A stretch of DNA of 57,251 bases from Calditrichia bacterium (GTDB lineage: Bacteria; Calditrichota; Calditrichia; RBG-13-44-9; J075). Position numbers and translations under genes: made by a program. This document shows, piece by piece, positions 1 to 57,251 of this stretch (its first letter is position 1; each line of letters opens with the position of its first letter). The notes below the pieces were generated by a model. That model searched no databases. It was given only the letters and a program-made list of their open reading frames with translations, and had not been told where the DNA came from. Location: positions 1-57,251 of the forward strand of contig JANQQU010000026.1 in the NCBI GenBank assembly GCA_028284905.1. Reading direction: 5' to 3'.

Positions 1-76
1 ACTGCCACTGCCACTGCCACTGCCACTGCCACTGCCACTGCCACTGCCACTGCCACTGCCACTGCCACTGCCACTG
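1..76. repeat. Hexanucleotide tandem repeat (ACTGCC)n
   Basis: About 12.7 perfect copies of ACTGCC run from the first base of the window to about position 76, so the array may continue to the left. It lies downstream of the minus-strand deacetylase gene ending at 137 and is not in a recognisable gene here. On the minus strand one frame would read Gly-Ser repeats, so a linker in a gene outside the window cannot be excluded. Confidence 0.9.
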
Positions 77-92
77 CAAATTCTTGTGTAAA

Positions 93-132
93 CTGCTCAT
101 CTGCTCATCTGCTCATCTGCTCAATTGCTCAT
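93..132. repeat. 8-bp tandem repeat (CTGCTCAT)n
   Basis: Five consecutive 8-bp units, the first three identical and the last two with one or two changes, follow 16 bases after the hexanucleotide array. The unit length is not a multiple of three and the repeat ends just before the stop codon of the gene at 137, so it is intergenic. Confidence 0.8.
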
Positions 133-136
133 TCAC

Positions 137-778
137 CTACTCATCCATCCAGCGAATAACTTCAAACGCCTCTGCATAGTGACTGCCACACTGCACACCG
201 CGCATGCGCACCTGGCTGCGAATAAAACTTTCATCGGAATAACCACGGCCGGCGGCAATCTGCGATTGGTAGCACATAATCGCCTCCAGTTTTTTGGCGA
301 TGTGTGCTTCTTCCAGTTTGATGAAGCAGTTGGTCGTCATGGTCAAATTATTCCAGGGCATTTCATAGCCAAGAATACGAGTAAACTTGAAAGCACGAAT
401 CCCTTCATTGGCAATTGTCTGATGATCCTGATGAACATCGGAACGGGCCGGCAGTAGCACCAGGTCCGGGGAAATTTGACTGCGTAATTTCACTAGTTCT
501 TCCAACAGTTCCTGACGGTACTGGGGAAATTTACGCACCGGGTAACGATAGACAAAAAGATTCTCGGAAGGAATGCCGAGCACCGCAGCTGCCTTGCGAA
601 TTTCCTGGTCGAGAATGTCTTTCGGTAACCCTTCCGGCACGGAGTCTTCCGCGATTGAAAAAGCGGCATAGTAAACGGATTTTCCCGCAGCAGTAAATTT
701 GGCGATAGTGCCGCCGCAGCCAAACTCGCCGTCATCAGTATGTGGCCCCAAAACTAACACGCGTTGAATATTTTCCAT
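137..778 (-). CDS. PIG-L / LmbE-family deacetylase
   Basis: A 213-residue protein of the PIG-L (LmbE-like) zinc-dependent N-acetyl deacetylase family, which removes acetyl groups from GlcNAc-type sugars. Seen: the N-terminal Rossmann-type strand followed by GPHTDDGE (H13, D15, D16), matching the family's HPDD metal and catalytic motif, and a second motif SDVHQDH at 113-119 supplying the other histidines. Length is normal for the family. It starts 9 bases after the AsnB-type gene, with an AGGCGG ribosome site, so the two are probably co-transcribed. In a glycan cluster a sugar deacetylase followed by acyl or other transfer is plausible; the actual substrate is not visible. The last residues are followed directly by short tandem repeats. 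Confidence 0.88.
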   Translation of the reverse strand: MENIQRVLVLGPHTDDGEFGCGGTIAKFTAAGKSVYYAAFSIAEDSVPEGLPKDILDQEIRKAAAVLGIPSENLFVYRYPVRKFPQYRQELLEELVKLRSQISPDLVLLPARSDVHQDHQTIANEGIRAFKFTRILGYEMPWNNLTMTTNCFIKLEEAHIAKKLEAIMCYQSQIAAGRGYSDESFIRSQVRMRGVQCGSHYAEAFEVIRWMDE

Positions 779-787
779 CTGCCGCCT

Positions 788-2731
788 CTAGCTAAAATAA
801 TGTTCGATTTCGGAAGGTCCGTTTATGAATTCATTGCTGTCGATATACATTTGCTTCCAAATATAAAATCCAGTTAATAGCCAGATGTAATTATAATGCC
901 AGCGCATGCGGGGATGCGGCGGGGCATTAAAAATAGACTGAATATAATCGTAATTAAAAATACCGTCCGCGCTAACTTTTTCCCGGGTAAGAATTTTCTC
1001 TGCCGTCGCTTTCAAATCCTTCTGATATTGCAGATAGGGATTAAAGGTAAAGCCCCACTTTTTCTTCCGGAGGATTTTCTCCGGTAAATATGGCTGCATT
1101 GCTTTCCGCAAAAGGGATTTGGTTTCATTGAAGCGCATCTTCTGCTGTGCCGGAATGGAAAAGCCCAGCTTCACTAAATCCAGATCAAGGAAAGGCACTC
1201 TTTCTTCCACGGAATTGGCCATGGACATGCGGTCTTCCGTCAACAGGTAATCGTTGACCATTTTACTGCGAAATTCGGTTTTATAAACTTTATCGAGAGC
1301 ACTGGCAGTGCCGTTGCTGCTAAACAATTCGCGAAAGTCGTCAATCACTGGCGCGATTGGTTCGTTTAAAAAAGCGGGGTGATAAATCCTTTGCCAATGC
1401 CGCTGGTCAAAATCCCAGACATTGCGCAAAATCAGGTAGAACTTGGCGATGTTCCCGGTGGCCAGCATCATTTGCACGCCCCGGCGGTATTCATCAAGGG
1501 CAAGTTTCCCCATGCCGGTCTGCACGGTGTAGCTAAATGCGCTTAGTTTGGAAAGCAGAGCAGATTCCAACCCACGCGGCACTGCGCGGTGCAGGCGATT
1601 GAAGGGATAGATAAAATTATGAATGTCATACCCGGAAAACAATTCATCCCCACCGAGGCCGCCCAGCACTACTTTGACATGCTTGGAAACAAACTGCGAC
1701 ATCAAATATCCCTGCAATAAATTAATTTTCGGCTCTTCCGCATGCCAGATCACCCGGGGAAGATTTCGCATGGGACTGAGGTCCATCCGCAGGTTCTGGT
1801 GATTTGTCTGATAGTGATCGGCAACCAACTGGGCATCGTCATTTTCGTCACTGGGTTCGTTAAAGCCGAGAGTGAAAGTGTTGATCTTCTCAACGCCTGC
1901 TTCCCGCATCATGGCAACGATACTGCTGGAATCCATCCCACCGGAAAGATAAACGCCGATAGGGACGTCGCTCACCAGTTGTCGTTTGACGGCCTGAGAT
2001 AAATATTGGGGAATTTCCGCTAACCAGTCGGCTTCCTTTTTATTGTGATCAATGCGGTAATCCGGCAGAAAATAGGGTGCGTTTTTTACGATCTTCCCAT
2101 CTTCTACAATGGCATAATGGGCCGGGGGCAGGCGAAAGATATTTTTGAATAATGTTTGGTGCGATTGGGTGTATCGCAAATTAATCTGCTGATGCAGGGC
2201 TTGCGGGTTGATTTCCCGGCTCACTTGCGGATGCAGGAGGATCGCCTTCTGCTCCGAAGCGAAAATAAAGCGGCCGTCTTTCTGATAATAGTGGAGCGGT
2301 TTTATACCAAAATGATCCCGTGCCAATACCAGGCGATCCCGGCCCTGCCGGCGATCGAGAATGGCAAAGGCAAAAATGCCATTCAGGTTTGCAAATGCTT
2401 CAACACCCTGATCTTCATATAGCTTCAGGATAACTTCTGTATCCGAGGAGGTCTGAAAAGTATATCCTTTTTCCAGCAAAGGTTGCCGTAATTCCCGGTA
2501 ATTATAAATCTCCCCGTTATAGATAATCGCGAGGGATTTATCCTCATTAAAAATCGGTTGGTCGCCGGTCTCCAGATCGATAATGCTCAGGCGGCGATGG
2601 CCGAGGGTAACATCTCCGGATTGATGCACGGACCAGGCATCCGGCCCGCGATGGGCAAGGATCCGGCACATATCTGTCACCAGTGCCTGATGGTCCTGCG
2701 CTTTTTCATAAATCCCACAAATGCCACACAT
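788..2731 (-). CDS. asnB: Asparagine synthase (glutamine-hydrolysing) type amidotransferase
   Basis: A 647-residue AsnB-family protein. The start MCGICGIY gives the catalytic Cys2 of the class II glutamine amidotransferase domain (about residues 2-200), which releases ammonia from glutamine. The synthetase half carries the PP-loop SGGMDSS at 263-269 that binds ATP for adenylation of the acceptor. A GGAG ribosome site precedes the ATG. In exopolysaccharide and O-antigen clusters AsnB homologues often amidate sugar acids rather than make asparagine, and the neighbours here (deacetylase, methyltransferase, flippase, acyltransferase, sulfotransferase) fit that reading; this is inference. The family membership is certain, the acceptor is not. 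Confidence 0.93.
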   Translation of the reverse strand: MCGICGIYEKAQDHQALVTDMCRILAHRGPDAWSVHQSGDVTLGHRRLSIIDLETGDQPIFNEDKSLAIIYNGEIYNYRELRQPLLEKGYTFQTSSDTEVILKLYEDQGVEAFANLNGIFAFAILDRRQGRDRLVLARDHFGIKPLHYYQKDGRFIFASEQKAILLHPQVSREINPQALHQQINLRYTQSHQTLFKNIFRLPPAHYAIVEDGKIVKNAPYFLPDYRIDHNKKEADWLAEIPQYLSQAVKRQLVSDVPIGVYLSGGMDSSSIVAMMREAGVEKINTFTLGFNEPSDENDDAQLVADHYQTNHQNLRMDLSPMRNLPRVIWHAEEPKINLLQGYLMSQFVSKHVKVVLGGLGGDELFSGYDIHNFIYPFNRLHRAVPRGLESALLSKLSAFSYTVQTGMGKLALDEYRRGVQMMLATGNIAKFYLILRNVWDFDQRHWQRIYHPAFLNEPIAPVIDDFRELFSSNGTASALDKVYKTEFRSKMVNDYLLTEDRMSMANSVEERVPFLDLDLVKLGFSIPAQQKMRFNETKSLLRKAMQPYLPEKILRKKKWGFTFNPYLQYQKDLKATAEKILTREKVSADGIFNYDYIQSIFNAPPHPRMRWHYNYIWLLTGFYIWKQMYIDSNEFINGPSEIEHYFS

Positions 2732-2941
2732 AGCAGTAAATCTCCGGAGAAGTTTGCAAGTATCTTATATGGATGAACTTGCCTTTGGTTCAAAATTGAA
2801 TAATGCGAGGGAATATAACACCTCCCGAAGAGAAAGTCGCTGGGAATCACAACTTTTTTGAAAAGATGAAATTAAACATGGGAACGTAAGCGGCCGAATG
2901 CCGAAAAGGAATGCACATAGTTTGTATGTTTTAAATACAGC

Positions 2942-3865
2942 TTACTTATAAGCAAAAATATGCATACCCGCGGTATGGTGGACGGTAAAACCCAGCGATT
3001 TTAGCAGATCTATAATGCGAGGGCCATATTGACCATCTTTATCGCTATACCAACCGGGTGTTATTATTCGCAGGGATTTTGCTGCTTGCAGATATTCCCT
3101 GGAGGCCTGCAGCGCTTTTAGCTCGATGCCGTTAATCGTTAAAATCATAAATGTCGGGGTGATTTTTTCTTCCTCAATAATCGTTGTAATTCTTCGCATC
3201 GTTAGCATTTCTGCGGTGGCGCCATCTAATTTTACCAGAGAATTTGCCTGGTTCTTCTGTTTCCAGAAGGGCATATCATTCTTGTCATCATCACCGATAG
3301 CGTAATTCAATGCTGTAACATTCTCTAACTGATTTTGGGAAATATTCTGCTGCAATACCTTAAAGGCAACAGGATCCGCTTCGACGGAAACAACTTTGCC
3401 GGATGCACCAACCAGGCGGCTCATCTGTACTGTGCCGAATCCGATGAACGGACCAAGTTCCAAAACGGTGTCGCCTGAGCGTAAGGCCATTTTTTCGGCA
3501 ACTACTTTCTGTTCGTTTGCCGGTAGATCTGCATAGGTATTTTTATGCTGGGGATGAATAACAACCGGTACGCGTTTTCTAGGCAAAATGCCGGTTTTAA
3601 TATTTTCCGCCGGGGAAAAATGGGGAAATTTATAACGGTTGATATAGGCCAGCGCAACTTCCTGATAATCGGGAGGAATGGAGAGCTCCGGCACCGGCAG
3701 CAAACCACGATCCGCAAACGAAGATAATTGAGTGCCGTCGCCAAGTGTGATGGTCGGATAGCCGTTTACTTTTTCGAAATGGGTAATTTCATCTTTGGTG
3801 AGGTTCTCAGCTAAAATCGTTTTTAATAAGAATTTCTTAATCATTTTTTTCATAATCACGACCAT
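2942..3865 (-). CDS. FkbM-like SAM-dependent methyltransferase
   Basis: A 307-residue protein with a class I methyltransferase fold. Seen: the SAM-binding motif VLELGPFIGFG at about 134-144, an acidic end of strand 2 (VVSVEADP, near residue 160), and an aromatic and asparagine-rich middle typical of FkbM-type enzymes. About 125 N-terminal residues precede the fold and I do not recognise them. FkbM-family enzymes methylate hydroxyls of sugars or polyketides, and in a glycan cluster a sugar O-methyltransferase is likely. It follows the flippase gene by 9 bases. The start is uncertain: the ATG at 3865 has AGGA directly abutting it, and the ATG at 3853 (MKKMIKK) is an equally good start. Confidence 0.75.
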   Translation of the reverse strand: MVVIMKKMIKKFLLKTILAENLTKDEITHFEKVNGYPTITLGDGTQLSSFADRGLLPVPELSIPPDYQEVALAYINRYKFPHFSPAENIKTGILPRKRVPVVIHPQHKNTYADLPANEQKVVAEKMALRSGDTVLELGPFIGFGTVQMSRLVGASGKVVSVEADPVAFKVLQQNISQNQLENVTALNYAIGDDDKNDMPFWKQKNQANSLVKLDGATAEMLTMRRITTIIEEEKITPTFMILTINGIELKALQASREYLQAAKSLRIITPGWYSDKDGQYGPRIIDLLKSLGFTVHHTAGMHIFAYK

Positions 3866-3874
3866 TCCTAATAA

Positions 3875-5182
3875 TCAGCTACCTGCTTCCGCTTGTTCCT
3901 GCTCGCGCACTGCTTTGCGAATGTACCAATAAACCATAAAATTGTAAGATGCATAGAAAACTGCTGTTGAAATAGAAAGTCCCCAGAGCATCTCGATAAT
4001 ATCATGACGAAAAAGATACATTGCTCCGTAACGAATGGTTAGGGAAAAAATAATCAGGTATAAAGCAATTTCCTGCTTATTGATAATCGAAAATGTTGTG
4101 CCGATGGGAATATTCAAAAATCGAAAGTAAATGCCCAAACTCAAAATTTGCATATAAATACCCACATCCGCCCATTCTGCAGTGAAAAAGATCTTACTTA
4201 ACCCCGGAGCGAAAATCGCTATTGCCAGGATCGGTGCAAGTCCTATCAGCGCAAGCTTTTTGATCGTTTGGAGATAGATCCCCATTAAACTTTTAGCATC
4301 ATTGTTATACAACTCCGCTGCTGCCTGGTAATACACCTGCGAGACGGATGTGCCCACCAGGTTAATCGGCATTACCGCATATTGATTGGCAATTGCATAA
4401 ATCCCCAGAAGGGTTTTATCAAAAAAACTGGAGACCATAAAAATTGGCAGGTACATGGAAAAATTGTTTAAGAAAACGGATGGAGTGTTGTAAATCGGGA
4501 ATTTTTTGTAAGTCCTTAGCAATTTCCGGATATTTTCCTTGCTAAAGTGCTGGAGCGTAAAGAAGCGTTTTTTCAGCACCAGCCAGGCGGTTACCATGGT
4601 GCCAACGATATAGCCGGAAAAAATGCCCTCGAAGCTGCTTTTGTAAAATCCCCATCCCAGGGCAACGCTATGTTGCGCACTTACCTGATAAACTTTGTTC
4701 TTTGCCAGCTCGCCAAACGCTTTGTGGCGAATCAGTATATAGCGACAAACTTGCAGTAATCCGGTAAAAAATATACCGAGGGGAATCAGGAAAAGATAAT
4801 CTTTTAGCCGTTGAAAATCTGTTGCATCCCGTGCGGGGGTAATCCAGCCCAGCGCCTGCTCTCCGAATATAAAGATGACAATCGATGAAAACACGGTAAA
4901 CAGGCAAAGTATGAGGAAAGAGATTACGACGAGGGTATCCTTATCTGCTGCATCTTCCGGTAAAACAATGGCCAGTTCGTATTTGAAAGAGGCAATCATT
5001 CCTAAAATCATCACTACCGAGAGGATTAGCTGATAATCGCCATACACACCTGGCGGATATAGCTGCTGAATGCCCCACAAAGCAATCGCGTTGATGATAC
5101 CGGCAGCAACAGTGCTGGAAAAGAGCTTGAGCACATTGCTCAAAAATTCTGATTCCGGCCAAAATTTTTTCAGGAATTTCAT
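3875..5182 (-). CDS. Oligosaccharide flippase (Wzx-like, MATE/MVF superfamily)
   Basis: A 435-residue, strongly hydrophobic protein with about 12 predicted membrane segments by eye, starting with a short basic N-terminus and a first helix containing AAGIINAIALWG. The pattern of evenly spaced helices, a periodic P-G-x-Y-G motif after helix 1 and the length match polysaccharide flippases, which move lipid-linked repeat units across the inner membrane. It lies between the methyltransferase and acyltransferase genes on the same strand with gaps of 9 and 21 bases, suggesting one transcript. Substrate cannot be read from sequence. Confidence 0.85.
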   Translation of the reverse strand: MKFLKKFWPESEFLSNVLKLFSSTVAAGIINAIALWGIQQLYPPGVYGDYQLILSVVMILGMIASFKYELAIVLPEDAADKDTLVVISFLILCLFTVFSSIVIFIFGEQALGWITPARDATDFQRLKDYLFLIPLGIFFTGLLQVCRYILIRHKAFGELAKNKVYQVSAQHSVALGWGFYKSSFEGIFSGYIVGTMVTAWLVLKKRFFTLQHFSKENIRKLLRTYKKFPIYNTPSVFLNNFSMYLPIFMVSSFFDKTLLGIYAIANQYAVMPINLVGTSVSQVYYQAAAELYNNDAKSLMGIYLQTIKKLALIGLAPILAIAIFAPGLSKIFFTAEWADVGIYMQILSLGIYFRFLNIPIGTTFSIINKQEIALYLIIFSLTIRYGAMYLFRHDIIEMLWGLSISTAVFYASYNFMVYWYIRKAVREQEQAEAGS

Positions 5183-5203
5183 AAGGATTTCAATATTGAT
5201 TTG

Positions 5204-5773
5204 CTATGATAGGGGAACGCCATTCGGTCCGCCGTATTTGCCTGCTTTTTCCAGCTGATCGTAATGTTCTTTATTGCGATATTTGATTGTTTTGCCTAGC
5301 GATGCACCGACAATGGAAAGTGGTTCAATCACCCCGGCTACCACAGCTCCGGCACCAATAATTGCACCTTCTTTAATATGCGTTCCCGGCAGGATGGTAA
5401 CATTCATACCGACCCAGACATTCTTCTCAATAATGACTTTCCGGTAGCGGAAAGTATTGTCGTAGGGAAGCACCATGCCTTCATAATTATGATTATGTGT
5501 GTATACAACAACGTTGCGGGAAAAATGACAGTTGGGGCCAATGCTTAAACCGCCTTCTCCACGAATAAATGCATTGTCTGCTATAATGACATTGTCGGAG
5601 ATTTCGATGTTTTCCAGTCCGGTGATCCGGCTAAATTTCAGGATTCTGACGCCTTTTCCGAAATGCTTCATGTGCTTCCGGTAATGTTGCATTAAGTAGA
5701 TGGCGATCATTCTATCCCGTAGCATCACAAATTTATATAAAATGTTACCAATTAATGCGCCAAGGAATTGCAT
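5204..5773 (-). CDS. Left-handed beta-helix (hexapeptide) acyltransferase
   Basis: A 189-residue protein made largely of imperfect hexapeptide repeats of the [LIV]-G-x4 type between about 50 and 170, for example the stretch with IIGAGAVVAGVI. This is the trimeric left-handed beta-helix fold of sugar O- and N-acetyltransferases (WbbJ / maltose acetyltransferase type), and H94 and neighbouring residues in VYTHNHNYEG would sit in the usual catalytic position. AGGAGA precedes the ATG. Position in the cluster suggests O-acetylation of a glycan repeat unit, but a serine acetyltransferase-like role is not formally excluded. Confidence 0.87.
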   Translation of the reverse strand: MQFLGALIGNILYKFVMLRDRMIAIYLMQHYRKHMKHFGKGVRILKFSRITGLENIEISDNVIIADNAFIRGEGGLSIGPNCHFSRNVVVYTHNHNYEGMVLPYDNTFRYRKVIIEKNVWVGMNVTILPGTHIKEGAIIGAGAVVAGVIEPLSIVGASLGKTIKYRNKEHYDQLEKAGKYGGPNGVPLS

Positions 5774-5797
5774 ACTGTCTCCTGTTGAATGCCAGGT

Positions 5798-6694
5798 TTA
5801 TAGCTGATACCCATATTTTTCAGCGAGGGGGCAAACTTGCTTCAAGGCCGTTTTATCTTCTGCTGTCCAATCGGAATATTTCGGAAAATTACCTTTGCGT
5901 TGCGGATTTACCGGTTTTCGCAGCATTTTACGCACGAGCGATTCCTGAAAACCATTGAGTGTTAAAAATGTGAATATCTGTTTGGATGCTTCCGGATTGG
6001 CAAATAGATCTTCGGCTTTAACCGTCAGGCAAATCTCCGCTGGAATACTACTTTTGAAATCTTCGATATATTGATTCGTTTCATTCCAAAGCCAGCCATT
6101 TTTTTCGATGAGGGAAAATGCCGGCCATTGCGCTTTTAGCGGCTCGGTGAGTGGTTCAATTCTGCCGATATCGTGGGAATGGCTGCCGCTATACCATTTT
6201 CTGCGGATACCACTTCTCACAAATGCGCCGGGATGGCGGACGATATGTATAAAAATTGCTTTCGGGAAAATATCTCTAATAATCGGCGCAAAAAATGTGC
6301 ATTGATTGTTTGTCTCGACGTAAATTTTTTCTTGCTGAATCGCTTTCAGTAGATACTCTTCACGGGCACTTTTAAAAACTTCCCGAAAAATTTCCGGCTG
6401 ATCTTTTAGCTGCTCATAGGCTAAGCGCGAAGGGCGATAAAGCTCCGGGCGGGGTTCGTGGAGCGGCATGGCATCGGGGGCGGATAACAGGATGTCCGTA
6501 AGTAAGCGCGTTCCGGATCGTCCGGTCGATAACACAAAGCAGGGGCGAATGTTCTGCCAGCCGGATTGTTCGCAATCCTTGAGAAAAACCTGCTTCGCCG
6601 GTATAACTTTATCGGCAGCGCTCTGAAATCGTTTCGCACCAATCTCCAGATAATGCGCAGATTTAATTAATGCTTTTCGGACAAAGTGCTTCAT
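5798..6694 (-). CDS. PAPS-dependent sulfotransferase family protein
   Basis: A 298-residue sulfotransferase. Seen: the 5-prime phosphosulfate loop STGRSGTRLL at 56-65, and the 3-prime phosphate site FIHIVRHPGAFVRSG at about 148-162 with the conserved Arg and Ser. These bind PAPS, the activated sulfate donor. The protein therefore probably transfers sulfate to a hydroxyl of a surface glycan or lipid; the acceptor is unknown. It is the first gene of the minus-strand cluster, 24 bases ahead of the acyltransferase, and its upstream region is shared with the divergent kinase gene at 7099. No strong ribosome site is visible in front of this ATG. Confidence 0.85.
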   Translation of the reverse strand: MKHFVRKALIKSAHYLEIGAKRFQSAADKVIPAKQVFLKDCEQSGWQNIRPCFVLSTGRSGTRLLTDILLSAPDAMPLHEPRPELYRPSRLAYEQLKDQPEIFREVFKSAREEYLLKAIQQEKIYVETNNQCTFFAPIIRDIFPKAIFIHIVRHPGAFVRSGIRRKWYSGSHSHDIGRIEPLTEPLKAQWPAFSLIEKNGWLWNETNQYIEDFKSSIPAEICLTVKAEDLFANPEASKQIFTFLTLNGFQESLVRKMLRKPVNPQRKGNFPKYSDWTAEDKTALKQVCPLAEKYGYQL

Positions 6695-7098
6695 GTGCTA
6701 ATATCGTTGATCATTTAATCGTTTTGGGATTTGGTAAACACCCGAATTCAGGTATCCAATTGAAGCGAGCCAATATAATCAATCCAAATCTTTGGAAAGT
6801 GATCTTTGAAACATTCAAGGCAAAGTAATGCATTATATAGCGTTATGGTCTAAAATTGATTTTACTTTCCGGTGCTAACAAGCCTGCCTGACGATAATTG
6901 GCAGAAGAGTTGTCGTTGACAGCTTACCGGGAAGTCCGGATTGTTTTACAATTACACCTCCTGCTCAATCCCAACAACTACTAAACGATAGATCGCCTTC
7001 CGATTATTGCTGTTATCATTGTAAAACATGAAAATATAAAGCGGGAAACTGCTTTTTCAAATGGATATTCAGTCAAGCCAAATTCCAGGGACGGGATT
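6695..7098. other. Intergenic region between divergent genes
   Basis: 404 bases between the sulfotransferase (minus) and the hybrid kinase (plus). Promoters for both should lie here. A TTGACA occurs at 6916-6921 but has no well-placed -10 partner (TACAAT at 6947 is 25 bases away), so I do not call a promoter. No small ORF with a convincing start or RNA gene is seen. Confidence 0.5.
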
Positions 7099-9501
7099 AT
7101 GAGAAAAAATACTGAAAAAAATGGAACGTCTGCTACTGCAGCATCGGCAGGAACAGAAGCCGTTGCTGTAAACGGTGAACTGCGTAAATTGCCGGAATTA
7201 AAAGTGCCAAACAAGATACTGGATGAACATCCGGTGCAAATTGGTATTTTTGATTTAAAGGGGCGCTATATTTACGTCAACCACGCTGTGGAAAAAAATG
7301 CTGCCATTCGGGAAGAAATGATTGGTAAAACAGATTTTGATTATTGCAGAAGAATCGATTTGCCGGAAAATATCGGGCAGCAACGATTTCAGGCCATTCA
7401 GCAATGTATCAGTGAAAATAAAGACATTGTACTGGAAGAAAAGTTCAGTAATGGCAAACAGGATAAGTACTTTAACAGAAATTACAGTCCTTCCAGCGAT
7501 GAAAATGGAAAAGTACAATATGTTGTCAGTTATGCGACGGATATCACCGAACAAAAGCGAACGGAAATTCTCCTAAGGGAAAGCGAAGAGCGTTATCGCT
7601 TTTTATATGAAGCAAATCCGACCATGTATTTTACGATGGATACCGCCGGCACTGTAATCTCCGTGAATCAATTTGGTGCGGAGCATCTCGGCTACCAGGT
7701 AGATGAACTGGTGGGAGATTCCGTGCTGAAAATCTTTTATGAAGGAGATATAGAGGCTGTGAAACATCAGTTTCAGCATTGCCTGGATCATCCCGGTCAA
7801 ACCTTTCAGTGGCAATTCCGAAAAGTCTGCAAGGATGGCAGCCTGATGTGGGTGGAAGAATTCGCCCGGGCGATATATGCGCCTACTGGCGAATTAATGG
7901 TATTGGTTGTGTGTGAGGATATCAACACTCGTAAGCATTTCGAAGAAAAATTGACAAAAAATGAAAAGATGCTCCGCAAAGCCCAGGCAATCGCCCATAT
8001 TGGCAGTTTTGAATGGCTGATAGTGGAAGGCACCGTCACCTGGTCCAACGAATTATACCGGATTTTTGGTTTGCAACCCGGAGAAATTGATGCATCTCCG
8101 GAGGCTATTATCGAAAAAGTGCATCCGGATGATCGGGATAAAGTGATGCTGATTGTTACCCAGGCGCTAAAATCCTGTCAGTCTTTTGAAGTCGAGGCAC
8201 GGATACTCCGCCCGGATGGGGATGTGCGTATTATCGACACCAAAGTAGAAATTGTTGCCGGGGATGATAACCGCGCTGTCCGAATGGTCGGTATTGGTCA
8301 GGATATCACCGAGCGGGTTAAGGAAGAAACGCACCGGCTGGAGTTGGAGCAGCAGTTCCAGCATACTCAGAAACTGGAAAGCCTTGGTGTGTTAGCGGGC
8401 GGCATTGCGCATGACTTTAATAATATTCTTACTGGTATTCTCGGGAATTCCGGACTGGCACTGATGGATTTAACCCCAGACTCCCCGGCATATGAGAATA
8501 TTCGCAGCGTGGCGAAATCGTCCCGCCGGGCAGCGGAATTATGCCGCCAGCTTCTCGCTTATACCGGAAAGAGCGATCTTATTGTTGGCGCAATTCATCT
8601 AAACGAAATTATCGAAGAGCTGACCCAGCTGTTTAACGTTTCCATTGCGCAAAAGGCTACGCTGCATTATTCCCTTCAACCCGGTTTGCCTTTGATAAGG
8701 GGGGACGCGACGCAGGTTCATCAGGTTATCATGAATCTCATAACAAATGCAGCTGATGCTATCAAGGAACGTCGTGGCGAAATATATGTTCGTACTGGCT
8801 GCGAATATTGCAGTCAGGCGTATTTACAGGAAACTTATTTAAATGATGACCTGCCTGAGGGGCAGTACGTCTTTGTAGAAGTCGAAGATAATGGTATGGG
8901 AATGGATAACGAAACCCTTTCCCGAATGTTCGATCCTTTTTTTACGACAAAATTTACCGGACGTGGGTTAGGATTAGCCGCATTACTTGGTATTGTTCGA
9001 AGCCATCGTGGAGCGGTGAAAGTAACCAGTGAATCCGGAAAGGGAACTACATTTCGGGTATTATTTCCGGAAACTGATGAAACGATTATCGCTTCGGAAA
9101 GAAATACTACGGAAAATATCGCCAATGCGACGAAAGGCACTATACTTGTTGTGGATGACGAAGAAGCGGTGCGCGAAGTTGCCGAGAAAACATTGGTAAA
9201 TGCCGGGTTTTCAGTCGTCCTGGCAAACGATGGATTGGAAGCCATTCGGATTTTTCGGGAGCAATTTGCGAATATTGCCCTGGTATTATTGGATATAACC
9301 ATGCCATTTATGAATGGAGAGGAAACCTATCGCGCGCTCAAACGAATTAAATCCGAGGTGAAAGTTGTATTTTCCAGTGGATATAGTGAAAGTCGTGTGA
9401 GTGCGAAGGATTATAACTCTCATCTTGTAACTTTCCTGCCAAAACCTTATGAGCCACAGGCATTAAATGAGAAAGTCGCCTCGTTGCTAGACACTAAATA
9501 A
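7099..9501 (+). CDS. Hybrid PAS sensor histidine kinase with C-terminal receiver
   Basis: An 800-residue soluble kinase without membrane segments. Order by eye: three PAS domains (about 40-155, 165-285 and 295-415, the last of the PAS_3 type), a dimerisation and phosphoacceptor helix with GGIAHDFNN (His438), a HATPase domain with N, G1 and G2 boxes between about 540 and 665, and a receiver domain from about 680 to 800 with the phosphoacceptor Asp732 in LVLLDITMPFMNG. The HDFNN-type histidine box is common in cytoplasmic hybrid kinases of environmental bacteria. It would sense an intracellular cue and pass phosphate to its own receiver. No separate output regulator lies beside it, so the downstream partner is unknown. 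A strong terminator follows. Confidence 0.92.
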   Translation: MRKNTEKNGTSATAASAGTEAVAVNGELRKLPELKVPNKILDEHPVQIGIFDLKGRYIYVNHAVEKNAAIREEMIGKTDFDYCRRIDLPENIGQQRFQAIQQCISENKDIVLEEKFSNGKQDKYFNRNYSPSSDENGKVQYVVSYATDITEQKRTEILLRESEERYRFLYEANPTMYFTMDTAGTVISVNQFGAEHLGYQVDELVGDSVLKIFYEGDIEAVKHQFQHCLDHPGQTFQWQFRKVCKDGSLMWVEEFARAIYAPTGELMVLVVCEDINTRKHFEEKLTKNEKMLRKAQAIAHIGSFEWLIVEGTVTWSNELYRIFGLQPGEIDASPEAIIEKVHPDDRDKVMLIVTQALKSCQSFEVEARILRPDGDVRIIDTKVEIVAGDDNRAVRMVGIGQDITERVKEETHRLELEQQFQHTQKLESLGVLAGGIAHDFNNILTGILGNSGLALMDLTPDSPAYENIRSVAKSSRRAAELCRQLLAYTGKSDLIVGAIHLNEIIEELTQLFNVSIAQKATLHYSLQPGLPLIRGDATQVHQVIMNLITNAADAIKERRGEIYVRTGCEYCSQAYLQETYLNDDLPEGQYVFVEVEDNGMGMDNETLSRMFDPFFTTKFTGRGLGLAALLGIVRSHRGAVKVTSESGKGTTFRVLFPETDETIIASERNTTENIANATKGTILVVDDEEAVREVAEKTLVNAGFSVVLANDGLEAIRIFREQFANIALVLLDITMPFMNGEETYRALKRIKSEVKVVFSSGYSESRVSAKDYNSHLVTFLPKPYEPQALNEKVASLLDTK

Positions 9502-9538
9502 ACGCTTATCAATATCACATCTGTTTAATTTTCCTGAA

Positions 9539-9573
9539 ATGGCTGCTTGTTTTATCTGGCGGCCATTTTTTTT
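9539..9573 (+). terminator. Rho-independent terminator after the hybrid kinase
   Basis: ATGGCTGC at 9539-9546 pairs with GCGGCCAT at 9559-9566 (one G-U pair) and is followed by an eight-base T run. It sits 37 bases after the kinase stop codon. Confidence 0.85.
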
Positions 9574-10081
9574 CGCTGGTTTTATACTAATTAATGTTCG
9601 GAATAATTTCCTTTGGAATTTTTCTCACTGAACTTTAATATTTAGTGCGAGACTACGCACTAAAAGTGAAAGATAAAAGAATATTGGAACTGATCGTCTT
9701 TAGGAATGTATAAAACAGCAACTAAAGATAAGAACGGAGCGTTCTCAGTTCTTTAGACATTTCTACCCGGCTTCTTTATAAAGTATTAATAATTCAAAAA
9801 TTATGCTTTGTCGAATTGCTATGTCTGGAAGGCGTAATTCGGCACTATGCCCGAATATTTTCGAAATGTGAAAATATTCTTCAAAGTGTTGTTGATTTAA
9901 ATATAATTGTGTAGATTGTCGTCCTTACCCCAACTGCATTGTCTATGCAATGTATAGGGCAATGCCGTACTTATTTGTATTTGTATATTGTATTACATTT
10001 ATACCCGGCAAATAGCACTTAGTTTGTATTGTCTAATTTACCATTACGTTGTTACCGTAATACGGAAAGGGTTGTAATAAG
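9574..10081. other. Long leader region before the TonB receptor
   Basis: About 510 AT-rich bases without a supported gene. It contains a perfect 9-bp inverted repeat, TTTAGTGCG at 9641-9649 and CGCACTAAA at 9656-9664, with a 6-base loop, and a small palindrome ATTACG/CGTAAT at 10043-10061 close to the receptor's start. Either could be an operator or RNA stem. No consensus promoter is clear enough to call. Confidence 0.45.
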
Positions 10082-12994
10082 ATGCAGGTTTTCAAAAAAA
10101 TTTTTGCAGCCACTCTCTTTCTGCTTTTTTCTACCCAGGTGTTATTGGCAGGTACCACGGGTAAAATTGCAGGAACAGTGAAGGATAAGAACACAGGGGA
10201 ACCATTAATTGGTGCTGATGTTGTTCTGGAAGGTACTGGTCTCGGATCTTCGACGGATTCCGATGGTTATTTTGTAATCATCAATATTCCCCCGGGAAAC
10301 TATAATCTCGCCGCATACTATGTGGGATATGCCGGTACAACAATCGAAAATATTCGGGTGAGTGTGGACAGAACCACCAGCCAGAATATTGCAATGCCGC
10401 CGGCCACCGTTGAAGGGGAAGAAGTTACGGTGGAAGCCGATCGGGCAGCGATTCAGATGGATAGAACACACAGTGCATCTATTGTAAATTCTGAAACAGT
10501 TGATTTAATGCCGGTAACGGAAGTTTCGGAAGTTTTGGAATTGCAAAGTGGTGTTGTAAGCACTGGCGGGGAACTGCACTTTCGCGGTGGTCGTGCGAGA
10601 GAAGTTACCTACATTATTGACGGTGTGCCGGTAACCAACGAATTCAGCCAGGGCGGTGGTAGCAATGTAAACGTCGAAACTAATATGATCGAAGAGCTGG
10701 AAGTTATCAGTGGAACTTTCAATGCCGAATACGGCTCTGCTCAGTCCGGTGTTGTTAATATTGTGACCAAGCGCCCGGCACGCAGCTTTAGCGGAAACGT
10801 TCAATATTATGCCGGGGAATGGCTGAGTAATCAGGACGATGTCTTTCTCAATGTGAACGATTTTAATCCTACTGCGGAACAGGATGTTCAATTCAGCTTA
10901 ACCGGACCAATTATTTCCGAAAAGCTCGGATTCTATATCAGTGGTCGTCATAATGATTATGAAAGCCTCGACAATTACGAGCGTCGCTTTAACCTTTTCG
11001 ATGGTTGGCGGATTGGTGCTTATCAGAGCTGGACACAGCTGTACAGCCAGGGCGCAGGTGGTGGATTGGTTGAAATTCCCGATTCATTTGCGACCGGCGA
11101 CCTTTCCCGTGGACCACTGCGTCTCGGAACTTCATCCTCGCTAAGTGGTAAGTTGACATTCACCCCCCATCCGAAAGTGACGATGATCTATCAGGCCTTT
11201 GCCTCTTTGGATGAATTTGACGGCCCCCCCGATCCGAGTGGATTAGGTGGTGATTCTTTCCGCCGTTATCAGCCGGATGGTTCGGGGACTTCCCGCAGTT
11301 GGGAATATTCTCACTTTTTCCGTTTCCAGCATTTTCCTTCGGAAAATTTCTTCTACAATCTGGCCTTCTCATATCAGCATGAGGACGGTGAGCGTTTCTT
11401 CGACAAAAGTAACCGTGTTGCATTCGTACCGGGAGATGAAGGTATTCAGCCGGTATCAGCTTTTGCCAATGGTTTCTCTCTGGGAAGCACAGATTTCTTT
11501 TATACCGATGCACCTGGCAAAAATTACTATGAAAAATATGTTGCTATCGGAGACATTAACTGGCAGGTTGACAAATATAACCTGATCAAGGCGGGTTTTG
11601 AAATTAACAAGCACTATGCGAATGTTTATTCCCGCCAATACCGGGCAACCCCGCTGTATATCGCCAACGCTTTTCCGATTGACCGGACTGAATTCGCTAA
11701 CGGGGCATTTCTCAGCTACGAACAGTATTGGGATTCCCTGCAGGGATACTGGCAAAATTGGGAGACGAATTTCAATTCTCCCCGTTTCGTAGCAGCCTCT
11801 GACAGCGAAGCAAATTTATTCCGGGATTTCAATGTCGATCCGATGGAATATGCCTTTTATGTTCAGGACAAATTGGAATTAGGGGAAGATATTATTGTAA
11901 ACGCCGGTGTTCGCCTGGATATTTTTCAGCCGAATTCAAGCGTGCCGATTAACCTCCGCACAGAATCATTCAACCTGGGTATCGATCAGAACCTGAAAGA
12001 GGCGAAAACGAAGTATCAGTTAAGCCCAAGATTAGGTATTTCATTCCCGATTTCCTCCGACGGTGCATTCCATGCCGCTTACGGCCATTTCTTCCAGATG
12101 CCCGCTTATCAGCGTATGTTTAATGAACCACTGGTAACCTTGACGCCTCTGCAGTTGGATGGACGCCGATTAGGAAATGCAGACCTTGAAGCAGAACGCA
12201 CCATCGCCTATGAAATTGGTCTGCAGCAAGGACTAACCGAGGATATTTCGGTAGACATTACCGCCTATTATAAAGATGTTGAGAACCTGCTGGGTATTGA
12301 GCGGGTAACGACAATTGACCGCGTTGCTTACACACGTTATGTGAATCGTGACTATGGTAATTCTCGCGGTATTACCCTTGGATTTACCAAACGCGGTGGC
12401 CGGGTAACCGGTAACATGAACTATACAATGTCTTTTGCGAATGGCAGTAACTCCAGCCCGGAAGCACTGCAGCTGATCGTAATTTCGACCCAAATCGGTG
12501 GCGACTCGGAAGTGTTCGCCCAGCGAAAAATTTTGCCGTTGAACTGGGACCAGCGCCACGCGGTCAAGGCATCTGTGAATTATGCTGTGCCGAAAAACTG
12601 GAGTATTGGTCTGGTTGGCTTTGTTGAAACCGGCGTGCCTTTTTCACCGGATTTCTTTGCGCGTTTTGATCTTAATGAACTTGAATATCAAAACTCTGCA
12701 TTGCGCCCGACCCGCTGGAGTGTCGACCTGAAAGCGAAAAAAAATCTGAATCTCTTCGGGCTGCGCTCCTCGCTCTTTCTGAAGGTGGACAATCTCTTTG
12801 ATCATTTGAACGAAGACAATGTTTTTGCCTCAACCGGCCGGGCATTGTTGCCGACAGATTTACCGGAAGCAAAAGATCTGGAAGTACAGCGCCTGGAAGA
12901 AGTTGGCCTGTTCACTTATGAAGAAGCCAATATCAACCCGGATAACTTCTCGCCCCCACGTAATATTCAACTGGGACTGGAATTGAAGTTCTAA
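10082..12994 (+). CDS. TonB-dependent receptor with carboxypeptidase-like N-terminal domain
   Basis: A 970-residue outer-membrane transporter. Seen in order: a signal peptide (about 1-23, ending LLAG), a CarboxypepD_reg beta-sandwich (about 27-112, with a GEPLIGADV start and a DGYFVI turn), a TonB plug domain (about 130-235, with the YIIDGVPV and NAEYGSAQSG motifs) and a long beta-barrel ending in the aromatic terminus LELKF. This is the SusC / OmpA-TonB-receptor style found in the FCB group. Unlike SusC it is not followed by a SusD gene but by a large T9SS-tailed protein and a PorV/PorQ-family gene, so I would not call it a glycan importer. The substrate is unknown. Confidence 0.92.
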   Translation: MQVFKKIFAATLFLLFSTQVLLAGTTGKIAGTVKDKNTGEPLIGADVVLEGTGLGSSTDSDGYFVIINIPPGNYNLAAYYVGYAGTTIENIRVSVDRTTSQNIAMPPATVEGEEVTVEADRAAIQMDRTHSASIVNSETVDLMPVTEVSEVLELQSGVVSTGGELHFRGGRAREVTYIIDGVPVTNEFSQGGGSNVNVETNMIEELEVISGTFNAEYGSAQSGVVNIVTKRPARSFSGNVQYYAGEWLSNQDDVFLNVNDFNPTAEQDVQFSLTGPIISEKLGFYISGRHNDYESLDNYERRFNLFDGWRIGAYQSWTQLYSQGAGGGLVEIPDSFATGDLSRGPLRLGTSSSLSGKLTFTPHPKVTMIYQAFASLDEFDGPPDPSGLGGDSFRRYQPDGSGTSRSWEYSHFFRFQHFPSENFFYNLAFSYQHEDGERFFDKSNRVAFVPGDEGIQPVSAFANGFSLGSTDFFYTDAPGKNYYEKYVAIGDINWQVDKYNLIKAGFEINKHYANVYSRQYRATPLYIANAFPIDRTEFANGAFLSYEQYWDSLQGYWQNWETNFNSPRFVAASDSEANLFRDFNVDPMEYAFYVQDKLELGEDIIVNAGVRLDIFQPNSSVPINLRTESFNLGIDQNLKEAKTKYQLSPRLGISFPISSDGAFHAAYGHFFQMPAYQRMFNEPLVTLTPLQLDGRRLGNADLEAERTIAYEIGLQQGLTEDISVDITAYYKDVENLLGIERVTTIDRVAYTRYVNRDYGNSRGITLGFTKRGGRVTGNMNYTMSFANGSNSSPEALQLIVISTQIGGDSEVFAQRKILPLNWDQRHAVKASVNYAVPKNWSIGLVGFVETGVPFSPDFFARFDLNELEYQNSALRPTRWSVDLKAKKNLNLFGLRSSLFLKVDNLFDHLNEDNVFASTGRALLPTDLPEAKDLEVQRLEEVGLFTYEEANINPDNFSPPRNIQLGLELKF

Positions 12995-13052
12995 TAATGG
13001 TCGCTAGCTAAAGAGTAAAAAATAGAAATTATATAAACTTCAGGAACTTCTT

Positions 13053-16000
13053 ATGAAACGCAGCTTATTGAATCATCGGATTGTTAGCCAGGCCTACCGG
13101 GCAGGGTTGCTATTAATGATGATCTTGTTTTTAGGGAGCGAAACGGGAATTGCGCAAACTTTTGAAAAGAAAGATTACGATTCCCGTCGTATACAGGGAT
13201 CGCTCCAAAACTCAAGAAATTCTTCGCGCTTCTCCAAACAGAATAAAACTGCCAATGAAGGTAATTCTCAATATCGCCAGATTGCTATGATGGATGGAAA
13301 CCTCGCGACTGGCCCGTTTACCAACTCCGGTGTTATTTCTTATGGTGGTGTTGGTGACGATTTGCGGGTTGGTTGGCCAAAAGGTTCCCTGCGTGCCGAT
13401 TATGTTTGGGGCGCTTTCTTTTTCGTTGGTGGCGAAGTTGTCGATGATAGTGGACAAGTGATTCACATTATTTCCGACAATATCCCGAATGAGCAGGACC
13501 CCGCAGGCACACACGAATATGCATTTATGCCGCTCCCCGGATATTACAACCTCGATATTCCCGGTTCTTTCGAAGATCCGTTGATTGGTGGTGTAAGTGA
13601 GGACGTTGGTATTGACGGTATCGCCAATAGTGGTGACGAAGGTGAAGGCGATGGCGAATTGCAGCCGGCGGAAGACTTTAACGGCAACGGCGTTTTGGAT
13701 TTGAATTTGCAAAATGGTGTTGGCTGGTATGCATTGAGCAGCCGCCGGGAAACCTGGCCGGAATATTGGCCCGCCGGTTCTTACCCTGGTGATGATCGTC
13801 AGATTGGTGAAGAACGCCCCGGTGTTCGTGCGAATCGCTGGAACGGTGAATTTGGCGCTTATTTCCGTGCCGATCAGGAAATCTATTTTATTATGGATGA
13901 CCGTGAAAATGATGAATTTGAATATTATCCTTTCCCGGAAAATCGCGGTAGCTGGCCAAATGGTCGTCGTGGTTTAGGTGTAAAGGTAGAAGCCCGTACT
14001 TATCAGTGGAATGCCCGCCTTGCCGAAGATATTATGATTTGTATTTATGATATCACCAGCGAAGGTTTGGATATACCTACCAGCGTTGTCGGTATGTATG
14101 TAGATCCCGATCTGGGCGGCCCCCCGACCAATGATGATGCGCTCTTCGATGATATCGATGATATTACCTATGCCTGGAACAAACTCGGTATTTCCAATAA
14201 TGGTATTCCTCTGGGATACTTTGGATTTGCGTTCCTGGAAAGCCCGGGACTCGGTTTTGACGGCATCGATAATGATCAGGACGGCCTGGTTGATGAAAGT
14301 CAGTCCAATGGGATTGATGATGACGGCGACTGGACGACCTGGGTCGATGAAAACCTCAATGGTGTTTATGACACCGAAGATTTGAATTACAACGGTTTCC
14401 TCGATGCCGGCGAAGATGCCAACGGTAATGGCCGCCTCGATGTAGAGCCCTTAAATGATGATGTTGGTTCTGATGGCCTCGGCCCGCAGAATTTTGAGTA
14501 TACCGGTCCGGACCCCGATGGTACCGAGGCTAACAACATGCCTGACCCCGGTGAGCCGAATTTCGAATTTACCGATAATGATGAGTCCGATCAGGTTGGT
14601 TTAACATCCTTCTATCTGCGCAGCACCCAGGACCAAAATGGTTATGGTGGCCGTAATGACGAGTATTACTGGGATAGAGAAGTTCACCCGGATACTTTCA
14701 GAACCGTGCCCGGCTACCAGCAGGATATTTCCTTCTCATACGGTAGTGGATATATTCAGTTCGGTGGCGATGAAACAACCCACCGTTATGCAATTGCGCT
14801 GGTTTTCGGAAATAACTTTGAGGACATCCTGCGTAACAAGCGTACGATGCAGAATATTTACGATAATGATTATAACTTCGCCAAGCCGCCCCGGCAGCCG
14901 ATTGTTTCTGCTGTCGCCGATGATAAGCGGGTTTTCCTGGAATGGGATGCTGGCGCAGAGCGTTCCCTGGATCCCATTTATGGCCGGGACTTTGAAGCAT
15001 ATTATGTTTATAAGAGTGTTGATCCGACATTCACCGAAATTAAAACGATTACGGATGGATTCGGTAACCCATTCCTGTTTAAGTCAACTGCTCTTTATGA
15101 CAAAATTAATGGATTGGTTGGCTTGCATCCGGTGACGATTGGTAGCGAAATTGGTCCGGAAAGTGATCTTGGTGTCACTTATAATATGGGAACAGATACC
15201 GGGCTGGAGCATCGCTATGTTGATACCGATGTAATTAATGGCCGCACTTATTACTATGCTGTTTCTTCTGTGGATCAGGGATATTATGAAGACTTCTTTG
15301 ACCGCGGTATTAGCGAAAAAGCAGACTTGCTTAATATCTCCCCGACAGAATCGCCGGTGAATATTCAGGTGGATCCGCTTGGTCGCCCGATCTCTTTCGA
15401 TCCGAATACCATTCAGGTGATTCCCACGGAATTGGTTGCCGGTTGGGTAGAGCCTTCCGTTAGCGATGCCGGGATAGAGCACGTATCCGGTGTTGGTACC
15501 GGTAACATTGAGATTCAGATTTTCAGCCCGCTGGAAGTTGTTGACGGGAATAGATACCGGGTAGAATTTGACGATGATGGCCGTTTTGAAGGTCTCGATT
15601 CCGCAAGCTACACCGGTCTTACTTCTCAAATGACCATTTCTTCAATTACCGATAATGTGACGCTGTTGACGGAAAATAGTCCGGAAAATGCGGTTATCGA
15701 TGAAAGATTTATTTTCGATGGCTTCCGGGTAATTCTCCATAATGATACTAACAGTGTCGATACCTCGAGATCTTCCTGGACCAGTGGTTCTTCCCCGATT
15801 GTTGGGCTCGGTGTAAACAGCGGTAGTAGTGGCTCCGATGTCGCCCGTGATTATGAAGTGCGGGTGCTCGGTGTTGGCGCGGATACATCCTTCAACCGCC
15901 GCCCGGTAAACTTTCAGTTATGGGACGTCACCGATCCGGAAAATGAGTTCAAGTTGGAGTTCATTTTCACCGATCAAAATGAGCAGGGTATTCTCGACCA

Positions 16001-16535
16001 TAACGACAGAATTTCCTCATTCATCCGTACCCCTGGTATTAGCCGGTTGTGGACATTTGAATTCAAATTCCCGGCGACCCTGGATTCTTCCCTGTGGGTT
16101 GCACCGCAAACGGGTGATGTTTATAAATTCTTCACCAAAAAGAACTTTAATCGCAATGACGCCTTCGAATTTACCATGTCCGGTAATATCATTAATGATG
16201 TGATGGCAGAGAATGAACTGGACGACATCTACGTCGTGCCGGATCCTTACATCGCTGTTAACCCGGTTGAGCGTAAAGTGCTTAACCCGGAAGAAGGCCG
16301 TGGTGATCGTAAGCTCGATTTTGTGAATTTGCCGCAAGAATGTACTATTAAGATTTTTACCGTATCCGGAAAGTTAGTTCAGACGATCACCCACAGTTCT
16401 TCGGAAGATAATCGCCGGGCCAGCTGGGATCTGAGAACTGTTGACGGATTGGAAATCTCTCACGGAATGTATTTCTACGTAGTGGATGCCGGAAACCTCG
16501 GTACCAAGACGGGTAAATTTGCTGTGATCAAATAA
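13053..16535 (+). CDS. Large secreted protein with Ca-binding-like repeats and T9SS-type C-terminal domain
   Basis: An 1160-residue secreted protein. An N-terminal signal peptide ends at about residue 35 (GIAQ). Between about 175 and 520 there are repeated Asp, Asn and Gly-rich loops (for example DGIDNDQDGLVDE and DANGNGRLD) resembling EF-hand or thrombospondin-type-3 calcium loops. A fibronectin type III-like module lies near 620-740. The last 90 residues form a FlgD/Por-secretion-like beta-sandwich ending GKFAVIK, typical of type IX secretion cargo. An AGGA ribosome site lies 7 bases before the ATG. It starts 58 bases after the TonB receptor and precedes the PorV-type gene, so the three probably act together at the cell surface. 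No enzymatic motif is recognised; its role may be structural or ligand-binding. Confidence 0.75.
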   Translation: MKRSLLNHRIVSQAYRAGLLLMMILFLGSETGIAQTFEKKDYDSRRIQGSLQNSRNSSRFSKQNKTANEGNSQYRQIAMMDGNLATGPFTNSGVISYGGVGDDLRVGWPKGSLRADYVWGAFFFVGGEVVDDSGQVIHIISDNIPNEQDPAGTHEYAFMPLPGYYNLDIPGSFEDPLIGGVSEDVGIDGIANSGDEGEGDGELQPAEDFNGNGVLDLNLQNGVGWYALSSRRETWPEYWPAGSYPGDDRQIGEERPGVRANRWNGEFGAYFRADQEIYFIMDDRENDEFEYYPFPENRGSWPNGRRGLGVKVEARTYQWNARLAEDIMICIYDITSEGLDIPTSVVGMYVDPDLGGPPTNDDALFDDIDDITYAWNKLGISNNGIPLGYFGFAFLESPGLGFDGIDNDQDGLVDESQSNGIDDDGDWTTWVDENLNGVYDTEDLNYNGFLDAGEDANGNGRLDVEPLNDDVGSDGLGPQNFEYTGPDPDGTEANNMPDPGEPNFEFTDNDESDQVGLTSFYLRSTQDQNGYGGRNDEYYWDREVHPDTFRTVPGYQQDISFSYGSGYIQFGGDETTHRYAIALVFGNNFEDILRNKRTMQNIYDNDYNFAKPPRQPIVSAVADDKRVFLEWDAGAERSLDPIYGRDFEAYYVYKSVDPTFTEIKTITDGFGNPFLFKSTALYDKINGLVGLHPVTIGSEIGPESDLGVTYNMGTDTGLEHRYVDTDVINGRTYYYAVSSVDQGYYEDFFDRGISEKADLLNISPTESPVNIQVDPLGRPISFDPNTIQVIPTELVAGWVEPSVSDAGIEHVSGVGTGNIEIQIFSPLEVVDGNRYRVEFDDDGRFEGLDSASYTGLTSQMTISSITDNVTLLTENSPENAVIDERFIFDGFRVILHNDTNSVDTSRSSWTSGSSPIVGLGVNSGSSGSDVARDYEVRVLGVGADTSFNRRPVNFQLWDVTDPENEFKLEFIFTDQNEQGILDHNDRISSFIRTPGISRLWTFEFKFPATLDSSLWVAPQTGDVYKFFTKKNFNRNDAFEFTMSGNIINDVMAENELDDIYVVPDPYIAVNPVERKVLNPEEGRGDRKLDFVNLPQECTIKIFTVSGKLVQTITHSSSEDNRRASWDLRTVDGLEISHGMYFYVVDAGNLGTKTGKFAVIK

Positions 16536-16552
16536 AACTGCTGCGAAAAAGC

Positions 16553-16578
16553 GCCGGGGCAATCCAGATTGTTCCGGC
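16553..16578 (+). other. Intercistronic hairpin
   Basis: An 11-bp stem with two G-U pairs and a CCAG loop lies 17 bases after the preceding stop codon. No T run follows, so it is more likely an mRNA-stabilising or partial-termination stem between co-transcribed genes than a full terminator. Confidence 0.55.
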
Positions 16579-16626
16579 AAAAAGTTTGGCAAAACCTTTA
16601 ACTTTATTTATATGCCAGGTGAAAAA

Positions 16627-17661
16627 ATGAATAGTATGAGATATTGTTTTATTGCCCTTTTGCTCTGTTTCTTTAGTGCAGGCAGCCTGCAGGCGCAATT
16701 CGAGTCCAATGTTAGCGGTGTGGGAACTAACGCTGCATCGTTTTTGGAAATTGGGGTCGGCGCCCGGGCAATGGCGATGGGTGGTTCTTATGTCGCTGTT
16801 GCCAACGATCCATCGGCATTATATTATAACCCGGCCGGGATTGTCTGGATGAATAACGTTCAAATAGAAGTGATGCATAACGAATGGCTGGTGGATACGG
16901 ATTATGACTTTATCGGCGCAACAATGCCGTTACCGTTCATGAATTCTACCATCGGTGTGAGTTTCATTACGCTGAATTATGGCGAGCAGCCTGTGCGTAC
17001 TGCAGACCGACCGGAAGGTACCGGAGAAGTTTATGGCGCCCGCGATTATGCCTTTGCACTGACGTATGCAACTGCCTTAACCGACCGATTCAGTTTTGGT
17101 TTATCCGGAAAATATATCAATCAGAAAATCTGGAATGAAACCGGCGGTGCGATGGCTGTGGACCTGGGGATTTTCTATACCACGCCGTTGAAAGGCTTAA
17201 ACATCGGTATGAGTATCAGTAACTTTGGTGGCGAAGTAAGCCTGAGTGGCCGCGACCTCGATACCACAACCGATCCGGATGAATTAAATGATAATATTGA
17301 CCGGGTGCCGGTAACTTATCAGACTGATTCTTACCCGCTGCCCCTGCTTTTCCGTGCTGGTCTTTCCTATTCTCAGGATCTTGGCGGACTGGGTAGTTTA
17401 CTGCTGAGCACAGATCTTAATCATCCCAGCCATTCGACAGAATATATCAATGTTGGGGCTGAATATGGTTATGCCGGTATCTTCTTTCTGCGTGCCGGAT
17501 ATGAGAGCATTTATGAGCGCGAAGCAGTTAACGGCTTGACGCTCGGTGGTGGTGTAGACTACTATCAGCGTGGCCAGATGGGATTCCGCGTCGATTATGC
17601 ATATTCCGACTGGGGCCCCTTTGAGAGCGTTCATCGCTTTTCTTTAGGTCTGACTTTCTAA
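16627..17661 (+). CDS. PorV/PorQ-family outer-membrane protein
   Basis: About 344 residues with a signal peptide ending near LQAQ, then the family's typical opening GTNAASFLEIGVGARAMAMG and DPSALYYNPAG, followed by alternating amphipathic strands and a terminal Phe. This is the PorV/PorQ (FadL-like barrel, UPF0164) family. PorV shuttles T9SS cargo to the attachment machinery at the outer membrane, and many paralogues in FCB bacteria sit beside a cargo gene, as here. I choose the ATG at 16627 rather than the one at 16612, because AGGTGA lies at the right distance before it and the resulting signal peptide is cleaner. Confidence 0.88.
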   Translation: MNSMRYCFIALLLCFFSAGSLQAQFESNVSGVGTNAASFLEIGVGARAMAMGGSYVAVANDPSALYYNPAGIVWMNNVQIEVMHNEWLVDTDYDFIGATMPLPFMNSTIGVSFITLNYGEQPVRTADRPEGTGEVYGARDYAFALTYATALTDRFSFGLSGKYINQKIWNETGGAMAVDLGIFYTTPLKGLNIGMSISNFGGEVSLSGRDLDTTTDPDELNDNIDRVPVTYQTDSYPLPLLFRAGLSYSQDLGGLGSLLLSTDLNHPSHSTEYINVGAEYGYAGIFFLRAGYESIYEREAVNGLTLGGGVDYYQRGQMGFRVDYAYSDWGPFESVHRFSLGLTF

Positions 17662-17688
17662 ATAATAAATAAATTTAGTCTGTTTTTA

Positions 17689-17726
17689 ACGGCGCATCCC
17701 ACTTGATAAAAAGTGCGATGCGCCGT
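17689..17726 (+). terminator. Strong hairpin after the PorV-family gene
   Basis: A 10-bp perfect stem (ACGGCGCATC with GATGCGCCGT), extended by an inner CACT/AGTG pair, lies 27 bases after the stop codon. The T run is upstream of the stem and not downstream, so termination on the plus strand is probable but not textbook. Confidence 0.6.
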
Positions 17727-17844
17727 GTAATTTGGGCAATTGCGTGAAAAATCCTCTCCTGTTTACTTCCACTAATGTCTGTATTTATATTCCCGCAAAT
17801 CTTGAACTATTTTTGACAACAAGCGTTAGCGTTGCTAGAGGCAT

Positions 17845-19404
17845 ATGATGATAAATAAGTTGAAAAAATACATTCCAATTGTTGCTGCATTGTCTTTAAT
17901 CCTGTTCGCATCTTGCGGCGAGGGCGAACCGGCATCTCCGGAGGATCGGGTGCTGGTGAAAATCGGTGATGAAGCAATTACCGTCAAAGAGTTCCGGCGA
18001 AATTATGAGACCGGCTTTGGACATTTAAAAACCGGGGAAGACCGGAAAAGAAGTTATCTCGGTTGGATGATAAAGGAAAAATTGCTGGCGTTGGAAGGTT
18101 ATAACCTGGGATTTCACGAATCGGAAAATGTCCGCAATGCAGAAGCGCAATTGTTGAATGAGCTAATTATTGAAGAACTCGTCGATGTTGAAGTTAAAAG
18201 CAAAATAAAAATTAGCGAAGCGGATATTCGCGAGGCGATCAATAAATCGAAAGTAAGCTTCAAATTTCGCTACTGGACGGAAAGCAATGCGGAAAGAGCC
18301 GAGTGGATTGCTGCAGCGATGCAGGAGCGCGGCTACGCAGAAGTGAGTGGAGAGCTAATGGAAAACAATCCGGAATGGCAAATCCGCCCACAGGATCTGG
18401 AGACAGATTATATCTCCTGGATGGAAACCCCACCGGAAGTAATGAACGCAATTCAGGAGCTGCCTATTGGGGAAGTATCTGATCCCGTAGAAATTAATGG
18501 TGAATATACTATCTTTCAGGTGCTCGATATCCGCCGCTCGGGCGTGCTCGATACGGAGTATAAGAGTAAGGCATCGCAGTTTGAACAAATAGTCTACTAT
18601 CGCCGTGTGCAAGCCGCTGTTAAACAGTATGTTGCAGATTTATTAACGCCGAAAAACATCGTTACCAAAGGGGACAGTTTTACGATGCTTTTAAGAGCGT
18701 TGCAGGAATGGCGGCGCAATGCTGAAACCCAACCGGGCAACTTTCTTCTGGCGGTTAAAAGCGCGACAGCAGAATATCCCGAAATGAGCAGGCTCCATGA
18801 AAATTTTGACAAAGCACTGGTTACCCATAATGACGGCGCTATTCCCATCGGGGAATTTCTTGAAGGGCTAAACCTTAGCTACATCATGGAAGGGAGCAAG
18901 GACGGAAAGCGCACTTTAAGAGATGTGGTGAATGACGCCGTTGCACTGGGCATTCGCGATCATTTTATGCGGCAGGAGGCTCGCAGCAAGGGGCTGGATA
19001 AATCGCCGGGTATTTATAAGGAATTGGGCCTCTGGAGAGATAAGTGGGTTTATAGTGAAACCCGTCAGCATTTTGGCCGGGGTATTTCCCTGCCGGATTC
19101 TGCTGTGAGAGCCTTTTTCGAAGAGAATAAAAATCGCTATAAAATCCGGAAAGATGATGTGCTGGATTTTGAAAGGCTTGCCAATCGGGCCCGTGCGGAT
19201 GCAGTAGGTATGGCCCGCAATAGTTACCTGGTCAATAAAGCTGATTCGCTGGCTACAATCTATCCGGTAAAAATAAACGAAGCGATACTGGACACAATAA
19301 CAGTGTACGATTCAAAGAAATCCCGCTGGTCCAGTCTGCAGCTCTTTAAAGCGGGAACCAGTCGTTTTGCTCATCCCTATGCCGATCCACAATGGGAGCG
19401 TTGA
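17845..19404 (+). CDS. Parvulin/SurA-like peptidyl-prolyl isomerase lipoprotein
   Basis: A 519-residue predicted lipoprotein. Seen: a lipobox LFASC near residue 25, then the SurA/PpiC-type opening VLVKIGDEAITVKEFRRNYE, a long helical chaperone-like region, and a parvulin-like stretch near 205-235 (IGEVSDPVEINGEYTIFQVL). Family members are periplasmic foldases that chaperone outer-membrane proteins. The catalytic part looks degenerate, so it may act mainly as a chaperone. It follows the TonB, T9SS-tail and PorV genes, which suits a helper of barrel assembly. ATG codons at 17845 and 17848 are both possible; AGAGG precedes them. Confidence 0.7.
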   Translation: MMINKLKKYIPIVAALSLILFASCGEGEPASPEDRVLVKIGDEAITVKEFRRNYETGFGHLKTGEDRKRSYLGWMIKEKLLALEGYNLGFHESENVRNAEAQLLNELIIEELVDVEVKSKIKISEADIREAINKSKVSFKFRYWTESNAERAEWIAAAMQERGYAEVSGELMENNPEWQIRPQDLETDYISWMETPPEVMNAIQELPIGEVSDPVEINGEYTIFQVLDIRRSGVLDTEYKSKASQFEQIVYYRRVQAAVKQYVADLLTPKNIVTKGDSFTMLLRALQEWRRNAETQPGNFLLAVKSATAEYPEMSRLHENFDKALVTHNDGAIPIGEFLEGLNLSYIMEGSKDGKRTLRDVVNDAVALGIRDHFMRQEARSKGLDKSPGIYKELGLWRDKWVYSETRQHFGRGISLPDSAVRAFFEENKNRYKIRKDDVLDFERLANRARADAVGMARNSYLVNKADSLATIYPVKINEAILDTITVYDSKKSRWSSLQLFKAGTSRFAHPYADPQWER

Positions 19405-19441
19405 TAAAATCTCAATAAAAACCGTTATGATTGGGCTTTGA

Positions 19442-20146
19442 ATGATAATTCGGAAATATCTTGTAAGATTCCGCCGGTTCTTAACCTGGCGAAGCCTTAT
19501 CCTAACGATCTCGTTTGTGCTGCTTGCATCGGTATTGATGACGGCATTCTCCCACCATTTGGTATTAAACATGGCAGACGGCCGTGTTTATAACAACATT
19601 GACGAATTACCGGAAAATAATGTCGGTTTAGTGCTGGGCACCAGTAAATACGTTCAGGGAAATCGTCTGAATTTGTTTTTCCGGCACCGTATTGAGGCTG
19701 CCACTGAATTGTATCGGGCCGGAAAGATTAAGCACCTGTTGGTCAGTGGGGATAATGGCCGAAAAGATTATGATGAGCCGAGCGATATGCGCGATGCCCT
19801 GATCGCCAATGGGATTCCGGATTCCTGCATTACTTTGGATTATGCCGGCTTTCGTACGCTGGATTCGGTCGTTCGGGCAAACAGGGTTTTCGGTCAGAAA
19901 AAATTTACGGTAATCTCCCAGGAATTCCACAACTACCGGGCAGTGTTTATTGGACGGAAATATCAATGGGATGTTATTGGTTTCAATGCAAAATCGATTG
20001 GCTTTCGTTACTCTCCCTGGACGCAAATCCGGGAATACCTTGCCCGGGTGAATGCCGTGCTGGATGTTTACGTTTGGCATCGCCAGCCCCGGTTTCTCGG
20101 AGAACCGGTCTCGATTCCTTTCACCGACGCTCAGCCATCGAATTAA
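19442..20146 (+). CDS. sanA: SanA/ElyC/YdcF-family (DUF218) membrane protein
   Basis: A 234-residue protein with one N-terminal membrane helix (about 18-36) and a DUF218 domain outside the cytoplasm. Seen: VGLVLGTSKYV near 60-70, FRHRIEAATELYRAGK, LLVSGDNGRKDYDEP and a DYAGFRTLDSVVRA segment, all hallmarks of the SanA type. SanA affects envelope permeability and vancomycin sensitivity in enterics, though its biochemical activity remains poorly defined. It follows the foldase gene by 37 bases and precedes the BlaI-type regulator gene, placing it in the envelope series. Confidence 0.88.
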   Translation: MIIRKYLVRFRRFLTWRSLILTISFVLLASVLMTAFSHHLVLNMADGRVYNNIDELPENNVGLVLGTSKYVQGNRLNLFFRHRIEAATELYRAGKIKHLLVSGDNGRKDYDEPSDMRDALIANGIPDSCITLDYAGFRTLDSVVRANRVFGQKKFTVISQEFHNYRAVFIGRKYQWDVIGFNAKSIGFRYSPWTQIREYLARVNAVLDVYVWHRQPRFLGEPVSIPFTDAQPSN

Positions 20147-20173
20147 TCTTCCTGATGACAACGGTATTTGTAA

Positions 20174-20201
20174 CCAAACTTTTGCAGCGACGTAAGTTTG
20201 G
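20174..20201. promoter_or_regulatory. Inverted repeat before the BlaI-type regulator
   Basis: CCAAACTT at 20174-20181 and AAGTTTGG at 20194-20201 form a perfect 8-bp inverted repeat with a 12-base spacer, 20 bases before the regulator's ATG. It may be an operator for autoregulation or an RNA stem. It does not resemble the TACTA-type palindromes in front of the other BlaI gene. Confidence 0.4.
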
Positions 20202-20221
20202 AAAAAATACAGGTAAATATT

Positions 20222-20653
20222 ATGGCACTCGATTTCCGTTCGTTTACATTTAATCCGCATAAGAAAGGCCTGCGAAAAATTCTTGGTGATCTGGAGGCTG
20301 AAATTATGGAGATTGCCTGGAAGGATCAGGATTTTTTGGTCCGGGATATTTATGAGATTCTTAAGCGGAGACGAAAAATTGCTTACACGACCGTGATGAC
20401 GGTTATGTCCCGCCTGGCAGACAAAGGATTGCTGGTCAAAAAGAAGCAACGACAGGCGTATGTTTATAATGCCGCTGCCTCCCGGGATGAGTTTATGCAA
20501 TCGACCTTGAAGCAAATTATCAATGGTTTACTGGACGATTTTGCGACCCCTGTGATGAGCCAGTTTGTAGACCTGGTTGGTGATGAGAACCCGGCACGTA
20601 TTCATCAACTCGCCGAAATGATTGAAGCAAAAAAAAGGCAAAATGATGATTGA
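20222..20653 (+). CDS. BlaI/MecI/CopY-family transcriptional repressor
   Basis: A 143-residue winged-helix repressor. Seen: the DNA-binding domain with LEAEIMEIAWK near the N-terminus, TTVMTVMSRLADKGLL as recognition helix and beginning of the wing, and a C-terminal dimerisation helix region. In the bla/mec systems such a repressor is inactivated by proteolysis after its M56 partner is triggered. The partner gene overlaps it by 11 bases. I take the ATG at 20222 (MALDFRSF, AGGT upstream) rather than the TTG at 20198. Confidence 0.88.
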   Translation: MALDFRSFTFNPHKKGLRKILGDLEAEIMEIAWKDQDFLVRDIYEILKRRRKIAYTTVMTVMSRLADKGLLVKKKQRQAYVYNAAASRDEFMQSTLKQIINGLLDDFATPVMSQFVDLVGDENPARIHQLAEMIEAKKRQNDD

Positions 20654-21686
20654 TTGGCTGGCAGGCATTTTTAGCAAAGCCGTGGCAACATTGCTCTATA
20701 TTTTTACCAATCCGGTTTATTGCGAAGCGGATGATTTGCTGATGACCTTTAATCTTTTTCTCGGAGGATTCTGGCTTGGTAAGATAATATTGCATCACTT
20801 TGCGGTTTTTCGCCTGAAGAAAACCCACGCTCGTTTCAATGACAGTGAGTATGGCGATTTTCTGCTACGCTGTCGCGCGGTGGCGGATAGCCTCGGTTTA
20901 AAACGATTGCCACAAATGTTTACTTTTGAAAACCGCTTCCCATTCGTTTTTGTCACCGGATTCCTGAAACCGGCGTTGTTTCTTTCTCCAACCTTGTTAA
21001 ATCATCTCGATGAAAAAGAACAGCAGGCATTGCTGGTTCACGAGATGACCCACGTTAAACGAAAAGATAATCTTTATATCTGGATTCTCGATTCCCTCTT
21101 AATATTTCTGCCGGCTATCGTGGTACAAGTTGCTGCGGTTGGCTATGTGCATTATGCGCAAAATGCTTTATTTCAAACCCACCATGCCTGGTGGACTATC
21201 GGTTTGGCATTGCTGGTTCTTATTTCATTACGTCGAATACTCTGGCAGAAAATTCTGTTCTGGCGGGAATTGTCCTGCGATGACGTTGCTGTCGTTATCA
21301 CCCGGGAGCCGCTTACGCTGGCATCTTCAATCGTTAACGTCTGGAAGCTGTCACAGCAATTACCGGTTTATCGCTGGAGGGGCAATTTCGCATTGTCGCG
21401 GGGATTTATGGGGACCTCAAAAAATGTTGAATACCGGATTCGCCGTTTGCTGGATTACCGGATTCCTCGCTTCAAATTCTTTTTCGGTAAAATGATGCGG
21501 CTGATGCTCTTAGGAACGACAGCTTTCTTTCTCCTGCTGTCTGCATTTCTTTATTCCTATAGTGCGGATAAAATCAACGATAATTTAAGCGCGATGAAAA
21601 AAGTTTGTCCGCAAGAAAGCAGTCCTTTACCACCGGCCGAAACACCTTGCAAAAGAAGCTGCGGGGAAAACCGCAGCGCTTCCTGA
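20643..21686 (+). CDS. M56 (BlaR1-type) membrane metallopeptidase without sensor domain
   Basis: About 347 residues. Seen: several membrane helices, the zinc protease motif HEMTH at 133-137 from the ATG at 20643, and a second metal-ligand region WRELSCDDVAV. A membrane helix (LLGTTAFFLLLSAFLYSY) is followed by only about 40 tail residues containing three cysteines; the penicillin-binding sensor of true BlaR1 is absent. It overlaps the repressor gene, so the two are translationally coupled. In this type the signal must be read by the membrane part, the short tail or a partner. The two overlapping ATGs (20643, 20646) cannot be separated. Confidence 0.85.
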   Translation: MMIDWLAGIFSKAVATLLYIFTNPVYCEADDLLMTFNLFLGGFWLGKIILHHFAVFRLKKTHARFNDSEYGDFLLRCRAVADSLGLKRLPQMFTFENRFPFVFVTGFLKPALFLSPTLLNHLDEKEQQALLVHEMTHVKRKDNLYIWILDSLLIFLPAIVVQVAAVGYVHYAQNALFQTHHAWWTIGLALLVLISLRRILWQKILFWRELSCDDVAVVITREPLTLASSIVNVWKLSQQLPVYRWRGNFALSRGFMGTSKNVEYRIRRLLDYRIPRFKFFFGKMMRLMLLGTTAFFLLLSAFLYSYSADKINDNLSAMKKVCPQESSPLPPAETPCKRSCGENRSAS

Positions 21687-21738
21687 TTTACCATTTTATA
21701 GTGGGCTTCGAAAAGAAATACAGAAAATAACTTTAGCT

Positions 21739-21820
21739 GTCATCGCGAGGCGCTTTTCCGAAGCGATCCCATAGGTGCATGCAACGAAGAGATCGCTTCG
21801 GAAAAGCGCCTCGCGATGAC
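21739..21820. repeat. MITE-like perfect 29-bp inverted repeat
   Basis: Two perfect 29-base complementary arms, 21739-21767 and 21792-21820, flank a 24-base centre. The arms begin GTCATCGCGAGG and contain CGAAGCGAT, which resembles from memory the GTCAT(T/C)GCGAGG repeats dispersed in many bacterial genomes. It lies between two convergent genes, where it would also act as a bidirectional transcription block. No ORF lies in it. Confidence 0.8.
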
Positions 21821-21839
21821 GGATTAACTACGCAAATGA

Positions 21840-24224
21840 TCACTCCTCCCGAATAGCATCGACGGGATTTGCTGTTGTAATCCGGTAAATCTGCGCGGCA
21901 ACAGTTAATGTCGCACCGACTAATGCCAGAATAGCAGCATTGATAAATGGCGTCGCATTAATTTCGACGTAATAGACCCAGATGTTTTTCAGCATTGTGT
22001 CCATCATAAAATATCCCATTGCCGAAGCGAGCACGGAAGCAATAACCAATAAGGCCAGGAATTCTGTGGAAATTAAACGGCCGATATTTAGCATGGACGC
22101 ACCGAGCACTTTTCGAATACCAATCTCCTTGAAGCGACGGGAAATGTTCAGAGAAACCAGGGCATACAGTCCCATCCCGGCAATTAATAAACTGATGATG
22201 GCGACGTACTGACTAACCAGGCGAATGCTGGTATTAACCATAATGGCAGTGGATTGGAGTTCATCGATAAACATGCCCTCGTAGGGAAGATGGGGAAATA
22301 CTGCCTTCCACTCGTCCTGCAAATAGCTGTTGATCTTCTGCAAATCCTGAGAGGCGAATTTAACAATAGCGTAGCGGTATTTTTCTTCCGGAACATAGCG
22401 CATCATCGCCGGCGGCACTTTGTCCCATAATCCATTGAAGTGAAAGTCTTTTACCACACCGATTACATAATAAGTCAACTCGCCATCCGCAGTGGTGTAA
22501 ACAACGGATTGATCCAATGGTTGGTCGAATCCCATTTCCCGTGCCATCGTTTCGTTGATGATTATTTTCTCTTCATCTGTTTTCAGGGCGTGGTCAAACA
22601 TGCGGCCTTCTTTTAGCTCGAATCCCTGGGTTGTGAAGTAATTTTCCCCGATGTCAAATATGGAAACTTCCGCTTCCTTTTCACCAACTTTGATATTCCG
22701 ATTCATCCAGGACATACCGACAGAACTGCGGGAGCCGGCAACAGCGGCAATTTCCGGATGATCTTTGATAGCGGATTTAAATCGTTGATAATGCTCACCG
22801 CTGCGTACCGGAATAGCAATCAGCTGTTCTTTATCGAAGCCAAGATCAAAATCTTCAATAAAATCTGCATTCCGGTTCATAACCAGGCCGCTGATAATAC
22901 CATTGATCGCCAGGGCAAACTGCAGCGTGAGCAGAACCCGGATGAGCGGATTGGTGCCACCAAATTTTTGTTTGCCGTGGAAAATGTGGATCGGATTGAA
23001 TTTGCTGATGTAGAGTGCAGGATAAGCACCGGCAGCGATGCCGGTAAATGCCAGAAGAAGCGCGAGAAAGCCGATGAGATCGTAGCTCTCTGAAAAATCG
23101 ATGCCCAGAGTCACCAGTGGCCACAGGCTGTCGTAATAGGGGACAAAGATATATTTACTGATTAATACGCCAACAAAGAGAGAAAAAGTACAGAGCAACA
23201 AGTTTTCGCCGATAAACTGTATTATCAATTGCCCGCGCATTCCGCCCATTACTTTTCGAACGCCAATTTCTTTCAGGCGCCGAGCCGAGGAGGCGATTGA
23301 GGTATTTACAAAGTTAAAACAGGCCAGCAAGAGAACTAACATCGCAATAATTGATGGTGCTATGATGGAAACCGGCGGCATCGGATTTTGAAATGGTTCT
23401 CCCCGCAAAAAGCTGGATTGATTCGCTACTTCTTTAAACGGCAGGAGGTAAAATCCTTCGGTGGGCCAGTCCGGATTGGCATTATTGGTGATCTCCAGGT
23501 AGCCTTCAAGTTTGCTTTCGATGCTGGCCGGTAAAACATTTTGATCGATTTTAATAATGGTTGCCCGGGACCAGCGCCCACCCCAATCTTCCGGATCGGA
23601 TCCGTACATCTGTTGAATGTTCGCAAAGGGGAGATAGATATCTCCGCGGATGCTGGAGTTGAGGGGAATATTCTCGATAACGCCCTGCACCAAAAACTCA
23701 ACGTATTTTTCTCCGTCAGGACTTAAAGAAACTTGTTGCCCGATTGGAGAAACATCGCCAAAGTATTTCTCGGCGATTTCCCGGGTAATGACGATGGCGC
23801 TTTTATCGCCGAGTGCCTGTAAATCGCCCTGTATTAACGGAAATTCGAACATCGTCCAGAAATCAGTATCGTTGAAGTAAAAGGTCTCATTAAAAACCTT
23901 ATCTCCATGCTTCATAATACCGCCGCTGCGCCAGATGCGTGTTAGCTGCTCGATGCCGGGAACGTCTTTGCGTAGGGCATCCGCCAGCGGCATCGGGGCC
24001 ATTGTCCAGTTTTGCCGGCGATCATTACTGATTTTGTGCGTATTAACGAGATAGATGTTGTCACTATCTTTATGGAAGCTGTCGAAACTGTCGCTGAAGC
24101 GAAAGTTAACGTAAGCAGTGATGCAACAGGCGATGGCAACCGCCAGCCCAAAGATGTTGATGAGCGTAAATGTCCGGTTTTTGATCAGATTCCGGATACC
24201 AATCTTTAAATAGCTTTGAAGCAT
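21840..24224 (-). CDS. MacB/FtsX-type ABC transporter permease (long form)
   Basis: A 794-residue permease with eight membrane helices in two halves. Each half has a MacB_PCD periplasmic domain followed by an FtsX domain. The first helix lies at about 20-42, a core group at about 285-430, and the last group at about 675-785, ending ITTANPVDAIREE. The repeated signatures RRLKEIGVRKVMGG (about 320) and RRFKEIGIRKVLGA (about 690) mark the two halves. No ATPase gene is adjacent. AGGTG precedes the ATG. Paralogues at 24354 and 52873 share the layout. Such proteins in FCB bacteria are usually annotated as efflux or lipoprotein-release permeases; the substrate is unknown. Confidence 0.9.
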   Translation of the reverse strand: MLQSYLKIGIRNLIKNRTFTLINIFGLAVAIACCITAYVNFRFSDSFDSFHKDSDNIYLVNTHKISNDRRQNWTMAPMPLADALRKDVPGIEQLTRIWRSGGIMKHGDKVFNETFYFNDTDFWTMFEFPLIQGDLQALGDKSAIVITREIAEKYFGDVSPIGQQVSLSPDGEKYVEFLVQGVIENIPLNSSIRGDIYLPFANIQQMYGSDPEDWGGRWSRATIIKIDQNVLPASIESKLEGYLEITNNANPDWPTEGFYLLPFKEVANQSSFLRGEPFQNPMPPVSIIAPSIIAMLVLLLACFNFVNTSIASSARRLKEIGVRKVMGGMRGQLIIQFIGENLLLCTFSLFVGVLISKYIFVPYYDSLWPLVTLGIDFSESYDLIGFLALLLAFTGIAAGAYPALYISKFNPIHIFHGKQKFGGTNPLIRVLLTLQFALAINGIISGLVMNRNADFIEDFDLGFDKEQLIAIPVRSGEHYQRFKSAIKDHPEIAAVAGSRSSVGMSWMNRNIKVGEKEAEVSIFDIGENYFTTQGFELKEGRMFDHALKTDEEKIIINETMAREMGFDQPLDQSVVYTTADGELTYYVIGVVKDFHFNGLWDKVPPAMMRYVPEEKYRYAIVKFASQDLQKINSYLQDEWKAVFPHLPYEGMFIDELQSTAIMVNTSIRLVSQYVAIISLLIAGMGLYALVSLNISRRFKEIGIRKVLGASMLNIGRLISTEFLALLVIASVLASAMGYFMMDTMLKNIWVYYVEINATPFINAAILALVGATLTVAAQIYRITTANPVDAIREE

Positions 24225-24300
24225 ACCCGCACCTCAAATTTTGATTGAATTTTTGCCGCCTCTCCGCAGCTTATTTGAGAATACTTGAATATTAACTAAA

Positions 24301-24342
24301 GACGCGTCACGGTAATCCCGGGGTGAATTGCCGTAACGCGTC
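24301..24342. other. Inverted repeat between the two permease genes
   Basis: A 16-base arm GACGCGTCACGGTAAT pairs with 24327-24342 with one mismatch and one G-U. On the minus strand it is followed by TTTAGTTAAT, giving a weak terminator or an mRNA-processing stem between the genes at 24354 and 24224. Confidence 0.55.
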
Positions 24343-24353
24343 CGGGAGTTTGC

Positions 24354-26780
24354 TTATTCGTGCCTTAAGGCATTAATGGGGTTGGTTAATGCTGCCTTAA
24401 TTGCCTGGTAGCCAATTGTCAAAACTGCAATCAGCAGTGCGAGAATGCCGCTCAGTCCGATGGTCAAAAAACTGACATCAATACGATAGGCAAAATCCTG
24501 CAACCAGCTGCCGGCGCTAAAATAGGCGATCGGCGCAGCAATAATAAAAGCGATAGCAATTAGTAATATGAAGTCTTTTAGTAAAAGATTTACGATCATC
24601 GGAACGGTCGCGCCCAGTGCCTTGCGGACACCGATCTCTTTCGTACGTTGTTCGGCGATAAATGAAGCCAGTCCAAAAAGGCCCAGGCAGGCAATAAGCA
24701 CCGATAAAACCGCGAAAATAGTGAAGATCTCGCTTAAGCGTTTTTCCGAGCGATACAAGGCATCCAGCGATTCATCGAGAAATTGATAGCTAAACAGCTG
24801 GTTCGGAGCAAATGATTTCCATTCGCTGGCGATAAAATCGATGGTTTCGGAGATATTCCCGGATTGCAGCCTTACCAGCAGGAAGTTGGTCTGGAAGTTG
24901 GTGTAGCTGAGCACCAGCGGGGTAATCTCCTGATGCAGGGATTGAAAGTGAATATCTTTCATGACGCCAATGATTCTGCCGTTGAAATTATTCTCGGGAG
25001 TTTGCCCGATCATCACGAGATCTTTATCAATGGCATCTTCCTGCCAACCAAGGCGTTCCGCTGCTGCTTCGTTGATAATAAAAGCGGTGCTGTCAGTTTT
25101 CATATCGGCCGAAAAATTTCTGCCGGCGATAATTTCAATGTCCAGCGTAGGAATATATGCCTCGTCGGTAAATATTGGAGACATTAACAAGGTGCCTTCT
25201 CCACCGCTGCTGTTGCCGGGTTGATAAGCGGTGTTGCCAATAATGCCGCCGGGAATATTGCTGGTGGCAGTGACGTTGACGATGCCACTGTGCTGGCGCA
25301 AAGCTTCTGCAAACGACTTCTGCTGATTTTGAAGCGAACCGGCCCGTTGAATAACCAATACATGTTCTTTCTCGAAGCCAAGGCGTTTGTTCTGCATATA
25401 TTGTAACTGATTGTAAACAACAACAGTGCCGACGATGAGAATAATCGAAAGCGTAAACTGAAAAATAACCAGCCCGTTGCGAAGCACTGTGCTTCTGCCA
25501 CCGGCTTTTAGCTTCCCTTTTAATACAGAGACCGGTTGGAAAGCAGAGAGAAAAAGCGCCGGATAGCTACCGGCAATAATGCCCACGAGTAGACCGAGGA
25601 GCATAAAGCCGGGAATTATCAGGTTGCCATCAAAATATTGAAAATCGATTTGTTTATCGGCCAGTTGATTAAAATAGGGGAGTGCTAATTCAATCAATAT
25701 GAGGGCTAGTCCCAGGGCAACGAAAGTGATAAATATAGATTCGCTGAGGAACTGAAAAACCAGATGCAGCCGGTTGGAGCCCATTACCTTGCGCATACCA
25801 ACCTCTTTCGCACGGCGAGCGGAGCGGGCGGTGGATAGATTCATAAAGTTGATACAAGCAATCAAAATCAGGAAAGCAGCAACAACCATAAAAATATAAA
25901 TATAGGCGATATTGCTGTTCGGCGCGATTTCGTATTCCATGTTGGAATTGAGATGAATGCCCGGCATCGACTGTAAATTGTAATGGAACTTATTCCCAGC
26001 TTCAATAAACTGATCGATATCGACACCCATGGCCATTTTGATTTGCGGGCCGGCATATTTTTTGAAAAGCGCCGGCAGCTTAGCTTCGACCATTTCCGGG
26101 GTGGTGTTTTCTTTTAGCACGACATATGTCATATAATTATTGCTAATCCAGATCGTATTTCGGCTGTCTGGCAGCGTGCTCATTGATGCAAGAATGTCGT
26201 AGTGGAAATGGGTGTTATGGGGAGGATCGTTCGTGACGCCGGTTACCTGAAAACGGGCGGTATCGCCAACAATTAGGGTGGCACCGAGCGGGTCTTCTTC
26301 TCCGAAATATCGTTTGGCGGTAGATTCAGTCAATACCAGGGAATTTGGTGCGGTAAGGGCTTTTTTCGGATCGCCCTGCAGAAAATTTATTGCGAACACT
26401 TCGGTGATATTGGAATCCACCAGCATAAATCGTTTTTCGACAAATCCCTTTTCGCCATAACGTATTTGCGTTTCACCGGAAAATGGCTGCAGTCGGGTTG
26501 CTATCTCTATTTCCGGAATTTCTTCAACCAGCACGGCGGCCATTGGCGCTGGCGTTATCGGGGCGTGAAGCTCGCTGCCCATGATGTTTGCATCGAGAAC
26601 AAGGCGCCAGGTGCGATCAGCTTTCGGATGATATTTATCGTAAGAAAGCTCGTCGCGCACGAATAAAACAATTAAAGTAAAACAGGCAAGGCCGATCGCC
26701 AAACCAAGAATGTTGATCAGGGAATAACCCCGATATTTTAAGATGTTGCGGAAGGCAATTTTCAGGTAACTGCGTATCAT
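24354..26780 (-). CDS. MacB/FtsX-type ABC transporter permease (long form)
   Basis: An 808-residue paralogue of the neighbouring permease, with the same two-half layout: an opening helix (about 20-42), periplasmic MacB_PCD domain, helices at about 285-430 around the RRAKEVGMRKVMG motif, a second periplasmic domain and terminal helices around EQRTKEIGVRKALGA, ending NPINALRHE. GAGGGG precedes the start. It lies 192 bases downstream of the M56 gene and 129 bases upstream of the next permease, all on the minus strand. No ATP-binding subunit is encoded nearby, so one encoded elsewhere must energise it, if it is energised at all. Confidence 0.9.
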   Translation of the reverse strand: MIRSYLKIAFRNILKYRGYSLINILGLAIGLACFTLIVLFVRDELSYDKYHPKADRTWRLVLDANIMGSELHAPITPAPMAAVLVEEIPEIEIATRLQPFSGETQIRYGEKGFVEKRFMLVDSNITEVFAINFLQGDPKKALTAPNSLVLTESTAKRYFGEEDPLGATLIVGDTARFQVTGVTNDPPHNTHFHYDILASMSTLPDSRNTIWISNNYMTYVVLKENTTPEMVEAKLPALFKKYAGPQIKMAMGVDIDQFIEAGNKFHYNLQSMPGIHLNSNMEYEIAPNSNIAYIYIFMVVAAFLILIACINFMNLSTARSARRAKEVGMRKVMGSNRLHLVFQFLSESIFITFVALGLALILIELALPYFNQLADKQIDFQYFDGNLIIPGFMLLGLLVGIIAGSYPALFLSAFQPVSVLKGKLKAGGRSTVLRNGLVIFQFTLSIILIVGTVVVYNQLQYMQNKRLGFEKEHVLVIQRAGSLQNQQKSFAEALRQHSGIVNVTATSNIPGGIIGNTAYQPGNSSGGEGTLLMSPIFTDEAYIPTLDIEIIAGRNFSADMKTDSTAFIINEAAAERLGWQEDAIDKDLVMIGQTPENNFNGRIIGVMKDIHFQSLHQEITPLVLSYTNFQTNFLLVRLQSGNISETIDFIASEWKSFAPNQLFSYQFLDESLDALYRSEKRLSEIFTIFAVLSVLIACLGLFGLASFIAEQRTKEIGVRKALGATVPMIVNLLLKDFILLIAIAFIIAAPIAYFSAGSWLQDFAYRIDVSFLTIGLSGILALLIAVLTIGYQAIKAALTNPINALRHE

Positions 26781-26918
26781 ATGGTCCCCTCATCAGTAGA
26801 TTGATTAATCAGGTCGTACATACGCACTACGGGGAATGTGTTGGGAAGATTCGTTTTTGGGGGAATTCGGCGGTTTGCTTAAGATGCTTGTTAGAGATCG
26901 GGAGAATTTTAGGCCGAA

Positions 26919-26954
26919 CTCCTCGCTCCGGAGAAACCGCTGCTGAGCGAGGAG
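26919..26954. other. 10-bp inverted repeat downstream of the M56 gene
   Basis: CTCCTCGCTC at 26919-26928 and GAGCGAGGAG at 26945-26954 are perfectly complementary, 18 bases beyond the stop codon of the minus-strand M56 gene. No T run follows, so termination would be partial. A small palindrome TGATTAATCA lies at 26802-26811 just ahead of the permease gene. Confidence 0.5.
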
Positions 26955-26972
26955 AAAGCAAATAAAGCACTG

Positions 26973-28751
26973 TTATTTTTCGTTGTTGAAATTAAAGTAA
27001 TAATCGTCGCCGGAAAGTTTATGACCGGTAATTTCACCAACGAGATCCTCATACTTACCAATATCTGCATCAGTGATTTTTCTCTCGTTCACTTTGATGT
27101 AATCCTTGCACAATTCGAAAGCAAACGTTTTCTCGCTGCGATTTAAATAACCATCTTCCAGTAAAGCTTTATAAAGGGATTCGCTTAATTCTGTCTCAAT
27201 GCCTTTCAATCGTTGTTCTTCTTTATCCAGGTATGCACGCTGTTCATCAAGCTTCTTACGGAGCTGCATCATTTCCCGCTTTCTTTCCTTGATATTCAAC
27301 GACATGCCTTCCCGTATTCTCTCTTGCTCTCTTTTTATTAACGCTTGCTGTTTCTCCATCGCCAGTTGGGATTGCCGGCGAAGTTTTTCCTGCTTTTTAA
27401 GCAGTTCCGTTTCCAGCTTCATCCGCTCTTTTTCGGCCATCTGCAATTGTTTTTGGTGGTCTTTCGATAGCCGCTGCATATTTTTTTCAGCTTGAAGCTG
27501 ATACTTCATTAATTCCCTCTCCTGATCTTTCATCAATGCCAACTGTTCTTTTTCGAGCTTTTTTTGCACTGCCATCAATTCTTTTTCCTGTAATCGCAGC
27601 ATCTCTTCATGTGCTTCCATTTCAGCAAATTTTTCCGTCCACCGACGATATTCTTCACTATCCTTAGGATACACCGAGCGTTTACCGTCTTCAATGACAA
27701 CCACACGTTCGTCATCAATTGTTACTTCATATTGATCGGATATGAAAGTACGCTTATCGCCATCGCCTTCCTCCGCCGCGTTCAGGGCGCTGAAGGTAAT
27801 CGCGAGAAAGCTGCAGAGGATTATAGACATCGTAACCCACTGGCGATAAATCGCGCGGGAGGGGAAGTAGTTTTCTTTCATGATCAAAATCCTTTTTTTA
27901 AGTTGGGATGATTGGTTAAAAAATGGTACTACCGGGGAAAGGGGCGAAGGCACATTTAGCAAGCCGGTAACGGCAAGCAGTGTTTCTGCATATGCCTTCT
28001 TTTCCACACCCGGCTGTTGCAGAACCGCGCGGTCGCAAAGCATTTCCCGCTTTTCATCGATCAGGCGATCGTTGAGGTGAATCAGCGGGTTGTAGATAAA
28101 GAGAATGCGCACCAATTTCTGGAAAAGATTTACCAGGAAATCGTGACGTTGAATATGAATCAATTCATGACGGATAATCATTTCGATCTGCAATTCATTC
28201 AGCTTCTCCGGGTAATCTTCCGGTAAAACGATATAGCCGCGGCGGAAGCCAAAACTGAAGGGGCTCTTAAAAAAGCGGGTCAATACAATACGGACATCCC
28301 GTTTGATATTTTGCTTTTCCTGGATGCGCTTAAGAATCATCAGAGGGCCTTCCCGGTCCGTGCGAATAACGCTGAATAATGCCAGGAACTGCTGGAGAAA
28401 GCGCAGAAGCACCAGACTAACGATTGCAGCGACGGCGAAGGGGAGAGCGGCAAGTCGCCAATGTGCCTCGGGAGGTTGCGCAGCCAAAATTTCTGGTGCA
28501 GTGCTATTATAAAAAATACTGTAACTGAATTGCGCTGGCGTAGCGCTGCTTTCAGGATTATTGATAAACAGCAGAGAAATTGCTACTGCAATCGGCAAAT
28601 AGAGTTGTAGTAAAAGATGCGTATTGTATTGCCAACGGATATCCATTCGCCGGGAGAACAGGTAAATGAATCCGAAGCCGGCTGCCCAAATCAGGTTGAC
28701 TTGCAAAAAATAAAAAAGGATCGCCTGTTGATCTTGTAAAATAGTTTCCAT
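26973..28751 (-). CDS. M56 (BlaR1-type) metallopeptidase with a long coiled-coil tail
   Basis: A 592-residue protein. Three N-terminal membrane helices, the zinc protease motif HELIH at 195-199, the further ligand region EKREMLCDRAVL and a fourth membrane helix at about 304-325 match BlaR1/MecR1. Beyond it, where BlaR1 carries a penicillin-binding sensor, this protein has a charged region of about 165 residues (about 366-535) rich in Glu, Lys, Gln, Met and Leu, predicted coiled coil, and then a small C-terminal domain. By topology this part is periplasmic. Its start overlaps the repressor's stop by one base (TAATG). The coiled coil may sense envelope strain or bind a partner; this is inference. 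Confidence 0.87.
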   Translation of the reverse strand: METILQDQQAILFYFLQVNLIWAAGFGFIYLFSRRMDIRWQYNTHLLLQLYLPIAVAISLLFINNPESSATPAQFSYSIFYNSTAPEILAAQPPEAHWRLAALPFAVAAIVSLVLLRFLQQFLALFSVIRTDREGPLMILKRIQEKQNIKRDVRIVLTRFFKSPFSFGFRRGYIVLPEDYPEKLNELQIEMIIRHELIHIQRHDFLVNLFQKLVRILFIYNPLIHLNDRLIDEKREMLCDRAVLQQPGVEKKAYAETLLAVTGLLNVPSPLSPVVPFFNQSSQLKKRILIMKENYFPSRAIYRQWVTMSIILCSFLAITFSALNAAEEGDGDKRTFISDQYEVTIDDERVVVIEDGKRSVYPKDSEEYRRWTEKFAEMEAHEEMLRLQEKELMAVQKKLEKEQLALMKDQERELMKYQLQAEKNMQRLSKDHQKQLQMAEKERMKLETELLKKQEKLRRQSQLAMEKQQALIKREQERIREGMSLNIKERKREMMQLRKKLDEQRAYLDKEEQRLKGIETELSESLYKALLEDGYLNRSEKTFAFELCKDYIKVNERKITDADIGKYEDLVGEITGHKLSGDDYYFNFNNEK

Positions 28752-29125
28752 TAGTCTTCATCCAGATCGTCTAATAGTTTTTTGATTTCCGTCAGCTCTT
28801 CCCGGCTGACTTTTTCTGATTTTACCAGGGATTGCACCAGATCCAGCGCGGAGCCGGCAAATACTCTTTCCAGGGTGCGTTCCAGCAGATTCTTCCGTAA
28901 ATCTCCCGGCGCAATCCGGGGGAAATAGATGTATTTCTTTCCGGACTTTTTATAATCGAGAAACCCTTTTTCAGCGAGATTTTTCATCAAGGTCATCACC
29001 GAGGTATAGGCGGTTTCCCGTTTTTTACTGATCTCGTCGACCACTTCCTGAACGGAAGCTTCCTTAAGCGTGCAGACGATATTGTAGATTTCCAGTTCAA
29101 CATCGCCCAATCGTTTTTCCAGCAT
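28751..29125 (-). CDS. BlaI/MecI/CopY-family transcriptional repressor
   Basis: A 124-residue winged-helix repressor. Seen: LGDVELEIYNIVCTLKEA at the start, TSVMTLMKNLAEKGFL as the recognition helix, the wing KYIYFPRI, and an acidic dimerisation C-terminus. It is the first gene of a likely transcript with the M56 protease (overlap TAATG) and possibly the two permeases. Two TACTA-type palindromes lie 23 and 46 bases upstream of its ATG, which fits autoregulation. By analogy to bla/mec systems, the M56 protease would cut or cause loss of this repressor when triggered. Confidence 0.9.
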   Translation of the reverse strand: MLEKRLGDVELEIYNIVCTLKEASVQEVVDEISKKRETAYTSVMTLMKNLAEKGFLDYKKSGKKYIYFPRIAPGDLRKNLLERTLERVFAGSALDLVQSLVKSEKVSREELTEIKKLLDDLDED

Positions 29126-29147
29126 AATTTTCTCGCAAAATTCAATT

Positions 29148-29186
29148 TACTAATTCATTAGTAGTTTTAATACTAGTCTATTAGTA
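29148..29186 (-). promoter_or_regulatory. Twin palindromic operator for the BlaI-type repressor
   Basis: Two 16-bp palindromes lie 23 bp apart (start to start): TACTAATTCATTAGTA at 29148-29163 and TACTAGTCTATTAGTA at 29171-29186. Both fit TACTANTNNATTAGTA. BlaI/MecI-family repressors bind dyads with TACTA/TAGTA outer halves as dimers, often at paired sites. Position directly upstream of the repressor gene supports autoregulation of the whole group. Confidence 0.75.
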
Positions 29187-29298
29187 AAAAGTTTCGAAAG
29201 CAAGAAAAAAATTTGAAAAGATTGAAAAGGGTGGGGAGAATTGGGATTGTGTTGGAGGGGATTTGGGGATTAAGGGATTGATTAATAGGATGTTAGGA

Positions 29299-29398
29299 AT
29301 GGTTCCGCTTCCTGCGGTCGCTCATGGTTCCGCTCCCGCTGGTCGCTAATGGCTCCGCTTCCTTCGGTCGCTCATGGTTCCGCTTCCTGCGGTCGCTA
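29299..29398. repeat. Four 25-bp tandem repeats
   Basis: Units of exactly 25 bp start at 29299, 29324, 29349 and 29374, each a variant of ATGGTTCCGCTTCCTGCGG followed by TCGCTC or TCGCTA. The CCGC and GCGG halves can pair, so each unit can form a small hairpin. The reverse complement of the same motif recurs inside the 105-bp array to the right. Confidence 0.88.
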
Positions 29399-29430
29399 AT
29401 TGTTAATGGCCATTTGCTCTCCCTTATTTA

Positions 29431-30089
29431 ACCATTAGCGACCACAGGGAGCGGAGCCATCTTTCTCAGAGCGCCAGCGAACGTATTACCGAGGTTGCAA
29501 AACCAAATTTCATTCGATAAGCAAAATTCTTCTCAACCATTAGCGACCGCAGGGAGCGGAACCATCCTTTCCAGAGCGCCAGCGTAGTATTACCGAAGTT
29601 GTAAAACCAAATTTCATTCGATAAACAAAATTCTTCTCAACCATTAGCGACCGCAGGGAGCGGAGCCATCCTTCCCAAAGCGCCAGCGAACGTATTACCG
29701 AGGTTGCAAAACCAAATTTCATTCGATAAGCAAAATTCTTCTCAGCCATTAGCGACCACAGGGAGCGGAACCATCCTCTGACAAAGCGCCAGCGAAGTAT
29801 CAATGAGGTTGTAAAACCAAATATCATTCGGCAAGCAAAATTCTTCTCAACCATTAGCGACCGCAGGAGCGGAACCATCCTCTGACAAAGCGCCAGCGAA
29901 GTATCAATGAGGTTGTAAAACCAAATATCATTCGGCAAACAAAATTCTTCTCAACCATTAGCGACCGCAGGGAGCGGAACCATCCTTCCCAGAGCGCCAG
30001 CGAACGTATTACTGAGGTTGTAAAACCAAATATCATACGTTAAACAAGACTCTTCTCAACCATCAGCGACCAACGGGAGCGGAACCATC
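29431..30089. repeat. Array of about 105-bp tandem repeats
   Basis: The motif CCATTAGCGACCGCAGGGAG recurs with small changes at 29431, 29536, 29640, 29745, 29850, 29954 and 30060, giving six near-identical units of 104-106 bp plus a partial seventh. The rest of each unit contains CGCCAGCGAA, a TTGTAAAACCAAAT block and a TTCTTCTCAA end. Because 105 is a multiple of three, long frames appear by chance on the minus strand, but they lack a plausible protein. The last copy overlaps the end of the phosphatase gene. Units differ by point changes, so the array is not very recent. Confidence 0.9.
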
Positions 30090-30845
30090 TAAGATTTCTA
30101 AAACTTCCGAATGAAGATTCTTCCCTGCCGCGACAGCTGATTTACCAATCACCGGATCATTACCCTGCCAGTCGGTGATAACGCCTCCGGCACCGCGAAT
30201 AATGGGAATTAGTGCGAGCAGATCCCAGGGATTCATAATCGGATCGAGCATTATATCCGCTTTTCCGGTCGCCAGGAGTAGATAGCCATAACAATCACCC
30301 CAGGTGCGTAGAATTTTGATGGAGCGATGCAACTGGTTAAAGCGACGAATGTCCTGGTATTGCTCGATATTGGCAATATCCGTGGTTAGCAGTGTTGACT
30401 GGGAAAGTGAGGCCGTTTCCCGCATCGCTACAGCCCGTCCGTTTAATGTGGTGGTTTCACCATCTCCGATACATAGTTGTTTCAATACAGGTTGATGAAT
30501 GGCCCCGAGGATAGGTTGCCCGTTTTTTAACAAGCATATGAGGGTGCCAAAAAGCGGAGAGCCACTGGAGAAGGAGATGGTGCCGTCGATGGGATCCAGC
30601 ACCCAGACGTACTCCGCCTGATCGTTTTCCCGGCCGTATTCTTCCCCGATGATGCCATGTTCGGGATAATGCTTGCGAATCAGATCGCGCATTGCTGCTT
30701 CGGCATCGCGGTCGGCGATAGTTACGGGAGTTTCATCGCTTTTTTCGTCGATAACCAAATCGGGATGATCATACCAGTGAGTAATGATTTCGCCACTTTT
30801 TTCGGCCAGAAGTTCGGTAAACTGCAGGAAGGTATTTTGTGCCAT
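30063..30845 (-). CDS. Inositol-monophosphatase family phosphatase, HisN (histidinol-phosphatase) type
   Basis: A 260-residue Mg-dependent phosphatase. Seen: the metal sites IIGEEYG (near 65-71) and DPIDGT (84-89), and the late NPWD motif. The segment TWGDCYGYLLLATGKADI matches the HisN-type histidinol-phosphatases rather than CysQ or SuhB, so histidine biosynthesis is the favoured role, although no other his genes are in the window. The last eight or so codons (DGSAPVGR) and the stop lie inside a copy of the neighbouring repeat motif, so the natural C-terminus may have been replaced by repeat sequence. No strong ribosome site precedes the ATG. Confidence 0.83.
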   Translation of the reverse strand: MAQNTFLQFTELLAEKSGEIITHWYDHPDLVIDEKSDETPVTIADRDAEAAMRDLIRKHYPEHGIIGEEYGRENDQAEYVWVLDPIDGTISFSSGSPLFGTLICLLKNGQPILGAIHQPVLKQLCIGDGETTTLNGRAVAMRETASLSQSTLLTTDIANIEQYQDIRRFNQLHRSIKILRTWGDCYGYLLLATGKADIMLDPIMNPWDLLALIPIIRGAGGVITDWQGNDPVIGKSAVAAGKNLHSEVLEILDGSAPVGR

Positions 30846-30866
30846 AGCAATCTTTAAGGTTTAAAG

Positions 30867-31310
30867 TTATTGATCAAGATATAAAACCATCAGGTAATGG
30901 GGGCCGATGCCCGGTAATGGAAATTCATCGCCAACCGGTTGAAAGCCGTATTTGCCATAAAAACCGGTAACAGTGCTGCGGGCATTGCACCAAATAATGC
31001 TGCCATTTTGTTCGCGGGCGTGGGCGATGCAAGCTTCCAGCAGCAATGCGCCCATGCCTTCGCCCCGCACTTCGATTTCGGTGGCCATACCGCGTATCCG
31101 CCAGGCCGGTGACTCCGCCAGCTCCGGATGAGCCTCCGGAAATATCGATGCAATGCCGACGAGCGCATCATTCGGAAAAGCCCCAAAATGTCCGGTTCGT
31201 TGGTCATCATCGCCCGGGTAAATACATTCTTCCGGAGATTGATTCGGGCGTAAAATTTTGTGGCGCAGAATACGGGCTTGTTTAACAGGAATGGAGCGAA
31301 TATCAGCCAT
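30867..31310 (-). CDS. GNAT-family N-acetyltransferase
   Basis: A 147-residue acyl-CoA N-acetyltransferase. Seen: a central strand and pyrophosphate-binding turn in IRGMATEIEVRGEGMGALLLEA (residues about 76-97) where R/Q-x-x-G-x-G/A appears as RGEGMG, and NARSTVTGFYGKYGFQPVGDEF near the end, the usual strand 5, helix 4 segment. The protein is a single domain with normal length. It starts on the minus strand upstream of the phosphatase gene by 21 bases. The acceptor is unknown. Confidence 0.85.
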   Translation of the reverse strand: MADIRSIPVKQARILRHKILRPNQSPEECIYPGDDDQRTGHFGAFPNDALVGIASIFPEAHPELAESPAWRIRGMATEIEVRGEGMGALLLEACIAHAREQNGSIIWCNARSTVTGFYGKYGFQPVGDEFPLPGIGPHYLMVLYLDQ

Positions 31311-31472
31311 AATAATCTCACAATATTAGGTTTTGCGGTAGCCCTAAACATGGTGAATGTTCCGGCGGAGATCAACTGAAATTTTGCTCGACCAGGCAAG
31401 AAGGAAGGGACTTGTTATTCACTGTTGGATAAGTTCAAAGTCTGCTTATCCAACAGTTGAGCAAGTGCTGTC

Positions 31473-33251
31473 TTATTTTATGTAAATCATTTTTCGAACG
31501 TCGCTGGCATTGTCGACCTGCAATTTGTAGAAGTAAAGACCGCTGCCTAAATCCGTTGCGTTAAAAGGAATACGATATTCGCCAGGGGCCTGCTGCTCAG
31601 CAATCAGGGTGGCGATTTCTTTTCCCAGCACATCATAAACTTGCAACCGTACATTGGCGGTTTTCGGGAGAGAATAGACGATCGTTGTGGAAGGATTGAA
31701 CGGGTTTGGATAGTTGCCATGCAAAGTGAAATTGCCCGGCAATTGTCTTTCCGGAAGATCATCGATGCCGACTAAAGTGGTGTTTGCAAAATTACGTACC
31801 CACTCAACATTGCTGATCATATCATTGAACGAAGTGTATTGGGTCGATGGCAAATTTCCTCCGACAATGGCATAAATGACCTCCTGTGAATCGCCGGGTT
31901 GCATTTGGAAAGGACCACTGCTGATTGCAAATAAGCGGTCTCCCGGAGGGAAATTGTTACCGAAGCCATCATTATCCTGACTGGCCTGGGCATTGGGGTC
32001 GCCGGAAAGCGGGAAGACCGTAGGGCTGCCAGTGTTCGGCCCACTGCCAATCAGGTAGGGTGTTTGGTTCTCCGAATCCGGTGTAAATCCCTGAAAGATA
32101 TTATACCAAGCTTCAGTGCCGGAATAATCGGCAATCTGTGGCGGATTTAATGGCGTTCCCGGCGAATAGTATGCGAAGGAGGTCATTGGCAAATTACGGT
32201 AATTGTTTCGTCTTTGAAAGTTGAATACGCCTGTGTTACCGGGGGCGGGAACGAGTGGCCCTTGCAGCAATGTGTAGCCAATTGCTGATGGTGGTAACCC
32301 AAAAGGAGAGAATTGGATGTCACTATCGGTACTGTTTAATGCGAACCCAAGTTGCAGGGATGGATCACAGCCGGTATAATCGTCGGAGAAATTGCCAATG
32401 TCCGGATCGACCCATTGGGCGATGTACATAGAGTCTATCGTAAATCCGGATTTATTAATTAGTCGGTAACGGCGAAAAATGCTTTGCCCAAGTGCATTGG
32501 GCTGGTTGTAGCTCCAAATAGTTACCTGAATTTCCAGGCCAATCGGAGGTGATTCATAGAGAAGACTTGTGGCGCCTGCATCGAGATCGTTGTAAACGAA
32601 CCAGAGTACTTGATCTGCATCAGCAATGCCGGGAGTGCCGTCGCTGTTCAGCGGTGCACCGAGGTCAGATGGCCAGTTATTCCAGTCGTTTGCATAATCA
32701 TCCAGTACATCCTGTGCCATTTGGTTTGTAACCATGCCGATATTAATAAGGTTAATCTCCGCAGCATCCTGCAATAATTCCGGGCTGCTGATATTGAGCT
32801 GCTGCCAGTCTTTCCGGATGCGGTAAACGGGTGCTAAATTGGCGTCGGAACCAACCGGGGGAGAAGTGGCAGTGCCGGGCTGAACGATATGGCCAGGTAT
32901 CGTCCCAACTCTGTAAGTTTGCCCACCGACACGTAATTTAGGAAAAGAAGGGTTCCGAATATCATTGACGATTCCTCCCCAAACCAGTCCGTCTCTATAG
33001 GTAACTCCCGCGCTGCCACGCGGATATAGACAGCCGGCAGTTGCTGAAGGGGTTGACGATGTCAGTCCATTACTATGCGCCCAACTGGAAATGTTGTTAA
33101 CATTCGATAATGTGTACTCCGTGAAAATTTTACTGGCGTCAAAAGGTTGGGGTTGGCCTTTTTTAGAGACCGGGGTATTACCAAAAATCGGATAAATAGC
33201 GAGAATTAAAACGAATAACGTAGGAATCGTCAAACAATAGCGGTGGTGCAT
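31473..33251 (-). CDS. Secreted protein with T9SS type A sorting domain
   Basis: A 592-residue secreted protein. It opens with a signal peptide (about 1-24). The body has no catalytic motif I recognise. It contains many aromatic and Gly/Asn-rich strands and a VDPDIGNFSDDYTGCDPSL segment similar in style to the large T9SS protein at 13053. The last 90 residues are a classic type A sorting domain: NYPNPFNPSTTIVYSLP, then VYDVLGKEIATL, SGLYFYKLQ and a terminal basic residue. It should be secreted by the type IX system and attached or released at the surface. AGAGGTGA precedes the ATG. It is probably monocistronic, with a 113-base gap after the glucokinase gene. Confidence 0.85.
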   Translation of the reverse strand: MHHRYCLTIPTLFVLILAIYPIFGNTPVSKKGQPQPFDASKIFTEYTLSNVNNISSWAHSNGLTSSTPSATAGCLYPRGSAGVTYRDGLVWGGIVNDIRNPSFPKLRVGGQTYRVGTIPGHIVQPGTATSPPVGSDANLAPVYRIRKDWQQLNISSPELLQDAAEINLINIGMVTNQMAQDVLDDYANDWNNWPSDLGAPLNSDGTPGIADADQVLWFVYNDLDAGATSLLYESPPIGLEIQVTIWSYNQPNALGQSIFRRYRLINKSGFTIDSMYIAQWVDPDIGNFSDDYTGCDPSLQLGFALNSTDSDIQFSPFGLPPSAIGYTLLQGPLVPAPGNTGVFNFQRRNNYRNLPMTSFAYYSPGTPLNPPQIADYSGTEAWYNIFQGFTPDSENQTPYLIGSGPNTGSPTVFPLSGDPNAQASQDNDGFGNNFPPGDRLFAISSGPFQMQPGDSQEVIYAIVGGNLPSTQYTSFNDMISNVEWVRNFANTTLVGIDDLPERQLPGNFTLHGNYPNPFNPSTTIVYSLPKTANVRLQVYDVLGKEIATLIAEQQAPGEYRIPFNATDLGSGLYFYKLQVDNASDVRKMIYIK

Positions 33252-33277
33252 AGATCACCTCTCAGTTTTATGGATGG

Positions 33278-33313
33278 ATAGAAAATGCTGGCTGCCGGGC
33301 GAACATTTTCTAT
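33278..33313. other. Inverted repeat between glucokinase and secreted-protein genes
   Basis: ATAGAAAATG at 33278-33287 pairs perfectly with CATTTTCTAT at 33304-33313. It is a terminator-like stem after the minus-strand glucokinase gene or an operator in front of the secreted-protein gene. Confidence 0.5.
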
Positions 33314-33364
33314 TCTACCGCCTAATTCGAAAAATGATCATTTATTTTTGAAATATCTCGAAGT

Positions 33365-34114
33365 TTAAGCCGTTACGACTGATGGCGCAGCTGCCCCCGC
33401 TGCCCCGATAATTCCCGCTTCATTCAACAATTCTGCCGGAACGATTTCCGCTTTGGTTTCCAAATGCTCATCATATTTCGCAAATTTTTTACTGCCACCA
33501 CCCCCGAGGATAATCAGGTCCGGACTGAGCAATTTTTCAATTTCTGCCAGGTAAACATTGAATCTTTCCGCCCATTGCTTCCAGGATAAATCATCTTTCT
33601 TACGGGTCGCATCTGAGACGTATTTTTCGGCGAGGCCATATTTTTTTAACTGGATATGGCCAAACTCGGAGTTCGGTACCAGGACGCCATTATGAAAAAG
33701 ACCGGAGCCAATACCGGTGCCGATGGTCAAAACCAGAACTACGCCTTGACGATCTTTTCCCGCGCCAAAGCGTACTTCAGCAATGCCGGCAACGTCTGCA
33801 TCATTGTGGATTTGCACCGGACAGCCGGTTTTTTCTGCAAACAACTGCTGGGCATTCGTGCCAATCCATCCTTTATCGATATTGGATGCGGTTTTAACCA
33901 CGCCATGCTGAACAACAGCAGGAAAGCCACAGCCGATGGCACCTTTCCATTGAAAGTGCTCCGCCAGCGCTGCAACGGTATCCGCCACGGCTTTTACGGT
34001 TGCCGGTTGCGGTGTGCTAATTCGGTGACGCGGCGTCAGTAATTCCCCTCTGTTCACATCTACCGGTGCGCCCTTTATGCCCGATCCACCAACATCGATA
34101 CCTAAAATTTCCAT
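33365..34114 (-). CDS. ppgK: ROK-family kinase, polyphosphate glucokinase type
   Basis: A 249-residue sugar kinase. Seen: the phosphate-binding start [17 protein letters not shown], a second phosphate motif [18 protein letters not shown], and [11 protein letters not shown], which together match PpgK of the ROK family. PpgK phosphorylates glucose using polyphosphate (or ATP) as donor and acts in the cytoplasm; distinguishing it from other ROK glucokinases rests on the [10 protein letters not shown] and EFGH pattern and length, so donor use is inferred. AAGGG precedes the ATG. Its promoter region is shared with the divergent TIR gene. Confidence 0.86.
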
Positions 34115-34439
34115 ACTGTAACCCTTTTAGTTTAGCCGTTTGCGAATTTTTTTGTCCACCATCCACCATTGCTCTGCAAAGATAAAGATAGTGCTTTTTT
34201 TATGTTTTTCAAAAAAAGTTTTCAACGTTGCCAGTTCTAATTCTTTAAGTGTTGTCGGTTGAATTTCTAATTCACTTTGTCGGTTTGAACAATTCTGTCA
34301 CAACAGAAAAAGTGACAATTAGTATGTTATAAACTCTTCAAAGCCTGCGATCATTTTTATCAATCGAGTTGGATCTCCGGGGTGCTTTGCGCACCAAATA
34401 ACAATTGTTTTAAACCGTTTAGCAATTTGTGTAAAAATT
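34115..34439. promoter_or_regulatory. Divergent control region of the glucokinase and TIR-NB-ARC genes
   Basis: 325 bases, AT-rich. Seen: a 16-bp palindrome TTCTGTCACAACAGAA at 34293-34308, overlapping a second dyad TGTCAC (34296-34301) with GTGACA (34312-34317), and a partial direct repeat TGTCGGTT at 34253 and 34279. Together they look like a regulator-binding cluster. No clear -35/-10 pair can be assigned. No ribosome site is obvious before the TIR gene, whose ATG follows TTGTGTAAAAATT. Confidence 0.5.
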
Positions 34440-37400
34440 ATGGGAATTTCCCGCATATTCATCAGTTATGCCCATCGCAATCAGCGATTGGCCCGCGCCC
34501 TTCATGAAGCACTGCAGGAGGCAGGTTTCCACAGTGTGATGAATACCTTGCGGGATCATCAACCCTGGCCGGCGGAAAATGCCTACATGGTGATGGAATA
34601 TGACGTTATTTGCCTGCTATGGACTTCGGAAGCAGCAATTTCGCCCTGGATGCGGCATGAGTGGCAAACAGCCCGGGCGCTGGGTAAACGGGTGATTCCC
34701 TGCGTTTTTCCTAATGCGCCGAAAATACCAACGCCAATTTCCCGCGTTTTTACAATTGAATTTAAAGATATTTCCAGAAGTTGCCAGGTCCTTATCGATC
34801 ATTTGAAATATGCATCTCCGTTTACTGCCCAATATCAATTAGATGAACTGCCGGCAAAGTCGTTGATGCCATTTCGTATGCCGCCAGATTTTATCAGCAG
34901 AGATCTTGATATGGTTGAGATTTACCTCAATCTTAACGATTTATACAACAAGGTTGTGCTGGTAAATGAGGATGATGCCCAGGGAGATGGCTTTGGTAAG
35001 ACGACGCTTGCGGCCGCCTTTGCGCATCGTTTCGGCATTGCTTATGAAAAAATTTTCTGGCTGCAGGCAGATAGCGAAGCCCGCTGGCTATCGGAATGGA
35101 TATCCCTGGCCAGAGATCATTTAGCGCTTACCATCGCCGATCCGGAGGCCGCGGATGCAAACCGGCAATATCTGCAAAAATTGCAAACCTACTGCAATAA
35201 TCACCCCAATATTCTGATTGTCGCAGATAATGTTTTCGGACGGGAAATCTTCGAAAATGATGAATATCTGCTAGGGCTAAATCCCATGTCACTGAAGTGC
35301 AATATTTTATTTACTTCCCGATTTCCGGTGAGTGATCTCGGACTCATTTCCCATCCGGTAAAAAGATTCTCGATGATAACTTCCTATTTTTATCTTTCCG
35401 GGAAGAAAGCATCCGGAAATAATCGGAAATTTATTAACGATATTTGCCATCGGGTTGGCTATCTACCCCTTCGACTGTCATTGCTCAAAGGGTATCTCCA
35501 TCATAAAGCGGCGATGCCGATTGCAGATTATTACGCGGAAATTTGTAAAATAGGCGAAGAAAATGGCGACGAGGCTGGTTTATCCGCTGCTGTCCAGGAA
35601 AAAGTTATGGATTTTACGCTGGAGAAAATTTGGGCATTATTGGAAAATTCTCTCGCTGGCCAACTACTCTCCTTGTGTTGTGCACTCCCCGCAGATTATC
35701 CGTTAACCATCGCTCGCTTAAAACTGCTTCAGCAGCAGGATTGCGATAATCAGCTGGAAAAGACCGGCTTTAAACAAGCACTCAAAGAACTTCGGTCCCT
35801 TTATTTGCTGGATTTTGCGCCACGAGAGCAAGCATTGATTCGCATGCCCGATTTAGTAAGGGCATTTATATTGAAAAAGATCGGTAAAACGCAGGACGAT
35901 ATCATCAGGTCCGCCATAAAAACGTTGAGTGAGATTTGCCGGAAACCGATGACCCTAACGGAACAACTTTTAAACCGGCCACTCTGGGCATTCATCGAAG
36001 ATCTTGATGCTGCTTTGTCCTGGGAATTATCAGACGCGAAAATCCGAAAAACGCTGAAACAAACTCGCCGCCTGCTTTTGCGGACCCATCGGGAGATAAG
36101 CGAATTACAAACCTGGAAAAAAAGATCTTACCTGCTTCAGCAGCTCTTCTGGAGCGCCGTTCAGATGGGAATGGTGACATTCGGGGAGAAGATACGCCAG
36201 ACTATTTTCCGGGAAGATGAGATGTTTTTTGAGAATCGTTTTTTAACTCGTTTTGAAGATCCTTGCCTGTTAAAAACACTGAACGGCCATAGCGCGCCAA
36301 TCAATACCGTTGCATTAAGTGCAGGCGCCGATTGGGTTGCCAGTGGCAGTAATGATAAAAAAATACTACTCTGGCATCTTTGGAAAAAGAATGCCTCGTA
36401 CTTGTTTGACGGCCATAGCGGCGCAGTGAAAGCGTTGAGCTTTTTAGGGGATACTCATCTGGTTAGCGGTGGAAATGATGGTCGCATTCTCTCCTGGGAT
36501 ATTACCGAAGGCAAACTGGAACATGAGTATGAAGGACATAAGGGTGGCGTAAATGCCATAGACTGCAGTAAAGATGGCCGCTGGCTGCTCAGCGGTGGGG
36601 AAGATCATCGGCTGGTGTTGCGCAAAATGCCATCCGGTGAAATTGTCCACACTTTTTTGGAGCACTCAATGCCATTAACTGCGGTCGCCATCAACGATGA
36701 CGGCAGCATAGGAATCAGCGGATCAGAAGATGGAACGATTTTTATCTGGGACTTTCTGAAAGGAAAAATGTGCCACGCATTGCCCGTTCAAAGCGGTTGG
36801 GTGCTTTCATTATCTTTATTGGATAATGGCCAGTTCGCTCTCAGTTCCACGATTGGGAGCGGCACTCAATTTTGGAGTGTAAATGCCGGGGAAAGGCTGT
36901 TTGCCCTGGAGGAACAATCTGCCGCGATTAAAAGTGCAGCAGTGGCAACGGATAGTCGCTTTGCCCTCGCCGGTGCAGATGATGGCTCGCTGAAGCTATG
37001 GGAGCTGGGGGGCGGAAAAATTGTTCGCTCCCTGAAAGGGCACCGGCATGCGGTGCATAGCGTAGAAATAAATGATAGCGGGGATATCGCTATTAGTGGC
37101 GCGATGGATAGGACTGTGCGGGTGTGGGACCTCAGCAATGGTGATTTGCGCACCGACCGCCAGCAGCATCACAGCCGGATTTCCCATTTAGCCCTGAGTG
37201 GTGATGGGCGAATCGTGGTGAGCCAAAGCTGCAAGGAAAAGATGCTGATTTTCCGGGAATTTGCTAATGGCGCCATTAAAAATACTGTTCATCCGGAAGA
37301 GCAGCCGACTGCGATTACTTTAAATAATGATGGCGCATTGGCTTTTTGCGGATATTCCAGCGGGCATTTTTCAGTTTTGGAGCGGAAAAGCGGATCTGTT

Positions 37401-38021
37401 GCTGCTCGCTACGAAGGGCATCACAGTGCTATTAATGCGATCGCGTTAAACGAAGAAAAGCAACTTGCCCTAACCGGTGGGGATGATGGAAAGATGCTCC
37501 TGTGGGAATTACCGAGCGGTATCGTCCGCCGTTTAATTGCCCGGCCGGATACCTGGATCGAACATGTTTCCCTCAGCCGCGATGGCCAGCGGGGGATGTG
37601 TGTTCTCGGCAGCGGTAAAATTGAGATCTGGGATTTGGTAAATGACCGCTTAATCGGAGACTGTGAAAGTTCGTCTATTTTCAATCACCAGGGACATTTA
37701 CTGGCAGACGGACGCAGATTGCTTTTTGCAAATGCACCTAATACCTGGGCCTTGAAAGATTTGGATAATGGTGATATTATCCACGAATTAAAAGGACACC
37801 AGGCAGAAATCCTCGGAAGCAGCCTTGCCGGCAATGGCAAATTTCTCCTCAGCTATGATGATCATGGAAAGTTGATCATCTGGGACATTAAACAGGGAAC
37901 AATCGTGCAACAGTTTTACACTTTTAAGAGGTGTAGTGCTATTGCGGCCTCCCGAAACAACATCGCTCTCGGTAATAATAGTGGCACCGTGGCATTTTGG
38001 GAATTTTATTCCGGGGAATAA
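34440..38021 (+). CDS. TIR - NB-ARC - double WD40 propeller protein (NLR / APAF-1-like)
   Basis: A 1193-residue cytoplasmic protein without signal peptide or membrane helix. Residues 1-125: TIR domain starting RIFISYAH, with Glu74 in SPWMRHEW where TIR NADases have their catalytic Glu. 150-400: NB-ARC/STAND ATPase with P-loop GDGFGKTT (K187), Walker B-like NILIVADNV (Asp263), ILFTSR (RNBS-B-like, 289-294) and GYLPL (GLPL-like, 340-344). About 400-600: helical winged-helix-like region with MPDLVRAF at 469-476, equivalent to the MHD motif. 611-1193: fourteen WD40-like repeats of about 42 residues, enough for two seven-bladed propellers. The layout is TIR effector, nucleotide switch and sensor, as in bacterial NLR-like defence proteins and in APAF-1. 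The gene stands alone. Function is inferred: a NAD-depleting or signalling cell-death or antiphage protein. Confidence 0.85.
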   Translation: MGISRIFISYAHRNQRLARALHEALQEAGFHSVMNTLRDHQPWPAENAYMVMEYDVICLLWTSEAAISPWMRHEWQTARALGKRVIPCVFPNAPKIPTPISRVFTIEFKDISRSCQVLIDHLKYASPFTAQYQLDELPAKSLMPFRMPPDFISRDLDMVEIYLNLNDLYNKVVLVNEDDAQGDGFGKTTLAAAFAHRFGIAYEKIFWLQADSEARWLSEWISLARDHLALTIADPEAADANRQYLQKLQTYCNNHPNILIVADNVFGREIFENDEYLLGLNPMSLKCNILFTSRFPVSDLGLISHPVKRFSMITSYFYLSGKKASGNNRKFINDICHRVGYLPLRLSLLKGYLHHKAAMPIADYYAEICKIGEENGDEAGLSAAVQEKVMDFTLEKIWALLENSLAGQLLSLCCALPADYPLTIARLKLLQQQDCDNQLEKTGFKQALKELRSLYLLDFAPREQALIRMPDLVRAFILKKIGKTQDDIIRSAIKTLSEICRKPMTLTEQLLNRPLWAFIEDLDAALSWELSDAKIRKTLKQTRRLLLRTHREISELQTWKKRSYLLQQLFWSAVQMGMVTFGEKIRQTIFREDEMFFENRFLTRFEDPCLLKTLNGHSAPINTVALSAGADWVASGSNDKKILLWHLWKKNASYLFDGHSGAVKALSFLGDTHLVSGGNDGRILSWDITEGKLEHEYEGHKGGVNAIDCSKDGRWLLSGGEDHRLVLRKMPSGEIVHTFLEHSMPLTAVAINDDGSIGISGSEDGTIFIWDFLKGKMCHALPVQSGWVLSLSLLDNGQFALSSTIGSGTQFWSVNAGERLFALEEQSAAIKSAAVATDSRFALAGADDGSLKLWELGGGKIVRSLKGHRHAVHSVEINDSGDIAISGAMDRTVRVWDLSNGDLRTDRQQHHSRISHLALSGDGRIVVSQSCKEKMLIFREFANGAIKNTVHPEEQPTAITLNNDGALAFCGYSSGHFSVLERKSGSVAARYEGHHSAINAIALNEEKQLALTGGDDGKMLLWELPSGIVRRLIARPDTWIEHVSLSRDGQRGMCVLGSGKIEIWDLVNDRLIGDCESSSIFNHQGHLLADGRRLLFANAPNTWALKDLDNGDIIHELKGHQAEILGSSLAGNGKFLLSYDDHGKLIIWDIKQGTIVQQFYTFKRCSAIAASRNNIALGNNSGTVAFWEFYSGE

Positions 38022-38300
38022 TAATAATCCACTTTTGCTGTATAATTCCGGCTGTTTCCGTATTATTTCCCAACACTTTTATGCAGTCATTGGGGCATTT
38101 CCCGCAATTCAACCGGAAGTGTATTTCCGGCAATTCCGAAATTAATTTCCTACCAAAGTTTAATCTAACCGTAACAATTAAAGGCTAATTTATTGTCCTG
38201 GATATAATTATCCGGAGAACAATCAAAACTTGGCATTTTTTTTGTTTCTTTTTCTGACATACTTGCAAATTTTGATATCAAACACAGAAATTAAGTAAGA
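38022..38300. other. Intergenic region after the TIR gene
   Basis: About 280 bases. A perfect small stem CCGGAA...TTCCGG lies at 38113-38130, about 90 bases after the stop; it has no T run. A sigma-54-like promoter match is listed separately. No supported ORF here. Confidence 0.4.
38231..38246 (+). promoter_or_regulatory. Possible sigma-54 promoter
   Basis: TGGCATTTTTTTTGTT fits the sigma-54 -24/-12 consensus (TGGCAC N5 TTGC) with GG and TTG at the right 10-base spacing but with T instead of C at the expected GC of -12. It would start transcription near 38258, upstream of a 54-codon ORF and the serine hydrolase gene. The T run may make this match fortuitous. Confidence 0.25.
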
Positions 38301-38465
38301 ATGTTTCGATCTTTATACAGACATCAATTTCCGTCGACGCAGACAGATTTATTTCATGTAGTTACTGATAGAAACCTGCTGTGCTTATCATCGCAATATG
38401 ACCGGCATTTTATTACGCAATCGCCTTTAAAAAGACCAAAATTTGCTGTTGAGGAGAATAGATAA
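38301..38465 (+). CDS. Small ORF, 54 residues, unrecognised
   Basis: ATG at 38301 opens a frame of 54 codons ending at TAA 38465. It starts MFRSLYRHQFPSTQTD and ends KFAVEENR; the protein would be basic and hydrophilic, without signal or known motif. The upstream TAAGTAAGA is only a weak ribosome site. It lies between the TIR gene and the serine hydrolase gene on the same strand. A perfect hairpin (CTTTCCA/TGGAAAG) follows at 38475-38493. Chance occurrence is quite possible. Confidence 0.25.
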   Translation: MFRSLYRHQFPSTQTDLFHVVTDRNLLCLSSQYDRHFITQSPLKRPKFAVEENR

Positions 38466-38576
38466 CCTTCCGGGCTTTCCAGGGAATGGAAAGTAACATC
38501 TATCTCCAAAAACCTAAAGAGACACTAAATTTCTTCAATCAAGCCAATTATTAGTTTGACTAATAAGGATGTTGAT

Positions 38577-39707
38577 ATGGTCAGAGCGAAATATTATCTC
38601 AAAATTTCCTGCGTAGTTGTTACGCTTGCCGCCTGCTGTGCCTGTGCAACCAAGGATCCGGTTGCCAGTGACGCTTCAGGAGGATTGCTAGCGACAGCAA
38701 CGCCGGCTGCCCATGGATTGGATGCAGCCCGCCTAAATGCTTTGAAGCATCGGATAAATGCCGGCAATTATGGTGACATCCGCAGCCTGTTAATTATCCG
38801 GGACGATCACCTGGTTTATGAAGAATATTTCCAGGGAAGCAACCGTGAAGAGCTGCAAAATGTTTACTCTGTTACTAAAAGCATTACATCGGCTGCGCTG
38901 GGGATTGCCTTATCCCATAATGAACATTTCGGTTTGGAGAAAAATTTACTCAATCTTTTTCAGGAGTATGATGAATTCGAATATGATGGCCGTTTAAAGC
39001 ATGAAATCACTTTAAAGAATGTGCTAAATATGAGTGCCGGTTTTCGCTGGGACGAATGGACGATGGCCTACGGACATCCCCAAAATGATGCAACGATGCT
39101 TTCACGCAGTAACGATTGGATCAAGCATGTTCTCGATCTGTCGATGGCTGCTTCGCCGGGCAGCGAATTTTCTTATAACAGTGGCTGTAGTATTCTGCTT
39201 TCCCGTGTGCTGGAGTTAGCCACCGGCCAATCCGCGGAAGCCTACACGGCCGAAATTCTTTTCCGGAAACTTGGTATTGACCGCTGGCGCTGGGAAAAAG
39301 GGCCGAATGAGCTTTCCAACACCGCCTGGGGACTTTTCATGCGGCCAATCGACATGGCTTTGATTGGCTATTTGTTCCTGAAAGAAGGCCGTTGGGAAAA
39401 TGAGCAACTGGTGCCGGAGGATTGGGTGAGAACCTCAACCGCTCCGCATATTTCTGCCGGTTTTAGCTTCGATTATGGTTATCAATGGTGGCGATTTAGC
39501 GAAAGCAGTCCGTTAGCGGATGTGCTGATGGCCAATGATGCTTATTTCGCCTGGGGATTTGGCGGGCAATTTATTTTTGTTTTTCCGCATCTGGATATGG
39601 TCGTTGTCAGCACCGCGGAAAATTATGATAACAGCGCGCCGACCTTTAGCTTTTTGCGGGACTACATTTTGTCCTCTGTTCATCAACCGCTGAGTCTGGC
39701 GGAATAA
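38577..39707 (+). CDS. Serine hydrolase of the class C beta-lactamase fold, lipoprotein
   Basis: A 376-residue predicted lipoprotein (start ATG 38577, AAGGA seven bases upstream; the TTG at 38556 is rejected). The lipobox is LAAC, and the signal region is short and hydrophobic. Catalytic motifs of the beta-lactamase/DD-peptidase fold are seen: SVTK (S-x-x-K, near residue 102), the tyrosine motif YNS (FSYNSGCSILLS) and a late HISAG-type region. Such proteins hydrolyse esters, amides or D-amino peptides in the periplasm; not necessarily beta-lactams. It is convergent with the heparinase-like gene, whose stop lies 13 bases away. Confidence 0.85.
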   Translation: MVRAKYYLKISCVVVTLAACCACATKDPVASDASGGLLATATPAAHGLDAARLNALKHRINAGNYGDIRSLLIIRDDHLVYEEYFQGSNREELQNVYSVTKSITSAALGIALSHNEHFGLEKNLLNLFQEYDEFEYDGRLKHEITLKNVLNMSAGFRWDEWTMAYGHPQNDATMLSRSNDWIKHVLDLSMAASPGSEFSYNSGCSILLSRVLELATGQSAEAYTAEILFRKLGIDRWRWEKGPNELSNTAWGLFMRPIDMALIGYLFLKEGRWENEQLVPEDWVRTSTAPHISAGFSFDYGYQWWRFSESSPLADVLMANDAYFAWGFGGQFIFVFPHLDMVVVSTAENYDNSAPTFSFLRDYILSSVHQPLSLAE

Positions 39708-39720
39708 TCCGCCGGACATT

Positions 39721-42700
39721 TTACCAGCGCCATTGCAAATAGCCTTCTAAGCGGCTACCCCCGCCTCGTAAATAAGAATAGTAAATTCCCGGAGTGATCG
39801 AACTGCTGACCGGCGATACCCGAATTTCGCTTTCCTGCAATTGATCCCCCGCCTGCCGAAAATGCACCCAGATATCCAGCATCGGTAATTGTTGCCGGTT
39901 ATTTACGGTTGCGTTTAACTGGTAATCCACAACGGTTTGAGTAAGTTGACGATTCGCTACCAGCTGCCCGAATAAAGTGTGCTGCCACTGCAATAGAAAA
40001 CCACTGCCGATCCATTGTAGCGGCTTCGCCTTATCTAAAGTTTCCCCGACCACCGGCATCCAGAGGTGATTGCCCACCGGCAAGGCCAGGGAGTGAAAAA
40101 CTTCGGTTGAAGTACCGGTCTCTTCGTCCCGGTATCCATGATTCAGCCGGGTGCCGATCCGCCAGGAATTACGGGAGTGAAAATCCCATTGTAAGCGCAA
40201 GTGGTTGCCTGGCTGGAAGTCAAATTCATTCAAATCCAGAGAACCCTGCAGATAGTGTTGTTGATGCCGCCAGTAAAAAGCCGCTGCCGGTTGCCAGGTA
40301 TCTGCAGCCTTGCTAATTTTGCCGCGTAGTGATAATCCGGAGGAATACCAGGCGATTTCATTGTATCCCCGGGGCATTTCCCAACGTCCGTCATATTGCC
40401 AGTGCGTTCCCTGGGAAATGCGCAATCGCCGGAAGGGATGAACTTGCCAGTGGGCGTTGTATTCCTGTAATTTGCTTTGCTCATTTTGCCATCCCTGCAA
40501 TGTAAAGGCCCAGGAGCGCCGATAAGCCCCGATAAATTGGCGGTACTGGCTTTCTCCGCCGGTTGTGGTTTTCTGAAAAAAGCCGTTCAGTTGCCGAAAT
40601 CGCCAATTCAGAAATGCGTTGCTATTGCTGCTGCTTTTCTCCCAACGATATCCGGGATTTACCAACATGCTGCCGGATCGATACTGCAATTGTGCCTGCC
40701 GTTGATAATCATCCTGGAAAGAATTGTCCTGGTAAAAAAGCTGACTGCCGTTATTGCCGATCAGGCGGAATTCATGAGATTGGTGATCATCTATCCAGAA
40801 TCCTCCCCGATAGGAAACCCCGGCCCCGCCCCGTGCCCGGGCGCTCAAGGCAATATTTTGCACCCGAAAACTGGAAGTGGAAAATGTGCCTTCTTCAAAC
40901 GCCTGCCACTGCCAATTGCGAATGCGCCCGTTGAAATGATAACGATGCGGCAGTGACAGGGAGAATGTACTGGGAGAATCCCGGTTATAGCTTGCCTGGG
41001 AAACACCGGAGAGTACGAAATAAGCATGCTCCAGAAAATGACTGTCATTCAGCCATTGCTCCTGACGATTCAGGAAGCCGGATGTCAATCCATGCATCAT
41101 CTCATAGGCAATACGGTTGCGGAAAAACTGTTGATTGACCGTGAACATCCCTTCATAACTGCGCCGGGCATTCGGCTGCTGGTTGAGCCAGGCAATAAGG
41201 TTCGGGGATTTATGATAACGATAGGGAATCCTCACGACAGCAGTTGTGACGCCGATGTCCAAAGTGCCGGGGCCCTGGAGATGAAACTTTCGGGTTGCGC
41301 TCGTCTCTGAAAGGGGGATTTCTAACTGCCGGTTAAAGCGTAGCGGCACTTCCGCAATGCCGGAAACTGTTAAAGTGTAGCGATGCGCCGGGGCAGTGTC
41401 GATATGCCCTTGCCAGGAATGATCTGCCCGTTCAAGAAATAGGGTTATCGGGAAGTCACATTCCAGCAGCAAATCCTGACTTTTGAAATGAGTGAAATCA
41501 TTCAGCAGTAAAGCGGTAATCCTCCCGGCTGCATCGTACCGCGCCATCAGTGTTCGGGCATTCGACTGCCAGCGATCGCTGCGCAGAGAATCCGTGTAGT
41601 TCATGGCAATATCCATCGCTGCAAAGGGAGATTCAGGTAAATCGAAACGCAACGCTTCCCCTTCGCCGATGATTGGTATCCATTCCGGATACAGCGGGGC
41701 AGCGCCATCCTCATGGGGATAAAACAGGGTTAACAAATTGCCGCGCATGGCTGGCGCATGGCCAATTTGAAAACTGTTCAGCGGGCGCGAAACGACTTGT
41801 GGCGTATAAAGTCCATAGTTCTCGGTAATCAGCGGTTTCTGCGGAGAGCTGCTTAAGGTAATCATTTGCAGGTTGGCATTGCCGTTACGGATGGTCATTA
41901 CATTCGGAGATTCCTGCTGGAAATCTCCAAGGTAGTTAAAGTTTTGCGAGATGCTATGTTCCCGGCTCCCTTCGAAATGATCCAGCATCAGGATGAATTT
42001 GTTCTCCAGAAAGAATGCCCGCCGCTGCAGCCGAACGTCGCTAATGATGTGGCGCATTGCCACCGCCGCGCTGCTGCTTGTTTGATAAGCATGGGTTATT
42101 TCACTGGCGATCGGGTCGCCCCAAATCGGATTTTGATAAGTGCCCCGACCATCTAACAACAAACCATTATTCGCCTGGGCGGAGACAAACCAGGCACGAT
42201 TATCGTCGTAAACGCCACCACCATAGCCACCATCGACGATCAGATCATTCCCAAAAGCGCTGATTTCCATACTAAACGGGTCAACGTGCTCATGACGGCT
42301 GGCAAACCATTCTTCCCGTTCGGAAAGAAAGGCGGCATAAATATTGGGCTGCAGATGACGATCGCGAAAAACCGTCATACCGGACTCATAGAAAAACTGC
42401 ACGGCCGGCACTGCAGCGGAAATTTTTCCGGCAAGCGGTGTAAAGACCGCCATTCCCTCCGCCATGTTGTTATGAAAAAAATTATCCGGTGGCAAGGTCT
42501 GCCAGAAGGCGTGCCAGGGTTGCCGCAGGCGAGACTGCGGGATAATCAATGGTAGCGTAAACGGCCGCACCTGAAAGGCATCATCGAAGGCGGCATAACG
42601 GCCACTGCCTTTTTCGTTGGCAATCATCCAGTTCACCATCCGTTCCAGGTAAGGATGGCGATAGAGAGAAATACCGGTGGTATTTCGAAAGTAGAGAGAA

Positions 42701-43623
42701 AAGGGTGCCAGATAGCCGGTAATATACTGTCCGTAATAAACACCCTCTACATAGCCGCCGTCCGGGGCGATCAGTCCAAGCGCGCGGGAAAGATATTCAA
42801 TGCCCTGCTGCCAGATATTCTGCCGGCCATTGCTAATAAACAGCTCCGGTTGATCCTCAAGAATTGCAGCAGTGAGCGTGGCGACTGCCATAACGGTAAC
42901 ATGATTATTCGCAGGGGTGTAGAGCATGCCATCAAGAAGCTGCTGGGCAACTTGTGTTAGCTTGCGTCGAACTGTTTGAAGCAGGTCCGGCGGTAAATCA
43001 TCATATAACAAATCTACTGCAACACACAATGGCATCAGCGCTTGCGCGGAGAGGAGAAAATCGCCCCAGCCGGTATTGTTTGCGCCTCCTTCCAGGTTAA
43101 CAATAACTGGTGGTTCCGGCAATTGCTCCAGTAGTAAAATAGCTGCCTGCAAATAGCGGGTATCGTTATCGATGTGATAAAGAAAAGCCAGTGTTTTAAT
43201 GTCTTCCGCCTGGCGAAAAAGGAGGCCGCTAAGCAGCGGATTGTTGCTGTTCAGGTATTTTTCAACCCGGTCTTTCATCAGTTGATACCATTGTTGATGA
43301 GGGGCGCGCAAACGGTTCTGCCGGGCATGATGAAGCTGTATTGGGGTTATTAAGCGGGGATGGGGCATTGGTGTAGACAAATAAAGCCTGGGCAATTCCA
43401 GTGCGGTATAAGGGATCAGTTCGATCGGGTTGGTCTTCTTGAAATTGGCGGCAGCAATGCCCTTCAGAAGGGCTCCCGGCAGCGATTTTGCCGGCGGCAA
43501 AGGATCCGGAGATTCCCACACTTGTAGTGAGTCGCGATGAAACTGTGAAGATTGCGACATCAGTTCAGCAGCACCAGTCAGCAATAGAAATAGCAGGAAA
43601 AATAGAATACGGCGATGTCGCAT
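39721..43623 (-). CDS. Heparinase II/III-like polysaccharide lyase fused to a probable outer-membrane beta-barrel
   Basis: A 1300-residue secreted or outer-membrane protein. A signal peptide covers about residues 1-23. Residues about 110-400 are an alpha-helical toroid with the conserved NNH (239-241), followed by DGGYVEGVYYGQY (288-300). Residues about 425-720 form the beta-sandwich of heparinase II/III-like lyases, with HEHVDPFSMEISAFG (444-458) and LIVDGGYG. The family cleaves uronate-containing polysaccharides by beta-elimination. From about 860 to the end the chain consists of alternating aromatic, amphipathic strands and short turns, ending in Trp (YLQWRW), as an outer-membrane barrel does. 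The fusion suggests a lyase displayed on the cell surface. Catalytic assignment is by pattern only; substrate unknown. Confidence 0.72.
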   Translation of the reverse strand: MRHRRILFFLLFLLLTGAAELMSQSSQFHRDSLQVWESPDPLPPAKSLPGALLKGIAAANFKKTNPIELIPYTALELPRLYLSTPMPHPRLITPIQLHHARQNRLRAPHQQWYQLMKDRVEKYLNSNNPLLSGLLFRQAEDIKTLAFLYHIDNDTRYLQAAILLLEQLPEPPVIVNLEGGANNTGWGDFLLSAQALMPLCVAVDLLYDDLPPDLLQTVRRKLTQVAQQLLDGMLYTPANNHVTVMAVATLTAAILEDQPELFISNGRQNIWQQGIEYLSRALGLIAPDGGYVEGVYYGQYITGYLAPFSLYFRNTTGISLYRHPYLERMVNWMIANEKGSGRYAAFDDAFQVRPFTLPLIIPQSRLRQPWHAFWQTLPPDNFFHNNMAEGMAVFTPLAGKISAAVPAVQFFYESGMTVFRDRHLQPNIYAAFLSEREEWFASRHEHVDPFSMEISAFGNDLIVDGGYGGGVYDDNRAWFVSAQANNGLLLDGRGTYQNPIWGDPIASEITHAYQTSSSAAVAMRHIISDVRLQRRAFFLENKFILMLDHFEGSREHSISQNFNYLGDFQQESPNVMTIRNGNANLQMITLSSSPQKPLITENYGLYTPQVVSRPLNSFQIGHAPAMRGNLLTLFYPHEDGAAPLYPEWIPIIGEGEALRFDLPESPFAAMDIAMNYTDSLRSDRWQSNARTLMARYDAAGRITALLLNDFTHFKSQDLLLECDFPITLFLERADHSWQGHIDTAPAHRYTLTVSGIAEVPLRFNRQLEIPLSETSATRKFHLQGPGTLDIGVTTAVVRIPYRYHKSPNLIAWLNQQPNARRSYEGMFTVNQQFFRNRIAYEMMHGLTSGFLNRQEQWLNDSHFLEHAYFVLSGVSQASYNRDSPSTFSLSLPHRYHFNGRIRNWQWQAFEEGTFSTSSFRVQNIALSARARGGAGVSYRGGFWIDDHQSHEFRLIGNNGSQLFYQDNSFQDDYQRQAQLQYRSGSMLVNPGYRWEKSSSNSNAFLNWRFRQLNGFFQKTTTGGESQYRQFIGAYRRSWAFTLQGWQNEQSKLQEYNAHWQVHPFRRLRISQGTHWQYDGRWEMPRGYNEIAWYSSGLSLRGKISKAADTWQPAAAFYWRHQQHYLQGSLDLNEFDFQPGNHLRLQWDFHSRNSWRIGTRLNHGYRDEETGTSTEVFHSLALPVGNHLWMPVVGETLDKAKPLQWIGSGFLLQWQHTLFGQLVANRQLTQTVVDYQLNATVNNRQQLPMLDIWVHFRQAGDQLQESEIRVSPVSSSITPGIYYSYLRGGGSRLEGYLQWRW

Positions 43624-43934
43624 AGGCTCCGCTGTTTATGTTGTTTGCCGAGAAGATAAGCGTAAATTTATTGATAGTTTGCGAGCCAACCAACTATGGA
43701 GATAACTTTTTTCAGAAAAATGAAGGCGATGAAGTCGCTTCTCCCTGTTGCCAGGGAGAAGTCGTTGGGGAGAGAACGTTACAAAATCAGGAATCTTCCT
43801 GATTTGGAAAGCTTCGGCTAAATATATAGGTTTAAGAATTTATATTAAAATGATCTGCTGTCATAATGCCTGCAAATCTATTGTCGACAAAACGGATGTT
43901 TTTGTCGTTGTTGTGCGACAATAGATTTGTTTTA
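43624..43934. other. Intergenic region with hairpins
   Basis: 311 bases between two minus-strand genes. CTTCTCCCTG at 43738-43747 and CAGGGAGAAG at 43752-43761 form a perfect 10-bp hairpin with a TTGC loop. CAAATCTATTGTCG at 43873-43886 and CGACAATAGATTTG at 43916-43929 form a perfect 14-bp stem around an inner CGACAAAA/TTTTGTCG hairpin, right after the stop codon of the gene at 43935. The latter probably terminates or stabilises its mRNA, although no T run follows on that strand. Confidence 0.55.
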
Positions 43935-45002
43935 TTACAAATAGGACTTGTCTACAGAAAGTTGAATCTTGAGATCATCCGTTCTCTGCTTATTCGATGC
44001 TGGTTTCGATTCTGTTTGTACCGCATTATCATCCGGTGCATTTAAGGGCTTCGTCGGGGAGACCTGTTTCTCTTTCTGAGACCGCTTTGTATTTTTTCTG
44101 GAGATTCGCTGGTGCTGAATACTCAGTAACATTCTCTCCACATTACTTTGGGCAAAGGAATCATCCGGATTTAGCAACAGCATCGTTTCATAATAAGATA
44201 AAGCGCTGTTAAACTGCCGGCTTTTTTCAGCTGTTGAGGCGAGAATGCTAAGATGCTTGTTTATCGCGTAACGCATTTTCTCTGCAGCCGCTTCCCTGGG
44301 ATTAATAGTAAAAACCTCCCGGAGATAGTAAATCGCATTATCATTATCAGCGGTTAATATCCGATTGTTTTGAAATGCGTTTTCCGCCTTTGCCAATAAA
44401 AGGGAAATTTGTCTGGTGTTGGCATCTCGAAGTAGCCTGATTGCGCGATTGGCTAATTCCGAATCGCTAGCCTGATCGATGACGGAGTGAAAAATTCTTA
44501 TTGCTGCCGGATAATCTTGGGCTGCAATAAGCACCTCGCCTTGCGCCAGCTGTTTTTCCAATACTTGTGCCTGCCGGCTTGCATGTAAATAACTCTCCCT
44601 GTTATTCATAAAATAAACGCCGCTGAAAACAAAAATCACCAATAGGAAAAAGGAGAAGATGATGCCATACATCCGTTTGTGTTTGGGCGCTGCAGATACC
44701 GAACTTGCCGGTACATAATCTTCGACAACAATACCGGCCGATGGCTGCTGCTGCACCTGATTCAAATGGGTATCGATCATTTCGCCAAGATTCGGCGGTG
44801 GTTCCGGTTTCCCAGCCGGCGGCTGTATGACATCTGAATATGAAGGAATTTCCGGCTTTTCCCGAACCGTTGGTTCCCGCTTCTGGTATCCTCCCTGTTC
44901 CCAGGCTTTTAACCCTCCTCCCGCAAGCTCACAATTACATTTTTTGCAGCGTATTAATTCGCTCCGGTTTAATACGCCACAATTCGCACATATCCTGCTC
45001 AT
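43935..45002 (-). CDS. Zinc-ribbon membrane protein with TPR-like region
   Basis: About 355 residues. The N-terminus MSRICANCG...CKKCNC has two CxxC pairs, a zinc-ribbon. A disordered Pro-rich stretch follows, then a single membrane helix at about 130-150 (FSFFLLVIFVFSGVYF) and a helical, TPR-like region to about residue 300 with DYPAAIRIFHSVIDQASD and FNSALSYYETMLLLNPDDS repeats. The tail is basic. Zinc-ribbon on one side of the membrane and TPRs on the other suggest a scaffold or complex-assembly protein; no enzyme motif is present. I choose the ATG at 45002, preceded by AAAGGA, over the TTG at 45008. Confidence 0.7.
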   Translation of the reverse strand: MSRICANCGVLNRSELIRCKKCNCELAGGGLKAWEQGGYQKREPTVREKPEIPSYSDVIQPPAGKPEPPPNLGEMIDTHLNQVQQQPSAGIVVEDYVPASSVSAAPKHKRMYGIIFSFFLLVIFVFSGVYFMNNRESYLHASRQAQVLEKQLAQGEVLIAAQDYPAAIRIFHSVIDQASDSELANRAIRLLRDANTRQISLLLAKAENAFQNNRILTADNDNAIYYLREVFTINPREAAAEKMRYAINKHLSILASTAEKSRQFNSALSYYETMLLLNPDDSFAQSNVERMLLSIQHQRISRKNTKRSQKEKQVSPTKPLNAPDDNAVQTESKPASNKQRTDDLKIQLSVDKSYL

Positions 45003-45305
45003 GGCCAATCCTTTGTAATAGTTAAGGGTTATGTATTTGGGATATAAAATACTGGTGGGATGTCAAAGAAAGAAAAAGATGTGGTGGTATTAATCTATTT
45101 TCAGGTATGATGAAATATAATATAATTGCGATTAGAAAAGCAAGAAAAATTGTCGTTAAACAGTTAATAATAATGTAGATATAGAATTATAATTTGTCAG
45201 AATTTTATGACAGCGAATGTAGAAATTAGAGCCTGCTACCTTTTCTGATTGAAAAAGTATGGTGAGTTTCTCGGTAGGTTAATGCAGGACTGTCTATATC
45301 CTTAA
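45003..45305. other. Intergenic region upstream of the zinc-ribbon gene
   Basis: About 300 AT-rich bases; the promoter of the minus-strand zinc-ribbon gene should lie here. A TGTCA...TGACA dyad lies at about 45196-45213. No gene or consensus promoter is clear. Confidence 0.4.
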
Positions 45306-45938
45306 CTAATCGATAAGCTGGTGTTGCAATGCATAGCGGACGATTTCCGCATTGCTTTTTAAGTGCAACTTTTTTAAGAGGCGGCGGCGATGGGTACTGA
45401 CCGAACTAATGCTTATCGCCAGGCGATCGGCGATATCGGAAAGCGCTTCGCCCCTGGCAATCATAGACATAACCTGCATTTCCCGCGGAGAGAGTGTTTC
45501 GTGAGGGGCTTTTTCCCATCCGCGATTCACACCTTCGATTAATTGTTGAATGACTGCATCGCTAAAATGCTTTTTTCCTGCAAATACTTTTTCTATTGCC
45601 TGAAGAATATCTTCCGGATCACAATCTTTTGTTAAATACCCGGCTGCTCCCGCTTTTATGGCACGGATTGCATATTGATCCTCAGAATACATGCTGAGAA
45701 TAATAACGGGGATATCCGGCTTGGCGTGTACTAATTCCCCGAGAATATCCAGTCCATTTCTACCGGGCAGGGAAATATCCAGAATTACCAAATCATAATT
45801 ATGTTGCCAAAAATGACCGAGTACTTCCCGCCCGTCTTTTACCTCATCTACCTTAACGTCGCCGGGAAGGGTGTTCAGGATTAATTTCAAACCGCTGCGC
45901 ACAACGGAATGATCATCCGCGATGAGAATCTTCTTCAT
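45306..45938 (-). CDS. NarL/FixJ-type response regulator
   Basis: A 210-residue response regulator. The receiver (1-120) has the acidic pair DDH near residue 8, the phosphoacceptor Asp54 in LVILDISLPGRNG, a conserved Ser (ILSMYS) and Lys (YLTKD). The C-terminal LuxR-type helix-turn-helix (about 145-205) contains SPREMQVMSMIARGE and SSVSTHRRRLLKKL. It is encoded by the same transcript as the histidine kinase upstream and its start overlaps the kinase's end by 26 bases, so they are a cognate pair. Target genes are unknown; the nearby zinc-ribbon and heparinase-like genes are candidates. Confidence 0.93.
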   Translation of the reverse strand: MKKILIADDHSVVRSGLKLILNTLPGDVKVDEVKDGREVLGHFWQHNYDLVILDISLPGRNGLDILGELVHAKPDIPVIILSMYSEDQYAIRAIKAGAAGYLTKDCDPEDILQAIEKVFAGKKHFSDAVIQQLIEGVNRGWEKAPHETLSPREMQVMSMIARGEALSDIADRLAISISSVSTHRRRLLKKLHLKSNAEIVRYALQHQLID

Positions 45939-48900
45939 CGATACCTCTGCCTTTGTTATACGGAATTTTTATAATAATGCTGGTACCTTTATTGGGAACG
46001 CCCTTTATATCCAGGGTGCCTTTAAATGTCCGAACCCGCTCGCGAATACTGGTAAGGCCAAATGTATCCTGCGGCGTCAAATTGCCATTCTGAATGCCGA
46101 TACCATCATCAATGATCGAAAAGCGCAGCTCACTTTCAGTACGGCTGAGTTCCACCTGAATATTTTTTGCCTGGGCATGCCGGTAAATATTGGTTAAGGA
46201 TTCCTGAAATATTCGAAAAAGGTTAATGTTTAAATCACCGGAAATTTCCATATCTGGCGGAGAAACAGAAATAGAGACATTAATGTTAGCGCGTTTCTGA
46301 AATTCTTCGCCCTGCCAGTGTAGAGCACTGACCAGTCCAAGATTATCCAACACACTGGGACGGAGCTCCTGAGAAAGTTTCCGGATTCTGTCGATCGTAT
46401 ATTTAACATGATCGGACATGCTTTGCAGCATTGAAGTAGCGTTCTTGTTATCACCCGGGGAAATAGATTTCAGCAAGTTAATTTCCATCTTTAAACCGGA
46501 GAGTACCTGTCCGAGGTCGTCATGGATTTCCCGTGCGATTCTGGTACGTTCCTCTTCCCGAACTGTTTCCTGATAATGAGTGAGGTTACGTAATTGCTCT
46601 TCAGAACGCTTCAGTTCCTGTTCTGTTAATATATGTTCATTAATTTCCGCTTTTAATTTTTTATTCGCTTCGTTTAGCCGCCGGGTGCGTTCCTTAACCC
46701 GTTTTTCCAGAGATTCGGCGTATTCGCGATTTTTTGCTTCCAGCGTTTTTTGCTCCGTTACATCAAAGAAGCTCCACACTCGCCCAACACTTTTTCCGTT
46801 TACATATTGGGGCATCGAATAACGGTCGATGATCCGGCCATCCTTAAAGTGGAGTTCATCTCTACTGGTAGCATCTGGTTGATCATAAAGGCTACGTACT
46901 TTTTCCAGAAAGGCATCCGGATTTTTTAATCTTAAAATAGCAGCTTCAAGCGCACTGTTATCATCCCGGGAATCCATAACGGATTGCGGCACGTCCCACA
47001 TTTTTAAAAAATTCTGATTATGCATCACCATTTCACCGCTGTTATTAACAACTAAAATTGCGTTTACGGTAGATTCGAGCGTTGCCTGCAGAAGGGAAAG
47101 AGAGTATTCCCTGTCTTCACGATTTTTGATTCTTTCGGTAAAATCCCGATAATACCATATTCGACCATAATAGTCTGATGCCTTAGTAATAATCGGGGCA
47201 CTATACATGGCAAGTACCCGGCCATTTTTAAGCGTGAATTGGGCATCGACCGTTGCCGTATGATTGGTGCGAAGGGATTCATGAATTTTTATGAATTGCT
47301 CGCTCTCTTTTAGCTGTTTTTGAGCCCATTTCATGCCTGCTGTGTGGTTTCTTTTCTCCACGATATCCGTTGGATATTCCCACATTGCGATAAAGCGCTG
47401 GTTGAAGTATTGCCATTTTTCATCTTTCGAAACAATGAGAATGCCATCGAGAGAAGCTTCTGCCTGGCACTCTAAAAGCGTTTTTTGCAGCTGGGCGGCT
47501 TCTTCCATACGTTCACGATGTTTTATTTCCTCCAACAGGGCGGCATTCGCAGTTGTTAGCTCAACGGTTTGTTCCGATACACTCTTTTGCAGCTGACGAT
47601 TAATCCTTCTTAACCAGCGCAGGCGAAATTGGTGTATGCCATAAACCAGGGAGAGAACACTGAGAAAAACCAGCATCAGAAACCAGTTGTCCTTCCAGAA
47701 GGGAGGTTGGACGGTCAAGTGCAGGATATTACCCTCGTGGTTCCAATGCCCAAGGCTGGTCTGCCCTTTATAATGAAAAGTATAATCACCGGCGGGCAGA
47801 TTTGTATAAGTCACAAAATGACGTTTATCGACATATTGCCATTGATCTTCAAAACCTTCCAGGTAATAAGCAAAACGGTTCTTTCTGGGATTATTATAAT
47901 CCAGCACGGCAAACTCGAAGGAGATAATATTATCCAGATGCGTCAGCTGCAAGTGTTCAGTGTCGAGAATAGATCGGGATAGAATTTGCCGGCCGTTCTC
48001 ATCACGGCCTACCGGTACAGACTTGTTGTTGATCTGAAAATCTGTTATCGCGATCATCGGTGTGGCATCATAAATCATAATGCTGTCGGGATAAAAAGCG
48101 TTAAAGCCTTTAATGCCGCCAAAATAGATCCGGCCTTCGTTGTTCTTATAGGAAGCGCCGAAATTAAATTCATTATCCTGTAATCCATCAGAGGCATAAA
48201 AAGAATATACCCGGGGGTGGCCCAACGGATTAATTTCCTCGGGCCTTATCTTCGCCAGCCCCTTGCTGGTGCTGATCCATATATTGGCATGATCATCTTC
48301 CTGAATGCCATAGATGATATTATTGGGAAGGCCATCTTCGGTGGTGTATCGTTGGAATTTGCCGGAGGAAACATCCAGGCGATTAAGTCCATTCTGAGTG
48401 CCAGCCCAAATATGACCATCTTTTGCCTGATAGAGAGACCAGATTTTATCGCTACTGATGCTGGTCGTATCTTCTGAGAGATGCTTGTATACTGTAAATT
48501 TATCCCGGGACTGATTCAGTTTGTTTAATCCTCCGGCAGTGCCGATCCAAAGGTTTTGTTCCCGGTCCTCATGCAGGGCATAAATGCGATTGTTGCTAAT
48601 TGCATTTGTGTCCCCGGCATTTGCCGGGTACTCTTTAAATTCCCCTGAGCGACTATCATAGCTGCCCAATCCTGCAGTGCTGCCAATCCAGAGCACTTTG
48701 TCTTGGTCCTCGTAAAGCGCGAGAATATTGTTATTCATTATGTTGTCGGGATTGGTCGTTTCTGCAACCGGCAAAGCTCTTTTTTGCTGAGCGTCATAGC
48801 GCAGTAGACCTCGGTTTGTACCGATCCAAATTTGCCCGCGATAATCTTCTGCGAGGGAAACAACATAGCTGTTGTCAATTGGTGATCCCGGAATGTGAAT

Positions 48901-50130
48901 AGGAACTTCCTGAAAGGCTTTGCTCGACTTGTTATAAACTTTCAAACCGTCTAATGTCCCTAACCACAAACGCTTTTGCCGGTCTTCCTGAATTGCATAA
49001 ACGTAATGTTTTTCATTTTTCTTGGCCGGGAAAGTATGAAGATAGCCGGAAAATTGTTGAAAACGGTTGTTAAATAAGTTGAGACCGCCCAGGGTGCCGA
49101 CCCAGATAATGCCGCCCCGATCCTGATAAATTGAGGCAATCCGATCGTCGATAAGGCTGGTTGTTTTCTCTATGTTGTGTTGGAAACGCTGAAAGTTATT
49201 TTCGGAGGGATTATAAAGATTTAAGCCACCCTTACGTGTGCCCACCCAAATGTTATTTTTGTCATCCTGAAAAATCGTCCAGATAAAATTATGGCTAATG
49301 CTTTCGGGATTATCGGGAATATGGCGGAAATGAGTAAACATTTTCTCTGCTGGCTTGTAGCGATCCAGACCGCCCTCTGTACCAAACCATAAATTACCTG
49401 CCCGATCTTCCATGATTGCCCAGACATGGTCGTTGATTAGGCTATTGTCATCTGTAGGGTTATGAATAAGGTTGCTGATTTTTTCCCGGGAGAGATTGCC
49501 GGATTCCAGGTGAAAAACGCCATTGCGAGAAGTGCCAGCCCAAATCGTTCCGCGGGAATCGCAATACAGCGTATTTATTGTATAATTACTGTTTCCGCGG
49601 GAATTTTCCGGAAGTTCTATTTGGGTAAATCGTTCGTTGTCAGCATCAAAACGGTCGATTCCGTTAGCGGTTGCTACCCAGAGTTTGTCATCATTGTCAA
49701 TAATAATCTTCCGGATCGTATTGTTGCGAATACTGTTTTGATCACCAGTCTGATGCTGATAATTGGTAAACCTGAGGCTGGATGGATCGAAGCGCGAAAG
49801 CCCGTCCGGTGTGCCAATCCAGATGTTGTTGTTTGCATCACCGGTGAGTGCCCAAACATCGTTTGCAGGAATGCTGTTCGTATCACCCGGCTGGTGCTGA
49901 TAGATGAGGAAATTATAGCCATCATAGCGGTTCAGCCCTTCCTGGGTGCCGAACCACATGAATCCCTTTTGATCCTGATAAATACAATGAATGGTATTCT
50001 GCGAAAGCCCGTCTTCCGAAGTGATCTGTTTAAACTGAATCTCCTGCGGAAATAGCTTTAAATTAATTAGCAGGAATAACAGGCATAGATACCTGGCCGG
50101 TTGGTTTAAAATGAAAAATTTTGTCTCCAT
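45913..50130 (-). CDS. Propeller-domain sensor histidine kinase (Y_Y_Y, two PAS, HisKA_3)
   Basis: A 1405-residue membrane sensor. After a signal-like N-terminus (about 10-30), fourteen repeats of about 40-50 residues of the reg_prop type (D-x-x-G-x-[IL]-W-[IVFL]-G-T) fill residues about 35-700 and would build two seven-bladed propellers. A Y_Y_Y domain (about 715-790) follows, then one membrane helix (about 812-832), two PAS domains (about 880-1000 and 1010-1130), and a HisKA_3 phosphoacceptor in REIHDDLGQVL (His1203) with a C-terminal ATPase domain (N-box FQESLTN). It resembles the sensor half of Bacteroidetes hybrid two-component systems for glycan sensing, but here the regulator is a separate NarL-type gene and PAS domains are inserted. 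The ligand is probably a carbohydrate; this is inference. Confidence 0.93.
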   Translation of the reverse strand: METKFFILNQPARYLCLLFLLINLKLFPQEIQFKQITSEDGLSQNTIHCIYQDQKGFMWFGTQEGLNRYDGYNFLIYQHQPGDTNSIPANDVWALTGDANNNIWIGTPDGLSRFDPSSLRFTNYQHQTGDQNSIRNNTIRKIIIDNDDKLWVATANGIDRFDADNERFTQIELPENSRGNSNYTINTLYCDSRGTIWAGTSRNGVFHLESGNLSREKISNLIHNPTDDNSLINDHVWAIMEDRAGNLWFGTEGGLDRYKPAEKMFTHFRHIPDNPESISHNFIWTIFQDDKNNIWVGTRKGGLNLYNPSENNFQRFQHNIEKTTSLIDDRIASIYQDRGGIIWVGTLGGLNLFNNRFQQFSGYLHTFPAKKNEKHYVYAIQEDRQKRLWLGTLDGLKVYNKSSKAFQEVPIHIPGSPIDNSYVVSLAEDYRGQIWIGTNRGLLRYDAQQKRALPVAETTNPDNIMNNNILALYEDQDKVLWIGSTAGLGSYDSRSGEFKEYPANAGDTNAISNNRIYALHEDREQNLWIGTAGGLNKLNQSRDKFTVYKHLSEDTTSISSDKIWSLYQAKDGHIWAGTQNGLNRLDVSSGKFQRYTTEDGLPNNIIYGIQEDDHANIWISTSKGLAKIRPEEINPLGHPRVYSFYASDGLQDNEFNFGASYKNNEGRIYFGGIKGFNAFYPDSIMIYDATPMIAITDFQINNKSVPVGRDENGRQILSRSILDTEHLQLTHLDNIISFEFAVLDYNNPRKNRFAYYLEGFEDQWQYVDKRHFVTYTNLPAGDYTFHYKGQTSLGHWNHEGNILHLTVQPPFWKDNWFLMLVFLSVLSLVYGIHQFRLRWLRRINRQLQKSVSEQTVELTTANAALLEEIKHRERMEEAAQLQKTLLECQAEASLDGILIVSKDEKWQYFNQRFIAMWEYPTDIVEKRNHTAGMKWAQKQLKESEQFIKIHESLRTNHTATVDAQFTLKNGRVLAMYSAPIITKASDYYGRIWYYRDFTERIKNREDREYSLSLLQATLESTVNAILVVNNSGEMVMHNQNFLKMWDVPQSVMDSRDDNSALEAAILRLKNPDAFLEKVRSLYDQPDATSRDELHFKDGRIIDRYSMPQYVNGKSVGRVWSFFDVTEQKTLEAKNREYAESLEKRVKERTRRLNEANKKLKAEINEHILTEQELKRSEEQLRNLTHYQETVREEERTRIAREIHDDLGQVLSGLKMEINLLKSISPGDNKNATSMLQSMSDHVKYTIDRIRKLSQELRPSVLDNLGLVSALHWQGEEFQKRANINVSISVSPPDMEISGDLNINLFRIFQESLTNIYRHAQAKNIQVELSRTESELRFSIIDDGIGIQNGNLTPQDTFGLTSIRERVRTFKGTLDIKGVPNKGTSIIIKIPYNKGRGIDEEDSHRG

Positions 50131-50481
50131 AGAAAATCTGATCTTCCAGTATTTTAATCAGATAATTAGTAAACAGTATTCTCAGGTGTTTTCTGTGGTG
50201 GCTTCCCGTTGGATTTTTATGACGTTTAAAAAAAATGTGTATTGCGATTTTGCATGTGGAAGAATGAAGTATATAAGGATGTAGTAATGTATCGTGTGGT
50301 TCAAAGCATTTATTTGAACACTTATTTTATTAACTCAATTATTTTGTCAATTCACTTATCAAAGAATACAAAAAATCAGGATTAAATCCTCTTTAAAAAT
50401 TTAATCGACAATAATGATTGTTGTTAAAATGCAATCGTTTTGTAATTTAAAAACTTGTAACAAGAAAACAACTGAGACTTT
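50131..50481. other. Intergenic region between the propeller kinase and the nuclease-helicase gene
   Basis: 351 very AT-rich bases. Palindrome AGGATTAAATCCT occurs at about 50378-50390. The kinase promoter should lie in the left part. No gene is seen. Confidence 0.4.
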
Positions 50482-52569
50482 CTAGGAATTGATATAACGA
50501 TCCAGTTGTGCCCATTTGATGCGATATACATTCGCATCATCTTTTGCTTTCACTGGCTTTAGCGAAGCGAGCATCGGCAATATTTTGCTGGCTTTTTTTA
50601 TCCCGCGAAATAATGCTGCCTCAAAGCGGCAGGACGGGTTTTCACTGAGATTATTATAAGTGAGTATGATAGAGTTGGTTGCCCGGGTTAAAACCGTATA
50701 GAATAGTGCGTCAGGATCTACCCAGTCGCTATTGGCGAACATCTTAAAGGATTCCGCTCCGAACAATACTGAAACCGGTGCATCAATGCCCTGCGAAGAG
50801 GTGAACGTACAAGCCCGCACCCGGTCCGAAGACCAATCTGCCTTGGACTTGTTAATTGCCACCCATTCGATACCGCCAAGATGAGCAAATGCTTTATCTA
50901 ACGCTACTTTTGTTACCTGATCGGGATACGCTTGCTGCTCGCTCATACCGGCGACGGCATAAAAGATGGTAACGTCCGATCGCTTAATTTCCTGCTTGTC
51001 TATTTTCTTCTCAATAACTTCCGCAAGTTTTTCCGCCTGCAGGTCCAGTGTCGGTTGTACGATCGCCTGGGGCTTTTGTCCCAGGCGGGTAAATTCCAGG
51101 TACTCCCCGCTGTTCTGTTTGCGATAGGTGCGAAATGCTTCCGGGTGGCAGCAGGCAGCAAACGCCCAAGGCAATAACCCACAACGATAGACCCGGTGAA
51201 AATGACGGGACCTTCCCTGGAAATTCAGCCCGATTTGTGCGCCTTCGAAACGGCGGTTACGGTATATTCCCTGGCCATTATCGTAAGCAATCCAGATGTT
51301 ACGCTTTTTCGCCGCGGATTCCCGGGCAAATTTAGCAAGGAGATGTAACCACTTTCCGGGCATCTGGTGGGCTTCATCGACGTAAATGTAATCGTATGCT
51401 TCCTGTGCTTTCTCTTTCAGCGGTAAACGGCCGGCGAGCGCATCGTCGACCAGATCGTCCAACAACCGGGACTGTAACGGCGCAGTGGTTCTTAGCGATT
51501 CCGTCACGCCCTGATAAGTGCTGGTAAACCAATCTTTGAAGCGGAAAAATTGTACTCGCTTGTCCGGTTTACCATCGCAGAAATGATAGCGATACCGCTG
51601 CTTCAGATTGTTAATCAGCACTTTCTGATGAACGATAAACAGCTGGCGGGACTGTGGGTAATGTTTGCTGTACCAACGAAGCCGTCCCAACAAAATTATT
51701 GTTTTCCCAGTGCCGGGCACGCCACTCAATAAGCAATGACCGAGACTGCGATTGTTAATTGCAGCATGCTGATAATCGTCCAGCATTGTATGGATTGGCT
51801 TATCGTAAACTAGGGGTTGACTCTTGTCTGGTGCGGAGGACTCACGAACAGCTTTCTTTTGCTTTGGCTTTGCCATTCCGTTCCGCGCCCTACCGTTCTG
51901 CACTTCTTTTTTCTCTGTCGGCTTGGGAGATGCTAACGGTTTCTGAAATTGGCCGCCGGCCACATGCGCCCGCGTGGAAAGATCTATGCAGGAACGGATC
52001 GACCGTTTGATCATGGAAGAAATAACCGGTGGAATTTCATCCACATAGCTATAGAAAGACTGGGCGAGCTGGATTAGAGACATGCACAGCGCATCGGCAT
52101 TTTGCGTAGAAGATTTCCCCAGCACGGCCACGTCGGGGTCATTACGAAGCATCTCATGGGTCTCATCCGCTTCGATTCCCCAATGGAGCAATAGCGGGAT
52201 AACCGCAATCTTCTCCAAACCGGGGGCAGTACGATAATGCATCGTCAATGCTTCGTTCAGATTGTTGCGAACCATTTTAAGTTTGTTGATCGGATTGTAT
52301 TCGACCCGGTTATTGCGCAGATAAACATAGGTCATATCCGCCCGGGAGACGAAGGTGCGTCGCCAGTTTTTAAGCTCGAGCAGGAAAATGGTAGCAAATT
52401 CTTCCGTGGGTGCCCAGATGACAAAATCCGGCGTTTGCCCGCCATGGATGGTTGGCTCATACCAAAACATCCATTTGGAGGGTAAGTGTTCGAGAACTTT
52501 GATAAACTTTTTTTCGCTAACTGCCGGATAAATAAATCCCTCCGGAGGAGGGTTCATAAATATTGCCAT
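50482..52569 (-). CDS. NERD-type nuclease fused to a superfamily 1 helicase
   Basis: A 695-residue cytoplasmic protein. Residues about 15-125 resemble the NERD nuclease-related domain: PDFVIW (Asp48) and LLELKNW (Glu65, Lys67) give the D...E-x-K signature of PD-(D/E)xK nucleases. From about 265 on it is a helicase: GVPGTGKT (283-290, K289), VDEAH (397-401), a late SSQGID region near 610 and YTVLTRATNS near 640. A basic, Lys-rich linker (about 210-250) connects the two. It would unwind and cut DNA or RNA. NERD-helicases are found near restriction and other defence genes as well as in ordinary chromosomes, so a defence role is only possible. No strong ribosome site precedes the ATG. It has no close operon partner. 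Confidence 0.82.
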   Translation of the reverse strand: MAIFMNPPPEGFIYPAVSEKKFIKVLEHLPSKWMFWYEPTIHGGQTPDFVIWAPTEEFATIFLLELKNWRRTFVSRADMTYVYLRNNRVEYNPINKLKMVRNNLNEALTMHYRTAPGLEKIAVIPLLLHWGIEADETHEMLRNDPDVAVLGKSSTQNADALCMSLIQLAQSFYSYVDEIPPVISSMIKRSIRSCIDLSTRAHVAGGQFQKPLASPKPTEKKEVQNGRARNGMAKPKQKKAVRESSAPDKSQPLVYDKPIHTMLDDYQHAAINNRSLGHCLLSGVPGTGKTIILLGRLRWYSKHYPQSRQLFIVHQKVLINNLKQRYRYHFCDGKPDKRVQFFRFKDWFTSTYQGVTESLRTTAPLQSRLLDDLVDDALAGRLPLKEKAQEAYDYIYVDEAHQMPGKWLHLLAKFARESAAKKRNIWIAYDNGQGIYRNRRFEGAQIGLNFQGRSRHFHRVYRCGLLPWAFAACCHPEAFRTYRKQNSGEYLEFTRLGQKPQAIVQPTLDLQAEKLAEVIEKKIDKQEIKRSDVTIFYAVAGMSEQQAYPDQVTKVALDKAFAHLGGIEWVAINKSKADWSSDRVRACTFTSSQGIDAPVSVLFGAESFKMFANSDWVDPDALFYTVLTRATNSIILTYNNLSENPSCRFEAALFRGIKKASKILPMLASLKPVKAKDDANVYRIKWAQLDRYINS

Positions 52570-52872
52570 ACGGTTCTTTGTGGGTATGCCGCCTGAGTAG
52601 CTGATTTACCTGAATGGGTTAACAGGTCGACCAGATGCTGAGGCGAAGTTCTTCCATGACTCCCCAATCTTCAAATGCCGATTTCTCGTAGCATCCCTTG
52701 CCAATGAAAACTTGAGAAGCAGTGATTAGCGTATTCAATTAACTGCCAGATATCGGCACATTTTTATGCCAGTCAAGGAAATATTCTACTCGAAATCACC
52801 GATTGGAAATGTGATGTATCCCATGATTTGCAGAAACGGAAACCGAAAACAATAACGGAGGGCACTGCGCGA
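52570..52872. other. Intergenic region with a possible gene remnant
   Basis: 303 bases. On the minus strand several short frames read coding-like, for example one containing ANHCFSSFHWQGM and another KIGESWKNFASASG, but none is open for more than about 40 codons and they lie in different frames. This may be a decayed ORF or chance. No RNA gene is seen. Confidence 0.3.
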
Positions 52873-52890
52873 TTATTCATAGCGCAGTGC
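52862..52890 (-). terminator. Hairpin enclosing the stop codon of the third permease
   Basis: GCACTGCGC at 52862-52870 and GCGCAGTGC at 52882-52890 form a perfect 9-bp stem with an 11-base loop holding the TAA stop. No T run follows on the minus strand, so it is a stabilising or Rho-type stem rather than a classical terminator. Confidence 0.5.
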
Positions 52891-55311
52891 ATCGACAGGA
52901 TCGGCCGTCGCGGCACGAATTGCCTGGTAGCCGACGGTTAGCAATGCGATCAGAAATGCAGCGATTGCCACCGTTGGAAAAATGGTCAAACTGATTGCAT
53001 CCCGATAGGCAAAATTCTGCAGCCAGCTATCCATTATCCAGTAAGCAACCGGCCAGGCGATCAGGTTGGCTAAAGCGATTAGCAATAAAAATTCCCGGGT
53101 AAGCAACAGAATAATATCGCCAAGCGTTGCCCCAAGCACTTTACGAACACCGATTTCCCGGGTGCGTTGCTCTGCAGTAAAAGAAGCCAGGCCAAATAAA
53201 CCGAGGCAGGCGATCAGTATCGCCAGAGATCCGAAAATGCCAAACAGCTGTCCCAATACTTCTTCAGACTGATAGAGGCCGGCAAAGTTTTCATCGAGGA
53301 AGGAATAGCGGAAAGGGATCAGTGGAAAAGTTGCCTGCCATTCCTGCTTCAAAAAATCCAACGTGCGGGCCATGTTATTGGGATGGCTGCGGACATTGAT
53401 AAAATTGAGACCGCTTGGCCAGAGATTCATTGGTATCATAAAAACGGCTTGTACTTCATTATGCAACGAACTGATGTGAAAATTATCGGTTACGCCAATC
53501 ACTGTGCCGGTTAACCCCTGCGCGGTGCCGAACCATTCGATTTGCTGGCCAATCGCATCTTCCGGGTCTACCCAGCCAAACAGCGCCGCCGCCTTGGCAT
53601 TGATGATGTATGATTGCAAAGTATCTGTGGACATCTCCTCGGAATAGAATCTTCCTGCCACCAGCTTCACCCCGAGGGTCTGTAAAAATTGTGGGCCAAT
53701 CGGCAGGGTGGTCATCTCCCAACGCTCGCTTTCATCGCCACCTGCCTTGGTAACCGGCGTTGCCAGGCCGCCTCCGGTACCGGGCATAATCGCTGTGCCG
53801 GAAACCATGCTGACGTCAGGATTTTGCAGATAACTGGTGCGTAAAACTTCAAACTTGCTACGCACTTCTGCATCTGTTGCCGGAATAACGATAACCTGTT
53901 CCTTATCGAAGCCCAGTTTTTTGTTGCGCATAAATTCCAGTTGATTGTAAACCAGCATTGTGCCGATAACCAAAACAATCGAGATACCGAACTGCAACAC
54001 TACCAGGGCCCGCCGCAAACGGGTAACCAGGTTTACACCAAAGATTGAGCGTTGTTTATTTAAATTGGATTTCAGAGTAGCAATCGGTTTAAAGCCGGAG
54101 AGATAAAATGCCGGATAGCTACCGGCGACGATACCGGTTAAAAGCACAAAACCGCAAATTCCCAGCAGTGTATCCCAGCGTTCGAAATAAGAAACAGTTA
54201 ATGCTTTCCCGGACAGCGTATTGAAAAAGGGCAGGGAAAGCTCGACGATTAGAAAGGCCAGCGGGAGGGCGATGATGCTCAGGAGCAGTGATTCACCTAA
54301 AAACTGACGGATCAGCTGGCCGCGGCGTGCACCGAGCACTTTCCGCATACCGACCTCGCGGGAACGGCGGATCGAACGTGCCGTGGAAAGGTTCATAAAA
54401 TTGATGCAGGCAATTAAGAGCACAAAGATGGCAATAACCGTAAAAGTATATACGTAATTGATATCCCCGGTTTTTGCTTCCGCGATGCGTTTTGATTGCA
54501 GGTAGATGTTTTCCAGGGGAGTGACTGAGACAGTATACGTGCGCCCGATCGATCTGGCAACATCATCATGCATATAGCTATCAACAAAAGCAGGCATTTT
54601 TTCGTTGAAGTCGTTGATTTCATGCTGCTCCGGGAACAGCAGAAAAGTGTAGATGAGGAAAAAGGAGTGCCAGGAAGCGACATTACCCGGCGTGGCAATT
54701 TCTTCCAGAGTCGGGAATGAACCAAGAAAATCAAATTGAATGCTGAGGTTTTCTGGTAGATTCTCTATCACTCCCGTAACTTGCAAATCGCGTTGATTGT
54801 CATAATGAAATGTTTTCCCAATTGGATCTTCCGAACCGAAATAACGTTCAGCGGTTTCCCGGGTTAACACCACGGAATTCGGCGCTTTCAGGGCCGTTTT
54901 AGGATCTCCGCTGATCATCTGATAGGAAAAAATGTCAAAGACACTGGTATCTGCCCAAAAAAAGTTGTTTTCATAAAAGCGCTTTTCTTCATATTGCACC
55001 AGCGGATTTCCCCACTTGGCAATGCGGGTAAATGCCTGAATTTCCGGATAGTCTTTTTTCAAAGCAGGTCCCATGGGAAAGGAGCTGACTGCCAGGGGAG
55101 AGGTGTTGCCACCGGCAATCATATCGACATTCACCCGGGCAATACGATTGCTGTTAAGGTGAAAACGATCATGGCTTAATTCATCCATTACAAAAAGAAA
55201 TATCAGAACGCAACTGGCGATCCCTATGGCCAACCCGGCAATATTGATAAATGAATAGCCTTTGTATTTCAAAAGATTACGGAGAGCGATTTTGAAGTAA
55301 TTCCTAAACAT
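52873..55311 (-). CDS. MacB/FtsX-type ABC transporter permease (long form)
   Basis: An 812-residue paralogue of the two permeases at 21840 and 24354. It has the same two halves, each a MacB_PCD periplasmic domain plus FtsX helices, with the motifs SRSVGMRKVLG-like (RRSREVGMRKVLGA, about 330) and EQRTREIGVRKVLGA (about 700), and ends ADPVDALRYE. Its closest resemblance by eye is to the 24354 protein. A strong GGAGG ribosome site precedes the ATG. No ATPase, regulator or membrane-fusion gene lies beside it; it appears monocistronic. Cargo is unknown. Confidence 0.9.
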   Translation of the reverse strand: MFRNYFKIALRNLLKYKGYSFINIAGLAIGIASCVLIFLFVMDELSHDRFHLNSNRIARVNVDMIAGGNTSPLAVSSFPMGPALKKDYPEIQAFTRIAKWGNPLVQYEEKRFYENNFFWADTSVFDIFSYQMISGDPKTALKAPNSVVLTRETAERYFGSEDPIGKTFHYDNQRDLQVTGVIENLPENLSIQFDFLGSFPTLEEIATPGNVASWHSFFLIYTFLLFPEQHEINDFNEKMPAFVDSYMHDDVARSIGRTYTVSVTPLENIYLQSKRIAEAKTGDINYVYTFTVIAIFVLLIACINFMNLSTARSIRRSREVGMRKVLGARRGQLIRQFLGESLLLSIIALPLAFLIVELSLPFFNTLSGKALTVSYFERWDTLLGICGFVLLTGIVAGSYPAFYLSGFKPIATLKSNLNKQRSIFGVNLVTRLRRALVVLQFGISIVLVIGTMLVYNQLEFMRNKKLGFDKEQVIVIPATDAEVRSKFEVLRTSYLQNPDVSMVSGTAIMPGTGGGLATPVTKAGGDESERWEMTTLPIGPQFLQTLGVKLVAGRFYSEEMSTDTLQSYIINAKAAALFGWVDPEDAIGQQIEWFGTAQGLTGTVIGVTDNFHISSLHNEVQAVFMIPMNLWPSGLNFINVRSHPNNMARTLDFLKQEWQATFPLIPFRYSFLDENFAGLYQSEEVLGQLFGIFGSLAILIACLGLFGLASFTAEQRTREIGVRKVLGATLGDIILLLTREFLLLIALANLIAWPVAYWIMDSWLQNFAYRDAISLTIFPTVAIAAFLIALLTVGYQAIRAATADPVDALRYE

Positions 55312-55732
55312 TGGACCTCCTCAGGTTATGCCAATATTCAGATCAAATCTTATACCAAAAAAGGCGAATGTATAAAGTTGTTGGCAGAAATCGTAAAGAA
55401 ACGAATTTTTCCGTCTATTCATCTGATTATGCCTTAAAAAGAAAGGAAAAGTGTAAAGAAAAATACATTGAAATGAAATATGCTGAGCGTTTAATGTTTA
55501 TTTCAAAGACTACATCCATTTTTCACAAAATTGTTGTCCGTTAACAGCACAATAATGTTCGATGTTGAACAACATTTTGCTGCCGGCAAGGTAATTATAA
55601 TAGACATCTTTAACGAAAGAGGTGTTCAGCTAATTATCGTTTTAGTTTTTATACGAAAAAATAAATTTTTATGCAAAAAATGTATGACTTCACGCAATAC
55701 AACAAATTTGTCTGATACTTACCCTTATGCAA
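55312..55732. other. Intergenic region upstream of the third permease
   Basis: About 420 AT-rich bases. It must hold the permease promoter on the minus strand. Short open frames here have no recognisable protein character. Nothing else is supported. Confidence 0.4.
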
Positions 55733-55860
55733 CCACTGAAGTCTCTCGAAGAAGTGGTCCATAATCTTGCCGTTAAAGCTGCTTGCCAGGTCCGGGGGCT
55801 CGTGACCGCTGCCGGATACGGCCTGAAACACCGCTTCGGAGAGACTTTCAGTGGATTTTT
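55733..55860 (+). ncRNA. Candidate structured RNA or transposon-like hairpin with T tract
   Basis: The arms at 55733-55758 (beginning CCACTGAAGTCTCTC) and 55828-55854 (ending GAGAGACTTTCAGTGG) pair over about 26 bases with few mismatches. The interior of about 70 bases is GC-rich (CCAGGTCCGGGGGC region) and can form further stems. The right arm is followed by a run of seven T, as a terminator would be on the plus strand. It could be a small RNA, the folded leader of the TonB gene starting at 56075, or a MITE remnant. I could not match it to a known RNA family. Confidence 0.35.
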
Positions 55861-56074
55861 TTACCCTTACCCGGCATTCCTATTGCCAAAAAATTGCTAC
55901 TTAAAAATTCAGTAGTCTTCCGGCACTTATTCTGATTAGTTTAGCCATCCGTATTACATAAGTTATTTGAAATTCGACTTAACTTATTTTTTGATGCGGC
56001 GTATATTGTGAACTTATTTACAAAGTTCGAAAATTGGATGACTAAAAAATATCGATAGACAAAAAGGAATTCTC

Positions 56075-57251
56075 ATGATAAAGCAACAAATCTCGAAGAA
56101 CCTACTTCGAATCGGCTGGATTTTGCTGATGCTCTTTGGTGTGCTACAACCGTTAAGCGCCCAGGGAAAAATTACCATTACCGGCTTTATTACGGATGAA
56201 AGTTCCGGGGAAACCCTGATTGCTGCCAATGTTTATCTGGTAGAATCCTACCAGGGGGCAACAACAAATACCAGCGGATACTATACGATTACTGATGTGG
56301 AACCAGGAACCTATACCCTGGTTGCTGCCTATATCGGTTATAATGAGAATCAACAGAAGGTAACCCTGGAAGCTGGCGAGCAATATCGTATTGATATTAG
56401 CTTACAGCCGGGATACATTCGTGGACAGGCTGTAACAGTCGAAGCCGATGCGGACTCTGCAATTGAAGAGGAAAAACGGATTGGCGTTGTTAGCGTGAAG
56501 CCATCTTTTGTCCGGGAAATTCCTTCCGTGCTGGAAGCGGACTTGTTCCGTTCCATTCAGTTACTACCGGGAATTAAAGCGGCGTCGGATTTTTCCAGCG
56601 GGCTTTACATTCGTGGAGGCGGCCCGGACCAGACATTGATTCTGCTTGATCGCACCACAGTTTACAATCCTTCACATTTCTTTGGTTTCTTCTCAACCTT
56701 TAATTCCGATGCGATTAAAGATGTGGAAATCTTTAAAGGAGGATACCCGGCGGAATATGGCGGCCGGCTTGGCGCAGTGCTGGATATTTACAATAAGGAT
56801 GGGAATCGTAAGGAGTTTCAGGGGCGTACCAGCATCGGCTTGTTAGCATCGCGCTTCCTGCTGGAAGGGCCGTACAAAAATGGCTCCTTTATGCTGGCTG
56901 TTCGCCGCTCTACCCTGGAACCATTGCTGGCTGCGTTGCGCAATAGCATTGACGATATTCCCGATGCTTTCTATTTCTACGATATCAACGGGAAATTGAA
57001 TTACGATATTGGCCAGAACGACCGCCTCAATCTTGCTTTTTACTCCGGTATCGATAAAGTGGATTTTCCCATTGCAGATAATACCGAATTTAATTTGCGC
57101 TACGGGAATCGGACCCTGAGCACGAACTGGACACATGTTTTTTCGCCAAAAGTGTTTTCCAACTTTACCCTGACGGCCTCACAATATTTTAACGAGGCGG
57201 AATTCTTTCTCAGCGGTACACCAATTGAGCGGGAGAATACTGTCCAGGATT
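56075..57251 (+). CDS. TonB-dependent receptor, partial (cut by the window end)
   Basis: At least 392 codons, open at the right edge. A signal peptide ends near PLSAQ, then a CarboxypepD_reg domain (about 33-118, with GETLIAANVYL and TSGYYTI) and a plug domain (about 140-250, with LYIRGGGPDQTLILLD and GYPAEYGGRLG), followed by the first barrel strands. AAGGA lies seven bases before the ATG at 56075. It differs clearly from the receptor at 10082 and belongs to the group with the SIQLLPGIKAASDFSSGLYIRG-type plug. Substrate unknown. The preceding 340 bases hold the candidate structured RNA. Confidence 0.9.
   Translation, partial: MIKQQISKNLLRIGWILLMLFGVLQPLSAQGKITITGFITDESSGETLIAANVYLVESYQGATTNTSGYYTITDVEPGTYTLVAAYIGYNENQQKVTLEAGEQYRIDISLQPGYIRGQAVTVEADADSAIEEEKRIGVVSVKPSFVREIPSVLEADLFRSIQLLPGIKAASDFSSGLYIRGGGPDQTLILLDRTTVYNPSHFFGFFSTFNSDAIKDVEIFKGGYPAEYGGRLGAVLDIYNKDGNRKEFQGRTSIGLLASRFLLEGPYKNGSFMLAVRRSTLEPLLAALRNSIDDIPDAFYFYDINGKLNYDIGQNDRLNLAFYSGIDKVDFPIADNTEFNLRYGNRTLSTNWTHVFSPKVFSNFTLTASQYFNEAEFFLSGTPIERENTVQD

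Follow-up and report, generated by a model that had tools for sequence, protein, structure and literature searches.

A conserved fusion of a heparinase II/III-superfamily lyase to a predicted, unusually large beta-barrel in Calditrichota

In diderm bacteria the cleavage of polysaccharides and their passage across the outer membrane are usually carried out by separate proteins, and to our knowledge carbohydrate handling in the Calditrichota has been little studied. A gene on a contig of a Calditrichia bacterium raises the question of whether a single chain might bring a polysaccharide lyase and an outer-membrane barrel together. The contig of 57,251 nucleotides (the window, in whose positions all coordinates below are given unless stated otherwise) belongs to a genome of 8.55 Mb, and its minus strand carries a single continuous ORF of 1300 codons plus stop (39721-43623), which starts with ATG and has a GGAG ribosome-site-like motif 5 bases upstream of it. 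As read from the translation, the protein opens with a hydrophobic Sec-type signal sequence that lacks a lipobox Cys (MRHRRILFFLLFLLLTGAAELMSQ; approximately residues 1-24, 43552-43623, minus strand). It is followed by a lyase (approximately residues 80-790), a helical linker modeled by AlphaFold2 with low confidence (approximately residues 791-890; 40954-41253, minus strand) and a C-terminal beta domain of about 410 residues.

The sole Pfam domain detected in the ORF is Hepar_II_III_C (PF07940), which matches residues 441-590 with an E-value of 3.8e-9 and a score of 36.8 bits (Pfam gathering cutoff 24), and which is matched in all five homologous fusions covering that region. The secondary structure of the model and Foldseek comparisons recover the layout of the heparinase II/III superfamily, namely an alpha-helical toroid (approximately residues 80-400; 42424-43386, minus strand), whose helices are partly of low confidence, and then an antiparallel beta-sandwich formed by Hepar_II_III_C and the following sheet (approximately residues 401-790; 41254-42423, minus strand). 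A profile of seven homologues matched the PL39 lyase Dp0100 of Defluviitalea phaphyphila (E ~1e-12, over residues ~141-785) and the PL15 lyase Atu3025 (E 3e-8), the former supporting both toroid and sandwich. In Foldseek searches with the AlphaFold2 model Dp0100 was likewise the top match (E 6e-18), followed by Atu3025 (E 4e-14) and further by dermatan sulfate epimerase, exoHep, heparinase III and the PL17 enzyme Alg17c, while a single-sequence search of the PDB returned Atu3025 (3A0O) as the only significant match.

These alignments place the catalytic His and Tyr of the superfamily at H241 of an NNH motif (42901-42903, minus strand) and Y297 of a GGYVEGVYY motif (42733-42735, minus strand): H241 aligns with H311, the catalytic base of Atu3025, and H187 of Dp0100, and Y297 with the catalytic Y365 of Atu3025 and Y239 of Dp0100, the Dp0100 pairings being counted from the profile alignment. 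H444 of the triad H444-E445-H446 (42286-42294, minus strand) aligns with H531 of Atu3025. The aligned His and Tyr are the proposed base and acid in the Atu3025 and Dp0100 enzymes (PMC11921355). The lyase residues are conserved, as the earlier note's reading requires: H241, Y297 and H444 are invariant in the five copies that cover the lyase, as are N239, N240, E293, R443, H446, D448 and the entire RHEH motif. The lyase homology and the catalytic residues are thus established computationally, and the N-terminal part is probably an alginate/heparin-type lyase with its nearest relatives in PL39, PL15 and PL17. A further position (approximately residues 485-488; 42160-42171, minus strand) aligns with a His of Dp0100 which, from the related PL17/PL21 site, we take to be perhaps a metal ligand. 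The homologues L003 and L004 keep a His there, whereas the window protein, L002 and L005 have Asn, Gly or Ser, so that some members of the family may have a degenerate metal site.

The motifs reported for PL39 are ADNH, PRPHNH, RYLLF and YREG (PMC10056287), whereas the window protein has ASRH, TPANNH and YVEG and lacks RYLLF; and despite the shared His/Tyr pair, Arg314 of PL15 Atu3025, three residues past the catalytic His, is replaced by an invariant Val244. Given these partial PL39 motifs and the Arg-to-Val replacement, we assigned the lyase to neither family. A barrel has been described neither for Dp0100 nor for the PL39 enzyme AlyRm3 of Rhodothermus marinus, which has a C-terminal FlgD-ig domain where the window protein has its barrel, and Atu3025 likewise lacks one. 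In the earlier description of a heparinase-like enzyme, heparinase is no more than the Pfam name: the closest characterized enzymes are PL39 and PL15 alginate lyases, and the substrate would be an acidic uronate-containing polymer, with an alginate-like one as a first guess from the nearest relatives.

AlphaFold2 was run twice, once with residues 101-1300 and once with residues 781-1300, and both models contain 29 consecutive antiparallel strands across residues 891-1298, joined by turns of mostly 2-5 residues and with neither helices nor other fold elements among them. Most residues in the strand region have pLDDT values of 75-97, the majority exceeding 80, and the preceding residues 791-890 are helical and uncertain. 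On the basis of the two models, Foldseek and the strand analysis, we predict that this domain (residues 891-1300; 39724-40953, minus strand) is a membrane-type beta-barrel of about 28 strands, which would be unusually large. Foldseek searches with the 781-1300 model matched mainly membrane barrels, including VDAC, LptD, the ushers PapC/FimD, porins, TonB receptors and the Deinococcus SlpA complex, with E-values of ~1e-4 to 1e-2 and TM-scores of at most ~0.36 normalized to the query length. LptD, PapC/FimD and SlpA resemble the window protein in their many antiparallel strands and in a C-terminal barrel that is preceded by a soluble N-terminal portion, but they share no sequence similarity with its barrel, and none of them contains a polysaccharide lyase. 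That barrels of approximately 28-30 strands exist is clear from SlpA of Deinococcus, described as 30-stranded (PMC9388160).

The C-terminal sequence RLEGYLQWRW (39724-39753, minus strand) resembles a beta-signal in the last strand. Ten alignment columns are invariant in all seven sequences, R1291, E1293 and G1294 among them, and the last residue is W in five, F in one and L in one, and hence aromatic in 6/7. An apolar face is seen in 27 of the 29 strands, with a mean face contrast exceeding that of all 500 within-strand shuffles. The domain thus has the long run of amphipathic antiparallel strands and the beta-signal-like end of an outer-membrane barrel, but the soluble sandwich of the lyase, taken as a control, shows an equal polar/apolar contrast; for this reason we no longer take the alternation of residues to prove a membrane barrel, and the contrast supports amphipathic strands without by itself being proof of a membrane location. 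The two exceptions, strands 5 and 6 (residues 947-969), have no convincing apolar face and could form a hairpin outside the membrane, so that the number of transmembrane strands would be about 26-29.

With a pTM of 0.56 and the low TM-scores, closure of the barrel is a tentative prediction. These values count against a membrane barrel, as do the presence of ApoB, a lipid-binding sheet, among the Foldseek matches, the equal contrast of the lyase sandwich and the odd number of predicted strands; the bacterial barrels known to us have an even number and keep both their ends on the periplasmic side. The same low TM-scores, ApoB match and non-discriminating alternation would suit a soluble large antiparallel sheet that binds lipid or sugar. 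We give this alternative only a slim chance, in view of the predominance of integral membrane barrels among the matches, a composition with much W, Y and Q, little K and no Cys, the conserved C-terminal motif with its mostly aromatic end, and the 29 strands uninterrupted by other elements. The models resemble neither a soluble sandwich nor a solenoid, and the claim of a secreted lyase continuous with a barrel-like region is borne out as a prediction by the ORF, the conserved catalytic residues, AlphaFold2 and Foldseek; the Trp end it included is present, and the region measures about 410 residues (891-1298) rather than about 440.

A search for the same fusion recovered it in 7 of 40 Calditrichota genomes, distributed over four families (f1, f2, f5 and f6) at 28-40% identity. 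Besides the window's copy there are three further full-length copies, one that loses its N-terminal end at a contig edge, and two truncated ones in which the barrel survives, in one case with part of the lyase sandwich. Since four other genomes preserve the architecture at 32-40% identity, and the two contig-truncated copies preserve the barrel, the fusion reflects more than chance, and the fusion and its conservation are established computationally. Among 53 PF07940 loci in the phylum, five lie in frames of 1159-1315 residues and are fused; for the remaining 48 the frames span 330-855 residues, too short for the barrel. Two further PF07940 proteins are encoded in the window's genome, where their frames measure 809 and 739 residues. 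Profile searches of the Calditrichota genomes found nothing credible for the barrel outside the fusion, and never the barrel alone; weak matches over profile positions 8-56 to three 2-oxoglutarate-dehydrogenase-like and two peptidase-like sequences were rejected as chance similarity. Nor was the barrel found in plasmids, PHROGs or PDB sequences, or in a weak search, with few candidates scored per genome, of 395 genomes from another phylum, the one to which a Bacteroidales record belongs. A contig scan with the single sequence gave no relatives, and one with the alignment gave long relatives solely in Calditrichia/Calditrichota records, along with three distant lyases outside the Calditrichota whose similarity is confined to the lyase part. 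Three of the homologues also occur in named public records, every one from Calditrichia/Calditrichota, which gives the phylum as Calditrichota. In the open-licence literature we found no description of such a lyase-barrel fusion, which suggests a way of holding an enzyme at the cell envelope that we have not found described.

On balance we favor, with moderate confidence, a polysaccharide lyase whose own very large barrel fixes it to the outer membrane. This reading draws on the continuous ORF with its PF07940 domain, the Dp0100 and Atu3025 matches and the invariant catalytic His/Tyr/His; on the 29 strands with tight turns and apolar faces and their membrane-barrel matches; and on the retention of the fusion across four families, with the barrel found only fused. 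What we infer of sidedness, conduction, transport direction and substrate can be put as follows. The protein would be exported by Sec, and its C-terminal 410 residues would enter the outer membrane, forming a single barrel with about 28 strands. The lyase, in the first 790 residues, would perform beta-elimination of a uronate-containing polymer using H241 and Y297, with the helical linker keeping the lyase at, or partly within, the barrel mouth. By analogy with other proteins combining an N-terminal domain with a C-terminal barrel, the lyase most likely faces the periplasm, and it would trim acidic polymer or oligomers that pass the barrel or are delivered by other channels. A more specific and rather speculative proposal, which we think improbable, is a self-contained lyase-gated channel, in which a barrel of 28-30 strands passes acidic polymer or oligomers while the lyase docked at the pore mouth cuts them during passage. 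A lyase joined in one conserved chain to a barrel close to the largest on record would represent a new means of placing such an enzyme at the outer membrane, and the fusion offers a defined protein for the joint study of channel activity, sidedness and lyase activity.

The main rival to the periplasmic orientation is an autotransporter-like surface enzyme, the barrel and linker delivering the N-terminal lyase to the cell surface to attack extracellular polymer. The order of signal, enzyme, helix and C-terminal barrel recalls type V secretion, and type V autotransporters and PlpD-type fusions are likewise single chains with an enzyme N-terminal to the barrel; moreover, Dp0100, the nearest solved relative, is an endolytic polymer lyase, and an odd 29 strands would place the N-terminal end of the barrel outside if its C-terminal end were periplasmic. 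However, classical autotransporter barrels have 12 strands, less than half of the 29 predicted here, the autotransporter Pfam domain is absent from every member of the fusion family, Omp85/POTRA elements are lacking in the window protein, and a lyase of 790 residues would have to cross the membrane. We accordingly rate surface delivery as unlikely, if the foremost competitor.

The neighborhood speaks against the preferred outer-membrane anchoring, in that it contains no transport or degradation genes. In the window the fusion is flanked by a convergent serine beta-lactamase-family protein, a TIR-NB-ARC-WD40 protein, a TPR-like protein and a two-component system; as read from the sequence, its neighbors elsewhere are an HtrA-like protease and DnaK (G020) or Rho (G022), and in G034 a protein whose C-terminal domain is of the type IX kind. 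The neighbors thus vary by genome without conservation. No polysaccharide utilization locus or transporter genes adjoin the fusion at any locus with readable flanks, and the earlier suggestion that depolymerization is coupled to product uptake finds no support here. A 366-residue exported protein without a Pfam match, encoded next to the fusion in G020 (L033:11368-12468, minus strand), was rejected as a conserved partner, as it occurs widely across the phylum, for the most part where the fusion is missing, and does not track it.

No genes for uronate catabolism or polysaccharide synthesis adjoin the gene either, which bears on a further alternative, export-side editing, in which the barrel would be the exit pore of an exopolysaccharide and the lyase would clear or trim the cell's own acidic polymer, as though the alginate secretion proteins AlgL and AlgE were joined in one chain. 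The closest characterized lyases do act on alginate, and the window contains a polysaccharide cluster (137-6694, minus strand) encoding a PIG-L deacetylase, an asparagine synthase, a methyltransferase-like protein, a flippase, a hexapeptide transferase and a sulfotransferase. This cluster is, however, 33 kb from the fusion gene, and none of the other genomes whose flanks could be read has synthesis genes next to the fusion, so that we hold export-side editing to be quite improbable.

Other genes of the window include one for a protein of 1193 residues with TIR, NB-ARC-like and WD40 repeat regions (34440-38021, plus strand), a STAND-type sensor layout that possibly serves anti-phage defense. 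The gene for a protein of 1160 residues without a Pfam match (13053-16535, plus strand) separates those for a TonB-dependent receptor and a PorV-like protein, and a BlaR1-type M56 peptidase (26973-29125, minus strand) lies adjacent to a penicillinase repressor.
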